A model generated the notes under the pieces. It was not told where the DNA came from and ran no database searches. It saw only the letters and a list, made by a program, of their open reading frames with translations. 64,000 nucleotides of DNA, from positions 1 to 64,000 of the forward strand of contig JAKAXL010000006.1 in the NCBI GenBank assembly GCA_021816585.1, written 5' to 3'. The stretch is from Pseudomonadota bacterium (GTDB taxonomy: Bacteria > Pseudomonadota > Gammaproteobacteria > Burkholderiales > Burkholderiaceae_C). The position numbers and the translations under genes were made by a program. Positions 1 to 64,000 of the stretch are shown here, one piece after another. The first letter of the stretch is position 1. Every line of letters starts with the position of its first letter.

Positions 1-549
1 GATCTCAAGCCCCGCGGCGTCGGCACCTGCGGCCGGCGCATCGGCCTCGACGCCGCAGGCGGCGGCTGCGGCGCCGGCCCGCTCGGGACAGGCGCCGGCA
101 CAGCCCGCGTTGTCGCCTGCTGGCGTCAATGGCGGCGCCCTGGGAATCGATGCCATCGACCGCATGCTGCGCGAGGTCGCCGTGATGGGGCCGCAGGCGA
201 CGAGCGCACGCCTGCAGGCGCTGCAGGCGCTGGGCGGCCGGCGCAGCCCGCAGCAGCGCCTGGAACTGGCCTACCTGCTGCTGACCCGCGCCGCGCCGGG
301 CTCCGAAGACGCGGCGCAGGCACGTGAATTGCTTAAGGGGCTGGACCGACAGTCCGACGACGTGGCCGGCCGGCAGTTCGTGCGTCTGCTGGATCGGCTG
401 GGCCGCCAGGCCGTGGAACTGTCGCAGAGCCGCGCCGACCTGGCCAAGGCAACCCGCAAGGCGGCCGAGCTGGAGGACAAGATCGGCCAGATCAAGAACC
501 TGGAGGTGCAGTTGCAGAATCGCTCGCAAAGCCGCGGGAGTACCAGGCG

Positions 550-553
<4 letters not shown>
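1..553 (+). CDS. QseG-like protein, C-terminal part (5' end outside window)
   Basis: The reading frame is already open at base 2 and ends at 553, so only the last 183 or so residues are present. The visible part starts with an Ala/Pro-rich linker, continues into a helical region, and ends in a charged coiled coil (…ADLAKATRKAAELEDKIG…). Its stop overlaps the next start (ATGA, 550-553), which couples it to a sigma54 response regulator. In enterobacteria the gene between the sensor kinase GlrK (QseE) and the regulator GlrR (QseF) encodes the outer-membrane lipoprotein QseG, which also ends in a coiled coil. Position and shape suggest the same role here. Sequence similarity is too weak to be sure, and the lipoprotein signal would lie outside the window. 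Confidence 0.6.
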
Positions 554-1893
<1,340 letters not shown>

Positions 1894-1943
1894 AGGGCCG
1901 TGGCCCCCGGCGCGGCGCCGCGATGCTCCGCGCAGGACCCAGT

Positions 1944-1961
1944 TGTCGCTCCACGGCGACA
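1944..1961 (+). promoter_or_regulatory. GlrR-type activator box 1 (TGTC-N10-GACA)
   Basis: Bases 1944-1961 read TGTC, ten bases, GACA. The dyad extends to TTGTCG / CGACAA (1943-1948 / 1957-1962). This matches exactly the enterobacterial GlrR (QseF) motif described for glmY. It lies about 195 bp upstream of the predicted start of the sigma54 transcript, within the usual range for an enhancer-binding activator. Confidence 0.75.
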
Positions 1962-2007
1962 AAATTCCCGTTTCTTGGCGCGGGCTTGGCGGCCCCCGTC
2001 GGACTCC

Positions 2008-2025
2008 TGTCGGGCTCCGGCGACA
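2008..2025 (+). promoter_or_regulatory. GlrR-type activator box 2 (TGTC-N10-GACA)
   Basis: This second exact TGTC-N10-GACA match has longer arms, CCTGTCG / CGACAGG (2006-2012 / 2021-2027). Its centre is 64 bp from that of box 1, about six helical turns, so both boxes face the same side of the DNA. It lies about 130 bp upstream of the predicted transcript start. Confidence 0.78.
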
Positions 2026-2089
2026 GGTCGCCCCCGGCCTCGCGCCGATGCTTCGCGCGGCGTCCCCCGGCATGCGTTGAGTCCCCATG

Positions 2090-2102
2090 CAAGTTGTTGA
2101 TT
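2090..2102 (-). promoter_or_regulatory. consensus IHF binding site
   Basis: Read on the minus strand, 2090-2102 fits WATCAA-N4-TTR at every position; on the plus strand it is CAA, GTTG, TTGATT. It lies between the activator boxes and the -24/-12 promoter. DNA bending by IHF at that place normally brings an enhancer-bound regulator to sigma54 polymerase. Confidence 0.7.
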
Positions 2103-2121
2103 CGACGTGAATTGCTCAAGC

Positions 2122-2137
2122 TGGCACGGCGTATGCA
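2122..2137 (+). promoter_or_regulatory. sigma54 (-24/-12) promoter
   Basis: TGGCACGGCGTATGCA matches the sigma54 consensus TGGCACG-N4-TTGCW at all but one position (A for the first T of TTGC). The invariant GG (2123-2124) and GC (2135-2136) are 10 bases apart, the required spacing. Transcription should start near 2148. The nearest sigma54 activator gene is glrR, immediately upstream, whose predicted binding boxes precede this promoter. Confidence 0.82.
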
Positions 2138-2147
2138 TATTCCCTGG

Positions 2148-2291
2148 CGAGAGGGCCCTGGATGTGCCGCTGCGGCGACCCGGGGTCCGCCTCGAAGCAC
2201 CCCTTGAAGCACCCCGAATCCGCCGCGCAGCCTTCGGCTACGCGTGGCCCGCAATCCCCCCTTGGCCAAGCCGCGTGCTTGGCATTTTTTT
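2148..2291 (+). ncRNA. predicted sigma54/GlrR-dependent small RNA (about 145 nt)
   Basis: The -24/-12 promoter predicts a start near 2148, and an intrinsic terminator ends at 2291, so the transcript would be about 144 nt. Within it, 2222-2248 folds into a strong hairpin: seven pairs, a two-base lateral bulge, four pairs and a UUC loop. The preceding segment contains the direct repeat GAAGCACCCC at 2194-2203 and 2206-2215, which is C-rich and a possible seed for pairing with G-rich ribosome-binding sites. Enterobacterial GlmY is likewise a GlrR/IHF/sigma54-dependent small RNA with a bulged stem. I see no primary-sequence homology to claim that name, and the target is unknown. The same transcript could instead be an attenuated leader of the downstream helicase gene. 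Confidence 0.68.
2265..2291 (+). terminator. intrinsic terminator of the predicted small RNA
   Basis: GCCAAGC (2265-2271), a five-base loop and GCTTGGC (2277-2283) form a perfect 7-bp stem, followed by A and seven Ts (2285-2291). It separates the sigma54 unit from the helicase gene that starts 88 bp later. Confidence 0.8.
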
Positions 2292-2378
2292 GCCCGCCGC
2301 ACGCGCACCGTGTTGCGCATGGCGCGCGTGGCGCACAATGTCGACCCGGGCGCCAGGCGCCCGCGTCCGGATCCACCC

Positions 2379-4268
2379 ATGCATTCCACCGAAACCACTG
2401 CGCCCGCGGGCGATGACGCGCCGCAGGCGGCGCCCGGCTTCGAGCAGCTCGGCCTGCCCGAGGCGCTGCTTCGATCGCTGCGCGACGTCGGCTACGAGAG
2501 CCCGTCGCCGATCCAGGCGGCGAGCATTCCGCCGCTGCTCGACGGTCGCGACCTGCTCGGCCAGGCGCAGACCGGCACCGGCAAGACGGCCGCCTTCGCG
2601 CTGCCGATCCTGGCGCGCGTCGACGTGTCGCGTCCGCTGACCCAGGCACTGGTGCTGGCGCCGACGCGCGAGCTGGCGATCCAGGTCGCCGAGGCCTTCT
2701 CCCGCTATGCGTCGCACCTGCCCGGATTCCACGTGCTGCCGGTGTACGGCGGACAGAGCTATACGCCGCAGCTGGCGGCGCTGCGCCGCGGCGCGCACGT
2801 CGTGGTCGGCACCCCCGGGCGCATCATCGACCACCTCGAGCGCGGCACCCTCAAGCTCGACGCGCTGCGCCAGCTGGTGCTCGACGAGGCCGACGAGATG
2901 CTGCGCATGGGCTTCATCGACGATGTCGAGCGCATCCTCGCCAGCACGCCGCCGCAACGCCAGGTGGCGCTGTTCTCGGCCACCATGCCGGCGCAGATCC
3001 GCGCCATCGCGCAGCGTCACCTGCGCGAGCCGGCGCAGATCACCATCAAGGCGCGCACCCGCACCGCCAGCGGGGTGGAGCAGCGCTACTGGATGGTGGG
3101 CGGAATGCACAAGCTCGACGCCCTCACGCGCATCCTCGAGGTGGAGAGCTTCGATGCGATGATCGTGTTCGCGCGCACCAAGGTGGCGACCGAGGAACTG
3201 GCGGAAAAGCTCGCGGCGCGCGGGTTCTCCACCGCCGCGCTCAACGGCGATATCCAGCAGGCGCAACGCGAACGCACGGTCCAGCGCCTGAAGGACGGGC
3301 AGATCGACATCCTGGTGGCCACCGACGTGGCGGCGCGCGGGCTCGATGTCGATCGCATCAGCCACGTGGTCAATTACGACATTCCCACCGATACCGAGTC
3401 CTACGTGCATCGCATCGGGCGCACCGGACGCGCGGGGCGCAGCGGGCAGGCCATCCTGTTCGTGACGCCGCGCGAGCGCCATCTGCTGCAGGCCATCGAG
3501 CGCGCCACGCGCCAGCGCATCGAGCCGATGCAACTGCCCAGCGTGGAGGCGGTCAACGATCGTCGCACCGCACGCTTCTTCGAGCGCATCGCGCAGACCC
3601 TGGAGCAGGACGGCGAGCTGCGTGTGTATTCCGAGCTCGTCGAGCGCTACGAGCGCGAGCACGACGTGCCGGCGCGCGAGATCGCCGCCGCGCTGGCCAG
3701 CCTGCTGCAAGGCGGCAAGCCGCTGCTGCTCGACGCCGCCGCCGCAGCGACCTCGCCCGCGCGCGAACGCCCGCCGCGCGAATCCGCTGCGCCGGCGGCG
3801 CGCCGCGCCGCGCGCGAAGCCGGGCCCGAGCACGCGGCGCCGGCGCGTGCGCAGCGCAGCCTGCAGCAACTCGCCGACCAGGCGATGTCGGACCTGGAGA
3901 ACTCGCGCGCGGCGGCGCGCGCGCGGGCGACGCCCGGCGCCATGCTGACCTACCGCGCGGACATCGGACGCGAGCACGGCGTCGAGGTGCGCAACCTGGT
4001 CGGAGCCATCGCCAACGAGACCGGGCTGGACAACAGCCGCATCGGCAACATCGCGATCCGCCGCGACTACAGCCTGATCGAGCTGCCGGCCGACATGCCG
4101 CGCGACGTGCTGCGGGTGCTGCAGCGCCTGCGCGTGCTCGGCCGCCCGCTGGGCCTGGCGCCGGCGCAGCCGGCGGGCGAGGGGCCGCCGCCCCGGCGTG
4201 GCGCGGCCGGTGCCCGCGGCGCCGCGCCGCGCGCGCCGGCTGCGCCGCGGCGCAAGCCGACGCGCTGA
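2379..4268 (+). CDS. deaD: DEAD-box ATP-dependent RNA helicase, DeaD/CsdA type
   Basis: The 629-residue protein unwinds structured RNA, in ribosome assembly and mRNA turnover in characterised relatives. All signature motifs are present: Q motif near residue 44, AQTGTGKT (63-70), PTREL (95-99), DEAD (169-172), SAT (200-202) and HRIGRTGR in the second RecA domain. An Ala/Arg-rich low-complexity linker leads to a DbpA-type RNA-binding domain (about 535-605) and a short basic tail. That domain and the overall length match DeaD/CsdA better than RhlE or SrmB. I chose the ATG at 2379 because the frame upstream of it runs back across the terminator at 2265-2291 and has no helicase-like sequence. Its own promoter, if any, must lie in 2292-2378. 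Confidence 0.9.
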   Translation: MHSTETTAPAGDDAPQAAPGFEQLGLPEALLRSLRDVGYESPSPIQAASIPPLLDGRDLLGQAQTGTGKTAAFALPILARVDVSRPLTQALVLAPTRELAIQVAEAFSRYASHLPGFHVLPVYGGQSYTPQLAALRRGAHVVVGTPGRIIDHLERGTLKLDALRQLVLDEADEMLRMGFIDDVERILASTPPQRQVALFSATMPAQIRAIAQRHLREPAQITIKARTRTASGVEQRYWMVGGMHKLDALTRILEVESFDAMIVFARTKVATEELAEKLAARGFSTAALNGDIQQAQRERTVQRLKDGQIDILVATDVAARGLDVDRISHVVNYDIPTDTESYVHRIGRTGRAGRSGQAILFVTPRERHLLQAIERATRQRIEPMQLPSVEAVNDRRTARFFERIAQTLEQDGELRVYSELVERYEREHDVPAREIAAALASLLQGGKPLLLDAAAAATSPARERPPRESAAPAARRAAREAGPEHAAPARAQRSLQQLADQAMSDLENSRAAARARATPGAMLTYRADIGREHGVEVRNLVGAIANETGLDNSRIGNIAIRRDYSLIELPADMPRDVLRVLQRLRVLGRPLGLAPAQPAGEGPPPRRGAAGARGAAPRAPAAPRRKPTR

Positions 4269-4296
4269 GGCACGGCCCGGCGAGCTTGCGCGATCG

Positions 4297-5532
4297 ATGC
4301 TGAACCGCCTCTGGCTCGGCCTGTTCGTCGCCGCGGCGGCGGCCGCGCTGGGACGCTGGTGGATCGGCGGGGATGCCGCCGTGTTCGGGGCCATCGTCGC
4401 CAGCCTGTTCGCGATGGCGAAGCTGTCGGTCGACGTGATGGTGCTGCTGTTCGGCACGCTCACGCTGTGGCTGGGACTGCTGGCGATCGCCGAACGAGCC
4501 CGGCTGGTGCAGGCGCTGGCTCGGGCGCTGGGGCCGGTGTTCTCGCGCCTCCTGCCCGAAGTGCCGCCGGGGCATCCGGCGCTGGGCCTGATCACGCTGA
4601 ACATGGCCGCCAACATGCTGGGGCTGGACAACGCGGCGACGCCGATCGGGCTCAAGGCGATGCGCGAGCTGCAGAGCCTGAACCCCAGCGCCGACACGGC
4701 GAGCAATGCGCAGATCATGTTCCTGGTGCTCAACGCGTCGTCGCTGACCCTGTTGCCGGTCAGTATCTTCATGTACCGCGCGCAGCAGGGCGCCGCCGAT
4801 CCGACGCTGGTGTTCCTGCCGATCCTGCTGGCCACCAGCGCGTCGACGCTGACCGGCTTGTTCAGCGTGGCGCTGGTGCAGCGCCTGCCGCTGCGCGATG
4901 CGCGCTCGCTGGCCTGGATCGCCGCCGGGCTGCTCGGTTACGCGCTGGTGCTGGCCGGGCTGGCCTCGCTGTCGGCGGCGGCGCTGGCGCGCGTGTCGGA
5001 ACTCGCCGGCAACCTGATGCTGTTCGGGGTGATCATGCTGTTCCTGCTCGTCGGGGCATGGCGACGCGTGCCGGTGTACGAGGCGTTCATCGATGGCGCG
5101 CGCCAGGGCTTCGACGTGGCGCGCGACTTGCTCCCCTACCTGGTCGCGATGCTGTGCGCGGTCGGCGCGCTGCGCGCGTCCGGGGCGCTCGACATGGTGC
5201 TGCAACTGGTGCGCTGGATCGTGCACCACCTGGGCCTGGACACGCGTTTCGTCGACGCGCTGCCCACGGCGCTGGTGAAGCCCTTTTCCGGAAGCGCCGC
5301 GCGCGCGATGCTGATCGAGACCATGCACCACGACGGGGTCGACAGCTTTCCCGCGCTGACCGCGGCGACCATGCAGGGCAGCACGGAGACGACCTTCTAC
5401 GTGCTCGCGGTGTACTTCGGCGCCGTCGGGGTGCGCCGCGCGCGCCACGCGGTCGCCTGCGCGCTGCTGGCCGACCTGGCCGGCGTGGTGGCGTCGATCC
5501 TGGTGTGCTACTGGTTCTTCGGTTCGCGCTGA
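4297..5532 (+). CDS. SpmA-SpmB fusion membrane protein (nucleoside-recognition/Gate domains)
   Basis: This 411-residue polytopic membrane protein joins the two halves found separately in sporulating Firmicutes. The N-terminal half carries SpmA-like sequence (…LNMAANMLGLDNAATPIG…). The C-terminal half carries SpmB-like sequence (…VKPFSGSAARAMLIETM… and …MQGSTETTFYVLAVYFG…). Both halves have Gate (nucleoside-recognition) domains with several hydrophobic segments. The fusion occurs in many non-sporulating proteobacteria, where its substrate is unknown, so 'spore maturation' is only a family name. It starts 28 bp after the helicase stop and may be co-transcribed with it. The ATG at 4297 begins directly before the first hydrophobic segment. 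Confidence 0.85.
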   Translation: MLNRLWLGLFVAAAAAALGRWWIGGDAAVFGAIVASLFAMAKLSVDVMVLLFGTLTLWLGLLAIAERARLVQALARALGPVFSRLLPEVPPGHPALGLITLNMAANMLGLDNAATPIGLKAMRELQSLNPSADTASNAQIMFLVLNASSLTLLPVSIFMYRAQQGAADPTLVFLPILLATSASTLTGLFSVALVQRLPLRDARSLAWIAAGLLGYALVLAGLASLSAAALARVSELAGNLMLFGVIMLFLLVGAWRRVPVYEAFIDGARQGFDVARDLLPYLVAMLCAVGALRASGALDMVLQLVRWIVHHLGLDTRFVDALPTALVKPFSGSAARAMLIETMHHDGVDSFPALTAATMQGSTETTFYVLAVYFGAVGVRRARHAVACALLADLAGVVASILVCYWFFGSR

Positions 5533-5557
5533 GCCGCGCGCGGCGCCTGCCGCGGTG

Positions 5558-6691
5558 TCAGACGATGGCCAGGTATTCGGTGCCGCTGCCGGGGTCGGAC
5601 TGGTCGTGCCGGCTGTCGAGCTTGATGCGCAGACGCAGGTCGTTCACGGAATCGGCGTTGCGCAGCGCGTCCTCGTAGGAGATCACCTCCTGTTCGTACA
5701 GGTCGAACAGGGCCTGGTCGAAGGTCTGCATGCCGAGTTCGCGGGAGCGTCGCATCACGTCCTTGATCTCCCCGACCTCTCCCTTGAAGACGTGATCCGA
5801 AATCAGCGGGGAGTTGATCATCACCTCCACCGCGGCCACCCGCCCGCGTCCGTCCAGCCGCGGCACCAGGCGTTGCGAGATCATCGCCCGCAGGTTCAGC
5901 GACAGATCCATCAGCAGCTGCGATCGCCTCTCCTCGGGGAAGAAGTTGATGGCGCGGTCGAGCGCCTGGTTGGCGCTGTTGGCGTGCATGGTCGCCAGCA
6001 CCAGGTGGCCGGTCTCGGCGAAAGCCACCGCGTGATCCATGCTCTCGCGGTCGCGGATCTCTCCCATCAGGATCACGTCGGGGGCCTGGCGCATGCTGTT
6101 CTTCAGCGCCGCTTCCCAGCTCTCGGTGTCGAGCCCCACCTCGCGCTGCGTGATGATGCAGTTCTTGTGGCCGTGCACGAATTCGATCGGGTCCTCGATG
6201 GTCACGATGTGGCCGCGGCTGTGCTCGTTGCGCCAGTCCAGCATGGCCGCCATCGACGTGCTCTTGCCGCTGCCCGTGGCGCCGACCAGCACGATCAGGC
6301 CGCGCTTGCTCATCGTCAGTTCCTCGAGCACGCGCGGCAGGCCGAGGCCGCGGATCGACGGAAGCTGCTGCGGGATCAGCCGCAGCACCAGTCCGATGCG
6401 GCCCTGCTGCACGAAGGCGTTGACCCGGAAGCGTCCGATGCCTCCCGGCGAGATCGCGAAATTGCACTCCTTGTTGCGCTCGAACTCGGCAGTCTGGCGG
6501 TCGCTCATGATCGCGCGTGCCAGCGCCTGCGTGTGCTGCGCGCTCAGCGCCTGCGCCGACACCTTGTGCACCTCGCCGTCGATTTTCATCGCCGGCGGGA
6601 AGTCGGCCGTCAGGAACAGGTCGGAGCCGCCGCGCTGCACCAGGCTGCGCAACAGGTCGTGGACGAATCTCGAAGCCTGGTCACGTTCCAT
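5558..6691 (-). CDS. pilU: type IV pilus retraction ATPase PilU
   Basis: This 377-residue hexameric ATPase of the GspE/PilT family works with PilT to retract type IV pili from the cytoplasmic face. Walker A GATGSGKS lies at 137-144, followed by the Asp box (EDPIEF), Walker B (VILMGEIRD) and the His box around GHLVLATMHAN. It lacks the AIRNLIRE motif of PilT, which together with its longer C-terminus identifies PilU. It is the last gene of the leftward run pilT, cyclic-nucleotide-domain gene, pilU, separated from the middle gene by 25 bp. Confidence 0.93.
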   Translation of the reverse strand: MERDQASRFVHDLLRSLVQRGGSDLFLTADFPPAMKIDGEVHKVSAQALSAQHTQALARAIMSDRQTAEFERNKECNFAISPGGIGRFRVNAFVQQGRIGLVLRLIPQQLPSIRGLGLPRVLEELTMSKRGLIVLVGATGSGKSTSMAAMLDWRNEHSRGHIVTIEDPIEFVHGHKNCIITQREVGLDTESWEAALKNSMRQAPDVILMGEIRDRESMDHAVAFAETGHLVLATMHANSANQALDRAINFFPEERRSQLLMDLSLNLRAMISQRLVPRLDGRGRVAAVEVMINSPLISDHVFKGEVGEIKDVMRRSRELGMQTFDQALFDLYEQEVISYEDALRNADSVNDLRLRIKLDSRHDQSDPGSGTEYLAIV

Positions 6692-6716
6692 GGAGAACTC
6701 CCGGGTCCGGATGGGT

Positions 6717-7361
6717 TCAGGCCGAATCGCTGCTCGACGGCGTGCCGAGCTTGCGCAGGCGCAGCGACAGGCGACGCGCCAGCGACCCCACGATGCGCAC
6801 CGCCGAGGCCGGATCGCGTTCGATCAACGCGTCCAGCATGCGTGCCTCCAGCACGGCGATTTCGCTCGGGCGCAGGGTCGTGCAGTACGAGGCGCGCGGC
6901 CCGGCGTCGAGCAGGGACATTTCGCCGAGCACGCTGCCCGCGCGCGCCTCGGTCAGGCGAACGCGCTCGCCCCAGGGCTGCTGGCGGTCCACCGCGACGA
7001 CTCCATGCAGCACGATGAACATGAAGCTGCCGGGTTCGTTCTGCTCGATGACGTCGCGGTCGGCGTCGATGGTCCAGAACTCGAAATGCCGCGCGCACTG
7101 CTCCAGGTGCTGCCCCGACAGTCCCGTCATGAAGCGGTCCTGCGTCCACAGTTCCTTCAGTCGCCTGGCGGCCGGCTCGTGGGCCAGGCGCCGGCCGCCC
7201 AGCGCGCGCGCGCGCTCCGCCCAGCCCGGTGCCGCCACGGTGCTGGCGGCGGCTTCCTGGAAGCCGGTGGTGAAGAACTGCGACTCCGGGAACCCGTCAC
7301 GCTCGGTCTCGCTGTCGGGGCTCTGGCGTCCGGTGCGCAGGAATTCCAACACCTTTTTCAT
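6717..7361 (-). CDS. cyclic-nucleotide-binding-domain protein between pilT and pilU
   Basis: This 214-residue soluble protein contains one CAP_ED-like cyclic-nucleotide-binding fold. The domain spans about residues 75-195, with the beta-roll sequence …EQNEPGSFMFIVLHGVVAV… and the phosphate-cassette region …GSVLGEMSLLDAGPRASYC…, whose GE and R positions look intact. There is no helix-turn-helix after the domain, so it is not a Crp-like transcription factor. Its position in the pilT-pilU run suggests a regulator of pilus retraction that senses a nucleotide, which is an inference. Whether it binds cAMP, cGMP or nothing cannot be read from the sequence. Confidence 0.8.
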   Translation of the reverse strand: MKKVLEFLRTGRQSPDSETERDGFPESQFFTTGFQEAAASTVAAPGWAERARALGGRRLAHEPAARRLKELWTQDRFMTGLSGQHLEQCARHFEFWTIDADRDVIEQNEPGSFMFIVLHGVVAVDRQQPWGERVRLTEARAGSVLGEMSLLDAGPRASYCTTLRPSEIAVLEARMLDALIERDPASAVRIVGSLARRLSLRLRKLGTPSSSDSA

Positions 7362-7412
7362 GGTTCGCTGTCCTGGGCGGGTCTGGTGGGCGGCGCGGCA
7401 TCCGGCAGGGCT

Positions 7413-8459
7413 TCAGGCGCCCGGGAAATTCTCGGGCTGCTTGGCCTTCGAGCGCGCCTCGGCGGGCGAGATCAGGTTGCGCCGCACCAGGTCGGCGAGG
7501 TTCTGGTCCAGGGTCTGCATGCCGTAGGCCTGGCTGGTCTGGATCATCGAGTACATCTGCGCGACCTTGTTCTCGCGGATCAGGTTGCGGATCGCCGGCG
7601 TGCCGATCATGATTTCATGCGCCGCCACACGCCCGCTGCCGTCCTTGAGCTTGCACAGGGTCTGCGAGATCACGGCGACCAGGGCTTCGGACAGCATCGC
7701 CCGCACCATGTCCTTCTCGGCTGCGGGGAACACGTCGATGATGCGGTCGATGGTCTTGGGAGCCGAGGACGTATGAAGAGTCCCGAACACCAGGTGACCG
7801 GTCTCCGAGGCCGTCAGCGCCAGCCGGATGGTCTCCAGGTCCCGCATCTCCCCCACCAGGATCGAGTCCGGGTCCTCGCGCAGCGCCGAGCGCAGTGCGT
7901 TGGCGAAACTCAGCGTGTGCGGCCCCACCTCGCGCTGGTTGATCAGGCACTTCTTCGAGTCGTGCACGAATTCGATCGGATCCTCGATGGTGAGGATGTG
8001 CCCGTACTCGTTCTCGTTCAGGTGGTTCACCATCGCCGCGAGCGTGGTCGATTTGCCGGAGCCGGTGGGGCCGGTCACCAGCACCAGCCCGCGCGGCTTC
8101 AGCGCCAGTTCGCCGAAAATCTTCGGTGCGTTCAGGTCGTCCAGCGAGAGGATCTTGCTCGGGATCGTGCGAAATACCGCGCCGGCGCCGCGCTGGTGGT
8201 TGAACGCGTTCACGCGAAAGCGCGCCAGCCCGCTGATCTCGAAGGAGAAATCGACCTCGAAGTATTCCTCGTAATGCTTGCGCTGGATATCGCTCATGAT
8301 GTCGTAGACCATCGCATGGACCATCTTGTGGTCCAGCGGCTCGACATTGATGCGGCGCACATCGCCGTGCACCCTGATCATCGGCGGAAGTCCGGCGGAC
8401 AGGTGCAGGTCCGACGCGTTGTTTTTCACGCTGAAGGCCAACAATTGCGTGATATCCAC
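7413..8459 (-). CDS. pilT: type IV pilus retraction ATPase PilT
   Basis: This 348-residue ATPase powers pilus retraction for twitching motility and DNA uptake. Walker A GPTGSGKS lies at 130-137, Walker B is DSILVGEMRD, and the PilT-specific AIRNLIRE motif is present near the C-terminus. The start is a GTG at 8459, preceded on the minus strand by an AGGGAG ribosome-binding site. The gene is divergent from yggS, the usual pilT/yggS arrangement in proteobacteria, and leads the pilT-CNMP-pilU run. Confidence 0.96.
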   Translation of the reverse strand: MDITQLLAFSVKNNASDLHLSAGLPPMIRVHGDVRRINVEPLDHKMVHAMVYDIMSDIQRKHYEEYFEVDFSFEISGLARFRVNAFNHQRGAGAVFRTIPSKILSLDDLNAPKIFGELALKPRGLVLVTGPTGSGKSTTLAAMVNHLNENEYGHILTIEDPIEFVHDSKKCLINQREVGPHTLSFANALRSALREDPDSILVGEMRDLETIRLALTASETGHLVFGTLHTSSAPKTIDRIIDVFPAAEKDMVRAMLSEALVAVISQTLCKLKDGSGRVAAHEIMIGTPAIRNLIRENKVAQMYSMIQTSQAYGMQTLDQNLADLVRRNLISPAEARSKAKQPENFPGA

Positions 8460-8605
8460 TGCAATCTCCCTGATATTCTGGCGAGTCGAATGACAGACTT
8501 TATAGTAAGGCCAGGGCCCGATGCTCCACCGCTTTGCGCGCCCCGGCGACGGCGCGTGTTGTTTCGGCTACACGCCGACCCGCTTTTCCACTGCAGGCTT
8601 ACGCC

Positions 8606-9355
8606 GTGAATCCGCCTTCGGACGACCTTGCCGCTGCCGCGGCCGAGCGGCTGCGGCAGGTGCGCCTTCGCATCGAGCAGGCGGCGCGCGCCGCCGGCCG
8701 CGATGCCTCGCAGGTGCGCCTGCTGGCCGTATCCAAGACCTTCGATGCCGACGCGGTGTCGGCGATGGCCGCCTGCGGGCAGGCCGAGTTCGCAGAGAAC
8801 TACGTGCAGGAGGGGGTCGGGAAGATCGCCGCGCTGCGCCCGCGCTGGCCGTCGCTGTGCTGGCACTTCATCGGTCCGCTGCAGAGCAACAAGACCCGCG
8901 AGGTCGCGCGGCATTTCGACTGGGTGCACAGCGTCGACCGACTGTCGGTGGCGCAGCGGCTGTCGGCGCAGCGCCCGGTGGAGTGCGACGGCAAGCTGCT
9001 GCCGCCGCTGCAGCTGTGCCTGCAGGTCAACATCAGCGGCGAATCCAGCAAGAGCGGCGTGCCGGTGCCGCAGGCGCGGCAGCTGGCGCACGACATCGCG
9101 CGCCTGCCGGGCCTGCGCCTGCGCGGCCTGATGTGCATCCCGGCGCCGGCGCAGGGCCTGGCGGCGCAGCGCGAGCCCTTCGCGCGGCTGCGCGAGCTGC
9201 AGCAGGACCTGGTGGAGTCCGGGCTTGCGCTGGACACGCTGTCGATGGGCATGAGCGCCGACCTGGAGGCCGCGGTGCTCGAGGGAGCGACCATCGTGCG
9301 CGTGGGCAGCGCCTTGTTCGGCGCGCGGGCCGCGCGCGCGCAGCCGCGGCCTTGA
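8606..9355 (+). CDS. yggS: YggS-family pyridoxal-phosphate homeostasis protein
   Basis: This 249-residue PLP-binding protein has the single-domain fold of alanine racemase's N-terminal barrel. The PLP lysine sits in LLAVSKTF, followed by the family-typical …FAENYVQEG…, …WHFIGPLQSNK… and, near the C-terminus, …LSMGMSADLEAA…. YggS proteins control the free PLP pool rather than catalyse a known reaction. I chose the GTG at 8606 because family alignments begin a few residues before the first helix (…ERLRQVRLRIEQA…). It is divergent from pilT. Confidence 0.9.
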   Translation: MNPPSDDLAAAAAERLRQVRLRIEQAARAAGRDASQVRLLAVSKTFDADAVSAMAACGQAEFAENYVQEGVGKIAALRPRWPSLCWHFIGPLQSNKTREVARHFDWVHSVDRLSVAQRLSAQRPVECDGKLLPPLQLCLQVNISGESSKSGVPVPQARQLAHDIARLPGLRLRGLMCIPAPAQGLAAQREPFARLRELQQDLVESGLALDTLSMGMSADLEAAVLEGATIVRVGSALFGARAARAQPRP

Positions 9356-9376
9356 GCCGGGCGCCGCCAGGCGCGA

Positions 9377-9769
9377 TCAGGCGCAGTCGGCGTCGTCGTG
9401 CAGGCGGCGCAGGTCCAGGCCCAGGCCGCGCAAGGCCTGGGCCCAGCGCTGGCGCTGGGTCTCGTCGAGCGCGGCGAGCGACTCGAGCATGCGGCGCCAG
9501 TGCCCCGGCTGCTGCGGCAGCGCGGCGCAGTACAGCAGCTGTTCGCCGCGCTGTACCGCCAGCACCGGAAAATTCTCCGGATCGAAGTCGCCCAGCGCGT
9601 CGGCCTGCCGTTCGACGTCCACCCACAGCCAGCGCGCTCCCGGCAGCACGTCGCGAGCCTGCTGCGCCAGCTGCGCGAAGCCCTGCTGCCAGCCACGGCA
9701 GATTCCGCACCACTGCGCGCACAGGCAGGCCACGGTCCAGTGCGGGGCGGATGGCTGGGCTGCCTGCAT
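9377..9769 (-). CDS. thioredoxin-fold protein with a CGIC active site
   Basis: This 130-residue protein has no signal peptide. A thioredoxin-like pattern spans the first 90 residues: a short strand, then CAQWCGICRGW containing the CxxC pair (CGIC), and later the cis-proline strand NFPVLAV. It is probably a cytoplasmic disulfide reductase or thioredoxin-like redox protein; the substrate is unknown. It ends 21 bp from the convergent yggS and lies 10 bp downstream of ettA on the same strand, so the two may share a transcript. Confidence 0.75.
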   Translation of the reverse strand: MQAAQPSAPHWTVACLCAQWCGICRGWQQGFAQLAQQARDVLPGARWLWVDVERQADALGDFDPENFPVLAVQRGEQLLYCAALPQQPGHWRRMLESLAALDETQRQRWAQALRGLGLDLRRLHDDADCA

Positions 9770-9779
9770 CGCGACGGAC

Positions 9780-11444
<1,665 letters not shown>

Positions 11445-11523
11445 GAATGTGCGTGGGGGAAAAGGCGAAAGTGGAAGGCCGCGCCCGGAGGGCGGTCGCG
11501 GCAGGCGGCATGCTGCCGCGGGT

Positions 11524-12132
11524 TCATCGCGGCACTGTAGCGCAGCAGGGCGTCCCGAAGTCCTGCATCGCGCGCGCGACCTCGCCGTCGCCCAGTTCCT
11601 CGCGCAGCAGAGCGAACATGCGCATATCGTGGTAGGCGCCCTTCCAGAACGCGAACTGGCGCAGCACCGCCTCCTGCGTGAAACCCAGCGCCTGCAGCAC
11701 CCGGATCGAGCGTTGATTGTCCATCGCGGTCAATGCGTTGACGCGATTGAGCTGCTTGCAGGCGAAACCGTAGGCCAGCACCGCCGTGGCCGCTTCGCGC
11801 ATCAGGCCGCGCCCCCAGCAGTCGGCGGACATGTCATAGCCGAACGACGCCATGTTGGTGGTCTGGTCCCAGAAGAACAGGCCGCAGGTGCCGATCATGC
11901 GCAGGCTCTGCGGGTCCAGCAGCGCGAAGCGGTCGTGGTGCTTCAGGAAGAAGTCCAGCACGCGCTGCGCCTGCAGCAGGTCGCCCAGGGTGTCGAGCTC
12001 GTAATGCCGGGTGACCTCGGGCTGGCCGTAGATGCCCAGCAGGCCCGGCGCATCGGTGGACTCGAGCGGGCGCAGCAGCAGGCGCCGGGTGCGCAGGTGG
12101 CGCTTGGCGGGATCGTATTCGAGTACGGACAC
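11524..12132 (-). CDS. GNAT-family N-acetyltransferase, RimJ/RimL-like
   Basis: This 202-residue protein shows the RimJ/RimL pattern: RHLRTRRLLLRPLESTDAP at the start, a central strand …MIGTCGLFFW…, and the acetyl-CoA pyrophosphate loop region (…CWGRGLMREA…). It ends in helices with …NQRSIRVLQALGFTQE…. The family acetylates N-termini of ribosomal proteins or small molecules; the substrate here cannot be predicted. The start is a GTG at 12132. It lies downstream of the Do-type protease gene but is separated from it by an intrinsic terminator. Confidence 0.85.
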   Translation of the reverse strand: MSVLEYDPAKRHLRTRRLLLRPLESTDAPGLLGIYGQPEVTRHYELDTLGDLLQAQRVLDFFLKHHDRFALLDPQSLRMIGTCGLFFWDQTTNMASFGYDMSADCWGRGLMREAATAVLAYGFACKQLNRVNALTAMDNQRSIRVLQALGFTQEAVLRQFAFWKGAYHDMRMFALLREELGDGEVARAMQDFGTPCCATVPR

Positions 12133-12238
12133 GCAGGACTCCAGCGGACGGGCAGGGCGCCGGGAACGCGTCGCGCGCCGAACGCCCCGGGGCGGGCCGC
12201 ATGACGGGCCGCGGCCTCGATGGTAGCTGCGCGACGCG

Positions 12239-12269
12239 AAAAAAAAGCGGCGGGGTCGGACCCCGCCGC
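12239..12269 (-). terminator. intrinsic terminator after the Do-type protease gene
   Basis: A perfect 10-bp stem (12247-12256 with 12260-12269) closes a 3-base loop. On the minus strand it is followed by eight Ts (complement of 12239-12246). It lies about 120 bp beyond the stop codon of the protease gene at 12393 and isolates it from the acetyltransferase gene. Confidence 0.88.
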
Positions 12270-12392
12270 AATCGCTTGCCGCTCGCTTGAGGCCTGGCCG
12301 GGACGACCCGGTCAGGAAGTCCTGGCCGGCGTTGCCGTCGCCGACCGGGAATCGTTGCCCGCCGAGGCGGGACCGTGCGGATCGCCCCGGGC

Positions 12393-13874
12393 TCAGCCCA
12401 GGTCCACCGGCACGAAGATGCGGTTGCTGCCGCGCTGGATCAGCAGCGCGATGGTGTTGCCTGCGCCTTTCAGGATGGAGCGCACCTCGGACACGCTGTC
12501 GACCGGCTTGCCGTCGATCGCCAGCAGGATGTCCCCCGGCTGCACGCCGGCCTGCTCGGCCGGGCCCGTGACGCCCTGCACCAGCAGCCCGCTGTGCACA
12601 TGGGCCTGCGCCTGCTCGTTGGGATTCAGCGGGCGCACCTGCAGTCCCAGGCCGTGGCCGCTGGCGCCGTTGCCGGCGTCGGCCACCAGTGTTCCCTCGG
12701 CGAAGCTGCCCAGCGTCGCATCGATGGTGGTCTGGCGATGGTTGCTCCAGACGCCCAGCTGCACCTTCTGGCCCGGACGCATCAGCCCGATCATCATCGG
12801 CAGGTCGGAGGAGTCATTGACCGGCTGGCCGTTGACGCTGAGGATGATGTCCCCGGCCTTCAGGCCCGCCTTGGCCGCCGGGCTGCCGTCGGTGACCTGT
12901 GCCACCAGCGCGCCGCGCGGGGTCTGCAGCCCGAAGGAATTGGCCAGCTGCTGGGTCACCGTCTGCACCGCGATGCCGAGCTTGGCGTGCTGCACATGGC
13001 CGTGCTCGATGATCTGGCGCGCCACCGATTCGGCGACGTTGATCGGAATCGCGAACGACAGCCCCTCGAAGGCTCCGGTCTGCGTGAAGATCTGCGAATT
13101 GATGCCGACCACGTCACCCTGCGTGTCGAACAGCGGGCCGCCCGAGTTGCCCGGGTTCACCGCGACGTCGGTCTGGATGAACGGCACCATGCTGTCGTCG
13201 GGCAGTGCGCGGCTCTTGGCGCTGACGATGCCGGCGGTGACCGTGTTGTAGAAGCCGTAGGGCGAGCCGATGGCCAGCACCCAGTCGCCGGGCTCGAGCG
13301 TGGCCGGGTTGCCGATGCGCACCGTCGGCAGCCCGGTGGCGGGAATCTTCAGCACCGCGATGTCGGTCTTCGTGTCGGTGCCCAGCACCGTGGCCTTGTA
13401 GCTGCGGTGGTTGGTCAGCGTGACCGTCACCGACTTGGCGCCCTTGACGACGTGCGCGTTGGTCAGCACCAGGCCGTCGGAGCTGATGATGAAGCCCGAG
13501 CCGAGTCCCTCGGTGGGAACCTGGTGCGGCGTCTGCCCCTGGAACTGCTGGAAGAACTGGAAGAACGGCGAATCGCGCAGTTGCGGCGGCACCTGCGACA
13601 GGTCCGGGCCGCTGGTCGTCGTGGTCAAGCCGCGCACGTTGATGTGCACCACGGTGGGGCCGAAGCGCTGGACGATCGACGAGAAGTTCGGCCCCCCGAC
13701 GGCGTTGGTCTGTCCCAGCGCAGCCGGCGGGTTGTTGAACAGCGGCAGGCTCTTGTGGTCGAGCTTGACCGGCGGCGGGCTGCCGGCGGCATAGCTGACT
13801 TGGTAGAGCGCGAAGCCGCCGGTGGCGACCGCGGCACAGACCGCGATCGCGGCCACGAGCTTGGAATTCTTCAT
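12393..13874 (-). CDS. Do/DegP-family periplasmic serine endoprotease
   Basis: This 493-residue HtrA protease performs protein quality control in the envelope. A cleavable signal or anchor segment occupies residues 1-30. The trypsin-like domain has catalytic His141 (NAHVVKG), Asp171 (TKTDIAVLK) and Ser244 (NPGNSGG). Two PDZ domains follow (about 305-385 and 410-490). Architecture fits DegP/DegQ/MucD; which paralogue it is cannot be decided. The ATG at 13874 directly precedes a typical lysine-then-hydrophobic signal. A longer frame upstream overlaps an intergenic region with repeats and lacks protease similarity. It is divergent from a SIMPL-domain gene. Confidence 0.92.
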   Translation of the reverse strand: MKNSKLVAAIAVCAAVATGGFALYQVSYAAGSPPPVKLDHKSLPLFNNPPAALGQTNAVGGPNFSSIVQRFGPTVVHINVRGLTTTTSGPDLSQVPPQLRDSPFFQFFQQFQGQTPHQVPTEGLGSGFIISSDGLVLTNAHVVKGAKSVTVTLTNHRSYKATVLGTDTKTDIAVLKIPATGLPTVRIGNPATLEPGDWVLAIGSPYGFYNTVTAGIVSAKSRALPDDSMVPFIQTDVAVNPGNSGGPLFDTQGDVVGINSQIFTQTGAFEGLSFAIPINVAESVARQIIEHGHVQHAKLGIAVQTVTQQLANSFGLQTPRGALVAQVTDGSPAAKAGLKAGDIILSVNGQPVNDSSDLPMMIGLMRPGQKVQLGVWSNHRQTTIDATLGSFAEGTLVADAGNGASGHGLGLQVRPLNPNEQAQAHVHSGLLVQGVTGPAEQAGVQPGDILLAIDGKPVDSVSEVRSILKGAGNTIALLIQRGSNRIFVPVDLG

Positions 13875-13948
13875 GGTGTGTTGGCTCCTGATGTGCAATC
13901 CAGGGGAATCGGTCCGACAGGCTGCATGATCCGCCCCCGTTCTTAGGG

Positions 13949-14074
13949 CGGGCTTAAGACCCGCCGCGCTCTCGGGAAAGCTGCAGGGTACACGCTGCGA
14001 TCCGGTTCCGCGGGGCACCGGCTGCGCACCGCTTCGGTCGGGCTTAGACCCCGGCAGGCTTGCGGGAAGTGTTG
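13949..14074. repeat. imperfect direct repeat in the protease/SIMPL divergent region
   Basis: Two related segments of about 35 bp start at 13949 and 14039. Both begin CGGGCTT(A)AGACCC and both contain …GCT..CGGGAA… about 20 bases later. The first copy is also an inverted repeat, GGCGGG (13947-13952) with CCCGCC (13960-13965). Placed between two divergent envelope-stress-type genes, they could be regulator sites or a degenerate repetitive element. I could not match either to a known motif. Confidence 0.45.
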
Positions 14075-14155
14075 AAGCCGCCCGGGCGACTGGCGTAGGG
14101 TTGGGGCGCTGCATCGCTTCACGGCGCCGACGCGCCCCGACCAGGAGTTCCCGAT

Positions 14156-14947
14156 ATGCCCGAGACCGCAATGATTCCCCGGATATCGCGCAGGTTGCGC
14201 ATGGCCCGCCGCGCGTTGCTGCTGGCAGGGCTGGCGACCGCGCTTCCCGTGCTGGCCGTGACGCTGCCGATGCTGCTTCCCACGGCCTCGGCCGAGCCCG
14301 CGCTCCCCCCGTCCGGGGTGCTGCAACTCGAAGCCCGCGCCAGCGCCGACGTGACGCCCGACCGTACCGTGGCGACGCTGGCCGCGGTCGCCCAGGGCAG
14401 CGACATCGCCAAGCTCAATGCGCAGGTCGCGAAGACCCTCGACGAGGCGCTGCGCCGGGCCCGCGCGGCGCCCGGGGTGCAGGCGGGCACCGGCAGCGTC
14501 GGCACCGTGCCGCGCTGGCGCGACAGCGGCGGCACGATGCGCCAGGACGGCTGGACCGTGACCGCGGTGCTGACCTTGCGCGCGGCCGATGCGCAGGCGC
14601 TGTCGGGCTTGCTCGGCGAACTCGGCGGCACCCTGCAGCTGCAGTCGGTGCAGGCCGAGATGTCGGCGGCGCAGCGCCAGCACGAACTCGAGCAGCTGAG
14701 CGCGCGTGCCATCGCCGCGTTTCGCGCGCGAGCCCAGGCCGCCGCGCGCGACTTCGGCTACGCCGGCTATACGCTGGGGCAGGTGCAGCTCAGCGGCTTG
14801 CAGGGCAGCGAGCCGCAGCCGCAGCCGCGCCCGCTGCTGCGGCAGGTGCTGAACGCGCAGCCGATGGTGCAGCCGGCGATCGCCGTGCAGCCCGGCGGGC
14901 AGGAGGTCGGCGTCAGCGTCAGCGGCACCGTGCAGCTCGAGCGTTGA
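14156..14947 (+). CDS. periplasmic SIMPL-domain (DUF541) protein
   Basis: This 263-residue protein has an N-terminal signal peptide (hydrophobic stretch about 19-42, cleavage probably after TASA). It is followed by one SIMPL/DUF541 domain beginning …GVLQLEARASADVTPDRTVATLAA…, which is the family signature. The domain forms oligomeric barrels in the periplasm and has no agreed function; some members respond to oxidative or envelope stress. A second ATG at 14171 is an equally possible start. It is divergent from the Do-type protease. Confidence 0.85.
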   Translation: MPETAMIPRISRRLRMARRALLLAGLATALPVLAVTLPMLLPTASAEPALPPSGVLQLEARASADVTPDRTVATLAAVAQGSDIAKLNAQVAKTLDEALRRARAAPGVQAGTGSVGTVPRWRDSGGTMRQDGWTVTAVLTLRAADAQALSGLLGELGGTLQLQSVQAEMSAAQRQHELEQLSARAIAAFRARAQAAARDFGYAGYTLGQVQLSGLQGSEPQPQPRPLLRQVLNAQPMVQPAIAVQPGGQEVGVSVSGTVQLER

Positions 14948-14998
14948 GGCGGCGTAGCTGCGCGCGGCGTGTGCGCCGCCCTCGCAGGCGGTTCGCGA

Positions 14999-16231
14999 TC
15001 AGGCCGCGCCGGCGCGCGCCGCGCTGCGCGGCAGCGCGGCCTTCGGCGCGTGCAGGTCGGGCAGCAGCGCCGCCAGCAGCCCGATCAACGGCAGGAAGGA
15101 GCAGACCTTGTACACGCCGACGATGCCGATCAGGTCGGCCAGCTGGCCCAGCGCGGCAGCGCCGATCCCGCCCAGCCCGAAGGCCAGCCCGAAGAACAGG
15201 CCGGACACCGCGCCCACCTTGCCGGGCATCAGCTCCTGCGCGTAGACCACCATGGCCGGGAAGGCCGATGCCAGCACGAAGCCGATGATCGCGGTCAGCA
15301 GCGCCGAGGTCTCGAGCCCGACGTAGGGCAGCGCCAGCGTGAACGGCGCCACCCCCAGGATCGACACCCAGATCACGCGCTTGCGCCCGATGCGGTCGCC
15401 GATCGGGCCGCCCAGCAGCGTCCCCGCGGCGACCGCGGCGAGGAAGATGAACAGGTGCAGCTGGGCGTCGCGCACGTCGATGGCGAAGCGCTTTTGCAGG
15501 AAGAAGATCAGGTAGGTGTTGATCGACGCCAGGTAGAAGAACTTGGAGAACACCAGCGCCAGCAGCACCGCCATCGTGCGCCGCACCACCGCGGGCTCGT
15601 GGGTCTGCACCGGGTGGGCCGCGGCGCGCTTGCGCGCCCCGCTGATGTGGTGGCTGGCCCAGCGTCCGACCAGCGCCAGCACCACCATGCCCAGCAGGGC
15701 GGCGGCCGAGAACCAGGCGATCGAGCGCTGGCCGTGGCTGACGATGATCGCGGCGGCCAGCAGCGGGCCCAGCGCACTGCCGGCGTTTCCCCCGACCTGG
15801 AAGATGGACTGTGCCAGGCCGTGACGCCCGCCCGAGGCCATGCGCGCGACCCGCGAGGACTCCGGATGGAAGATCGACGAACCCATGCCCACGCAGGAGG
15901 CGGCCATCAGCACATGCGGGAAACTGTCGGCACGCGACAGCAGCAGCAGTCCGATGAAGGTGAAGCCCATGCCCAGCGACAGGGAGTAGGGGCGCGGCTT
16001 GCGGTCGGTGTACAGGCCGACCAGCGGCTGCAGGATCGATGCGGTGATCTGGTAGGTCAGCGTGATCAGGCCGATCTGGCCGAAGCTCAGGTGCAGGTTG
16101 CCCTTGAGCAGCGGATAGATGGCCAGCATCAACGACTGCATCATGTCGTTGAGCAGATGCGAAAGGCTGATGGCGCCGAGCACGGAAAAGCGCGTGCCCT
16201 GGATGGCGCCTGCGGCGTCGGACTGGGACAT
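14999..16231 (-). CDS. MFS exporter of the fosmidomycin-resistance (Fsr) family
   Basis: This 410-residue major-facilitator protein has about twelve hydrophobic segments. The N-terminal …ISLSHLLNDMMQSLMLAIYP… and the loop …GLYTDRKPRPYSL… are typical of Fsr. The second half contains the repeated MFS loop …GPIGDRIGRKRVIW…. Family members export fosmidomycin and other small compounds; the physiological substrate is unknown. It is downstream of the PfkB kinase gene on the same strand, 117 bp away. Confidence 0.85.
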   Translation of the reverse strand: MSQSDAAGAIQGTRFSVLGAISLSHLLNDMMQSLMLAIYPLLKGNLHLSFGQIGLITLTYQITASILQPLVGLYTDRKPRPYSLSLGMGFTFIGLLLLSRADSFPHVLMAASCVGMGSSIFHPESSRVARMASGGRHGLAQSIFQVGGNAGSALGPLLAAAIIVSHGQRSIAWFSAAALLGMVVLALVGRWASHHISGARKRAAAHPVQTHEPAVVRRTMAVLLALVFSKFFYLASINTYLIFFLQKRFAIDVRDAQLHLFIFLAAVAAGTLLGGPIGDRIGRKRVIWVSILGVAPFTLALPYVGLETSALLTAIIGFVLASAFPAMVVYAQELMPGKVGAVSGLFFGLAFGLGGIGAAALGQLADLIGIVGVYKVCSFLPLIGLLAALLPDLHAPKAALPRSAARAGAA

Positions 16232-16348
16232 TCGGGGGCGTGGGAATGGGGACGGATGCCGCCGCGCACGCGGCGGCGGACCAGAACGAAGACTGTACGC
16301 GCTGCGCGGTTTTCCTGCCGGAGGCGCCCCCGCGCCGCGGCGCGCGAC

Positions 16349-17296
16349 TCAGGCGGCGCGCGCGGGCGCGGCGCAACCGTAGGCGCTGCCGTAGTCCTGC
16401 AGCAATTGCTCGAGGCTGGCGGTATGGTTCTGCGGGCCGCTGCAGGCCACCTTGCGCGCGCCCAGCACGTTGCCGAGGCGGCACGCGTCGAGCAGTTGCC
16501 AGCCCTGTTCGAGGGCCCACAGCAAGGCGCCGCGGAACGCATCGCCGCAGCCGGTGGGGTCGACCAGGCGCTCGGCCGCGAGTCCGGCCACGCGCGTGCA
16601 GTTGCCCTGCTCGTACACATCGCAACCCTGCGCGCCGCGGGTCACGACCAGCCCGCGCAGCTGCGCGGCGATCCGCTCGAGCTGCCAGCCGGTGCGTTCG
16701 GCCAGCATCGCCGCCTCGTAATCGTTGACCACGACCCAGGTGGCCTGCTCGATGAAGCGGCGAAGCTCGTCGCCGTCGAACATCGGCAGTCCCTGGCCCG
16801 GGTCGAACACGAAGGGCAGCTGCGCCTGCGCCATCTGCCGCGCATGCTCGAGCATCGCCTGGCGCCCGTCCGGGGCGACGATGCCCAGCCGCAGGCCCGG
16901 CAGCCGCGGCACCGGCTGGGTGTGCGCGAGCTGCATCGCACCGGGGTGGAACGAGGTGATCTGGTTGTCGTCGCGGTCGGTGATGATGTGCGCCTGCGCC
17001 GTGTGGCTGCCCGGGACCACGCGCACGTGCCGGCGCGAGATGCCCAGCTCGTCGAAGCGGCGTTCGTAGTCCGCGCCGTCCTCGCCCAGCGCGGCCAGCA
17101 CCACCGGCTCGCCGCCGAGCAATTTGTAGGTGTAGGCGATGTTGCCGGCGCAACCGCCGAAGTCGCGACGCAGGCTCGGCACCAGGAACGACACGTTGAG
17201 CACGTGGATCTTGCCGGGCAGGATGTGCTCGGCGAAGCGGCCTTCGAAGGTGGTGATGGTGTCGAAGGCGAGCGAGCCGCAGATCAGGCAGGACAT
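16349..17296 (-). CDS. PfkB-family carbohydrate/adenosine kinase
   Basis: This 315-residue ribokinase-fold enzyme has the first PfkB signature near …FGGCAGNIAYTYKLLGG… and the ATP/anion-hole motif DPTGCGDAFRGA with the catalytic Asp. Proteobacterial relatives with this N-terminus (…DTITTFEGRF…) are usually called adenosine kinase. The phosphate acceptor cannot be proved from the sequence. It stands alone between tpx and the MFS exporter gene. Confidence 0.85.
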   Translation of the reverse strand: MSCLICGSLAFDTITTFEGRFAEHILPGKIHVLNVSFLVPSLRRDFGGCAGNIAYTYKLLGGEPVVLAALGEDGADYERRFDELGISRRHVRVVPGSHTAQAHIITDRDDNQITSFHPGAMQLAHTQPVPRLPGLRLGIVAPDGRQAMLEHARQMAQAQLPFVFDPGQGLPMFDGDELRRFIEQATWVVVNDYEAAMLAERTGWQLERIAAQLRGLVVTRGAQGCDVYEQGNCTRVAGLAAERLVDPTGCGDAFRGALLWALEQGWQLLDACRLGNVLGARKVACSGPQNHTASLEQLLQDYGSAYGCAAPARAA

Positions 17297-17359
17297 GGGG
17301 CGAGGGAGTATGGGTGACGGGATCAGGCGGACTTTAGCGCGTATCCCGCCGCACGCCCG

Positions 17360-17860
17360 TCAAGCCAGCGCTGCGATCGCCGCCGAGTAATCCGGTTCCT
17401 GTGCGATTTCGGGAACGAGTTCGCTGTGCAGGACCTGGTCGTTCTCGTCCAGCACGACCACCGCGCGCGCGGTCAGCCCGCGCAGCGGGCCGTTGCTCAT
17501 GTTGACGCCCCAGTCGTTCAGGAAGCCCGGGTTGCGGAAGGTCGACAGCGTGACCACGTTGTCCAGGCCCTCGACGCTGCAGAAGCGGCTGGCGCCGAAG
17601 GGCAGGTCGGCGGAGACCACCAGCACCACGGTGTTGGCCAGCGAGCCGGCCTGCTGGTTGAAGTGGCGGGTCGACTGCGCGCAGGTGGGCGTGTCCAGCG
17701 ACGGCACGATGTTGAGCACCTTGCGCTTGCCGGCCCAGGCGTCCAGGCCGACATCGGCCAGGCTCTTGTCGGTCAGGCGCAGCGCGGGCGCCTTGCTGCC
17801 GGGACGCGGCAGCGTGCCCTGGACGTCGATCGGGGTGCCGCGCAAGGTGATCTGGGCCAT
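17360..17860 (-). CDS. tpx: lipid-hydroperoxide-specific thiol peroxidase
   Basis: This 166-residue atypical 2-Cys peroxiredoxin reduces H2O2 and alkyl hydroperoxides with thioredoxin. Peroxidatic Cys60 lies in PSLDTPTC and resolving Cys94 in ASRFCSVEG, matching the E. coli Tpx cysteines. I chose the ATG at 17860 because it begins at the family N-terminus and follows a CAGGAG-type ribosome-binding site. A longer frame upstream has no similarity. Confidence 0.95.
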
Positions 17861-18033
17861 CGGGTCGGTCTCCTGGAGTGTTCGTCGTGAAGTGCCGACG
17901 GATGCCGGCTCGAAGCGCCGCGGCGGTGCGGCGTGAACGGATCCGAGCATGCTAGTGAGTCGCCAGCGCCGGTGAGGGCGGCCGCAAAAGGCCCTTCAAC
18001 TCATGTGGGAAACAGCGGCGCCACCCGGGGCGG

Positions 18034-18447
18034 TCAGGCCGTCCACGGATCCAGCACCAGCAGATCCGGGTGCCGGAAATCCCTGAGGTTGCGCGTCACC
18101 AGCGTCAGCCCATGGGTCAATGCGGTCGCGGCGAGCAGACTGTCGATGGCCGGCAGGGGACGACCCGCCTGGGCCAGCAGCCGCCCCCAGCGCTGCGCGA
18201 CGGGCGCATCCACCGGCAGGATGCGACCCGCGAAGTAGGCGGGCAACTCGCTGTCCATCCAGTCCAGCAGGCGGCGCCTGCGAGGTCCTTCCGGCAAGCC
18301 CTCGATGCCCTTGCGCAACTCGCCCAGCGTGAGGACGGACAGGTACAGGGTCGTGGCGGGCCGATCGGCCATCCAGCGCAGGACATGGGCGTGCGGGTCG
18401 CGCCGCCGCAGTTCCGACAGCACGTTGGTGTCGATGAGGTAGCTCAA
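18034..18447 (-). CDS. PIN-domain toxin, VapC/FitB type
   Basis: This 137-residue putative ribonuclease has the PIN signature: acidic residues in YLIDTNVLSELRR at the N-terminus, a central LGELRKGIE, PAIDSLLAATA, and RNLRDF near the end. These supply the conserved metal-binding Asp/Glu set. YLIDTNVLSE and the C-terminal RNxxDF are typical of the FitB subgroup. Its start overlaps the antitoxin stop by 4 bases (18444-18447), the usual translational coupling of type II toxin-antitoxin pairs. Both genes look intact. Confidence 0.92.
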   Translation of the reverse strand: MSYLIDTNVLSELRRRDPHAHVLRWMADRPATTLYLSVLTLGELRKGIEGLPEGPRRRRLLDWMDSELPAYFAGRILPVDAPVAQRWGRLLAQAGRPLPAIDSLLAATALTHGLTLVTRNLRDFRHPDLLVLDPWTA

Positions 18448-18695
18448 AGCGTCACGTCACGGGTGAGGCTCGTGTCTCGCGAGAGATCGATATCGTCCGC
18501 ACCGAACAGCGGCGAGCGGCGCATGAAGTCGACCAGCGATTGTCCCGCGCCGGTGATGCGCTCGTACTCGGCCGCGGACACCACCACGGCCACTTCACGG
18601 CCATGCCAGGTGATGGCCTGCGGGCCGCCGTGCTCGGTCTGCCGGACCAGCTCGGACAGGTGGGCCTTCGCCTCCTGGATCTGCCAGGCACGCAT
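18444..18695 (-). CDS. Phd/YefM-type antitoxin
   Basis: This 83-residue protein begins MRAWQIQEAKAHLSELV, the Phd/YefM DNA-binding fold, followed by …AITWHGREVAVVVSAAEYERI…. The acidic C-terminal tail should wrap the toxin. It neutralises the downstream PIN toxin and represses the operon. The perfect palindrome 8 bp upstream of its start is the probable operator. I chose the ATG at 18695; the open frame above it runs into the tRNA. Confidence 0.93.
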   Translation of the reverse strand: MRAWQIQEAKAHLSELVRQTEHGGPQAITWHGREVAVVVSAAEYERITGAGQSLVDFMRRSPLFGADDIDLSRDTSLTRDVTL

Positions 18696-18703
18696 GCAAA
18701 CTC

Positions 18704-18728
18704 CAATCTGACCAGAATAGTCAGATTG
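18704..18728 (-). promoter_or_regulatory. palindromic operator of the toxin-antitoxin operon
   Basis: CAATCTGAC (18704-18712) and GTCAGATTG (18720-18728) form a perfect 9-bp inverted repeat with a 7-base spacer. It ends 8 bp before the antitoxin start codon, so it covers the expected promoter and ribosome-binding region. Its AT-rich content stands out from its surroundings. Type II antitoxins of the Phd family bind such sites to autoregulate. Confidence 0.82.
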
Positions 18729-18775
18729 TATCCGGCCTGCCGCGGTCCGCCGACCCACGAACGAAAAGCCGAACG

Positions 18776-18803
18776 AAAAAAAGCCAGGCGAAACGCCTGG
18801 CTT
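18776..18803 (-). terminator. intrinsic terminator after tRNA-Ala
   Basis: A perfect 10-bp stem (18781-18790 with 18794-18803, loop AAA) has a run of As at 18776-18782, which is a U-tract on the minus strand. It lies 10 bp beyond the 3' end of the tRNA. Confidence 0.88.
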
Positions 18804-18812
18804 CCGGATCGG

Positions 18813-18888
<76 letters not shown>

Positions 18889-18899
18889 GAAGAAGGAAA

Positions 18900-18905
18900 A
18901 TCATA
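18900..18905 (-). promoter_or_regulatory. probable -10 element of the tRNA-Ala promoter
   Basis: On the minus strand TATGAT stands 11 bases before the first tRNA base, inside the only AT-rich stretch of the gap. The -35 element (TTCCAG at 17-bp spacing) is weak. Confidence 0.5.
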
Positions 18906-18953
18906 CAACATGCCCGGGCGTCCTGGAAGCCCCGGCGCAGCCTTCGAGCGCGA

Positions 18954-19727
18954 TCAGGTGGTTTCGCGGCGGAACACCCAGCGCGTCGGGTCCGAGGCCT
19001 GGGGCGTGTAGACGTAGCCTTCGGAATCGAAATCCCGGATCCGCTCCGGCTCGTCGACGCGGTTCACGATGATCCAGCGGGCCATCAGCCCGCGCGCGCG
19101 CTTGGCGTGCACGCCGACCACGCGCCAGCCGCCGGCGCCGCCCTGCTGGAACACGACGTCGATCACCGGCAGCGCCAGCGCCGCGGTGTCCACCGCGCGG
19201 AAATATTCCTGCGAGGCCAGGTTCAGCAGCACCTGGCTGCGATGCCCGGCGAGCTGCTCGCGCAGCGCCTGCGCGATGCGCGAGCCCCAGAACGCGTACA
19301 GATCCGGGCCCGCGGGGTTGGCCAGGCGCGTGCCCATTTCCAGACGGTAGGCCTGCATCAGGTCCAGCGGACGCAGCACCCCGTACAGGCCGCTGAGCAT
19401 GGCCACGTGCTGCTGCGCCCAGCGCAGGTCCTCGGGGGCCAGGTGCGCGGCGTCGAGCCCAGCGTACACGTCGCCGGCGAAGGCCAGGATGGCCGGGCGG
19501 CTGTTGTCGGCGTCGAAGTGCTCGGACCACGCCGCGTAGCGCTGCGCGTTGAGCGTGGCCAGCTTGTCGGAGATTCCCATCAGGGAACTCAGCCGGGCCG
19601 GGCTGAGCTCGCGCAGCAGCGCGATCAGGCGGGCGGACTCGGGGATGAATCGCGGCAGCGTGACAGGCAGCGGCGGCGTGGCGCTGTCCATGTCGAGGGT
19701 CTTGGCCGGGGACAGGGCCAGCAGCAT
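18954..19727 (-). CDS. yaaA: peroxide stress protein YaaA
   Basis: This 257-residue protein belongs to the YaaA/DUF328 family, which in E. coli lowers free intracellular iron during peroxide stress and thereby limits Fenton damage. The start MLLALSPAKTLD and the region …MLSGLYGVLRPLDLMQAYRLEMG… are family signatures. The length is normal. It fits the neighbourhood, which also holds tpx and a rubrerythrin operon. Confidence 0.93.
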   Translation of the reverse strand: MLLALSPAKTLDMDSATPPLPVTLPRFIPESARLIALLRELSPARLSSLMGISDKLATLNAQRYAAWSEHFDADNSRPAILAFAGDVYAGLDAAHLAPEDLRWAQQHVAMLSGLYGVLRPLDLMQAYRLEMGTRLANPAGPDLYAFWGSRIAQALREQLAGHRSQVLLNLASQEYFRAVDTAALALPVIDVVFQQGGAGGWRVVGVHAKRARGLMARWIIVNRVDEPERIRDFDSEGYVYTPQASDPTRWVFRRETT

Positions 19728-19748
19728 CGGGACTTCCTCGGGGCGGGT

Positions 19749-20333
19749 TCAGGTCGCGGCGAAGTCGCGCAGCAGCGCGTCGCGGGTGGCGGCCGTGACG
19801 GCCGCGCGGGCAGTGTAGTGGGGATGATCGCAGCCGACGTGCACGGTCGCGCCGGCCCGCATCGCGGCGATGGTGGGCGCGGCGAACTCGAAACGCAGGA
19901 AATGCACCGACGAGGTCTTGTCGGCGGTCTCGCGATCGAGGTCCTCGTCGGCCAGCGCCGGCGTGCGCGGGCAGCCGTCGACATCCACGTACATGTGGTC
20001 CTCGATGCCGACCAGGCGCGCGAGTTCGCGCCTGCGCTGCTCGACCTCGGGGTATTCCAGCAGCATGGTCGCCTTCCAGTTGGACCCGTCCGGGATCAGC
20101 GGCGCGTAGGCCTCGATCTCGTCCTGGATCGCATCGGCCTCGAAGATCTTCTCGATGCGAAGCATCTCCTGGATCTGGTAGCGGATGGTCGCGTCGTCCT
20201 CGAACTGCAGGGTCATGTGCTCGCCCAGCTGCAGCGAGCGCGTGCGGCGATGCGGGATGATGGAGGCGCGGATCTGCGCGCGCTGGCGCGCGTAGGACTC
20301 CAGGCTCAGCAGGGTCTCGGGGGTGGGTTTCAT
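19749..20333 (-). CDS. DUF3501 family protein
   Basis: This 194-residue soluble protein of unknown function begins MKPTPETLLSLESYARQR and contains …HMTLQFEDDATIRYQIQEML…, the DUF3501 core. It is the third gene of a leftward operon behind a rubrerythrin and an Fe-S oxidoreductase. This trio recurs in many proteobacteria, which suggests a shared role in oxygen or peroxide defence. No catalytic residues can be named. Confidence 0.85.
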   Translation of the reverse strand: MKPTPETLLSLESYARQRAQIRASIIPHRRTRSLQLGEHMTLQFEDDATIRYQIQEMLRIEKIFEADAIQDEIEAYAPLIPDGSNWKATMLLEYPEVEQRRRELARLVGIEDHMYVDVDGCPRTPALADEDLDRETADKTSSVHFLRFEFAAPTIAAMRAGATVHVGCDHPHYTARAAVTAATRDALLRDFAAT

Positions 20334-20355
20334 GGTGCTCGCCTCGACGGGGGCC

Positions 20356-21705
20356 TCACAGGCCGTAGGCCATGCGCAGCAGGCTCAACGGGTGCGCCAG
20401 TTTCGGCTGCGTCTCGCCGCCGAGCTCCTCGACCCCCTGCGCGATGTGGTGCCCGCCCAGCGGGCAGTCGGAGCCGATGTAGTCGGGCCGCGCCGCGGCC
20501 ATCGCCTTGAACACCGGCTTGCCGATCTTCATGGCATCGGCATGGTGGGCCTTCTTCACCCCGTAGGTGCCGGCGTGCCCGGAGCAGCGCTCGATGGTGG
20601 TGAACTCCAGCTGCGTGCTGGCGGCCACCAGGCGGAACAGTTCCTCGGTCTTGCGCCCGATCTTCTGCACTCGCCCGTGGCACGGGATCTGGTAGGCCAC
20701 GCGCCCCAGCGACTGCTTGAAGTCCGTCTTCAGCAGACCGTCGCGGTGCCGCGCCATCAGGTATTCGAAAGGGTCCCACATGGCGTCGGCGACCGCCCGC
20801 ACGTCGGGGTCGTCGGGGAACATCAGCGGGAGTTCCTGCTTGAACATCAAGGTGCACGACGGAACCCCGGCGAGAATCGCCCAGCCCTCGCGCGCATAGC
20901 GCAGCAGCTGCGGAATGTTGGCCCGCATCGCCCGCTCCACGCCCTGCAGGTCGCCGAGCTCGAGCTGCGGCATGCCGCAGCAGCGCTCCTTGTGCACCAG
21001 CTCGTGGGCGATGCCGTTGTGGTCGAGCACCTTCAGCAGGTCCAGCCCGATCCCGGGTTCGTTGTAGTTGATGTAGCAGGTGGCGAACAAGGCGACGCGC
21101 CCGGGGCTGCGCTGGCCGTCGACCGGCTGCGTCACCGGCGACGGCGTCGCGCTCGCGCGCAGGGTGCGCGCGGCCAGCTCGGGAACCCAGGCATGGCGGT
21201 CGATGCCGACGGTCTTTTCCATCACCGCGCGCGCCGCCGGCAGGCGGTTGATCGCGTTGACCGTCTGCACCACGATGGGAATTCCGGCGAGCTTGCCGTG
21301 CACGTCGGTGGCCGCCAGCGCGCGGTTGGCCAGCGAGACCTTGCCCTGGCGGAACTGGATCGCCTTGGCCCGCAGCATGGTGTGCGGGAAGTCCAGGTTC
21401 CACGGGTGCGGCGGCACGTAGGGGCACTTGGTCATGTAGCACAGGTCGCAGATGTAGCACTGGTCGACCACTTTCCAGTAGTCGGCCTTGGCCACCGCGT
21501 CGAGTTCCCCGGTGCTGCCCTCGTCGATCAGGTCGAACAGGGTCGGAAAGGCCTGGCACAGCGACACGCAGCGCCGGCAGCCGTGACAGATCTCGAACAC
21601 CCGCTCGAGTTCGGCCGTGCAGGCGGCCTCGTCGTAGAACGCCTCGCTGCGCCAGTCCAGCGCATGGCGGGTGGGTGCCTCCAGGTTGCCCTCGCGCGTG
21701 CTCAT
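20356..21705 (-). CDS. heterodisulfide-reductase-related Fe-S oxidoreductase (GlpC/HdrD-like)
   Basis: This 449-residue protein has two N-terminal ferredoxin-like cysteine clusters, …CHGCRRCVSLC… and …CYICDLCYMTKCP…, for two [4Fe-4S] centres. They are followed by CCG-type domains (…FATCYINYNEPG… and …CCGMPQLELG…; later …CSGHAGTYG…). The arrangement resembles GlpC and HdrD, which pass electrons between quinones or thiols and a partner protein. The partner here is probably the rubrerythrin encoded upstream. I chose the ATG at 21705, just ahead of the first conserved region. Confidence 0.85.
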   Translation of the reverse strand: MSTREGNLEAPTRHALDWRSEAFYDEAACTAELERVFEICHGCRRCVSLCQAFPTLFDLIDEGSTGELDAVAKADYWKVVDQCYICDLCYMTKCPYVPPHPWNLDFPHTMLRAKAIQFRQGKVSLANRALAATDVHGKLAGIPIVVQTVNAINRLPAARAVMEKTVGIDRHAWVPELAARTLRASATPSPVTQPVDGQRSPGRVALFATCYINYNEPGIGLDLLKVLDHNGIAHELVHKERCCGMPQLELGDLQGVERAMRANIPQLLRYAREGWAILAGVPSCTLMFKQELPLMFPDDPDVRAVADAMWDPFEYLMARHRDGLLKTDFKQSLGRVAYQIPCHGRVQKIGRKTEELFRLVAASTQLEFTTIERCSGHAGTYGVKKAHHADAMKIGKPVFKAMAAARPDYIGSDCPLGGHHIAQGVEELGGETQPKLAHPLSLLRMAYGL

Positions 21706-21834
21706 GGGTGCAGGCCTCCGGGCGCCGGCGTGCGGGCGCCGACGCAAAGCGGGAAACACGGCGGCGCGCCCGGCGGGCGCGCCACGGTCGCCCGGTGCCG
21801 CCCGCTGCGCGCGGCGGCGCCGGGCCGAATGGCC

Positions 21835-22257
21835 TCAGTCGGCCAGCACGTCCAGCGCCTTCTGGTAGCGGTTGGCGTGCGAACGCTCGGCCTTGGCCAG
21901 CGTGGAGAACCAGTCGGCGATCTCGTCGAAGCCCTCGTCGCGCGCGGTCTTCGCCATGCCGGGGTACATGTCGGTGTACTCGTGGGTCTCGCCGGCGACG
22001 GCGGCCTTCAGGTTGTCGCGGGTGGCGCCGATCGGCAGGCCCGTGGCGGGGTCGCCCACCGCTTCCAGGAACTCCAGGTGCCCGTGGGCGTGTCCGGTCT
22101 CGCCCTCGGCGGTGGAGCGAAACAGCGCCGCGACGTCGTTCTGGCCTTCGATGTCGGCCTTGTTCGCGAAATACAGGTAACGCCGGTTGGCCATGGATTC
22201 GCCGGCGAATGCATCCTTGAGGTTCTGCTCGGTCTTCGAGCCTTTCAGCGCGCTCAT
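21835..22257 (-). CDS. rubrerythrin (diiron domain only)
   Basis: This 140-residue four-helix diiron protein has ligand motifs …AFAGESMANRRYLYFA…, …EGETGHAHGH… and a second half …AVAGETHEYTDMYP… with …AKAERSHANRY…. The C-terminal rubredoxin domain of classical rubrerythrins is absent. It probably reduces hydrogen peroxide with electrons from the Fe-S oxidoreductase encoded next. It is the first gene of the three-gene operon. Confidence 0.93.
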   Translation of the reverse strand: MSALKGSKTEQNLKDAFAGESMANRRYLYFANKADIEGQNDVAALFRSTAEGETGHAHGHLEFLEAVGDPATGLPIGATRDNLKAAVAGETHEYTDMYPGMAKTARDEGFDEIADWFSTLAKAERSHANRYQKALDVLAD

Positions 22258-22380
22258 CGTTGTCTCCTGCTAGAGGGGGTCTGCGAGATGCGAAAACCGC
22301 GGGGCTGACGCCCCGGCGGGGCCGCGCCCACTGTAGACCCCGCTCCGGGCAGTGTCTAATGCAGCCTATCAATGTTTCTC

Positions 22381-22395
22381 ATAGTCTGAACCTAT
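22381..22395. promoter_or_regulatory. OxyR-like dyad in the rubrerythrin/oxidoreductase divergent region
   Basis: ATAG (22381-22384), seven bases, CTAT (22392-22395) match half of the OxyR consensus ATAG-N7-CTAT. Another CTAT stands at 22366-22369. The full four-box OxyR spacing is not present. It lies about 125 bp upstream of the rubrerythrin start and 40 bp before the plus-strand oxidoreductase. Confidence 0.4.
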
Positions 22396-22434
22396 GCGTC
22401 GCCTGCGCCGCGCCGTTCCGACATTGCCGCCGCC

Positions 22435-23355
22435 ATGACCGCATCCACCGCTTCCGACTCGCGTCCCGGATCCCTGCGCATCGGGGTCATCGGCCTGGGC
22501 ACGATGGGCTGGCCGATGGCCGGGCACCTGCGTGCGGCGGGGCACCGGCTCGCCAGCTGGGCGCGCAGCCCCGAGCGCGCGCGCCGCGCCGCCGAGGCGG
22601 GGATCGAGCTGTACGCCAGCCCGGCCGAGCTGGCGCGCGGGGTGCAGGTGGTGGTGACCAACGTCACCTCCACCGACGACGTCGAGCAGGTGCTGCTGGG
22701 CGAGCAGGGGGTGGTGCACGGGGCCGCTGCCGGCCTGCTGTGCATCGACCACAGCACCATCGCGCCGCAGGGAGCGCGGCGCATCGCCGCCGAACTGGCG
22801 CGCCGCGGCGTGGGCTTCGTCGACGCCCCGGTGTCGGGCGGAGAGCGCGGCGCGCGCGACGCCAGCCTGTCGATCATGGTCGGCGCCGCGCCGGGCGATT
22901 TCGAGCGGGCCTTGCCGCTGCTGCGCCTGCTGGGCAGCACCGTGACCCACATGGGGGCCTGCGGCAGCGGACAGGCGACCAAGCTGTGCAACCAGCTGGT
23001 GCAGGTGGTGACCATCCAGGCCATCGCCGAGGCGACCCGCCTGGCGGCGGCCGAGGGGGTGGACGCGCAGCGCATGCTGCAGGCGCTGGGGGCCGGTTTC
23101 GCCGGCAGCCGCATGCTCGATCTGATGGGGCCGAAGATGGCCTCGCGCGACTTCGCCGCCGGCATCCAGGCGCGGCTGCACGCGAAGGATTTCGCGCTGG
23201 CGCTGGCGGCCGCCGAGCACGACGGCCTGCAGCTGCCGGCGCTGCGCGTGGTGCACGAGCAGCTGCAGCAGCTGATGCGCCATGGCTGGGGGAACGACGA
23301 CACCAGCTCGCTGCTGCGCGTGCTGGAGCAGGGGCGGCAGCCTCCCGCCGCCTGA
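22435..23355 (+). CDS. NAD(P)-dependent beta-hydroxyacid dehydrogenase (3-hydroxyisobutyrate dehydrogenase family)
   Basis: This 306-residue enzyme has the Rossmann motif GVIGLGTMGWPMAGHL at the N-terminus, substrate-binding …DAPVSGGERGARDASLSIMVG…, and the catalytic lysine region …GSGQATKLCNQL…. It fits the 3-hydroxyisobutyrate / tartronate-semialdehyde / glyoxylate reductase superfamily; the substrate is not determinable. The stop codon lies inside the first copy of a 14-bp tandem repeat. Confidence 0.85.
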   Translation: MTASTASDSRPGSLRIGVIGLGTMGWPMAGHLRAAGHRLASWARSPERARRAAEAGIELYASPAELARGVQVVVTNVTSTDDVEQVLLGEQGVVHGAAAGLLCIDHSTIAPQGARRIAAELARRGVGFVDAPVSGGERGARDASLSIMVGAAPGDFERALPLLRLLGSTVTHMGACGSGQATKLCNQLVQVVTIQAIAEATRLAAAEGVDAQRMLQALGAGFAGSRMLDLMGPKMASRDFAAGIQARLHAKDFALALAAAEHDGLQLPALRVVHEQLQQLMRHGWGNDDTSSLLRVLEQGRQPPAA

Positions 23356-23444
23356 AGGACGCCGCCTGAAGGACGCCGCCTGAAGGACGCCGCCTGAAGG
23401 ACGCCGCCTGAAGGACGCCGCCTGAAGGACGCCGCCTGAAGGAC
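23347..23444. repeat. seven tandem copies of a 14-bp repeat
   Basis: The unit GCCGCCTGAAGGAC is repeated seven times without variation from 23347 to 23444. The first copy contains the dehydrogenase stop codon TGA, so changes in copy number should not alter that protein. The array lies between two convergent genes and is followed directly by a long hairpin. The perfect identity suggests recent expansion or slippage. Confidence 0.95.
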
Positions 23445-23445
23445 G

Positions 23446-23477
23446 CCGGGGGCGGTCGCTTTCGCGACCGCCCCCGG
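23446..23477. terminator. 14-bp perfect hairpin between convergent genes
   Basis: CCGGGGGCGGTCGC (23446-23459), loop TTTC, and its exact complement (23464-23477) form a very stable stem. It has no T-tract, so it may be a bidirectional terminator or RNA-stabilising 3' end for the dehydrogenase and aconitase transcripts. Confidence 0.6.
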
Positions 23478-23522
23478 ATCCGCGGCCGGCCCCCCGGGGG
23501 GAGCCGCCGTGCAAGGCGACGT

Positions 23523-26264
<2,742 letters not shown>

Positions 26265-26357
26265 GGCGGGCTCCGTGGGGAAGGGGGCTGTGAGGGGGTT
26301 GAGGTGAGTCCGGGGAGGCGGGCGCAGCCGGCCGCGTCGACGCGCCGCGCGGCCGGC

Positions 26358-26768
26358 CTACTTGGTCGCCACGATCGGCGTGGCGCCCATGGGATTGCAA
26401 TCGTCGGCGAGGCGGGTCATGTTGCGGTTGTCGAACAGCATGCTCTTCGCCGGGATCTGGATCATGACCAGCCCCGCCTTGCGGTCGTCGAAGTGGTAGG
26501 CGCCGGTGGTCGTGGGCTTGCGCAGCATCAGGTAGTGGCGGCCCTTCCAGGTCAGCAGGATCGCGTGGTCGTTGCGACCCTCGGCCTTGACGTCGATGCG
26601 CAGGTGCGAACCGCACATCATCGGGCCCGATTTCATCTTGTAGCTGGGCAGCGGATCGATCGGGGCCGCGTGCGCGGCGGCGGCGACGAGGGCCGCGCAC
26701 AGGCCCAGGCAGGACATGGCCGGCAGGCTGGCCGGGCGACGGATGGACAGGGTCGGCTTCATGATCAT
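26358..26768 (-). CDS. small exported protein, possibly MliC-like
   Basis: This 136-residue protein has a signal peptide (Lys/Arg-rich start, hydrophobic core about 14-34, probable cleavage at AHA-AP). The mature part is about 100 residues with two cysteines, one near its start (…MMCGSHLRI…) and one near its end (…ADDCNP…). Between them are alternating beta-strands including …TWKGRHYLML… and …TGAYHF…. The cysteine placement and strand pattern recall the MliC lysozyme-inhibitor fold, but I only suggest that. Two starts (26768 and 26762) are possible. It lies between acnA and mdh on the same strand. Confidence 0.7.
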   Translation of the reverse strand: MIMKPTLSIRRPASLPAMSCLGLCAALVAAAAHAAPIDPLPSYKMKSGPMMCGSHLRIDVKAEGRNDHAILLTWKGRHYLMLRKPTTTGAYHFDDRKAGLVMIQIPAKSMLFDNRNMTRLADDCNPMGATPIVATK

Positions 26769-26975
26769 CGGGCTCCGCAGCAGTGGGCGCCGCCGGCGGT
26801 CGATGCATCGCTGCTCGCCGCCGGCGCAGGAACGACGTGGGGTGGAGCCGAGTGTATCGTCGGCAACCTGCCCAATTGTTCGCTCCGGCGCAAGTCCCCG
26901 GTGATTTTTGTCATGCTTTGCCCGACGCGCAACAGTCGCCTCGTTCCGCGGCCCGGTCGGCCCGCGCGGATGCGC

Positions 26976-27962
26976 TCAGAGCAGGTGCTTGACCCCGTCG
27001 CGTTCCTCCAGCAGTTCGCCCAGGGTCTTGTCCAGGCAGGTCTGCGAGAAGGCGTCGATGGGCAGGCCCTGCACGCGGTGGTAGCTGCCGCCTTCGCAGG
27101 TCACCGGCACCCCGAACACGATGTCCTCGGGGACACCGTAGGAGCCGTCGGACGGGATGCCCATGGTCACCCAGCGGCCGTTGCTGCCCAGCACCCAGTC
27201 GCGCATGTGGTCGATCGCGGCGTTGGCCGCCGAGGCCGCCGAGCTCAGCCCGCGCGCCTCGATGATCGCGGCGCCGCGCTTGCCCACCGTCGGCAGGAAG
27301 GTGTTGCGGTTCCAGTCGTCGTCGCCGATGATGTCCTTCACCGCCTTGCCGTCGACGGTGGCGAAGCGCCAGTCGGCGTACATGGTCGGCGAGTGGTTGC
27401 CCCACACGCAGAACTTCTCGATCGACGACACCGGCTTGCCCATCTTCGACGCCAGTTGCGACAGCCCGCGGTTGTGGTCCAGGCGCAGCATCGCGGTGAA
27501 GTTGCCCTTGGGCAGGTCGGGGGCCGACTTCATCGCGATGTGGGCGTTGGTGTTGGCGGGATTGCCCACCACCAGCACGCGCACGGTGCGCTTGGCCACC
27601 GAGTTCAGCGCCTTGCCCTGCGCGGTGAAGATCTGCGCGTTCGCCGACAGCAGGTCGCGGCGCTCCATGCCGGGGCCGCGCGGACGCGCGCCGACCAGCA
27701 GCGCGCAGTCGATGTCCTGGAAGGCGGTGTTCGGGTCGGAATGACCGCTCATGCCTGCGAGCAGCGGGAACGCGCAGTCTTCAAGTTCCATCATGACGCC
27801 TTTGAGCGCCTTCTGAGCTTTTTCGTCCGGAATTTCCAGAAGCTGCAGAATCACCGGCTGGTCCTTGCCGAGCATTTCGCCCGAGGCGATGCGGAACAGC
27901 AGGGCGTAGCCGATCTGGCCGGCGGCGCCGGTCACGGCTACGCGCATGGGGGCTTTGGTCAT
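26976..27962 (-). CDS. mdh: malate dehydrogenase
   Basis: This 328-residue NAD-dependent enzyme oxidises malate to oxaloacetate. The Rossmann motif [21 protein letters not shown] is at the N-terminus. The active-site …[12 protein letters not shown]… contains the catalytic His, and …[10 protein letters not shown]… is the family signature. It belongs to the cytosolic-type dimeric group common in Burkholderiales. It is divergent from a GntR-family regulator gene, which may control it. Confidence 0.96.
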
Positions 27963-28153
27963 CGTGAACTCCGAGTGGGCCGTTGGGAAGCCGAACCGGA
28001 CCCTGCGTGCGGGTGGGGAGCCGGCCGGGCGGGCGCCACGCGGCAGTCCTTCGGCGCCGCCGCGCGGCAGGGGCGTCGCAGATTGCGCGCGATGCGCCCA
28101 TGTTGCATTGCAGGCGCAGTGTAGGCGGCCTGTCCCGGCTCGTCAACGCACTT

Positions 28154-28183
28154 ATGTCATATATAAGACATCTATTAGGACAT
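28154..28183. promoter_or_regulatory. AT-rich dyad between mdh and the GntR regulator
   Basis: ATGTC (28154-28158), eight A/T bases, GACAT (28167-28171) make an inverted repeat. A further GACAT follows at 28179-28183. This is the only AT-rich island between the divergent mdh and gntR genes. It probably overlaps their promoters and is a good candidate operator for the GntR protein. Confidence 0.5.
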
Positions 28184-28212
28184 GCTGGACATTCCCCGTT
28201 CGCTGTGCTGCA

Positions 28213-28998
28213 ATGCAGCGCATGGCCACGTCCGCCCCCGCCCCGTCCAGCGCCCCCGGCACTGCCGCGGCAGGGCCCGTGTTCAGTCCGCTGTACCAGC
28301 AGATCAAGGCGCTGATCACACGCGCGCTGCAGGACGGCGAGTGGAAGCCGGGAGACCTCATTCCCAGCGAGGCCGAGCTGGCCTCGCGCTTCGGGGTCAG
28401 CCAGGGCACGGTGCGCAAGGCCATCGACGAGCTCGCCGCCGAGAACCTGCTGATCCGCCGCCAGGGGCGGGGCACTTTCGTGTCGACCCACCACGAGGCG
28501 CAGGTGAAATTCCGCTTCCTGCGCCTGGTGCCGGAGGCCGAGGCGGCCGCGCAGGGGCTGCGCATGGAGCGCGAGTTCCTCGAATGCCACCGCGTGCGCG
28601 CCGGCGCCGACGTGGTGCGCGCGCTGCGCATCCGCGCCGGCGACATGGTGCTGGAGATCCGGCGCATCCTTCGCATCGCCGGCGAGCCGGTGGTCTACGA
28701 GGACATCTACCTGCCGGCCGCCCCCTTCCGCGGGCTCACCGCGGAGCGCCTGGAGCGCTATCGCGGCCCCTTGTACGCCATGTTCGAATCCGAGTTCGGC
28801 ACGCGCATGGTGCGCGCCGAGGAAAAGATCCGCGCCGTCAACGCCTCGGCCCAGGAGGCCGAGTTGCTGCGCGTGCCGGTCGGCCAGGCCCTGTTGTCGG
28901 TGGAGCGCCTGGCCTTCAGCTACGGCGACCAGCCGGTCGAGCTGCGTCGCGGCCTGTATTCCACCGCGCATCACTACTACCGCAACGAATTGAGTTGA
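28213..28998 (+). CDS. GntR-family transcriptional regulator with UTRA domain
   Basis: This protein of about 261 residues belongs to the HutC subgroup. The winged helix lies near residues 20-95 (…PSEAELASRFGVSQGTVRKAIDELAAENLLIRR…), and a C-terminal UTRA ligand-binding domain follows (…RALRIRAGDMVLEIRRI…). It sits between mdh and sdhCDAB-gltA, so it may regulate TCA-cycle genes in response to a metabolite; this is inference from position. The start is uncertain: ATGs at 28213 and 28222 both lack a clear ribosome-binding site. Confidence 0.88.
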   Translation: MQRMATSAPAPSSAPGTAAAGPVFSPLYQQIKALITRALQDGEWKPGDLIPSEAELASRFGVSQGTVRKAIDELAAENLLIRRQGRGTFVSTHHEAQVKFRFLRLVPEAEAAAQGLRMEREFLECHRVRAGADVVRALRIRAGDMVLEIRRILRIAGEPVVYEDIYLPAAPFRGLTAERLERYRGPLYAMFESEFGTRMVRAEEKIRAVNASAQEAELLRVPVGQALLSVERLAFSYGDQPVELRRGLYSTAHHYYRNELS

Positions 28999-29115
28999 AG
29001 CCCCGGACCCCCGGGGCGGATCGCGCGCCGGGCCCAGAGGGCGCTCGAAAACGTGCCTCCAGAACTTGATCCCAAGCAATAATCTCGCAAGGCAATCCCC
29101 AGCGAGGCCCTGACC

Positions 29116-29529
29116 ATGCCACCCGTCCAGAAGACTCCAAGACCCGAGTTCCGCAATATCGGCCTCGGCGACATCGTCCGCTACCGCATGCCGCTGGCGG
29201 CGATCGTCTCCATCCTGCACCGCATCAGCGGAGCGCTGATGTTCCTGCTGCTGCCCGTCGTGCTGTGGGCCTTCGAGCTGAGCCTGCGCTCGGCCCAGGG
29301 TTTCTCGCAGGTCGGCGCGGTGCTGGGCTCGGCGCCGATGAAGCTGCTCGGCCTGGTGCTGTTCTGGGGCATCGCGCACCATTTCTGCGCCGGCCTGCGA
29401 CACCTCGCCTCGGACGTGTGCCCGCGCTTCGTGACCAGGCAGGCCGGGCGCCGCAGCGCGGTCGCCGTGCTGGTCGTATCCCTCGTCGCCACCGCGCTGT
29501 TCGCGGTCTACCTGTTCTCGGGAGCTTGA
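29116..29529 (+). CDS. sdhC: succinate dehydrogenase cytochrome b556 subunit
   Basis: This 137-residue membrane subunit anchors the complex II catalytic dimer, binds haem b and helps form the quinone site. Three transmembrane helices are visible. Conserved residues lie in SILHRISGALMF and in the haem-ligand region …AHHFCAGLRHLASD…. It is the first gene of sdhCDAB, followed 1 bp later by sdhD. Confidence 0.94.
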   Translation: MPPVQKTPRPEFRNIGLGDIVRYRMPLAAIVSILHRISGALMFLLLPVVLWAFELSLRSAQGFSQVGAVLGSAPMKLLGLVLFWGIAHHFCAGLRHLASDVCPRFVTRQAGRRSAVAVLVVSLVATALFAVYLFSGA

Positions 29530-29530
29530 C

Positions 29531-29896
29531 ATGCCGGCAGCCGACTATGGATCGCACCGCCTGGTGGTGGGCGCGCACTACGGACTTCGCGACTGGCTGG
29601 CGCAACGCGTGACCGCGTTCGTGCTGGCCGTCTACACCCTGTTCATGCTGGGCTTCGCGCTGTGGCCTGCGCCGCTGGACTACGCGCGCTGGCAGGGGCT
29701 GTACGCCGGCCAGCCGATGAAGCTGTTCAGCCTGGTCGCGTTCATCGCGCTGCTCTACCACGTGTGGGTGGGCGTGCGCGACATCTGGATGGACTACGTC
29801 AAGCCCGTGGGCTTGCGTCTGAGCCTGCAGGTGCTGTCCATCGTGTGGCTGCTGGCCTGCGTCGGCGGCGCCGTGCAGGTCTTGTGGAGGGTTTGA
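29531..29896 (+). CDS. sdhD: succinate dehydrogenase membrane anchor subunit
   Basis: This 121-residue protein has three hydrophobic helices. The …NLV-like N-terminus is replaced by VVGAHYGLRDWLAQRVTAFVLAVY…, with …LYHVWVGVRDIWMDYVKP… holding the haem-ligand His and quinone-site residues. It is a short, divergent subunit identified mainly by its position between sdhC and sdhA. Confidence 0.92.
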   Translation: MPAADYGSHRLVVGAHYGLRDWLAQRVTAFVLAVYTLFMLGFALWPAPLDYARWQGLYAGQPMKLFSLVAFIALLYHVWVGVRDIWMDYVKPVGLRLSLQVLSIVWLLACVGGAVQVLWRV

Positions 29897-29899
29897 GCC

Positions 29900-31663
29900 G
29901 TGCAACTGAACAAACGCAAATTCGACGTCGTGGTCGTCGGCGCCGGCGGTTCGGGCCTGCGCTGCGCGCTGCAACTGGCGCGCGAGGGCCTGGACGTGGC
30001 CGTGCTGTCCAAGGTGTTCCCGACGCGCTCGCACACCGTCGCCGCGCAGGGCGGGATCTCGGCCTCGCTGGGCAACATGAGCGAGGACAACTGGTACTGG
30101 CACATGTTCGATACCGTGAAGGGGTCGGACTACCTGGGTGACCAGGATGCCATCGAGTTCATGTGCCGCGAGGCGCCCAGCGCCGTGTACGAACTCGAGC
30201 ACATGGGCATGCCCTTCGACCGCAACCCGGACGGAACGATCTACCAGCGTCCCTTCGGCGGCCACACCGCGAACCTGGGCGAGAAGCCGGTGCAGCGCGC
30301 CTGCGCCGCCGCCGACCGTACCGGGCACGCGCTGCTGCACACGCTCTACCAGCAGAACGTCGCCGCGCGCACCCACTTCTTCGTCGAGTGGATGGCGCTG
30401 GACCTGATCCGCGACGCCGACGGCGACGTGCTCGGCGTGGTGGCGATGGAAATGGAGACCGGCGAGGTCAGCGTGCTGCAGGCCAAGGCCACGGTGCTGG
30501 CCACCGGCGGCGCCGGGCGCATCTTCGCGGCCTCCACCAACGCCTACATCAACACCGGCGACGGCATCGGCATGGCCGCGCGCGCCGGGTTGCCGCTGCA
30601 GGACATGGAGTTCTGGCAGTTCCACCCCACCGGGGTGGCCGGCGCCGGCGTGCTGATCACCGAGGGCGTGCGCGGCGAGGGCGGGATCCTGCTCAACGCC
30701 AACGGCGAGCGCTTCATGGAGCGCTACGCGCCGACCTACAAGGACCTGGCGCCGCGCGACTTCGTCTCGCGTTCGATGGACCAGGAGATCAAGGAAGGCC
30801 GCGGCGCGGGCCCGCACAAGGACTACGTGCTGCTCAAGCTCGACCACCTCGGCGCCGAGACCATCCACAAGCGGCTGCCGTCGATCGCCGAGATCGCGCG
30901 CAAGTTCGCCAACGTGGACTGCACGAAGGAGCCGATCCCGGTGGTGCCGACCATCCACTACCAGATGGGCGGAATCCCGACCAACATCCACAGCCAGGTC
31001 CTCAGCGTCGGCGCCGACGGCGGCGAGCAGGTGGTGCAGGGGCTGTACGCGATCGGCGAGTGCTCCTGCGTCAGCGTGCACGGCGCCAACCGGCTGGGCA
31101 CCAACTCCCTGCTCGACCTGGTGGTCTTCGGGCGTTCCGCCGGGCGCCATGTCGCGGCCAGCGAGCTGCTGCGCAGCACCCACAAGGACCTGCCGGCCGA
31201 CTGCGCCGACGCACCGATGGCGCGCCTGGCGCGCCTGGACGCGTCGCGCGGCGGCGAGTCGATCCAGGACGTGGCCGGCTCCATCCGCTCCAGCATGCAG
31301 AAGCACTGCGGCGTGTTCCGCACCGCCGACCTGCTGAAGGAAGGGGTCGAACAGATCGCCGGCCTCGAGCAGCGGGTGCACGACATCCACCTGAAGGACA
31401 AGTCGAAGGTGTTCAACACCGCGCGCGTCGAGGCGCTGGAGGTGGAGAACCTGATCGAGACCGCCAAGGCCACGATCGTCTCCGCCGAGGCACGCAAGGA
31501 AAGCCGCGGCGCGCACTCGCACCGCGACTTCCAGGAGCGCGACGACGCCAACTGGCTCAAGCACACGCTGTGGTTCCGCGAAGGCAGCCGCCTGGCCTAT
31601 CGCCCGGTGCAGATGAAGCCGCTGAGCGTGGAGACCTTCAAGCCCAAGGCGCGCACCTTCTGA
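29900..31663 (+). CDS. sdhA: succinate dehydrogenase flavoprotein subunit
   Basis: This 587-residue subunit oxidises succinate to fumarate with covalently bound FAD. The dinucleotide-binding start is FDVVVVGAGGSGLRCALQ. The flavinylation His lies in …TRSHTVAAQGG…, and substrate/catalytic regions include …GANRLGTNSLLD…. It starts with GTG 3 bp after sdhD. The FAD-attachment factor sdhE is encoded after sdhB. Confidence 0.97.
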   Translation: MQLNKRKFDVVVVGAGGSGLRCALQLAREGLDVAVLSKVFPTRSHTVAAQGGISASLGNMSEDNWYWHMFDTVKGSDYLGDQDAIEFMCREAPSAVYELEHMGMPFDRNPDGTIYQRPFGGHTANLGEKPVQRACAAADRTGHALLHTLYQQNVAARTHFFVEWMALDLIRDADGDVLGVVAMEMETGEVSVLQAKATVLATGGAGRIFAASTNAYINTGDGIGMAARAGLPLQDMEFWQFHPTGVAGAGVLITEGVRGEGGILLNANGERFMERYAPTYKDLAPRDFVSRSMDQEIKEGRGAGPHKDYVLLKLDHLGAETIHKRLPSIAEIARKFANVDCTKEPIPVVPTIHYQMGGIPTNIHSQVLSVGADGGEQVVQGLYAIGECSCVSVHGANRLGTNSLLDLVVFGRSAGRHVAASELLRSTHKDLPADCADAPMARLARLDASRGGESIQDVAGSIRSSMQKHCGVFRTADLLKEGVEQIAGLEQRVHDIHLKDKSKVFNTARVEALEVENLIETAKATIVSAEARKESRGAHSHRDFQERDDANWLKHTLWFREGSRLAYRPVQMKPLSVETFKPKARTF

Positions 31664-31730
31664 GGCGCCGCGGCGAGAGAACCCCGGGAGCCGGCGCCCA
31701 GGCGCCGGCCGCCCGCACACGGAGAGCGTG

Positions 31731-32441
31731 ATGACCCGCAAGATGAAGTTTTCGATCTACCGCTACGACCCGGACCGCGACGCCAGGCCGTACATGCAGG
31801 ACTACGAGGTCGAGCTGCAGCACAACGACAAGATGCTGCTCGACGCGCTGATGCGCATCAAGGCCGACGTCGACGAGACGCTGGCGTTCCGCCGCTCCTG
31901 CCGCGAGGGCGTGTGCGGCTCGGACGGCATGAACATCAACGGCAAGAACGGCCTGACCTGCACCACCAACCTGCTCACGCTGAGCGAGCCGGTGGTGCTC
32001 AAGCCGCTGCCCGGGCTGCCGGTGATCCGCGACCTGATCGTCGACATGACCCAGTTCTTCAAGCAGTACCACTCGGTCAAGCCGTACCTGATCAACGACA
32101 CCCCGCCGCCCGAGAAGGAGCGTCTGCAAAGCCCCGAGCAGCGCGAGGTGCTGAACGGTCTGTACGAGTGCATCCTGTGCGCCAGCTGCTCCACCTCGTG
32201 CCCGAGCTTCTGGTGGAACCCGGACAAGTTCGTCGGCCCGGCCGGCCTGCTGCAGGCCTACCGCTTCATCGCCGACAGCCGCGACGAGGCGACCGGGGCG
32301 CGACTCGACGACCTCGAGGACCCGTACCGGCTGTTCCGCTGCCACACCATCATGAACTGCGTCGACGTGTGCCCCAAGGAGCTCAACCCGACGCGGGCCA
32401 TCGGCAGCATCAAGGACCTGATGCTGCGACGCGCGGTCTGA
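31731..32441 (+). CDS. sdhB: succinate dehydrogenase iron-sulfur subunit
   Basis: This 236-residue protein carries three Fe-S clusters. The [2Fe-2S] ligands are in RSCREGVCGSDGMNI, the [4Fe-4S] ligands in ECILCASCSTSCPSF, and the [3Fe-4S] ligands in CHTIMNCVDVCPKEL. It passes electrons from SdhA to the quinone site. I prefer the ATG at 31731 to the adjacent GTG at 31728. Confidence 0.96.
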   Translation: MTRKMKFSIYRYDPDRDARPYMQDYEVELQHNDKMLLDALMRIKADVDETLAFRRSCREGVCGSDGMNINGKNGLTCTTNLLTLSEPVVLKPLPGLPVIRDLIVDMTQFFKQYHSVKPYLINDTPPPEKERLQSPEQREVLNGLYECILCASCSTSCPSFWWNPDKFVGPAGLLQAYRFIADSRDEATGARLDDLEDPYRLFRCHTIMNCVDVCPKELNPTRAIGSIKDLMLRRAV

Positions 32442-32446
32442 TCCCG

Positions 32447-32734
32447 ATGGCCCCGAACTCCGGCAGCGCCGGCGACGACGCCGGCCACGCCGCCGCGCTG
32501 CGGCGGCTGCGCTGGCGCGCGCGCCGCGGGCTGCTGGAGAACGACCTGCTGATCACGCGCTTTTTCAACCGTCACGGCGACTCGCTCGACGAGGCGCAGA
32601 CCGCCGCGCTGGCGGAGTTGTTCGAACTCGACGACAACACCCTGCTGGCGCTGCTGCTCGGGCACATCGATGCGCCCGAGCAGGCGAAGGCGGCACAGCG
32701 CCTGGGCCTGCTGGCCATGCTGCGAGCCGATTGA
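32447..32734 (+). CDS. sdhE: SdhE/Sdh5-family FAD assembly factor
   Basis: This 95-residue helical protein promotes covalent flavin attachment to SdhA. The signature [17 protein letters not shown] corresponds to the conserved RGxxExD region. It starts 5 bp after sdhB, immediately next to its client operon, and is followed by gltA. Confidence 0.93.
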
Positions 32735-32780
32735 CCCCGCGGCTGCCGCGCCGCTGCCCCTTCACCCTCCGGAGCCCACC

Positions 32781-34094
32781 ATGAAGCCTTCCGACGTCAA
32801 AGCCACGCTGTCCTTCTCCGACGGCTCTCCGAGCATCGAGCTGCCGATCTACCAGGGCTCGGTCGGTCCGGACGTGATCGACATCCGCAAGCTGTACGGC
32901 CAGACCGGCAAGTTCACCTACGACCCGGGCTTCCTGTCGACCGCATCGTGCAACTCGGCGATCACCTACATCGACGGCGACAAGGGCGAACTGCTGTATC
33001 GCGGCTACCCCATCGACCAGCTGGCGGTCGAGTGCGACTACATGGAGACCTGCTACCTGATCCTGTACGGCGAGCTGCCCAACGCCACGCAGAAGCAGGA
33101 ATTCGTGCGCCGCGTGACCCAGCACACGATGGTCAACGAGCAGATGCAGTTCTTCCTGCGCGGCTTCCGCCGCGACGCGCATCCGATGGCGGTGCTGACC
33201 GGGCTGGTGGGTGCGATGTCGGCCTTCTACCCGGACTCGATCAACCTGAACGACGAGTCGCAGCGCGACATCTCGGCGATCCGCCTGATCGCCAAGATGC
33301 CCACGCTGGTGGCGATGGCCTACAAGTACAACATGGGCCAGCCCTACATGTACCCGCAGAACAACCTGAGCTACGCCGGGAACTTCATGCGCATGATGTG
33401 GGCCACGCCCTGCGAGGAATACACGCCGAACCCGGTGATCGAGCGCGCGCTGGACCGCATCTTCATCCTGCACGCCGACCACGAGCAGAACGCCTCCACC
33501 TCGACGGTGCGCCTGTGCGCGTCCAGCGGAACCAACCCCTTCGCGGCGATCGCCGCCGGCGTGGCCTGCCTGTGGGGCCCGGCGCACGGCGGCGCCAACG
33601 AGGCCTGCCTGAACATGCTCTACGACATCCAGGCCAACGGCGGCGTGGCGCGCATCGGCGAATTCATCGCGAAGGTCAAGGACAAGAACTCCTCGGTGCG
33701 CCTGATGGGCTTCGGCCACCGCGTCTACAAGAACTACGACCCGCGCGCCAAGCTGATGCGCGAGACCTGCCACGAAGTGCTGGATGCGCTCGGCCTGCAC
33801 GACGATCCGCTGTTCAAGCTGGCGATGACCCTGGAGAAGATCGCCCTCGAGGACGACTACTTCATCCAGCGCAAGCTGTATCCGAACGTGGACTTCTACT
33901 CCGGCATCGTGCAGAAGGCCATCGGCGTGCCGGTGTCGCTGTTCACCGCGGTCTTCGCGCTGGCGCGCACCGTGGGCTGGATCGCCCAGCTCAACGAGAT
34001 GATCTCCGACCCCGAGTACAAGATCGGGCGCCCGCGCCAGCTGTTCACGGGCGCGCAGACCCGCACCGTGGTGCCGCTGGCCAAGCGGGGCTGA
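32781..34094 (+). CDS. gltA: type II citrate synthase
   Basis: This 437-residue enzyme condenses acetyl-CoA with oxaloacetate. It has the N-terminal domain of the NADH-sensitive hexameric type, and catalytic residues are in …[15 protein letters not shown]… and …[14 protein letters not shown]…. I chose the ATG at 32781 because it has a CCGGAG ribosome-binding site and matches the family N-terminus ([12 protein letters not shown]). It ends the sdh-gltA run and is followed by a strong terminator. Confidence 0.97.
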
Positions 34095-34134
34095 ACGGCA
34101 CGCACGGCGCTGGCCGCGCCGTTTAGAATTGAGG

Positions 34135-34166
34135 GTCCCTCCCGCGGCGCGGGAGGGACACTTTTT
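34135..34166 (+). terminator. intrinsic terminator after gltA
   Basis: A perfect 11-bp stem (34135-34145 with 34149-34159, loop GGC) is followed by AC and five Ts. It separates the TCA-cycle operon from leuC. Confidence 0.9.
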
Positions 34167-34264
34167 CTTTCGCATCGCCGCATCGTCACCGGGCCCGTGC
34201 CCGCGACGGCGATGCGGGAGCGGTTCCTCTTCGCATCCCCGCTCGGCGGGACGGAACGATCGCG

Positions 34265-35665
34265 ATGGCACGCACGCTTTACGACAAGCTCTGGGACGAA
34301 CACGTGGTCGACGTCGAATCCGACGGCACCGCGTTGCTGTACATCGACCGCCACCTGGTGCACGAAGTCACCAGCCCGCAGGCCTTCGAAGGCCTGGAGC
34401 TGGCCGGCCGCAAGGTGTGGCGCGTCAGCGCCAACCTCGCGGTGTCGGACCACAACGTGCCGACGAACCACCGCGAGCAGGGAATCGCCGACCCGGTGTC
34501 GCGCCTGCAGGTCGACACGCTGGACCGCAACTGCGACGCGCAGGGCATCACCCAGTTCAAGATGAACGACCGCCGCCAGGGCATCGTGCACGTCATCGGC
34601 CCCGAGCAGGGCGCGACGCTGCCGGGGATGACGGTGGTGTGCGGGGATTCGCACACCAGCACCCACGGCGCCTTCGGCGCGCTGGCCTTCGGCATCGGCA
34701 CCAGCGAGGTCGAGCATGTGCTGGCCACGCAGACCCTGCTGGCGCGCAAGATGAAGAACATGCTGGTGTGGGTCGGCGGCAGCCTCGGCACGGGCTGCAC
34801 CGCGAAGGACCTGGCGCTGGCCGTGATCGGCCACATCGGCACCGCCGGCGGCACCGGCTGCACCATCGAGTTCGCCGGACCGGCCGTGCGCGCGCTGAGC
34901 ATGGAAGGGCGCATGACCCTGTGCAACATGGCCATCGAGGCCGGCGCGCGCGCCGGGCTGGTGGCCGTCGACGACACCACGGTGCGCTACATCCAGGGAC
35001 GTCCCTTCGCGCCGAGCGGGGTCGAATGGGAGCAGGCCGAGCGTTACTGGCGCGGCCTGCATTCCGACGCCGACGCGCACTTCGACCTGCGCGTCGAACT
35101 CGACGCGTCGCGCATCCGCCCGCAGGTGACCTGGGGCACGTCGCCGGAGATGGTGGCGGCGATCGACGAGCGCGTTCCCGATCCCGAGAAGCAGCCCGAC
35201 CCGGTCAAGCGCGCTGCGATGGAGCGCGCCCTCGAATACATGAACCTGCAGCCGGGCAAGCCGCTGGCGGACATCCGCATCGACAAGGTGTTCATCGGCT
35301 CGTGCACGAATTCGCGCATCGAGGACCTGCGCGAGGCGGCCAAGGTGCTGGCCGGCCGGCGCATCGCGTCGAACGTGCGGCTGGCGCTGGCGGTTCCGGG
35401 TTCGGGGCTGGTGAAGGCGCAGGCCGAGCGCGAGGGCCTGGACAAGATCTTCGTCGCCGCGGGCTTCGAGTGGCGCGAGCCCGGCTGCTCGATGTGCCTG
35501 GCGATGAACGCGGACCGCCTGGAACCCGGCGAGCGCTGCGCGTCGACCTCGAACCGCAATTTCGAGGGCCGCCAGGGGCAGGGCGGCCGCACCCACCTGC
35601 TGAGTCCGGCGATGGCCGCGGCGGCCGCCGTGGCCGGGCACTTCGTCGACGTGCGCGCGCTCTGA
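34265..35665 (+). CDS. leuC: 3-isopropylmalate dehydratase large subunit
   Basis: This 466-residue [4Fe-4S] isomerase subunit converts 2-isopropylmalate to 3-isopropylmalate with LeuD. Cluster cysteines lie in [13 protein letters not shown] and …[13 protein letters not shown]…. It starts a long plus-strand biosynthetic series, leuC-leuD-leuB-asd-fimV, and follows the gltA terminator. Its promoter should lie in 34167-34264. Confidence 0.96.
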
Positions 35666-35699
35666 GCGCGCGACTTCCCGCACAGCGCAACGAACCATC

Positions 35700-36347
35700 A
35701 TGCAAGCCTTCACCGTGCACAAGGGGGTGGTCGTCCCGATCGACCGCGAGAACGTCGACACCGACGCGATCATCCCCAAGCAGTTCCTGAAGTCGATCCG
35801 TCGCACCGGATTCGGCCCCAACCTGTTCGACGAGTGGCGCTATCTCGACCACGGCGAGCCGGGGCAGGATCCGGCCTCGCGCAGGCCGAATCCGGATTTC
35901 GTGCTCAACCAGCCGCGCTACCAGGGCGCCAGCGTGATGCTGGCGCGCAAGAACTTCGGCTGCGGCTCGTCGCGCGAGCATGCGCCGTGGGCCATCGAGC
36001 AGTGGGGCGTGCGCGCGGTGATCGCGCCGTCCTTCGCCGACATCTTCTACAACAACTGCTTCAAGACCGGCCTGCTGCCGATCCCGCTGCCCGAGCACGA
36101 GGTGGCCCGCCTGTTCGACGAGGTCGCCGCCTTCGTCGGCTACGCGCTGACCATCGACCTGCCGCGCCAGCGCGTGATCAAGCCCGACGGCAGCGAGCTG
36201 CCCTTCGAGATCACGGAGTTCCGCAAGAACTGCCTGGTCGGCGGGCTCGACGAGATCGGCCTGACGCTGCGCAAGGCGGACAAGGTGCGCGCCTTCGAGG
36301 CCGAACGCATCGCCCGCATGCCGTGGCTGGCCCACCGCATCCTCTGA
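35700..36347 (+). CDS. leuD: 3-isopropylmalate dehydratase small subunit
   Basis: This 215-residue swivel-domain subunit partners LeuC. The motif …[14 protein letters not shown]… binds substrate, and the N-terminus …[15 protein letters not shown]… is typical. It begins 35 bp after leuC. Confidence 0.96.
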
Positions 36348-36381
36348 ACCCGCGACACCCTTGGCATCCCACGACCACAGC

Positions 36382-37476
36382 ATGAATATCGCAGTCCTGC
36401 CGGGCGACGGAATCGGCCCCGAAATCATCGAGCAGGCGGTCAAGGTGCTCGAACACCTGCGCCGCGACGGGCTCGAGCTCGAATTCGAGTTCGCCGATGT
36501 CGGCGGTACCGCCTACGAGCGCCACGGGCATCCGCTGCCGCCGGCGACCCTGGCGCTGGCGCAGCGCGCCGATGCGGTGCTGTTCGGCGCCGTCGGCGAC
36601 CCGCGCTTCGACACGCTGGAGCGTGCGCTGCGCCCGGAGCAGGCGATCCTCGGACTGCGCAAGAACCTGGGGCTGTTCGCCAACCTGCGCCCGGCGATCC
36701 TGTATCCGGAACTCGCGCAGGCTTCGTCGCTGAAGCCCGAGGTCGTCTCCGGGCTCGACATCCTGATCGTGCGCGAACTGACCGGGGACATCTACTTCGG
36801 CCAGCCGCGCGGGCGCCGCGCGGCCCCCGACGGCGCCTTCGCGGGCCAGCCCGAGGCCTTCGACACCATGCGCTACAGCCGCCCCGAGATCGAGCGCATC
36901 GCGCATGTGGCCTTCCGCGCCGCGCGCACGCGCAAGGCGGCCGGGCACGCCGGGCGCGTGACCAGCGTGGACAAGGCCAACGTGCTGGAGACCTTCCAGT
37001 TCTGGAAGGACGTCGTGATCGAGGTGCACAGGGAGTACCCGGACATCGAGCTCGAGCACATGTACGTGGACAACGCGGCGATGCAACTGGTGCGCGCGCC
37101 GAAGAAATTCGACGTCGTGGTCACCGGCAACATGTTCGGCGATATCCTGTCGGACGAGGCGGCCATGCTCACGGGCTCCATCGGCATGCTGCCGTCGGCG
37201 TCGCTGAACGAGCAGGGGCGCGGGCTGTACGAGCCCTCGCACGGCTCCGCGCCGGACATCGCCGGGCGCGGCCTGGCCAATCCGCTGGCCACCATCCTGA
37301 GCGCGGCGATGATGCTGCGCTATTCGCTGGGCCAGCCGGAGGCGGCGCAGCGCGTCGAGCAGGCGGTGCAGCGGGTGCTGCAGCAGGGGCTGCGAACCGC
37401 GGATATCGCCGCCCCCGGAGCCGCCCGTGTCGGCACCGCGCAGATGGGCGACGCGGTGGTGGCCGCGCTGGGCTGA
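36382..37476 (+). CDS. leuB: 3-isopropylmalate dehydrogenase
   Basis: This 364-residue NAD-dependent oxidative decarboxylase performs the third leucine-specific step. It begins [15 protein letters not shown] and carries …[17 protein letters not shown]… with the metal-binding aspartates, and …[12 protein letters not shown]…. The start at 36382 is the ATG at the family N-terminus; a TTG 21 bp upstream is less likely. Confidence 0.96.
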
Positions 37477-37521
37477 CGCGAGGCCGGGTTCCTGGACCAG
37501 ATCATCAACGGAAGCGAGAAC

Positions 37522-38628
37522 ATGGCGAAGCAGCGGGTCGGCCTGGTGGGCTGGCGTGGCATGGTGGGTTCGGTGCTGATGCAGCGCATGCGCGCCGAAG
37601 GGGACCTCGATCGGATCGAGGCGGCCTACTTTTCCACCAGCAACGCAGGGGGCAAGGCCCCCGACGGATCCACGCTGCTCGATGCGAACGATCTGCAAGC
37701 GTTGCGCAGTTGCAACATCATCATCACGACCCAGGGCGGCGACTACACGAGCGCCGTATTCGACCCGCTGCGCGCCAGCGGCTGGCGCGGGCACTGGATC
37801 GACGCCGCGTCGACGTTGCGCATGCGCGACGACGCCGTCATCGTGCTCGATCCGGTGAACCGGCCGGTGATCGACGCCGCGCTGGCCCGTGGCGGACGCA
37901 ACTGGATCGGCGGCAACTGCACCGTCAGCTGCATGCTGATGGGGGTGGGCGCGCTGTTCAAGGCCGGGCTGGTCGAGTGGATGAGCAGCATGACCTACCA
38001 GGCCGCCTCGGGCGGCGGTGCGCAGCACATGCGCGAGCTGCTGACCCAGTTCGGCACCCTCAACGCGGCCGTGCGCCCGCTTCTCGACGACCCGGCCTCG
38101 GCGATCCTGGACATCGACCGCGGGGTCATCGACGCCCAGCGCGCGCTGCCGGCGGGGGCGACGCGCCACTTCGAGGTTCCGCTGGGCGGAAGCCTGATCC
38201 CCTGGATCGACAAGGATCTGGGCAACGGCGTGTCGCGCGAGGAATGGAAGGGCGGCGCGGAGACCAACAAGATCCTCGGCAACGCGCAGCCGGTCCCGGT
38301 CGACGGGCTGTGCGTGCGCATCGGCGCGATGCGCTGCCACAGCCAGGCATTGACCTTCAAGCTGCGCCGCGACGTGCCGTTGACCGAGATCGAGGCGATG
38401 ATCGCCGCCGACAACGAGTGGGTCAAGGTGGTGCCGAACACCCGCGAGGCCAGCATGCGCGAACTGACCCCCGTGGCGGTCACCGGCACGCTGTCGATCC
38501 CGGTCGGGCGCCTGCGCAAGATGGCCATGGGCCCGCTGTATCTGAGCGCTTTCACGGTCGGCGACCAGCTGTTGTGGGGCGCCGCCGAGCCGCTGCGGCG
38601 CATGCTGCGCATCGTGCTGCAGGCCTGA
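37522..38628 (+). CDS. asd: aspartate-semialdehyde dehydrogenase
   Basis: This 368-residue enzyme reduces aspartyl phosphate to the semialdehyde, the branch to lysine, threonine, methionine and diaminopimelate. The NADP-binding start is [20 protein letters not shown]-like, and the active-site Cys lies in [12 protein letters not shown]. The order leuB-asd-fimV is the same as in Pseudomonas. Confidence 0.95.
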
Positions 38629-38864
38629 ACGGCCTGCCGCCGGCGGGGCGCGCGCCCGCCCGGTCTTTGCGCGCACGCCACGCCGCGCGGGTGCTCGATG
38701 CGCAATCCTGCCGCTTTGGCGGAGGTGATTGGTTACTATCGCATGCGAAACCCCTGCCACACAGTGTGCAATCAAGGGGATGGGGGCGTGCATTCAAGCG
38801 ATGGATGAGCCTGCGGGCGGGTCGCACGCATAGCCGGGCAAGCATGCAGATCAGGGGAAGCAAC

Positions 38865-41315
38865 GTGGCCAAATGGCGTCAAGCAGTGGGGGTGGCTTGT
38901 CTGGCGGCGATGCCGGGGGCCGTGCCGCTGGCCGGGGCCTTCGGCCTCGGGCACGTGGTCGTGCTTTCGGCGCTGGGACAGCCGCTGAGCGCAGACATCG
39001 AGATCACGCAGATCAACCCCGACGAGGCGCAGTCGCTGAAGGTCGGAATCGCGCCGGATTCGGTCTACACCGCGCGCAAGCTCGACTTCAGCGAGGCGCT
39101 GGTGGGCGCCACGGTCACGCTGCGCCACGACGCCAGCGGCCACGCCTACCTGCACCTCAGCGGCACGCGCCCGACGCGCGAGCCCTTCGTCGACCTGCTG
39201 CTGCGCGCCTACTGGTCGCACGGCGAGATCACCCGCAACTACACGTTGCTGCTCGACCCTCCCGGCTTCCGCGAGCCCGGCGTGGCGCCGATCGCGCCGC
39301 AGGCGCCGGCCCCGGTTGCGCGCGCGGTGCAGCGCTCGCTGCCGGCACCGATGCCCCAGGCGCCGCGCTCGGCCTCCTCCTACACGGTGCAGCGCGGCGA
39401 CACCCTGTTCTCGATCGCCCGCTCCTATTCGGGTGGGGCGGTCTCGCTGGACCAGATGCTGGCGGCGCTGTACAGCGCCAACCAGGCGGCCTTCATCCAC
39501 GGCAACGTCAACCTGCTGCGCGCCGGCGCCGTGCTGCACGTGCCGTCGGCCCACCAGGCCGAGCAGATCAGCGCCGAGCAGGCGCATCAGCTGATCGTCG
39601 CCCACAGCGGCGACTTCGGCGCCTACCGGCGCCGGCTGGCCGAGCTCAGCCCGAGCGCTGCCGGGGGCAACGCGCGCAGCATGCATGGCAGCGTGCAGGC
39701 CCAGGTCAACGAGCCGGGCCAGGGCGCTTCCGCGCCGCAGTCGCAGTTGCGCCTGAGCCAGGCCGGCGTGGTGTCGCCGGGCCAGGCGGCCGAGGCGACC
39801 TGGATCGCGGCGCAGAAGCAGGCCGAGGCGCTGGCGCAGAAGCTGACCGAGGCGAAGGCCGACGTGGCCGCGCTGGCCAAGCTGGCGGCCAGCGCCAGCG
39901 CCGCGGCGCGCGCGATGCGTCCCGCACCGCATGCGCCGGCGATGACGGCCGCACCGGCGGCTTCCGTGCCGCACATGGGAGCTTCGGCGGCGCCCGCTGC
40001 GGCGAGCCAGGCGCACGCCGCCAGTGCGCCCGCGCAGGCGGCGTCGACCGCCGCGTCGGCCCCGCCGGCCAAGGCTTCGGTGCCGCTGAAGGCCTCGGCC
40101 CCGGCGAAGCCGGCGGCCCCGGCCAAGCCTGCCGCACCCAAGGCGCCGGCGCCGCATCCGGCGCCGCACGAGGCGTCGCACGGCCGGGGCCTGCTCGGCG
40201 GGCTGCTGGCCAACCCCCTGCTGGCGCCGGCCGGATTGCTGATCGGCCTGCTGCTGGCCGGCTGGGCGCTGTTGCGCCGGCGGCGCGGCTCCGGCGGCGG
40301 CCAATCGTCGGTGTTCGACAGCCGCATGGGAGGCACCGACAGCTTCTTCGGCGCCAGCGGCGGCGAACGGGTCGACACCCACAACAGCACGCTGGGCTCG
40401 TCGATGCAGTACTCGCCCAGCCAGGTCGAGAGCATCGACGTCGACCCGGTGGCCGAGGCCGACGTGTACCTGGCCTACGGTCGCGACCTGCAGGCCGAGG
40501 AAATCCTCAAGGAAGCGCTGAAGAACCATCCGGAGCGCAACGCCGCGCGGGTCAAGCTGCTGGAGATCTATGCCAAGCGCAAGGACGTGCGTTCCTTCGA
40601 GCTGACCGCGGCCGAACTGTTCGCGCGCACCGACGGCAACGGCGAGGAGTGGAAGAAGGCGCAGGAACTCGGGCGCAACCTGGATATGGCCAACCCGCTG
40701 TATCACAACACCCAGCCGCCGGTGCTGGGGACCGCGCCCACCACGATGACCGCGCCGGACTTCGACGCCAGCGAAGCGCCGTCGTCGATGGACGTCGGAT
40801 CGAGCACGGTGCCGCCGACCGAACTGCTGGCCGGCCTGCCGACCCTGTCCGGCGCCGCCGAGGCGGAGCGGGCGGATGCGGCCATCGACCTGCCGCTCGA
40901 CCTCGGCAGCGCCGCCGCGCCGCAGCCGGCCGCGTCCGGCGATGCGCAGGACATGGGCCTGGACTTCGACCTGTCGGCGCTGAGTCTGCCGCAGGCGCCG
41001 GCCGCCGAGGCGCCGCCGGCAACGACCGAGGCGGAGCCGGCGCCGCTGGAATTCGATCTCGGCGGGCTGGGACTGCAGCCGTCCGAAGGCGAGCAGAAGC
41101 CGAGCGTGCCGAGCAGCGCGACCGAGGCGAAGCAAGCCGAGCCTGCGACTGCCGCGCAGGGGCTCGATACCCGACTGGCGCTGGTCGAGGAATGCCGCAG
41201 CATGGGCGACCTGGACACCGCGCGCCACCTGCTGCAGGAAATCATCGCCGAGAGCGACGGCGAGACGCGTGCGCAGGCGCAGAAGATGCTGGCGGATCTC
41301 GGCGGCGAGGCCTGA
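38865..41315 (+). CDS. fimV: FimV, polar peptidoglycan-binding hub protein
   Basis: This inner-membrane protein of about 816 residues has a long periplasmic part. The signal peptide is followed by the FimV N-terminal domain (…GHVVVLSALGQPLSADIEI…) and a LysM-type domain (…SYTVQRGDTLFSIARSY…). An Ala/Pro-rich segment leads to one transmembrane helix (…LLAPAGLLIGLLLAGWALL…). The acidic cytoplasmic region has TPR-like repeats and ends in the FimV C-terminal motif (…LALVEECRSMGDLDTARHLL…). In Pseudomonas it recruits polarity and twitching factors, which fits pilT/pilU elsewhere in the window. I chose GTG 38865, preceded by AGGGGAA; ATG 38844 is an alternative. Confidence 0.9.
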   Translation: MAKWRQAVGVACLAAMPGAVPLAGAFGLGHVVVLSALGQPLSADIEITQINPDEAQSLKVGIAPDSVYTARKLDFSEALVGATVTLRHDASGHAYLHLSGTRPTREPFVDLLLRAYWSHGEITRNYTLLLDPPGFREPGVAPIAPQAPAPVARAVQRSLPAPMPQAPRSASSYTVQRGDTLFSIARSYSGGAVSLDQMLAALYSANQAAFIHGNVNLLRAGAVLHVPSAHQAEQISAEQAHQLIVAHSGDFGAYRRRLAELSPSAAGGNARSMHGSVQAQVNEPGQGASAPQSQLRLSQAGVVSPGQAAEATWIAAQKQAEALAQKLTEAKADVAALAKLAASASAAARAMRPAPHAPAMTAAPAASVPHMGASAAPAAASQAHAASAPAQAASTAASAPPAKASVPLKASAPAKPAAPAKPAAPKAPAPHPAPHEASHGRGLLGGLLANPLLAPAGLLIGLLLAGWALLRRRRGSGGGQSSVFDSRMGGTDSFFGASGGERVDTHNSTLGSSMQYSPSQVESIDVDPVAEADVYLAYGRDLQAEEILKEALKNHPERNAARVKLLEIYAKRKDVRSFELTAAELFARTDGNGEEWKKAQELGRNLDMANPLYHNTQPPVLGTAPTTMTAPDFDASEAPSSMDVGSSTVPPTELLAGLPTLSGAAEAERADAAIDLPLDLGSAAAPQPAASGDAQDMGLDFDLSALSLPQAPAAEAPPATTEAEPAPLEFDLGGLGLQPSEGEQKPSVPSSATEAKQAEPATAAQGLDTRLALVEECRSMGDLDTARHLLQEIIAESDGETRAQAQKMLADLGGEA

Positions 41316-41331
41316 TGCGGACATCGCGCGC

Positions 41332-42123
41332 ATGCGCATCGCGCTGGGCCTGAGTTACCGCGGCTGCGCCTATCGGGGCTGGCAGAGCCAGCCGGACGGC
41401 GCCACGGTGCAGGATCGGCTGGAGCATGCGCTGCGCGCGTTCTGCGGCAGCCCGGTGCGCGTGGTGTGCGCCGGGCGCACCGATGCCGGCGTGCACGCGT
41501 TGCAGCAGGTGGTGCATTTCGACGCTCCGGTGCGGCGCAGCGCGCAGTCGTGGGTGCGCGGTCTCAATACCTTCCTCCCGCCGGACATTTCGGTGACGTG
41601 GTCGCGCGAGCCCGGCGAGCAGTTCCACGCCCGCAACAGCGCGCAGTCCCGGCGCTATCGCTACCTGCTGCTGCAGCACCCGGTGCGTCCGGCGCTGCTG
41701 CACGGCCTGGTCGGCTGGACCCATCACGCGCTGGACCTGCAGGCCATGCGCGAGGCCGCCGCGTGCCTGCTGGGCAGCCACGATTTCTCGGCCTTCCGGG
41801 CCAGTTCCTGCCAGGCGCGCAGCCCGCACAAGACCTTGCACGCGCTGGACATCGGGCGACTGCACGAAGGCAGCACCTGGAGCTTCGACTTCCACGCCGA
41901 TGCCTTCCTGCACCACATGGTGCGCAACATCATGGGGTGCCTGCTCGCGGTGGGCAGCGGCAGCCGCGATGCCGGGTGGGTCGGCGAGGTGCTTCGCTCG
42001 GGTCGGCGCAGCCTGGCGGCGCCGACCTTCATGCCCGACGGGCTGTATTTCGCAGGGCCCGCCTATGCGGCACAATGGGGGATCCCGGAACCCGCGCGCG
42101 AACTTCCGCTGCTTCTGGCCTGA
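41332..42123 (+). CDS. truA: tRNA pseudouridine(38-40) synthase
   Basis: This 263-residue enzyme modifies uridines 38-40 in the anticodon arm. The catalytic Asp lies in CAGRTDAGVHAL, and the N-terminus RIALGLSYRGCAYRGWQ is characteristic. It starts 16 bp after fimV, the conserved fimV-truA arrangement. Confidence 0.95.
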   Translation: MRIALGLSYRGCAYRGWQSQPDGATVQDRLEHALRAFCGSPVRVVCAGRTDAGVHALQQVVHFDAPVRRSAQSWVRGLNTFLPPDISVTWSREPGEQFHARNSAQSRRYRYLLLQHPVRPALLHGLVGWTHHALDLQAMREAAACLLGSHDFSAFRASSCQARSPHKTLHALDIGRLHEGSTWSFDFHADAFLHHMVRNIMGCLLAVGSGSRDAGWVGEVLRSGRRSLAAPTFMPDGLYFAGPAYAAQWGIPEPARELPLLLA

Positions 42124-42192
42124 GCCTGGCGGGCGCGTGGCGCCGCGCCGTGAGTCCCCCACGCGATCGACGCGATCCACGCGACGTCCGCC

Positions 42193-42855
42193 ATGCACCG
42201 AACCCGTATCAAGATCTGCGGAATCACCCGTGTCGAGGACGCGCTGGCTGCCGCGCAGGCGGGGGCCGACGCCATCGGCCTGGTGTTCTACCCGCCGAGC
42301 CCGCGCGCGGTGGAACTGCAGCAGGCCTGCGAGATCGCCGCGGCGCTGCCGCCGCTGGTCGGCACCGTGGCGCTGTTCGTCAATGCCGAGCCGCGGCGGG
42401 TGCACGAGGTGATCGAGCGCCTGCGCCCGTCGCTGCTGCAGTTCCACGGCGACGAGACCCCGCAGCAGTGCGAGGCCTACGCGCACCCCTACCTGCGCGC
42501 GGTGCGCATGCGCGCAGGCCTGGATTTGCTAGACTTGAAGGTCCGCTACGCGCAGGCGCGTGGCTTGCTGCTGGACGCCTTCGTCGAAGGCTACGGCGGC
42601 GGTGGAGAGGTCTTCGATTGGTCACTGATTCCAGCAAGCGTCGGTTGTCCCATCGTTTTGTCTGGTGGGTTGCGTGCCGCAAATGTGGGGCAGGCGCTCG
42701 CACGCGTGCGCCCGTGGGCGGTTGACGTCTCGTCGGGCGTCGAGCGCTCCAGGGGCGTGAAGGACGCCGCGGCGATGCGCGCCTTCGTCGCCGCGGTGCG
42801 TGCCGCCGATGCCGAGGCGCAGCAGGACTGCCCGGCCGCGGGCGCCGCGCGCTGA
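42193..42855 (+). CDS. trpF: phosphoribosylanthranilate isomerase
   Basis: This 220-residue TIM-barrel enzyme catalyses the Amadori rearrangement in tryptophan synthesis. The start RIKICGITRVEDA contains the catalytic Cys. The catalytic Asp is in …LDAFVEGYGGGGEVFDW…, and the phosphate-binding end …VDVSSGVERSRGVKD… is intact. The first gene of trpFBA here follows truA. Confidence 0.95.
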   Translation: MHRTRIKICGITRVEDALAAAQAGADAIGLVFYPPSPRAVELQQACEIAAALPPLVGTVALFVNAEPRRVHEVIERLRPSLLQFHGDETPQQCEAYAHPYLRAVRMRAGLDLLDLKVRYAQARGLLLDAFVEGYGGGGEVFDWSLIPASVGCPIVLSGGLRAANVGQALARVRPWAVDVSSGVERSRGVKDAAAMRAFVAAVRAADAEAQQDCPAAGAAR

Positions 42856-42921
42856 AGCGGGCGCCACCCGCGGGCAGTCACCCGTCGAACCGATCGCCAG
42901 TCCATCCTCGCCGAATCCACG

Positions 42922-44192
<1,271 letters not shown>

Positions 44193-44196
<4 letters not shown>

Positions 44197-45011
44197 GTCG
44201 TATCGCATCGACGTTCGCGCGCCTGGCGCCGCAAGGCCGCAAGGCGCTGATTCCCTACGTCACCGCCGGCGATCCGGCGCCCGAGGGCACGGTACGCCTG
44301 CTGCACGCGCTGGTCGAGGCCGGCGCCGACATGATCGAGCTGGGCGTGCCGTTCTCCGACCCGATGGCCGACGGCCCGGTGATCCAGCGCGCCAACGAAC
44401 GGGCGCTGGCACGCCGGGTCAGCCTGCGGCAGGTGCTGCAGTGGGCGCGCGAGTTCCGCGCCGGCGACCCCGACACCCCGCTGGTGCTGATGGGCTACGC
44501 GAACCCGGTCGAGCGCTTCGGCGTCGAGGCCTTCGTGCGCGAATGCGCGTCCAGCGGGGTCGACGGCGTGCTGATCGTCGACTATCCGCCGGAGGAGTCG
44601 GCCGAGTTCGCCGCGCGCCTGCGCGATGCCGGGATCGACCCCATCTTCCTGCTCGCCCCCACCTCCACCACCGCGCGCATGGCGCAGGTGGACTCCATCG
44701 CCGGCGGCTACGTCTACTACGTGTCCCTCAAGGGGGTCACCGGTGCCGCGCACCTGGACGTGCAGGACGTGGCGCGGCGCGTGCACGAGCTGCGCCGCCA
44801 TGTGCGACTGCCGCTGGCGGTGGGCTTCGGGGTGCGCGACGCGGCCGGAGCGGCGGCGCTTGCGGGTTGCGCGGATGCCGTGATCATCGGCTCGCGCATC
44901 ATCGAACTGATGGAGAACAACCCCGGCGACGCGGCGATCCCCGCCGCCTGCGATTTCCTGCGCGACGTGCGCCAGGCCATGGACCGCGCCGCAGCCGCGG
45001 TCAGCGCCTGA
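44193..45011 (+). CDS. trpA: tryptophan synthase alpha chain
   Basis: This 272-residue TIM barrel cleaves indole-3-glycerol phosphate. Catalytic Glu is in …[19 protein letters not shown]… and Asp in …[13 protein letters not shown]…. It is coupled to trpB and followed 19 bp later by accD. Confidence 0.97.
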
Positions 45012-45030
45012 TCTGCGAGGAGGACATGCG

Positions 45031-45906
<876 letters not shown>

Positions 45907-45946
45907 GCCCGCGGTGGAGCAGGTGGCGGTGCCGGCCGCGGCCGCG

Positions 45947-47260
45947 ATGCGGGACTGGGACCTGGCGCAATGGCTGGAGCATGCGCAGCGCCTGCACGCG
46001 CAGGCCATCGAGCTCGGGCTGCAGCGCGTGCAGCGCGTGCGCGAGGCGATGGGGCTGAGCCTGGATTGCGCGGTGTTCACGGTCGGCGGGACCAACGGCA
46101 AGGGTTCCACCTGCGCGTTCATCGAGCATGTGCTGCTGGCCGCCGGCTACCGCGTCGGCGTGTACGGCTCGCCGCACCTGGTGGACTTCGAGGAGCGCTG
46201 CCGCATCGGCGGCCAGCCGGTGCAGGCGCGGCAACTGACCCCGCACATGCTGGCGGTGGAGCAGGCCCGCAGCAGCCTGCAGCCGCCGGTTGCGCTGACC
46301 TACTTCGAATTCACCACGCTGGCCATCCTGCGCCTGCTCGCCGGCGCCGGGCTGGACGCGGTGGTGCTGGAAGTCGGCATGGGCGGCCGGCTGGACGCTG
46401 TCAACCTGATCGACGCCGACTGCTCGGTGGTCACCGGCGTGGCGCTGGACCACGTCGAGTTCCTCGGCGGCGACCGCGAGGCCATCGGTTTCGAGAAGGC
46501 GGGGATCTTCCGTGCCGGGCGCGTCGCGGTGGTGGCCGATCCGGACCCTCCGCGCAGCCTGCTCGAGCACGCGCAGCGCATCGGCGCGCGGCTGTGGCGG
46601 GTGGGCCACGAGTTCGGCTGGAGCAGCGCCGACCGCCAGCAGTGGGACTACCACGGCGCCACGCGCCGCCTTCCCGGGCTGGCCTACCCGACGATGCGCG
46701 GCGTGCGCCAGTTGCGCAACGCCAGCGCCGCGCTGGCCGCGCTGGAGGCGTTGCGCGAACGCCTGCCGGTGAGCGCGCAGGACATCCGCATGGGGCTCGC
46801 GCAGGCCGAACTGCCGGGCCGCTTCCAGGTGCTGCCGGGGCAGCCGGCGGTGGTGCTGGACGTCGCGCACAATCCGGAAGCCGTGGCGGTGCTGGCCGAA
46901 AGCCTCGATGCGATGGGATATTCCCCTCGCACGCATGCGGTTTTCGGTGCGATGGCCGACAAGGACCTGTCGGGAATGATCGCCGCCATCGCGCCGCTGG
47001 TGCAGGCCTGGCACCTGTGCGATCTGGCGACGCCGCGGGCGGCGAGCGCGCAGGCGCTGCGCGAGCTGCTCGGCCCCGAGGTTCCGGCGAGCTGCCATGC
47101 GTCCCCGCAGGAGGCGCTGCGGCATGCGCTGTCGCAGGTCGGGGCCGCCGATAGAATTGTGGTTTTCGGCTCCTTCTTCACGGTCGGCGACGTGCTCGCA
47201 CACCGCGCTGCGCGCGGCCGGGACGGCGGTGCGCAGCAGGCCGGCTCCCCGGCGGCCTGA
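45947..47260 (+). CDS. folC: bifunctional folylpolyglutamate synthase/dihydrofolate synthase
   Basis: This Mur-ligase-family enzyme of about 437 residues adds glutamate to dihydropteroate and folates. The ATP loop is TVGGTNGKGSTCAF, followed by …YGSPHLVDFEERCRI… and the C-terminal …VLDVAHNPEAVAVL…. The ATG at 45947 fits the family N-terminus (…LAQWLEHAQRLH). In-frame GTG codons at 45914-45929 and a TTG at 45896, which would overlap accD, are alternatives. Confidence 0.92.
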   Translation: MRDWDLAQWLEHAQRLHAQAIELGLQRVQRVREAMGLSLDCAVFTVGGTNGKGSTCAFIEHVLLAAGYRVGVYGSPHLVDFEERCRIGGQPVQARQLTPHMLAVEQARSSLQPPVALTYFEFTTLAILRLLAGAGLDAVVLEVGMGGRLDAVNLIDADCSVVTGVALDHVEFLGGDREAIGFEKAGIFRAGRVAVVADPDPPRSLLEHAQRIGARLWRVGHEFGWSSADRQQWDYHGATRRLPGLAYPTMRGVRQLRNASAALAALEALRERLPVSAQDIRMGLAQAELPGRFQVLPGQPAVVLDVAHNPEAVAVLAESLDAMGYSPRTHAVFGAMADKDLSGMIAAIAPLVQAWHLCDLATPRAASAQALRELLGPEVPASCHASPQEALRHALSQVGAADRIVVFGSFFTVGDVLAHRAARGRDGGAQQAGSPAA

Positions 47261-47326
47261 AGACTCCCGCAAGTTTCCGCGGGCCGGGCGTGCAGCGAAC
47301 GCCGGTCCGTCCAACCGTCGAATGCC

Positions 47327-48184
47327 ATGAAACTGCCTGGAAAGCGTGCCAAGCAAGGCTCCCGCAGCGGCGCGGCCGTGCAACAGGCGCAAAGCGAGGA
47401 TGTGTTGCGCCTGCGCGCGCGCAGGCGCCTGATCGGCGCCGTGGCGCTGGTGCTGACCGGCGTCGTCGTGTTCCCGCTGATCTTCGAGACCCAGCCCAAG
47501 CCCGTGGCCTCGAACATCGCGTTGGTGATTCCTCCGCAGAACCAGGCCAGTTCGGTGGCGCGCCCGGCGGCCCCGGCATCGCCTGCGGCCGCGATGCAGC
47601 CCGCGCAGCCCGCCGCGATCAGCAGTCCGCCGGCGCCGCAACCCCGGCCTCAACCGCAGCCTCAACCGCAGCCTCAACCGCAGCCTCAACCGCAGCCACG
47701 GCCGCAACCGCAACCGCAACCGCAGCCGCAGCCGCAGCCGCAGCCGCAGCCGCAAGCTCAGGCGCGGCCGCAGCCGCAGCCGCAACCTCGAGCGGCGGCG
47801 CCCGTCACCCCGCCGCCGGTCGCCGCGGCGAAGCCGGCGCAGGCCGGACCCGCTCCTCGCCGCGTCGAGTCGGCTCGCCAGGCCCTGGCCGCGCTGGAAG
47901 ACAAGGCGCCGTCGCAGATCTCGGCGGCGCAGGCCGAACGCGCGGCCGCGTCCGGCGCGCGCTTCGTCGTGCAGGCGGGAGCCTATGCCGACGCGCAATC
48001 GGCGCAACAGGTCCGGCGCAGGATCGAGGCGGCCGGGCTGAAGACCTATACCCAGGTCGTCGACACACGAGCCGGCAAGCGCGTGCGCGTGCGGGTCGGC
48101 CCGTTCGCGTCGCGCAGCCAGGCCGAGCAGGCGCTCAGGCGTATCGAGAGCCTGGGCATCCAGGCCGCGGTGCTCGGATTGTGA
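47327..48184 (+). CDS. dedD: SPOR-domain cell-division protein, DedD-like
   Basis: This 285-residue bitopic protein has a short basic cytoplasmic part and one transmembrane helix near 34-52 (LIGAVALVLTGVVVFPLIF). A long Pro-Gln repeat linker (about 105-150) leads to a C-terminal SPOR domain (…RFVVQAGAYADAQSAQQVRR…VRVGPFASRSQAEQAL…). SPOR domains bind denuded septal peptidoglycan. Its place between folC and cvpA matches dedD in other proteobacteria. Confidence 0.9.
   Translation: MKLPGKRAKQGSRSGAAVQQAQSEDVLRLRARRRLIGAVALVLTGVVVFPLIFETQPKPVASNIALVIPPQNQASSVARPAAPASPAAAMQPAQPAAISSPPAPQPRPQPQPQPQPQPQPQPQPRPQPQPQPQPQPQPQPQPQAQARPQPQPQPRAAAPVTPPPVAAAKPAQAGPAPRRVESARQALAALEDKAPSQISAAQAERAAASGARFVVQAGAYADAQSAQQVRRRIEAAGLKTYTQVVDTRAGKRVRVRVGPFASRSQAEQALRRIESLGIQAAVLGL
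47648..47790 (+). repeat. Pro-Gln coding repeat in the DedD linker
   Basis: Four copies of the 12-bp unit CCTCAACCGCAG begin at 47648. They continue into CCGCAA/CCGCAG hexamers up to about 47790. All encode Pro-Gln pairs, so length changes by multiples of six would keep the frame and alter only periplasmic linker length. Confidence 0.85.
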
Positions 48185-48687
48185 ACATCCTCGACTGGCT
48201 GCTGCTCGCCGGCCTGCTGCTGTCGGCGCTGGTCGGGCTGCTGCGCGGCGCCGCCTACGAGGTGATCGCGCTGGGAGGCTGGTTCGCCGCCTTCGTGCTG
48301 GCGCGCCTGTACGCGGCCCGCCTGGGCGAGCGCTGGCTGCAGATGGTCGCGCAGGCGCAATTGCGCGAGGCGCTGGCATGGGTCGCCTGTTTCGTGCTGG
48401 TGTTGCTGGGCGCCGGCGTGCTGGCGACGCTGGCGCGCCTGCTGCTGCGCTCGAGCGGGCTCGGAATGCTCGACCGCAGTCTCGGCGCGGTGTTCGGGGT
48501 GCTGCGCGGCGCGCTGGTGATCGTGCTGCTGGCGGTCGCCGCCGCCTACACCCAGCTTCCGCAAAGCGAACTCTGGAGGGGCTCGCTGCTGGCGCCGCTG
48601 GCCTCCGCCGCGGCGGCGCGTGTCGCGCCGCTGCTGCCGCTGCGCGCGGCGGTTTCCGCGTCCCCCTCCTTTTCCGTGGCGCACTGA
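48181..48687 (+). CDS. cvpA: CvpA family membrane protein
   Basis: This 168-residue protein has four hydrophobic segments, beginning NILDWLLLAGLLLSALVGLLRGAAYEV, the CvpA signature. The family is named for colicin V production in E. coli; its normal role is envelope-related and unclear. It starts with GTG overlapping the dedD stop (GTGA, 48181-48184) and precedes purF, the conserved cvpA-purF pair. Confidence 0.92.
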   Translation: MNILDWLLLAGLLLSALVGLLRGAAYEVIALGGWFAAFVLARLYAARLGERWLQMVAQAQLREALAWVACFVLVLLGAGVLATLARLLLRSSGLGMLDRSLGAVFGVLRGALVIVLLAVAAAYTQLPQSELWRGSLLAPLASAAAARVAPLLPLRAAVSASPSFSVAH

Positions 48688-48732
48688 CCGCCGCGAATCC
48701 GTCCCTCCGCCTGTCCCTGGAGTAGTCGAATC

Positions 48733-50235
48733 ATGTGTGGTGTCGTCGGCGTGGTCTCGAAGCAGCCCGTGAATCAGATGATTTACGACGCGCTGCTGTT
48801 GTTGCAGCACCGCGGGCAGGACGCCGCGGGGATCGTCACGGGTCAGGGCGGCAAGCTCTACATGCAGAAGGCGCGCGGCATGGTGCGCGACGTGTTCCGC
48901 ACCCGCAACATGCGCGCGCTGCCGGGCGACTACGGGCTCGGGCAGGTGCGCTACCCCACCGCCGGCAGCGCCGACAGCGAGGAGGAGGCGCAACCGTTCT
49001 ACGTCAACGCGCCTTTCGGACTGGCGCTGGCGCACAACGGCAACCTGACCAACACGGAAGCGCTGCGCAGCGAACTCAGCTCGACCGACCACCGCCACAT
49101 CAACACGGGGTCCGACTCCGAGGTGCTGCTCAACGTGCTGGCGCGCGAGCTCGACCTCGTATCCGACGGGTTGCCGCTGCAGCCCGAGGACCTGTTCCGC
49201 GCGGTGCGCGGCGTGCACCGCCGGGTGCGCGGTTCCTACGCGGTGGTGGTGCTGATCGCCGGCCACGGCCTGCTCGCCTTCCGCGACCCCTACGGCATCC
49301 GGCCGCTGTGCATCGGCAGCAGCGATACCGACGGCGTCATGGTGGCCAGCGAATCCGTGGCGCTGGAAGGCAACGGCTTTCGCCTGCTGCGCGACATCGC
49401 GCCGGGCGAGGCCGTGTACGTCGACCTGCAGGGCGGCACGCGCTTCGAGCAATGCGCCGAGAGCCCGCGCCTGAACCCCTGCATCTTCGAGTTCGTGTAC
49501 CTGGCGCGTCCCGATTCGGTGCTCGACGGGATTTCGGTGTACCAGGCGCGCCTGAACATGGGCGAGACCCTGGCGCAGCGGGTGATCTCGGTGATGCCCC
49601 CCAGCGAGATCGACGTGGTGATCCCGATCCCCGAGTCCAGCCGCCCGTCGGCCATGCAGCTGGCGTGGAAGCTGGGGCGTCCGTATCGCGAGGGCTTCGT
49701 GAAGAACCGCTATGTCGGGCGCACCTTCATCATGCCGGGGCAGGCCGTGCGCAAGCGCTCGGTGCGCCAGAAGCTCAACGCCATCGCGCAGGAATTCGAA
49801 GGTCGCAACGTGCTGCTGGTGGACGACTCGATCGTGCGCGGAACGACCTCGCGCGAGATCGTGCAGATGGCGCGCGAGGCCGGCGCGCGCAAGGTGTTCC
49901 TCGCGTCGGCGGCGCCGCCGGTGCGCTACCCGAACGTGTACGGCATCGACATGCCGACCGCCGCCGAGCTGGTCGCGCACGGCCGCGACGTCGAGGAGGT
50001 GCGCCGCATCATCGGCGCCGATGCGCTGATCTACCAGGACCTGGAGGCGATGAAGCGCGCGGTGCGCCGCGTGCGCGAGGACATCGACACCTTCGAGGCC
50101 TCGTGCTTCGACGGCTGCTACGTGACCGGCGACGTCGACGCCGCGCTGCGCGGTGCGCGCAGCGCCTGCGACGACGCGCCCGGCGGCGGCATGCTGACGC
50201 TGCAGGGGCAGTCGCAGGAGGAGGCGCAGTCATGA
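48733..50235 (+). CDS. purF: amidophosphoribosyltransferase
   Basis: This 500-residue enzyme catalyses the first step of purine synthesis. After Met1 removal, Cys2 (CGVVGVVS) is the glutaminase nucleophile. The phosphoribosyl-pyrophosphate loop is [18 protein letters not shown]. It overlaps metZ by 4 bases (50232-50235). Confidence 0.97.
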
Positions 50236-51479
50236 ATGGCCGACTTCCGCCCGGCGACCCGGGCGCTCCGGACGCATCGGGAGAGGACTGGCATCCCGAG
50301 ACCCTGGCGGTGCGCAGGTCGACGCCGCGCACGGCGTACGGCGAGCACAGCGACGCGCTGTTCCTCACCAGCAGTTTCCTGCAGGCCGACGCGCAAAGCG
50401 CCGCGGCGCGTTTCGCGGGCGACGAGGAAGGCTACGTCTACTCGCGCTTTTCCAACCCCACCGTGGCCGGCATGGAAATGCGGCTGGCCGCGCTCGAGGG
50501 GACCGAATGCGCGTTGGCGACGTCCAGCGGCATGGGCGCGATCACGCTGCTGATGCTGGGCCTGCTGAAGGCCGGCGACCATGTCGTGTGCTCGCGCTCG
50601 GTGTTCGGAGCGACCATCAAGCTGATCGGCGACGTGTTCGGAAGGTTCGGGGTCGAGTGCAGTTTCGTGTCGCAGACCGATGCCGCCGAGTGGAAGGCCG
50701 CGCTGCGTCCCGGACGCACGCGCCTGCTGTTCGCGGAGACGCCGAGCAACCCGCTGGGCGAGGTCTGCGACATCGCCGCGCTGGCCGCACTGGCGCACGA
50801 CTGCGGCGCCTTGCTGGTGGTCGACAACTGCTTCTGTTCCCCGGCGCTGCAGCGCCCGACGTCCTTCGGCGCCGACATCGTCATGCACTCGGGAACCAAG
50901 TTCCTCGACGGGCAGGGGCGTACGCTGGCCGGCGCGCTGTGCGGCACGCGCGAGCTCATCGAGGGCACCTTGCTGCCGGTGCAACGCAGCGCCGGCATCA
51001 GTCTGTCGCCGTTCAACGCCTGGGTCGTGCTCAAGGGCATGGAGACGCTGTCGCTGCGCGTGCATGCGCAAAGCGCCCGCGCGCTGGAACTGGCGCTGTG
51101 GCTGCAGCAGCATCCGGCGGTGGCGCGCGTGCACTACCCGGGGCTGGTGTCGCACCCGCAGCACGCGCTGGCGATGCGCCAGCAGTCGGGGCAGGGGGGC
51201 GCGGTGCTGTCCTTCGACGTCGCGGCCGCCGATGCGCAGCAGGCGCGCGAGCGCGCCTTCGCGCTGATCGACGCCACGCGGCTGTGTTCGATCACGGCCA
51301 ATTTCGGCGACACCCGCACCACCATCACCCATCCGGCGAGCACCTCGCACGGGCGCCTGAGCGAGCAGCAGCGCACCGCAGCCGGAATCGGGCAGGGCCT
51401 GATCCGCATCGGCGTCGGTCTCGAGCACATCTCGGACATCCAGGCCGACCTCGAGCGCGGGCTCGCGCCGATGGCCTGA
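50232..51479 (+). CDS. metZ: O-succinylhomoserine sulfhydrylase
   Basis: This 415-residue PLP enzyme makes homocysteine directly from O-succinylhomoserine and sulfide. The PLP lysine is in …[15 protein letters not shown]…, and …[13 protein letters not shown]… is the Cys/Met-metabolism family signature. The KFLDGQGR variant and the position after purF are typical of MetZ rather than MetB. Confidence 0.93.
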
Positions 51480-51542
51480 GCCAGTGGCCGCGCCGGCAGG
51501 CGCGGCGCGTCCCCTTTTCGTCCGCGAGCCGTCCACGTCGTC

Positions 51543-52949
51543 ATGAACCCGACCCCCGCACGCACCCGCTTCGCTCCCAGCCCCACCGGCTTCATCCATC
51601 TCGGCAACATCCGCTCGGCGCTGTATCCCTGGGCCTTCGCCCGCCACCACGGCGGCCAGTTCGTGCTGCGCATCGAGGACACCGATACCGAGCGCTCGAC
51701 GCAGGCCGCCGTCGACGTGATCCTGCAGTCGATGCAGTGGATGGGTCTGGACTACGACGAAGGCCCGATCTACCAGATGCAGCGCATGCCGCGCTACCGG
51801 GACGTGCTGCGCCAGCTGGTGGACGCCGGCCATGCCTACCCCTGCTACATGAGCACGGCCGAGCTCGACGCGCTGCGCGAGCGCCAGATGGCGGCCGGAC
51901 TCAAGCCGCGCTACGACGGGACCTGGCGCCCCGAGCCGGGCAAGACGCTGCCGCCGGTTCCCGAAGGCGTGCAGCCGGTGCTGCGATTCCGCACCCCGGC
52001 GCACGGCAGCGTGAGCTGGCAGGACCGGGTCAAGGGCCAGGTCAGCTTCGACAATGCCGAGCTCGACGACCTGGTGATCGCACGCCCGGACGGGACCCCG
52101 ACCTACAACTTCTGCGTCGTGGTCGACGACATCGACATGCGCATCAGCCATGTCATCCGCGGCGACGACCACGTCAACAACACGCCGCGGCAGATCCACA
52201 TCTTCCGCGCACTGGGCAGCGAACCTCCGGTGTACGCGCACCTGCCCACGGTGCTCAACGAGCAGGGCGAGAAGCTGTCCAAGCGCAACGGCGCGAAAAG
52301 CGTGCTGCAGTACCGCGACGAAGGCTACCTGCCCGACGCCATGGTCAATTACCTGGCCCGACTGGGCTGGTCGCATGGCGACGCCGAGGTGTTCAGCCGC
52401 GAGCAGTTCGTGCAATGGTTCGATCTCGACCACCTGGGCCGCTCGGCGGCGCAGTTCGACGGCGAGAAACTCAAGTGGATCAACGCGCAGTACCTGCGCG
52501 CGCTGCCGCTGCCGCAACTGGCGCAGCAACTGCGCCCCTTCCTCGAGCGCCTCGGGTTGCGCGAGCATGGGGTGGACCTGCAGGCGGCGGCGGGCTTGTT
52601 GCGGGAGCGGGCCGGCACGCTGCTGGAGATCGCCGAGCTGTGCGAGATGTTCTATGGCGAGGCGCAGCCGCAGGAGCAGGATCTGCAGCCCCTGCTGACG
52701 CCGACGGTTCGCGAGGCCCTGGGTGAACTCGTCGGGCGCCTGCAAGCCCTCGCGCAGTGGGACGCGGCGTCGATCTCCGCGGCGCTCAAGCAGCTGCTGG
52801 GCGAGCACAAGCTGAAGATGCCGCAACTGGCCATGCCGTTGCGCCACATGGTCACGGGTCGCGCGCACACTCCCTCGGTCGACGCGGTGCTGGCGCTGTT
52901 CCCGCGCGCCACCGTGCTGGAGCGGATTCGCGCGCATCTGCGCGCGTGA
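51543..52949 (+). CDS. gltX: glutamate-tRNA ligase
   Basis: This 468-residue class I synthetase charges tRNA-Glu. The HIGH-type motif is [14 protein letters not shown] and the KMSKS-type motif is [10 protein letters not shown]. The C-terminal anticodon-binding domain is full length. It is the last gene before a 555-bp gap. Confidence 0.97.
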
Positions 52950-53054
52950 GGGGGCGGCAAGGCCGGTCGCGGCGACGGCGTTGCCGCGTGCCGGAGGACG
53001 CGCGAGTCCGCACCGGGGAGGCTCGGCGTGTGGCGCTGATGCGACGTTTCGGGT

Positions 53055-53060
53055 TACAAT
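53055..53060 (+). promoter_or_regulatory. possible -10 element in the gap after gltX
   Basis: TACAAT within GGGTTACAATTGCAC is the best -10 match in this GC-rich gap. No good -35 element stands 16-18 bp upstream. If used, the transcript to the 87-codon gene would have a leader of about 440 nt. Confidence 0.4.
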
Positions 53061-53228
53061 TGCACAGTGCGCCCAAGGGAATGGAATGCGCGCCGGCCAG
53101 GTGCCGGCGGGGAGTCATTCCTGCGGGTTCGACGTCGGCACGGGCTCGCGGCGCGGCTTGGCAGCGCGCTGGCTCGGGGTGGTTGCGTCGGGGGTGAATC
53201 CGTCGAAACCGCTACCCGGGAGGGCAAC

Positions 53229-53342
53229 ATGGCATATCACCCTGCGATCCGCATGGTTTCGCACGATGAAAGCCGGGTTGCGGCGGGCAAGTGTACCTGG
53301 ATGTCCGGGCTTGTCCAGCCCCCACATCCGGGGCGGGTGTGA
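53229..53342 (+). CDS. possible 37-residue small ORF
   Basis: An ATG at 53229 is preceded by GGGAGGG with 4-base spacing, a strong ribosome-binding site, and opens a 37-codon frame (MAYHPAIRMVSHDESRV…). Codon use is less G/C-ending than in neighbouring genes, so it may be a leader peptide, a small protein or chance. Its last third overlaps a stable hairpin (53299-53329). I recognise no family. Confidence 0.35.
   Translation: MAYHPAIRMVSHDESRVAAGKCTWMSGLVQPPHPGRV
53299..53329 (+). other. hairpin with symmetric internal loop
   Basis: GGATGT/ACATCC (53299-53304 / 53324-53329) and GGGCT/AGCCC (53307-53311 / 53317-53321) pair, separated by a CC/CC internal loop and closed by a 5-base loop. A second stem, GCCGGGG/CCCCGGC (53354-53360 / 53366-53372), follows. 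Neither has a T-tract. Confidence 0.5.
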
Positions 53343-53504
53343 CCAGGCGCGAGGCCGGGGATTCTCCCCGGCGGCGCGCCCGGCCGAACGGAGCCGCCCG
53401 TGGCGTTGGATCCGCGTGTTTCCGGACGGTGCTGGCAGGTCCGCGCAGCGTGGCGCGCGGCTGCGGGCCGAGGATGTTGTTTTGTTTTTTGAAAAGGGCG
53501 AGCC

Positions 53505-53768
53505 GTGGCGAAAACGACGACTACTACGCGCAAATCCGGGGATCTCGACACTGATTCGGTGGCCACCAAGACCCAGGCGTCCAAGCAGCCCAACCCCTGG
53601 GATCTGATGATGGAAAACGCCGCCGAGGTCGCATCGACCTTCCGCAAGCGGCCGCAAGTGAAGGTTTCCTCGCCCTGGCGCGAAGGCTTCGGGCGTCCCC
53701 TTTCGCAGCGCTCGCGCGAGATCTACGAGCACATCACTGCGAACAAGACCCGGCTGAAGCAGAAGTAA
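53505..53768 (+). CDS. uncharacterised 87-residue protein
   Basis: This short protein has a Thr/Lys-rich start, no signal peptide and no transmembrane helix. The middle and end are predicted helical, with …NPWDLMMENAAEVASTFRKRPQVKV… and …REIYEHITANKTRLKQK. The basic C-terminus could bind nucleic acid, which is only a guess. It starts with GTG at 53505. Codon use is normal for the window, so it is probably real. I do not recognise a family. Confidence 0.6.
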   Translation: MAKTTTTTRKSGDLDTDSVATKTQASKQPNPWDLMMENAAEVASTFRKRPQVKVSSPWREGFGRPLSQRSREIYEHITANKTRLKQK

Positions 53769-53776
53769 GCCGAGGG

Positions 53777-53797
53777 GCCGGCCGCGTCGCGGCCGGC
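53777..53797. terminator. hairpin between the 87-codon gene and pyrD
   Basis: GCCGGCCGC (53777-53785), loop GTC, GCGGCCGGC (53789-53797) form a perfect 9-bp stem between two convergent genes. It lacks a T-tract, so it is a weak bidirectional terminator at best. Confidence 0.45.
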
Positions 53798-53798
53798 T

Positions 53799-54827
53799 TC
53801 AGCGTGCCTGTGCCAGTGCCTGCGCGCACTCGTGCACCAGGCGCGGCCCCTGGTAGATCAGGCCGGTGTACAACTGCACCAGGTCGGCTCCGCAGCGCCT
53901 TTTCTCGACCGCGTCGCGGGCATCCAGCACGCCGCCGACCCCGATGATCGGGTAGTCCGGGCCGAGGTGTTCGCGCAGCAGCGAGATCACCCGGTTCGAC
54001 AATTCGCGCACCGGCGCGCCGCTGAGCCCGCCAGTCTGGTCGGCGTGCCGCAGTCCCTCGACGCCGGCGCGCGAGACCGTGGTGTTGGTGGCGATCACGC
54101 CGTCCATGCCGTGGCGCACCAGCGCGTCGGCCAGTGCGTGCACATGTGCGGTTTCCAGGTCCGGGGCGACCTTCAGCAGCATCGGCACGCGCCGTCCCTG
54201 CTGGTCGGCCAGGCGCTCGCGCTGCGCCGCCAGTCCGCCGAGCAGCGCCTCCAGCGCATCGTCGCCCTGCAGACGGCGCAGTCCCGCGGTGTTCGGCGAC
54301 GACACGTTGACCGTGACGTAGTCGGCGTGTTCGTGCACCGCGCGCAGGCAGGCGGCGTAGTCGTCGAGCGCGGATTCGATCGGCGTGGCCGCGTTCTTGC
54401 CGATGTTCAGCCCCAGCGGGACCTCGCGGCGGCTTCGCCGCACGTTGCGCAGGAAGGCCTCGAGCCCCTGGTTGTTGAAGCCCATGCGATTGATCAGCGC
54501 GCGCGCCGAGCCCAGGCGGAACAGGCGCGGGCGCGGGTTGCCTCCCTGCGGCAGCGGGGTCACCGTGCCGACCTCGACGAAGCCGAATCCCAGCGCGGCC
54601 AGTGCGTCGATGGCCTCGCCGTTCTTGTCCAGCCCGGCCGCGAGCCCGACGCGGTTCGGGAAGTCCAGGCCCAGCAGGCGCACCGGGTCGATGACGCGCG
54701 GCTCGGCCAGCAGCAGGCTCAGGCCGCACTGGTGCACCCCGCGCAGCGTACGCAGGCTGAGCTGGTGGGCGACTTCGGGGTCGAGCCTGAACAGCAGCGA
54801 CCGGATCAGCGCATACGGCAGGGGCAT
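53799..54827 (-). CDS. pyrD: dihydroorotate dehydrogenase (quinone), class 2
   Basis: This 342-residue membrane-associated flavoenzyme oxidises dihydroorotate with quinone in pyrimidine synthesis. The N-terminal amphipathic region (…[17 protein letters not shown]…) is typical of class 2, followed by …[16 protein letters not shown]…. The catalytic-base Ser lies in …[15 protein letters not shown]…. It is divergent from rpiA. Confidence 0.95.
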
Positions 54828-54960
54828 GAGTGTCGAGCTCGTTCCGGGAGCGGCGATAATACGGTGTTCGCCTGCGCGGCAAGCCTGCTTGCGCCTAGCG
54901 CGTGTCGAACGGGTGGGGCTGGCGCCGGCGTTTCGCTGTCCCGCCTGCGCGACGCCTGCG

Positions 54961-55000
54961 CCCCGCCTCTCCCCCCGCCTCTTCCCCCGCCTCTACCCTC
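54961..55000. repeat. pyrimidine-rich triplicate just upstream of rpiA
   Basis: The plus strand carries three close copies of a 13-base unit, CCCCGCCTCT plus three pyrimidine-rich bases, ending 12 bp before the rpiA start. The tract is almost free of purines, so the rpiA leader would have no normal Shine-Dalgarno sequence apart from ACAGG. Confidence 0.6.
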
Positions 55001-55011
55001 TACAGGCATTC

Positions 55012-55674
55012 ATGACCCAGGACGAATTGAAACAGGCGGTGGCCCGCGCGGCCCTGCGCCACGTCGTGCCCGACACCGTGATCGGCGTGGGTACCGGATC
55101 GACGGTGAACTTTTTCATCGATGCGCTGGCCACGATGCGCGCACGCGTGCGCGCCGCGGTGTCGAGTTCGGAGCGCAGCAGCGAGCGGCTGCGCGCGCAC
55201 GGCATCGAGGTGCTCGACCTCAACCAGGTCGAACGCATCCCGGTGTACGTCGACGGCGCCGACGAGATCGACCCGGGCGGCGCGATGATCAAGGGCGGGG
55301 GCGGAGCGCTGACCCGCGAGAAGATCATCGCCGAGGCCGCCGAGCGCTTCGTGTGCATCGTCGATTCGAGCAAGCTGGTGCCGGTGCTGGGCAGCTTCCC
55401 GCTGCCGGTCGAGGTGGTCCCGATGGCGCGCGAGCGGGTGCGCGCGCGCCTGCGCGAGTCCGGCGGGGATCCGGTGCTGCGCGAGGGCTTCGTCACCGAC
55501 AACGGCAATCAGATCCTCGACGTGCACGGGCTGCGCATCGAGCACCCGGCGGAGCTGGAAAGCCGGCTGAACCAGATTCCCGGCATCGTCACGGTGGGGC
55601 TGTTCGCGCGACGCGGCGCCGACATCGCCCTGGTGGGCGGCGCCGACGGCGTCACGCAGCGCGACTTCGACTGA
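55012..55674 (+). CDS. rpiA: ribose-5-phosphate isomerase A
   Basis: This 220-residue enzyme interconverts ribose 5-phosphate and ribulose 5-phosphate. Motifs are [16 protein letters not shown], the catalytic DGADEID and [12 protein letters not shown]. The length is normal. I chose the ATG at 55012, which matches the family N-terminus ([11 protein letters not shown]). Confidence 0.96.
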
Positions 55675-55720
55675 AACGCATCGGCGCCTTCGGCCGCGCG
55701 GGCCGCGGCGACCCGGCCCG

Positions 55721-56368
55721 CTAGAACCTGAAGCCGGGCGGCGCGTTCGGGTCGGGGGGCGCCACCACCGACGGCTGCGCGGGCGTCGCGCTCCGCGGGC
55801 GCGGCGCGGCCGACGCCGCGCCGTTGGCGGGGGCTGCTCCGGACAGCGGCGGCACCAGCGACTGCGGGATCGCGAAGCGATAGTCGCCCGGCAGTTGCGA
55901 TTCGCGCGGGTAGCCTGCCGCGCTGAGAGCCTGGTCCCACGCGCCGGAGTTGAAGCCCGGCGCGAGGTCGACCCCGGCCACGCTCAGCAGCGGCAGTTCC
56001 ATCGACGGATCCATGGCCTTGAGCGCCTGCGCGTCCTGCGGCGTCACGATCGTCTTCTCGGAGTAGGGGATGCCGCGCTTGCGCAGCAGCTGCACGCCGG
56101 AGTCGCAGGCCTTGCAGTCGGGTGTGGTGTAGATCACCACCGGCGCGCTTTGCTGCAGTTCGCGCAGATGCCGCGGCAGCGCCGAGGCCGGCGTGGCCGC
56201 CAGGCCCGGGACGACGGCGGAGTGCGCACTCGATGGCGGCACGTCGGTGAAGGTGACGCTGCCGTCGGGTCCGACGACCTTGTACACCGCCCATGCCGGC
56301 GCCGCCGTGCCCAGCAGCAGCATGATCCCGAGCAGGGCTGGCGCCCCGGTATGCAGAACCCATCGCAT
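55721..56368 (-). CDS. exported DUF4124/glutaredoxin-like protein
   Basis: This 215-residue protein has a signal peptide (about 1-27, …AAPAWA), then a short DUF4124 domain (YKVVGPDGSVTFTDVPP). A glutaredoxin-like domain follows with a CxxC site (YTTPDCKACDSGVQLL), then a Pro/Ala-rich tail. It probably acts on thiols in the periplasm. The combination of the two domains is known but its substrate is not. It is downstream of the M3 oligopeptidase gene on the same strand. Confidence 0.82.
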   Translation of the reverse strand: MRWVLHTGAPALLGIMLLLGTAAPAWAVYKVVGPDGSVTFTDVPPSSAHSAVVPGLAATPASALPRHLRELQQSAPVVIYTTPDCKACDSGVQLLRKRGIPYSEKTIVTPQDAQALKAMDPSMELPLLSVAGVDLAPGFNSGAWDQALSAAGYPRESQLPGDYRFAIPQSLVPPLSGAAPANGAASAAPRPRSATPAQPSVVAPPDPNAPPGFRF

Positions 56369-56406
56369 CGCAATCGCTCCTGGTTGCCGCGCCGGCGCGC
56401 CGACGC

Positions 56407-58500
56407 TCAGCCGTGTCCGGCCATGCCCTGATGACGCAGCAGCGCGTCGATGTTCGGGTCGCGCCCGCGGAACGCGCGGAACGACTCGATGGCGTCGCGG
56501 CTGCTGCCCCGCGCGAGGATCTCGTCGCGGAAACGCGCGCCGGTGTCCGGGTCGAGCACTCCGTGCTCCTCGAAGTGCGCGTAGGCGTCTGCCGACAACA
56601 CCTCCGCCCACTTGTAACTGTAGTACCCGGCGGCGTATCCACCAGCAAAAATATGCGAAAAGCTGTGCTGGAATCTGGAGAATTCGGGCGCGAACACCAC
56701 AGCCACTTCGTCGCGCACCTGCGCCGCCACGTCCGCGACGGCCTGCGCGGTGAATTCGCGCAGGTCGCGATGCACCCGCAGGTCGAACAGCGAGAACTCC
56801 ACCTGGCGCAGCGTGTGCATGCCCGACTGGAAATTGCGCGCCGCCAGCATGCGCTCGAACATCGCCCGCGGCAGTGCCTCGCCGGTGTCGACGTGGCAGC
56901 CGAGCTCGCGCAGCACCTCCCATTCCCAGCAGTAGTTCTCGAGGAACTGGCTGGGCAGCTCGACGGCGTCCCATTCCACGCCGCTGAGTCCGGAGGCGGC
57001 GAGCTCGTCGACGCGGGTCAGCAGGTGGTGCAGCGCATGGCCGAACTCGTGGAACAGGGTCTGCACGTCGTCGTGGCTGAGCAGCGCCGGGCGCGCGCCG
57101 ATGCCCCGCGCGAAGTTGCAGGTCAGCAGGGCCACCGGGGTCTGCAGCGTGCCGTCGGGGCGCTGCCAGCGCCCGCGGGCGTCGTCCATCCAGGCGCCGC
57201 CGCGCTTGCCCGCTCGCGCGTAGAGATCGGTGTAGAAGTGCCCGACCAGCTCGCCGTCGCCGCGCTCGACCCGCCACAGGCGCACGTCGGGGTGCCAGGC
57301 GCCGTGCGCCGGCTGCTCGAGCACGCGTACGCCGAACAGGCGCCGCACCAGCTCGAACAGGCCGGCCAGCACCCGCGGCTCGGTGAAGTACTGGCGCAGC
57401 TCCTGCTCCGAATAGTCGAAGCGCTGCTCGCGCAGGCGCTCCGACGCGAAGGCGATGTCCCAGGCCTGCAGCTCGGCCAGCCCGAGCTGCGCGGCGGCGA
57501 ACTCGCGCAACTCGCGCAGGTCGCGTTCGGCGTAGGGGCGCGCGCGCCGCGCCAGGTCCAGCAGGAAGTCCTCGACCTGGCGCGGGCTGTCGGCCATCTT
57601 CGGCTGCAGCGAGAGTTCGGCGAAGTCGCCGAAGCCGAGCAGGCGCGCCTGCTCGAAGCGCAGCGCCAGCAGCTCGGCCATGATGTCGGAGTTGTCCAGG
57701 CGCGGATCCCCGAGCTCGCTGGCGCGGGTCACGTAGGCGCGGTACATCGCCTGGCGCAACTCGCGGTCCCGCGCCTGCTGCATCAGCGGCACGTAGCTGG
57801 GCTGGTGCAGCGTGAACACGTAGCCCGAGTCGTCGCCGGCGGCTTCGCGCGCGGCCTGCAGCAGGTCCTGCGGCAGCCCCTCGACCTGGTGCGCGTCGGC
57901 GCGCAGCGTGAAGGCGTCGGTCGCGTCCAGCAGATGCTCGGAAAAGGCCTGCTCGAGCTCGGCGCTGCGCTGCTCGATGGCGGCGTAGCGCGCGTGCGCC
58001 TGGCCGCTCAGTTCGGCTCCGCTCAGACGCAGGTCGCGCAGCGCGTGCTCGACGATGCGTCGGCGCAACGGGGTCAGCGCGGCGAAGCCGCCGCCGTCGC
58101 GCAGCGCGCGGTAGCGCGCGTACAGCCGCGGATCGGCGCCGAGCTCGGTCCACACCTCGGTGACCCGCGGGAGCATCTCGTTGAAGGCTCGTCGCAGCTC
58201 CGGCGTGTCGACCACCGCATGCAGATGCGACACCATGCCCCAGGCGCGCCCCAGCGACTCCGTGGCCAGCTGCAGCGGCTCCACCAGGTCGTCCCAGCCC
58301 GGTTGCGCGGGCCCGTCCGGCGCGCAGACCTGCTCGAGCGTGGAGCGCACCCGCGCCACGCACTCGCGCACCATGGGCTCGATGTCCTGCGGGCGCAGCG
58401 CGGCGTAGTCGGGAAGCTGCGTCGCATGCGGAGCGGCGGCGCGGGCCTGCGGAGTGGAGCCGGCGCTCGAGCGCGCGGCGTCGGGGGCTGCGGAGTTCAT
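56407..58500 (-). CDS. prlC: M3-family oligopeptidase A
   Basis: This 697-residue cytoplasmic zinc endopeptidase degrades short peptides. The zinc-binding HEFGH lies in QTLFHEFGHALHHLL, with the third-ligand helix just after (…SQFLENYCWEWEVL…). Length and the N-terminal helical region fit PrlC/OpdA rather than Dcp. The ATG at 58500 precedes an Ala-rich N-terminus. Confidence 0.93.
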   Translation of the reverse strand: MNSAAPDAARSSAGSTPQARAAAPHATQLPDYAALRPQDIEPMVRECVARVRSTLEQVCAPDGPAQPGWDDLVEPLQLATESLGRAWGMVSHLHAVVDTPELRRAFNEMLPRVTEVWTELGADPRLYARYRALRDGGGFAALTPLRRRIVEHALRDLRLSGAELSGQAHARYAAIEQRSAELEQAFSEHLLDATDAFTLRADAHQVEGLPQDLLQAAREAAGDDSGYVFTLHQPSYVPLMQQARDRELRQAMYRAYVTRASELGDPRLDNSDIMAELLALRFEQARLLGFGDFAELSLQPKMADSPRQVEDFLLDLARRARPYAERDLRELREFAAAQLGLAELQAWDIAFASERLREQRFDYSEQELRQYFTEPRVLAGLFELVRRLFGVRVLEQPAHGAWHPDVRLWRVERGDGELVGHFYTDLYARAGKRGGAWMDDARGRWQRPDGTLQTPVALLTCNFARGIGARPALLSHDDVQTLFHEFGHALHHLLTRVDELAASGLSGVEWDAVELPSQFLENYCWEWEVLRELGCHVDTGEALPRAMFERMLAARNFQSGMHTLRQVEFSLFDLRVHRDLREFTAQAVADVAAQVRDEVAVVFAPEFSRFQHSFSHIFAGGYAAGYYSYKWAEVLSADAYAHFEEHGVLDPDTGARFRDEILARGSSRDAIESFRAFRGRDPNIDALLRHQGMAGHG

Positions 58501-58595
58501 GGTGAGGCGCTTGCGGACGGTTGCAGGGCGGCGCGCCCGCGGGCGCGCAGGTTCATCGTGCATCGAGCTTGCCGCGCCGCCTGCGGCGCGGCGCC

Positions 58596-59444
58596 TCAGG
58601 CCTGTTCGCAGGCCTGCACGGTATTCGACAACAACATCGCGATGGTCATCGGGCCGACCCCACCGGGAACGGGGGTGATCCAGTCCGCCACCTCGCTGGC
58701 GCCGGCGAAGTCCACGTCGCCGCACAGCTTGCCGTCGTCGAGCCGGTTGATGCCGACGTCGATCACCGCGGCGCCGGGCTTGATCATGTCGCCGCGGATC
58801 ATGCGCGGGCGACCCACCGCGGCCACCAGCACGTCGGCGCGACGGCAGGTGTCGGCCAGGTCGGGGGTGCCGCTGTGGGCGATGGTGACGGTGGCGTTCA
58901 TGCCCAGCAGCATCAGCGCCATCGGCTTGCCGACGATGTTGGAGCGTCCGACCACCACCGCGTGGCGGCCGCGCAGGTCGGCCAGGCCGATGTCTTCCAG
59001 CATGCGCACGCAGCCCAGCGGGGTGCAGGGGCGGAATCCGGGCTGGCCGACCATCAGCGCGCCGGCGCTGGCGACGTGGAATCCGTCGACGTCCTTGCGC
59101 GGCGAGATCGCCTCGATGACGCGCTGCGCATCGATGTGCGCGGGCAGCGGCAGCTGCACCAGGATGCCGTGCACCGCATCGTCGTGGTTCAACGCGTGGA
59201 TGCGCGCCAGCAGCTCGGCCTCGCGCAGCCCGGAGTCGAATTCGAAATGCAGCGAACGGATTCCCGCCTGCTCGCAGGCGGCGATCTTGTTGCGCACGTA
59301 GACCTGGCTGGCGGGGTCGCTGCCGACCAGGATCACCGCCAGCGCGGGTTCGCGTCCGGCGGCGCGCAGCGCGGCGGCGCGTTCGGCGACTCCGGCACGC
59401 AGCCGGGTCGCCAGGGCCTTTCCATCGATGATGCGGGCTGTCAT
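58596..59444 (-). CDS. folD: methylenetetrahydrofolate dehydrogenase/cyclohydrolase
   Basis: This 282-residue bifunctional enzyme makes 10-formyl-THF from methylene-THF. The catalytic Lys lies in …[10 protein letters not shown]…, and the NADP-binding motif is [13 protein letters not shown]. It lies downstream of the FixJ-type regulator gene on the same strand, 35 bp away. Confidence 0.96.
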
Positions 59445-59479
59445 TGGCAGGGGAGTTCGGGCGGGCGCGCCCGGGGCGG

Positions 59480-60094
59480 TCATTTGTTCGCGCCGAGCGC
59501 GATCTTCAGCAGGTCGGCCACGGTGTTGGCCCCCAGCTTTTCCATGATGTTGGCCCGGTGCGCCTCGACGGTCTTGATGCTGATGTTCAGGTCGTCGGCG
59601 ATCTGCTTGTTCAGGCGTCCGGCGACGATGCGCTCGAGCACCTGCGATTCGCGGCTGGTCAGTTTCGACAGCAGCGCCTCGCGGCTGGCGCTTTGCGCGT
59701 GTTCCTCGAGGTCGACGCGGGCCTTCTGCAGCATGCGGTCGACGAGGTCGCGCAGCAGGTTCTCGTTGAAGGGCTTCTCGATGAAGTCGATGGCGCCCTT
59801 CTTCATCGTCGCCACCGCCATCGGCACGTCGCCGTGGCCGGTGATGAAGGCCAGCGGCAGGCTCTGCCCGCGCTGCAGCAGTCGCTCCTGCAGTTCCAGG
59901 CCGCTCATGCCGGGCATGCGCACGTCGACGATCAGGCAGGCCACCTCGCGCGGGTCGAAGCGCGACAGGAAGGCCTCGGCCGAATCGAAGCAACGCACGC
60001 GGTAGTCGTTGCCTTCGAGCAGCCATTGCAGGGAGTCGCGCACGGCTTCGTCATCGTCGATGACGTACACGGTACCTTTGGTCGCTGGTTTCAT
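59480..60094 (-). CDS. FixJ-family response regulator
   Basis: This 204-residue protein has a receiver domain with Asp pair 13-14, phospho-acceptor Asp57 (LIVDVRMPG) and Lys in FIEKPF. A LuxR-type helix-turn-helix follows (…[25 protein letters not shown]…). Its start overlaps the end of the sensor kinase gene by 4 bases. The pair is divergent from aceE, so it may control pyruvate dehydrogenase; this is an inference from position. Confidence 0.92.
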
Positions 60095-62628
60095 GGACTC
60101 GTCGGGTCAAGGGCGGGTGCAGCGGGCGAAGCGGCCGGCTCGGCCGTCGCAGCGGGAAGGTCCGTGCCCGGCGGCGCCGATGCGGCGGCGCCACTGCGGG
60201 GCGGGGGCTCCAGCGGCAGCGTGAAGCGGAACACGCTGCCGCTCAGAACCTCCCCATTGTATTGATTCTCGGCCCACAGACGACCTTCGTGGAACTCGAC
60301 GATCGACCGGCAGATGTTCAGCCCGATTCCGAGGCCTTCGCTCTTTGTCGTGTAGAAAGCTTCGAACAGGTGCCCCATGACTTCCTCGGACACCCCGGTT
60401 CCGTTGTCGCGCACGATGAAGTGCACCAGTCCGTCCTGCTGCGCGATGTCGAGTTCGACACTGCGCAGCACGCCGCTGCGTCCCGCCTTGTCGACCGCCT
60501 CGGCGGCGTTGCGCAGCAGGTTGAGCAGCACCTGCTCGATCAGGATGGGGTCCGCGTGCAGCGCCGGGATGCCGGGGGCGATGTGGGTGAACAGGCGCAC
60601 GTTGCGCCGGCGCATCTCGATCTCGGCCAGCTCGAGGGTGTTCTGCACGATGTCCTGCACGCGGCAGGCGACGCGATGGGGCTCGTTCTTCTTCACGAAG
60701 TCGCGCACGCGGCGGATCACCGCGGCCGCCCGCTGCGCCTGGCGCGCGGTCTTCTCCAGCGCGGGTTGCAGGTCGTCGGCGGGCATCGAGCGGTTGCGCA
60801 GGCGAGCGATCATGCCCGAGCAGTAGTTGTTGATCGCGGTCAGCGGCTGGTTGAGTTCGTGGGCCAGCGACGAGGCCATCTCGCCCATGGCGATCAGGCG
60901 GCTGGTGATCTGCGCCTTCTCTTCCTGGTTGCGCGCGATCTCCTCGGCCTGGTGGCGCGCCGTGACGTCGGTGGCGATGAGCATCTGCACGACCCGCGCG
61001 TCCACCCACTGGATGTAGCGCTGGCGCACGTCGAACCAGCGGTCCAGCGCGGCCACGTGGATTTCGTGCACCTGCGCCTGCGCGTGCAGGAACTCGTCGG
61101 CGGGAAGCCCGGCGAAGCTGTCGACGGCATCGTCGCCGTCGACCCCCGAGCCCGGCGGAGGCTCCTGGCCGCTGAGCAGGTGGTGGCCGTGCGCGGAGGC
61201 GCCGAACCACTGCCGGTACAGCTTGTTCGCGTAGAGCTGTTCGTCGCGGTCGATGGCCAGCACGGACACCGCGGCGTCGAGCCCCTCCAGCACCGCCACG
61301 AAGCGCTCGTGCGAGGCCGCCAGCTCCTGGCGGATGCGCGTCGGCTCGGTGATGTCGGTGATCGAGGTCACCCAGCCGGTCTGGCGGTCGCGGTTGTCGA
61401 TCAGCGCCGACACGTACACCCGCGCGTCGAACTCGCTGCCGTCGCGCCGTGCCAGCTTCAGCGCGAAGCCCGACGGCGGCGCCAGTCCGTCGAGGGTCTG
61501 CTGCAGCGCCAGCGCCATCTCGGCCGAGCGCCGCGCCGGCCAGTACGGATGCGGCGGGCCCTGGCCGACCAGTTCATGCTCGGAAAAGCCCGTCATCTTG
61601 CAAAAGGCCATGTTCACATAGGTGATGCGGCCCTTCAGGTCGATGGCCTGCATCCCGGTGGACAGCGAGTTCTCCATCGCGCGCCGGAACGCGGTCTCGC
61701 GGGTCAGGCTTTCCTGGGTCTGCAGGCGCTCGCGCATCTGGCGCCAGCTGCCCCATTGCATCCACAGCATCAGCGCCGACAGCACGAACACGGCCCAGTA
61801 CAGGCCGCGCACCGTCCAGCCCGGGCTGGAGTGGTAGCTGTTCACGCGCATCGCCAGCCCGGCCTGGAAGGGCTGCAGGGCCACCAGGTACTGCAGGGGC
61901 TTGCGCTCGATGTTGCCGGTTGCGGTGCTGGCCAGCACCTGGCCGCTGATCTTGTCGACCAGCGCCACCGCGTAGCGGCTGCTGAGCTCCTGCACCGTGG
62001 TGCTGCGCAGCAGGCCGTCGATCGAGAACACCGCGCCGACGGTGCCCGCGAAATGCGTGCCCAGCACCACCGGGGTGGCCGATTCGACCACCCAGCCCAG
62101 GTTGGGGATGCGGTAGGGCACGCCGTACACCGGGCGCATCTGCCTTTGCGCCAGTTGCTGCAGGCGCTGCGACTCGATCTGCGTCGAGCGGTGGTCGGCG
62201 TCCACCCAGCGCATGTCGCGCGGCACCGCCGGGCTGACCACCAGGTGCGACAGCTGGCCGGTGGCGTCGGTCGCATACACCACCATCGCCGGCGCGTGCT
62301 GCTGCAGGAAGCCGTGCGCCAGCACCGGGAAGCGGTCGTTGCCGCGGCGCGTCTCCAGCGCGTTGGCCATCGACTGCAGCTGCTCCTGCATCAGGGCCAT
62401 TTCCAGGCTCATGCGCTGGCGTGCCCACTCGGTGTCGCGCTGCAGCGTGTCGTGCTCGCGCTGCAGCTCGGTCTGCTGGGTGTAGCGCACCAGCGCGGCC
62501 GCGGCGCCGAGGAACAGCACCAGCGAGAACAGCGGAACGAACAGCAGCAGGCGGTCGGCGTTGCCGCTGATCAGCAGCGGGCGCACGCGCTGGCGCAGGC
62601 GTCGGGACAGGGAAACGAACAGGCTCAC
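60091..62628 (-). CDS. PAS-domain sensor histidine kinase
   Basis: This 845-residue membrane kinase has transmembrane helices near 28-48 and 273-292 flanking a periplasmic sensor domain of about 225 residues. Two PAS domains follow (about 315-430 and 440-560). The HisKA box has phospho-acceptor His590 (SSLAHELNQPLTA), and the ATPase domain has N (NLLRNAAEAV), G1 (DNGTGV) and G2 (GLGIGLNI) boxes. The architecture resembles DctS-type C4-dicarboxylate sensors, but the ligand is unknown. It is the partner of the overlapping FixJ-type regulator. Confidence 0.92.
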   Translation of the reverse strand: MSLFVSLSRRLRQRVRPLLISGNADRLLLFVPLFSLVLFLGAAAALVRYTQQTELQREHDTLQRDTEWARQRMSLEMALMQEQLQSMANALETRRGNDRFPVLAHGFLQQHAPAMVVYATDATGQLSHLVVSPAVPRDMRWVDADHRSTQIESQRLQQLAQRQMRPVYGVPYRIPNLGWVVESATPVVLGTHFAGTVGAVFSIDGLLRSTTVQELSSRYAVALVDKISGQVLASTATGNIERKPLQYLVALQPFQAGLAMRVNSYHSSPGWTVRGLYWAVFVLSALMLWMQWGSWRQMRERLQTQESLTRETAFRRAMENSLSTGMQAIDLKGRITYVNMAFCKMTGFSEHELVGQGPPHPYWPARRSAEMALALQQTLDGLAPPSGFALKLARRDGSEFDARVYVSALIDNRDRQTGWVTSITDITEPTRIRQELAASHERFVAVLEGLDAAVSVLAIDRDEQLYANKLYRQWFGASAHGHHLLSGQEPPPGSGVDGDDAVDSFAGLPADEFLHAQAQVHEIHVAALDRWFDVRQRYIQWVDARVVQMLIATDVTARHQAEEIARNQEEKAQITSRLIAMGEMASSLAHELNQPLTAINNYCSGMIARLRNRSMPADDLQPALEKTARQAQRAAAVIRRVRDFVKKNEPHRVACRVQDIVQNTLELAEIEMRRRNVRLFTHIAPGIPALHADPILIEQVLLNLLRNAAEAVDKAGRSGVLRSVELDIAQQDGLVHFIVRDNGTGVSEEVMGHLFEAFYTTKSEGLGIGLNICRSIVEFHEGRLWAENQYNGEVLSGSVFRFTLPLEPPPRSGAAASAPPGTDLPAATAEPAASPAAPALDPTSP

Positions 62629-62763
62629 GGCGCAAGTCTATGCAAAGCCGCAGGGGCGGAGCATGCTTCGGGGATGCATGCGGCCGTTGTGCCGCCGCGG
62701 TGCCCCGTGCGCGCAGACCTTTCCCGGATCCCGGGAGGCCCTGCCGGTGACGCGTTAAATTCC

Positions 62764-62785
62764 ACAATATAAAATCGCATATTGT
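62764..62785. promoter_or_regulatory. palindromic operator upstream of aceE
   Basis: ACAATAT (62764-62770), eight bases and ATATTGT (62779-62785) form a perfect 7-bp inverted repeat. Its right arm overlaps the -35 element of the aceE promoter, so a bound protein should block or modulate transcription. It also lies about 140 bp upstream of the divergent sensor kinase gene. The binder is unknown; the neighbouring FixJ-type regulator and a PdhR-like repressor are both possible. Confidence 0.7.
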
Positions 62786-62810
62786 CATTCAAAAAATTCT
62801 TTGCCATACT
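62782..62810 (+). promoter_or_regulatory. sigma70 promoter of aceE
   Basis: TTGTCA (62782-62787) and CATACT (62805-62810) are separated by 17 bp, in an unusually AT-rich stretch. This predicts a leader of about 95 nt before the aceE ATG, which has an AGGAG ribosome-binding site. Confidence 0.75.
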
Positions 62811-62912
62811 CGCCCTTCGGAAAGCGCCGGGGTGCCCCAGGCTTTTCCATCCCCCGCGTGGGACGGGCGCAGCCGGTCCCTGGGGTACATCCAGATCCAG
62901 AGGAGACCCACC

Positions 62913-64000
62913 ATGGCAGCAGTCCCCGATTCCGACGCGCGCGCGCCGGCCGCCAACGATGCCGACCCCCAGGAAACCCGCGAGTGGCTCGACGCGCTGC
63001 AGGCGCTGATCGCCAGCGAGGGGCGCGAGCGCGCCCACTTCCTGCTCGAGTCGCTGCTCGACCAGGCGCGCCAGGACGGCGTCGACATGCCCTTCTCGGC
63101 CAACACGGCCTATGTGAACACCATCCCGCCGGACCTTGAAGAGCGAAATCCCGGCAACGTGGAGATCGAGGAGAGGCTGCGCGCGTACATGCGCTGGAAC
63201 GCGATGGCGATGGTGGTGCGGGCGAACCGCCTGCACCCGGCGGACGGCGGAGACCTCGGCGGGCACATCGCGTCCTTCGCGTCGCTGGCGACGATGCTGG
63301 GCAGCGGCTTCAACCATTTCTGGCACGCGCCGAGCGAGGACCATGGCGGCGACCTGGTGTACTTCCAGGGACACAGCGCGCCGGGCATCTATGCCCGCGC
63401 CTTCCTCGAGGGGCGCCTGAGCGAGGAACAACTGGAGCATTTCCGCCAGGAGGTCGACGGCAAGGGCCTGTCGAGCTATCCGCACCCGAAGCTGATGCCC
63501 GATTTCTGGCAGTTCTCGACGGTGTCGATGGGCCTCGGGCCGATCATGGCGATCTACCAGGCGCGCTACCTGAAGTACCTGCACGCGCGCGGGATCGCCG
63601 ACACCTCCAAGCGCAAGGTGTGGGTGTTCTGCGGCGACGGCGAGATGGACGAGCCGGAATCGCTGGGCGCGATCGGCCTGGCCGCGCGCGAGAAGCTCGA
63701 CAACCTGGTGTTCGTCGTCAACTGCAACCTGCAGCGCCTGGACGGCCCGGTGCGCGGCAACGGCAAGATCATCCAGGAACTCGAGGCCGAGTTCCGCGGC
63801 TCCGGCTGGAACGTGATCAAGCTGATCTGGGGCTCGTACTGGGACCCGCTGCTGGCGCGCGACAAGGAAGGCATCCTGCGCCAGGTGATGATGGACGTGC
63901 TCGACGGCGACTACCAGGCCATGAAGGCCAACGACGGCGCCTTCGTGCGCAAGCACTTCTTCGGCCGCCATCCGAAGCTGCTCGAGATGGTCAAGAACCT
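62913..64000 (+). CDS. aceE: pyruvate dehydrogenase E1 component, homodimeric type (3' end outside window)
   Basis: The first 362 residues are present. AceE decarboxylates pyruvate with thiamine diphosphate and passes acetyl to the E2 lipoyl domain. The cofactor-binding motif GDGEMDEPESLG…NCNLQRLDG is visible, and the N-terminus is the long bacterial homodimeric type. Its regulated promoter lies directly upstream. aceF and lpd are presumably downstream of the window. Confidence 0.97.
   Translation, partial: MAAVPDSDARAPAANDADPQETREWLDALQALIASEGRERAHFLLESLLDQARQDGVDMPFSANTAYVNTIPPDLEERNPGNVEIEERLRAYMRWNAMAMVVRANRLHPADGGDLGGHIASFASLATMLGSGFNHFWHAPSEDHGGDLVYFQGHSAPGIYARAFLEGRLSEEQLEHFRQEVDGKGLSSYPHPKLMPDFWQFSTVSMGLGPIMAIYQARYLKYLHARGIADTSKRKVWVFCGDGEMDEPESLGAIGLAAREKLDNLVFVVNCNLQRLDGPVRGNGKIIQELEAEFRGSGWNVIKLIWGSYWDPLLARDKEGILRQVMMDVLDGDYQAMKANDGAFVRKHFFGRHPKLLEMVKN

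Follow-up and report, generated by a model that had tools for sequence, protein, structure and literature searches.

A putative GlrR-controlled sigma54 unit downstream of glrR in a Burkholderiales genus: a predicted RNA with a nearly invariant 3′ end and a repeatedly absent small open reading frame

In enterobacteria, the gene for the small RNA (sRNA) GlmY has a sigma54 promoter, QseF/GlrR sites of the form TGTN12ACA, and an IHF site; as described in PMC6075780, this gene adjoins the glrR operon on its upstream side and GlmY sequesters RapZ. SgrS/SgrT is built differently: according to PMC4021124, an open reading frame (ORF) for a small protein lies in the 5′ part of the RNA, a conserved pairing region is located just before the terminator, and the gene sits beside that of its own activator, whereas the ~85–140-nt SgrS RNAs of Yersinia are without the ORF. 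A betaproteobacterial example, S17 of Bordetella and its Burkholderia counterpart bdhR1, is an sRNA with a terminator end and a stretch for which 100% conservation across species is reported, and pairs with mRNAs; in the available description (PMC11722255, a preprint), S17 has a sigmaA promoter, is processed by RNase E, and represses a sigma54 activator.

Here, we analyze a locus in a 64,000-nt stretch of DNA from a member of the Burkholderiales (the window, to which all positions refer). An earlier note on this DNA had proposed that positions 1944–2291 form a GlrR/IHF/sigma54 unit for an sRNA analogous to GlmY. No description of a GlrR-driven RNA in Burkholderiales was found in the literature searched, which consisted of titles and abstract openings with most subscription journals outside its reach. 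In our best explanation, to which we assign a probability of about 0.6, the unit encodes a GlrR/IHF/sigma54-driven RNA built like SgrS/SgrT, with a candidate anti-Shine–Dalgarno seed at its 3′ end and a coding part that has been lost in the lineage of the window.

The unit resembles that of GlmY, as far as the latter is described, in its promoter type (sigma54, GlrR boxes, IHF) and in lying beside glrR, but it is located downstream of glrR rather than upstream of the glrK operon, and in the genus it is mostly also protein-coding. Beyond the promoter type, the analogy with GlmY drawn in the earlier note gained no support, with no Rfam covariance model match to GlmY or GlmZ in the window and seven relatives. 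The architecture described for SgrS/SgrT is the same, ORF-less forms included, in that relatives carry a conserved small ORF and a conserved 3′ region beside the terminator; the activator, however, is SgrR there and a sigma54 response regulator here, the protein here looks exported by eye, and no Rfam match to SgrS was found in the window or the seven relatives. S17, which we liken by description only, shares the betaproteobacterial origin, the invariant stretch, and the terminator end, but has a sigmaA promoter and represses a sigma54 activator, whereas the present unit is predicted to be driven by one; the locus gave no Rfam match to a related family. Indeed, no Rfam family reached threshold at the locus. 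A weak similarity to SorX of Rhodobacter (RF02784), an RNA that likewise stems from the 3′ end of an mRNA, was seen over 2229–2290 (20.3 bits versus a gathering score of 46.6); it did not appear in the seven relatives searched and was dismissed as chance.

The promoter unit downstream of glrR

The gene at 550–1893 (plus strand) encodes a sigma54 response regulator with a receiver and an AAA+ sigma54-interaction domain, as judged from Pfam matches to Response_reg and Sigma54_activat. GlrR (NF011695) is the best NCBIfam model for the product; because its score of 563 bits is below the curated cut-off of 763, GlrR-like is the safe name. The closest named GlrR proteins are ~61–64% identical to it. 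Between the stop codon of this gene, hereafter glrR (1893), and the ATG of a DEAD-box helicase gene (2379) there are 485 bp, and the elements that the earlier note had placed in this gap were all recovered. A distal GlrR-type box, TGTCGCTCCACGGCGACA, is located at 1944–1961 and a proximal one, TGTCGGGCTCCGGCGACA, at 2008–2025, both on the plus strand and 64 bp apart from start to start. They are followed by WATCAANNNNTTR at 2090–2102 on the minus strand, an exact match to the IHF consensus, and by TGGCACGGCGTATGCA at 2122–2137 on the plus strand, which corresponds to the −24/−12 consensus of sigma54 promoters and predicts a transcription start at ~2148. The intrinsic terminator, GCCAAGC-CGCGT-GCTTGGC-A-T7, occupies 2265–2291 on the plus strand, with the stem at 2265–2283 followed by an A and seven T (2285–2291). 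The distance from promoter to terminator thus predicts a noncoding RNA of ~144 nt at 2148–2291 (plus strand). TGTN12ACA boxes, the consensus given for QseF/GlrR sites in PMC6075780, an IHF site, and a −24/−12 promoter are therefore present in the order of a GlrR/IHF/sigma54 regulon unit.

A single loose box (TGTC-N8..12-GACA) is not unusual, with six in the window, which is GC-rich, against 3.4 expected. The spaced pair is rare: TGTCG-N8-CGACA occurs twice at a distance of 35–60 bp in just two places in the 3.4-Mb genome of the organism (93.6% complete), and nowhere in the reversed control.

The arrangement can be followed directly through the sequences of the genus. A 521-bp region was searched in 28 genus genomes and matched in 27, and in all 27 the best match is directly downstream of glrR; a lack of conservation in close relatives, which the earlier note had named as a ground for refutation, was not seen. 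The remaining genome (G024) has neither the element nor a close GlrR (best match 46%; assembly 91% complete). Two second, weaker matches away from glrR (L108 and L109) were left out of these counts, and L110–L112 are repeats of loci already counted. A sigma54 site together with a box (at most one mismatch) is found at all 27 loci (on average 0.03 of 27 after shuffling of the gaps), and the sigma54 site beside the box scores at least 14 every time. A box pair spaced 60–70 bp, with at most one mismatch per box, is present at 22 loci (0.0 in shuffled gaps), although both boxes are perfect in just six. The shuffles were made by dinucleotide resampling, which does not preserve dinucleotides exactly. 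At 22 of the 27 loci there is also an IHF site that departs from the consensus in one position at most, the shuffle comparison covering the boxes and the sigma54 site.

A small open reading frame in the genus and its repeated absence

At 21 of the 27 genus loci, the same predicted transcript carries an ORF of 50–119 residues with an AAGMP motif; at one of them (L084) the reading begins at a more upstream GTG. By eye, the N terminus of the protein resembles a signal peptide, and the protein is probably exported. Two examples had no match to any Pfam or NCBIfam family. When the motif was searched as a more stringent DNA pattern, 16 of the 28 genomes had a single match each, always at the glrR locus and always among the 21 genomes that carry the ORF; the control had none. 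The earlier note had seen no convincing gene in the gap of the window, and this stands in that the kind of ORF found in relatives is missing there and does not lie inside the predicted RNA; what its picture did not include is the small protein that the same predicted transcript encodes at the 21 loci.

The ORF is missing at six loci (L001, which is that of the window, L082, L097, L102, L103, and L106), where the predicted RNAs are 70–144 nt long. In a tree of glrR (870 nt), L106 has the ORF-bearing L101 as its sister (support 96); the remaining five loci without the ORF fall in the other main clade. The outgroups of this tree (L113 and L114) were labelled as ORF-bearing by default, a label that the tree does not use. 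The presence of the ORF in both main clades suggests that it is ancestral in the genus, and, since L106 stands apart from the other five, there would then have been at least two independent losses; the branches that decide between two and three are weak (29–72).

A plainer reading would be that the unit serves only to make, under GlrR control, the mRNA of a small exported protein, and that the copy in the window is decaying, its promoter and terminator having yet to disappear. The predominance of ORF-bearing loci speaks for this, as does a difference in dN/dS between the clades: the ORF has values of 0.11–0.33 in seven pairs from the clade of L094–L107 and of 0.32–0.83 in six pairs from the clade of the window, to which all ORF-less loci but L106 belong. 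The same values also count toward a conserved small ORF of the SgrS/SgrT kind. We nevertheless regard it as unlikely, because none of the six ORF-less loci has lost the sigma54 site or the 3′ block described below, and each retains one box or more. Over the 31 nt of seed, stem, and T-run, there are no differences in any of the 15 pairs of ORF-less genomes, even though the ORF would have been lost at least twice and these pairs differ at 11–34% of the fourfold sites compared in glrR. Moreover, a terminator alone should need to keep neither C6UU nor a fixed stem sequence.

The nearly invariant 3′ end

A 16-nt block, CCCCCCTTGGCCAAGC, at 2256–2271 (plus strand), comprises the candidate seed and the 5′ half of the terminator stem and is identical at all 27 genus loci. 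The stem is also the same at all of them, while the loop is variable, so that the RNA 3′ end, CCCCCCUUGGCCAAGC-loop-GCUUGGC-U7, is invariant save for the loop and the base after the stem, which deviates once (L098). Averaged over pairs, identity reaches 0.93 in the 3′ block and 0.74 in the promoter, compared to 0.49, 0.54, and 0.57 in three 40-nt segments of flanking DNA. The terminator pattern was found in six of 399 family genomes, which are all six genus members in that sample, and in none of the 393 from outside the genus. Being invariant, the stem offers no covariation signal. It is this conservation that singles out the terminator, and not the scan that detected it, which taken alone is near chance (nine terminators found in positions 1–20000 of the window versus 7.1 expected). 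Additional copies of the block were not evident in the genome of the organism, where CCCCCCTTGG has seven sites compared to four in the control; only the element's own site has a terminator within the 45 nt examined.

The 3′ end of 16S rRNA carries the anti-Shine–Dalgarno sequence, and the C6UU beside the terminator resembles that end. Hfq-dependent sRNAs commonly expose their seed next to a U-tailed terminator hairpin. When the last 65 nt are folded, C6 is more than half unpaired at 26 of the 27 loci (the exception being L086), and in full-length folds at 23. C6 is mostly paired in the full-length RNA of the window (0.14 unpaired), as it is in those of the nearest relative L082 (0.33 unpaired), L083, and L085, and the predicted RNA of the window as a whole folds no better than shuffled sequences (z = −0.96). 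Because of this pairing, the 5′ part might cover the seed in the window RNA, in which case processing or a chaperone would be needed to expose it.

The block might instead owe its conservation to a function as DNA or in termination, for example as a protein-binding site or for strong insulation, without any role in trans. As a yardstick, we joined three further terminator regions from the window in one query and searched the genus with it at E ≤ 0.001. One of them matched 19 other genus genomes at 79–97% identity, and the others matched one and seven. Terminators can thus be conserved in this genus, yet the 3′ block, present in 26 other genomes, exceeds all three controls, the best of which also has the lower identity.

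The search for sites complementary to the candidate seed is also compatible with a role in cis, as it named no target. Across the 28 genomes, AAGGGGGGA shows no excess, with 199 sites, ~26 of which are the element itself, versus 172 in the reversed control. Among the matches listed, 80 stretches around such sites, from 14 genomes, were compared; 18 of them form seven groups of recurring sites, and no recurring group at a start codon was judged both shared and real. In favour of a base-pairing seed, the longer pattern AAGGGGG-N3..10-ATG is found 683 times in the 28 genomes compared to 241 in the reversed control, which is a weak control because G-rich sequence is expected before an ATG anyway. 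The block is, however, kept in front of different downstream genes, and taking these points together we consider conservation purely in cis to be rather improbable, and somewhat more so than a decaying mRNA. That the promoter serves the downstream helicase gene by read-through is very improbable, since, although this gene directly follows the unit at 15 of the 27 loci, a conserved terminator lies in between and the unit is kept at the 12 loci where the helicase gene does not directly follow (at two of these it is found further on within the stretch examined).

Two side observations concern these searches. The yardstick region that matched 19 genomes, at 12231–12295 on the minus strand, is a terminator downstream of an HtrA/DegP-like gene (by eye) and is possibly another RNA 3′ end. 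Among the fetched stretches around AAGGGGGGA sites, one (L180, in the nearest relative, G006) has the site upstream of an ORF that looks Hfq-like by eye, in that genome only.

Proposed mechanism and related units outside the genus

Returning to the SgrS/SgrT-like reading, we propose that GlrR, aided by IHF at the promoter, would activate sigma54 polymerase at 2122–2137, yielding the predicted RNA with its end at 2291. This transcript would probably have been a dual RNA in the ancestor of the genus, serving as the mRNA for a small, probably exported protein and carrying a base-pairing 3′ end, and in the lineage of the window the ORF would have been lost and the RNA kept. With its C6UU, the RNA would obstruct ribosome-binding sites rich in G, perhaps those of envelope-related mRNAs. 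GlrR binding, transcription, base pairing, targets, and the envelope role are the inferred parts of this proposal. More tentatively, and with clearly less than an even chance of being right, the 3′ end could act as a general anti-Shine–Dalgarno mimic, and what was once the mRNA for an exported protein could, on two or more occasions within one genus, have become an RNA with regulatory functions only, so that mRNA, dual RNA, and sRNA would form a natural series. If the unit is transcribed, RNAs under GlrR control, described in enterobacteria, would also exist in a Burkholderiales genus, and its species would offer a series along which the coding part of a transcript is lost and the 3′ end remains unchanged.

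Units of this type are also seen outside the genus. In the family, a sigma54 site and a box are located downstream of glrR at 23 of 27 loci, these being the best-matching 27 of 51 matching genomes, and among wider glrR loci at nine of the 30 analysed out of 80. In other Burkholderiales, the unit precedes opgG, opgH, or BON-protein genes, several of which are envelope-related; opgG and opgH function in periplasmic glucan synthesis. Six downstream proteins or fragments were tested against profiles, the remaining downstream genes being judged by eye among those listed. The L005 protein matches Pfam MdoG (OpgG) and has no NCBIfam match, a 130-residue fragment from L124 has no Pfam match and hits NCBIfam MdoH (OpgH) with a score far under the cut-off for the full-length protein, the L006 and L002 proteins match BON, the L009 protein matches EF-hand, and a Pfam search with the L132 fragment gave no match. 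The interpretation in the earlier note is partly supported: a GlrR/IHF/sigma54 unit conserved in close relatives does lie downstream of glrR, but outside the genus it precedes protein genes. A general layout with a GlrR unit directly downstream of glrR and before opgG, opgH, or BON-protein genes is suggested, and would make a role of GlrR outside enterobacteria directly testable.

The organism's own genome contains a second GlrR-type box pair (L233, G000:C79:794-878), downstream of pyrE and followed by a sigma54-like site and then by a 64-residue ORF, whose product has no Pfam or NCBIfam match. At L253 no ATG or GTG start of the MSTNSR/MTTNSR type was called, and at L255, L259, and L260 no ORF of this type. 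Small proteins of 60–67 residues that start with MSTNSR or MTTNSR do follow box pairs at five further loci (L256, L257, L261, L262, and L263), which are distributed over G006, G018 (two loci), G021, and G022; the sigma54 site at L257, in G021, scores poorly (12.5).
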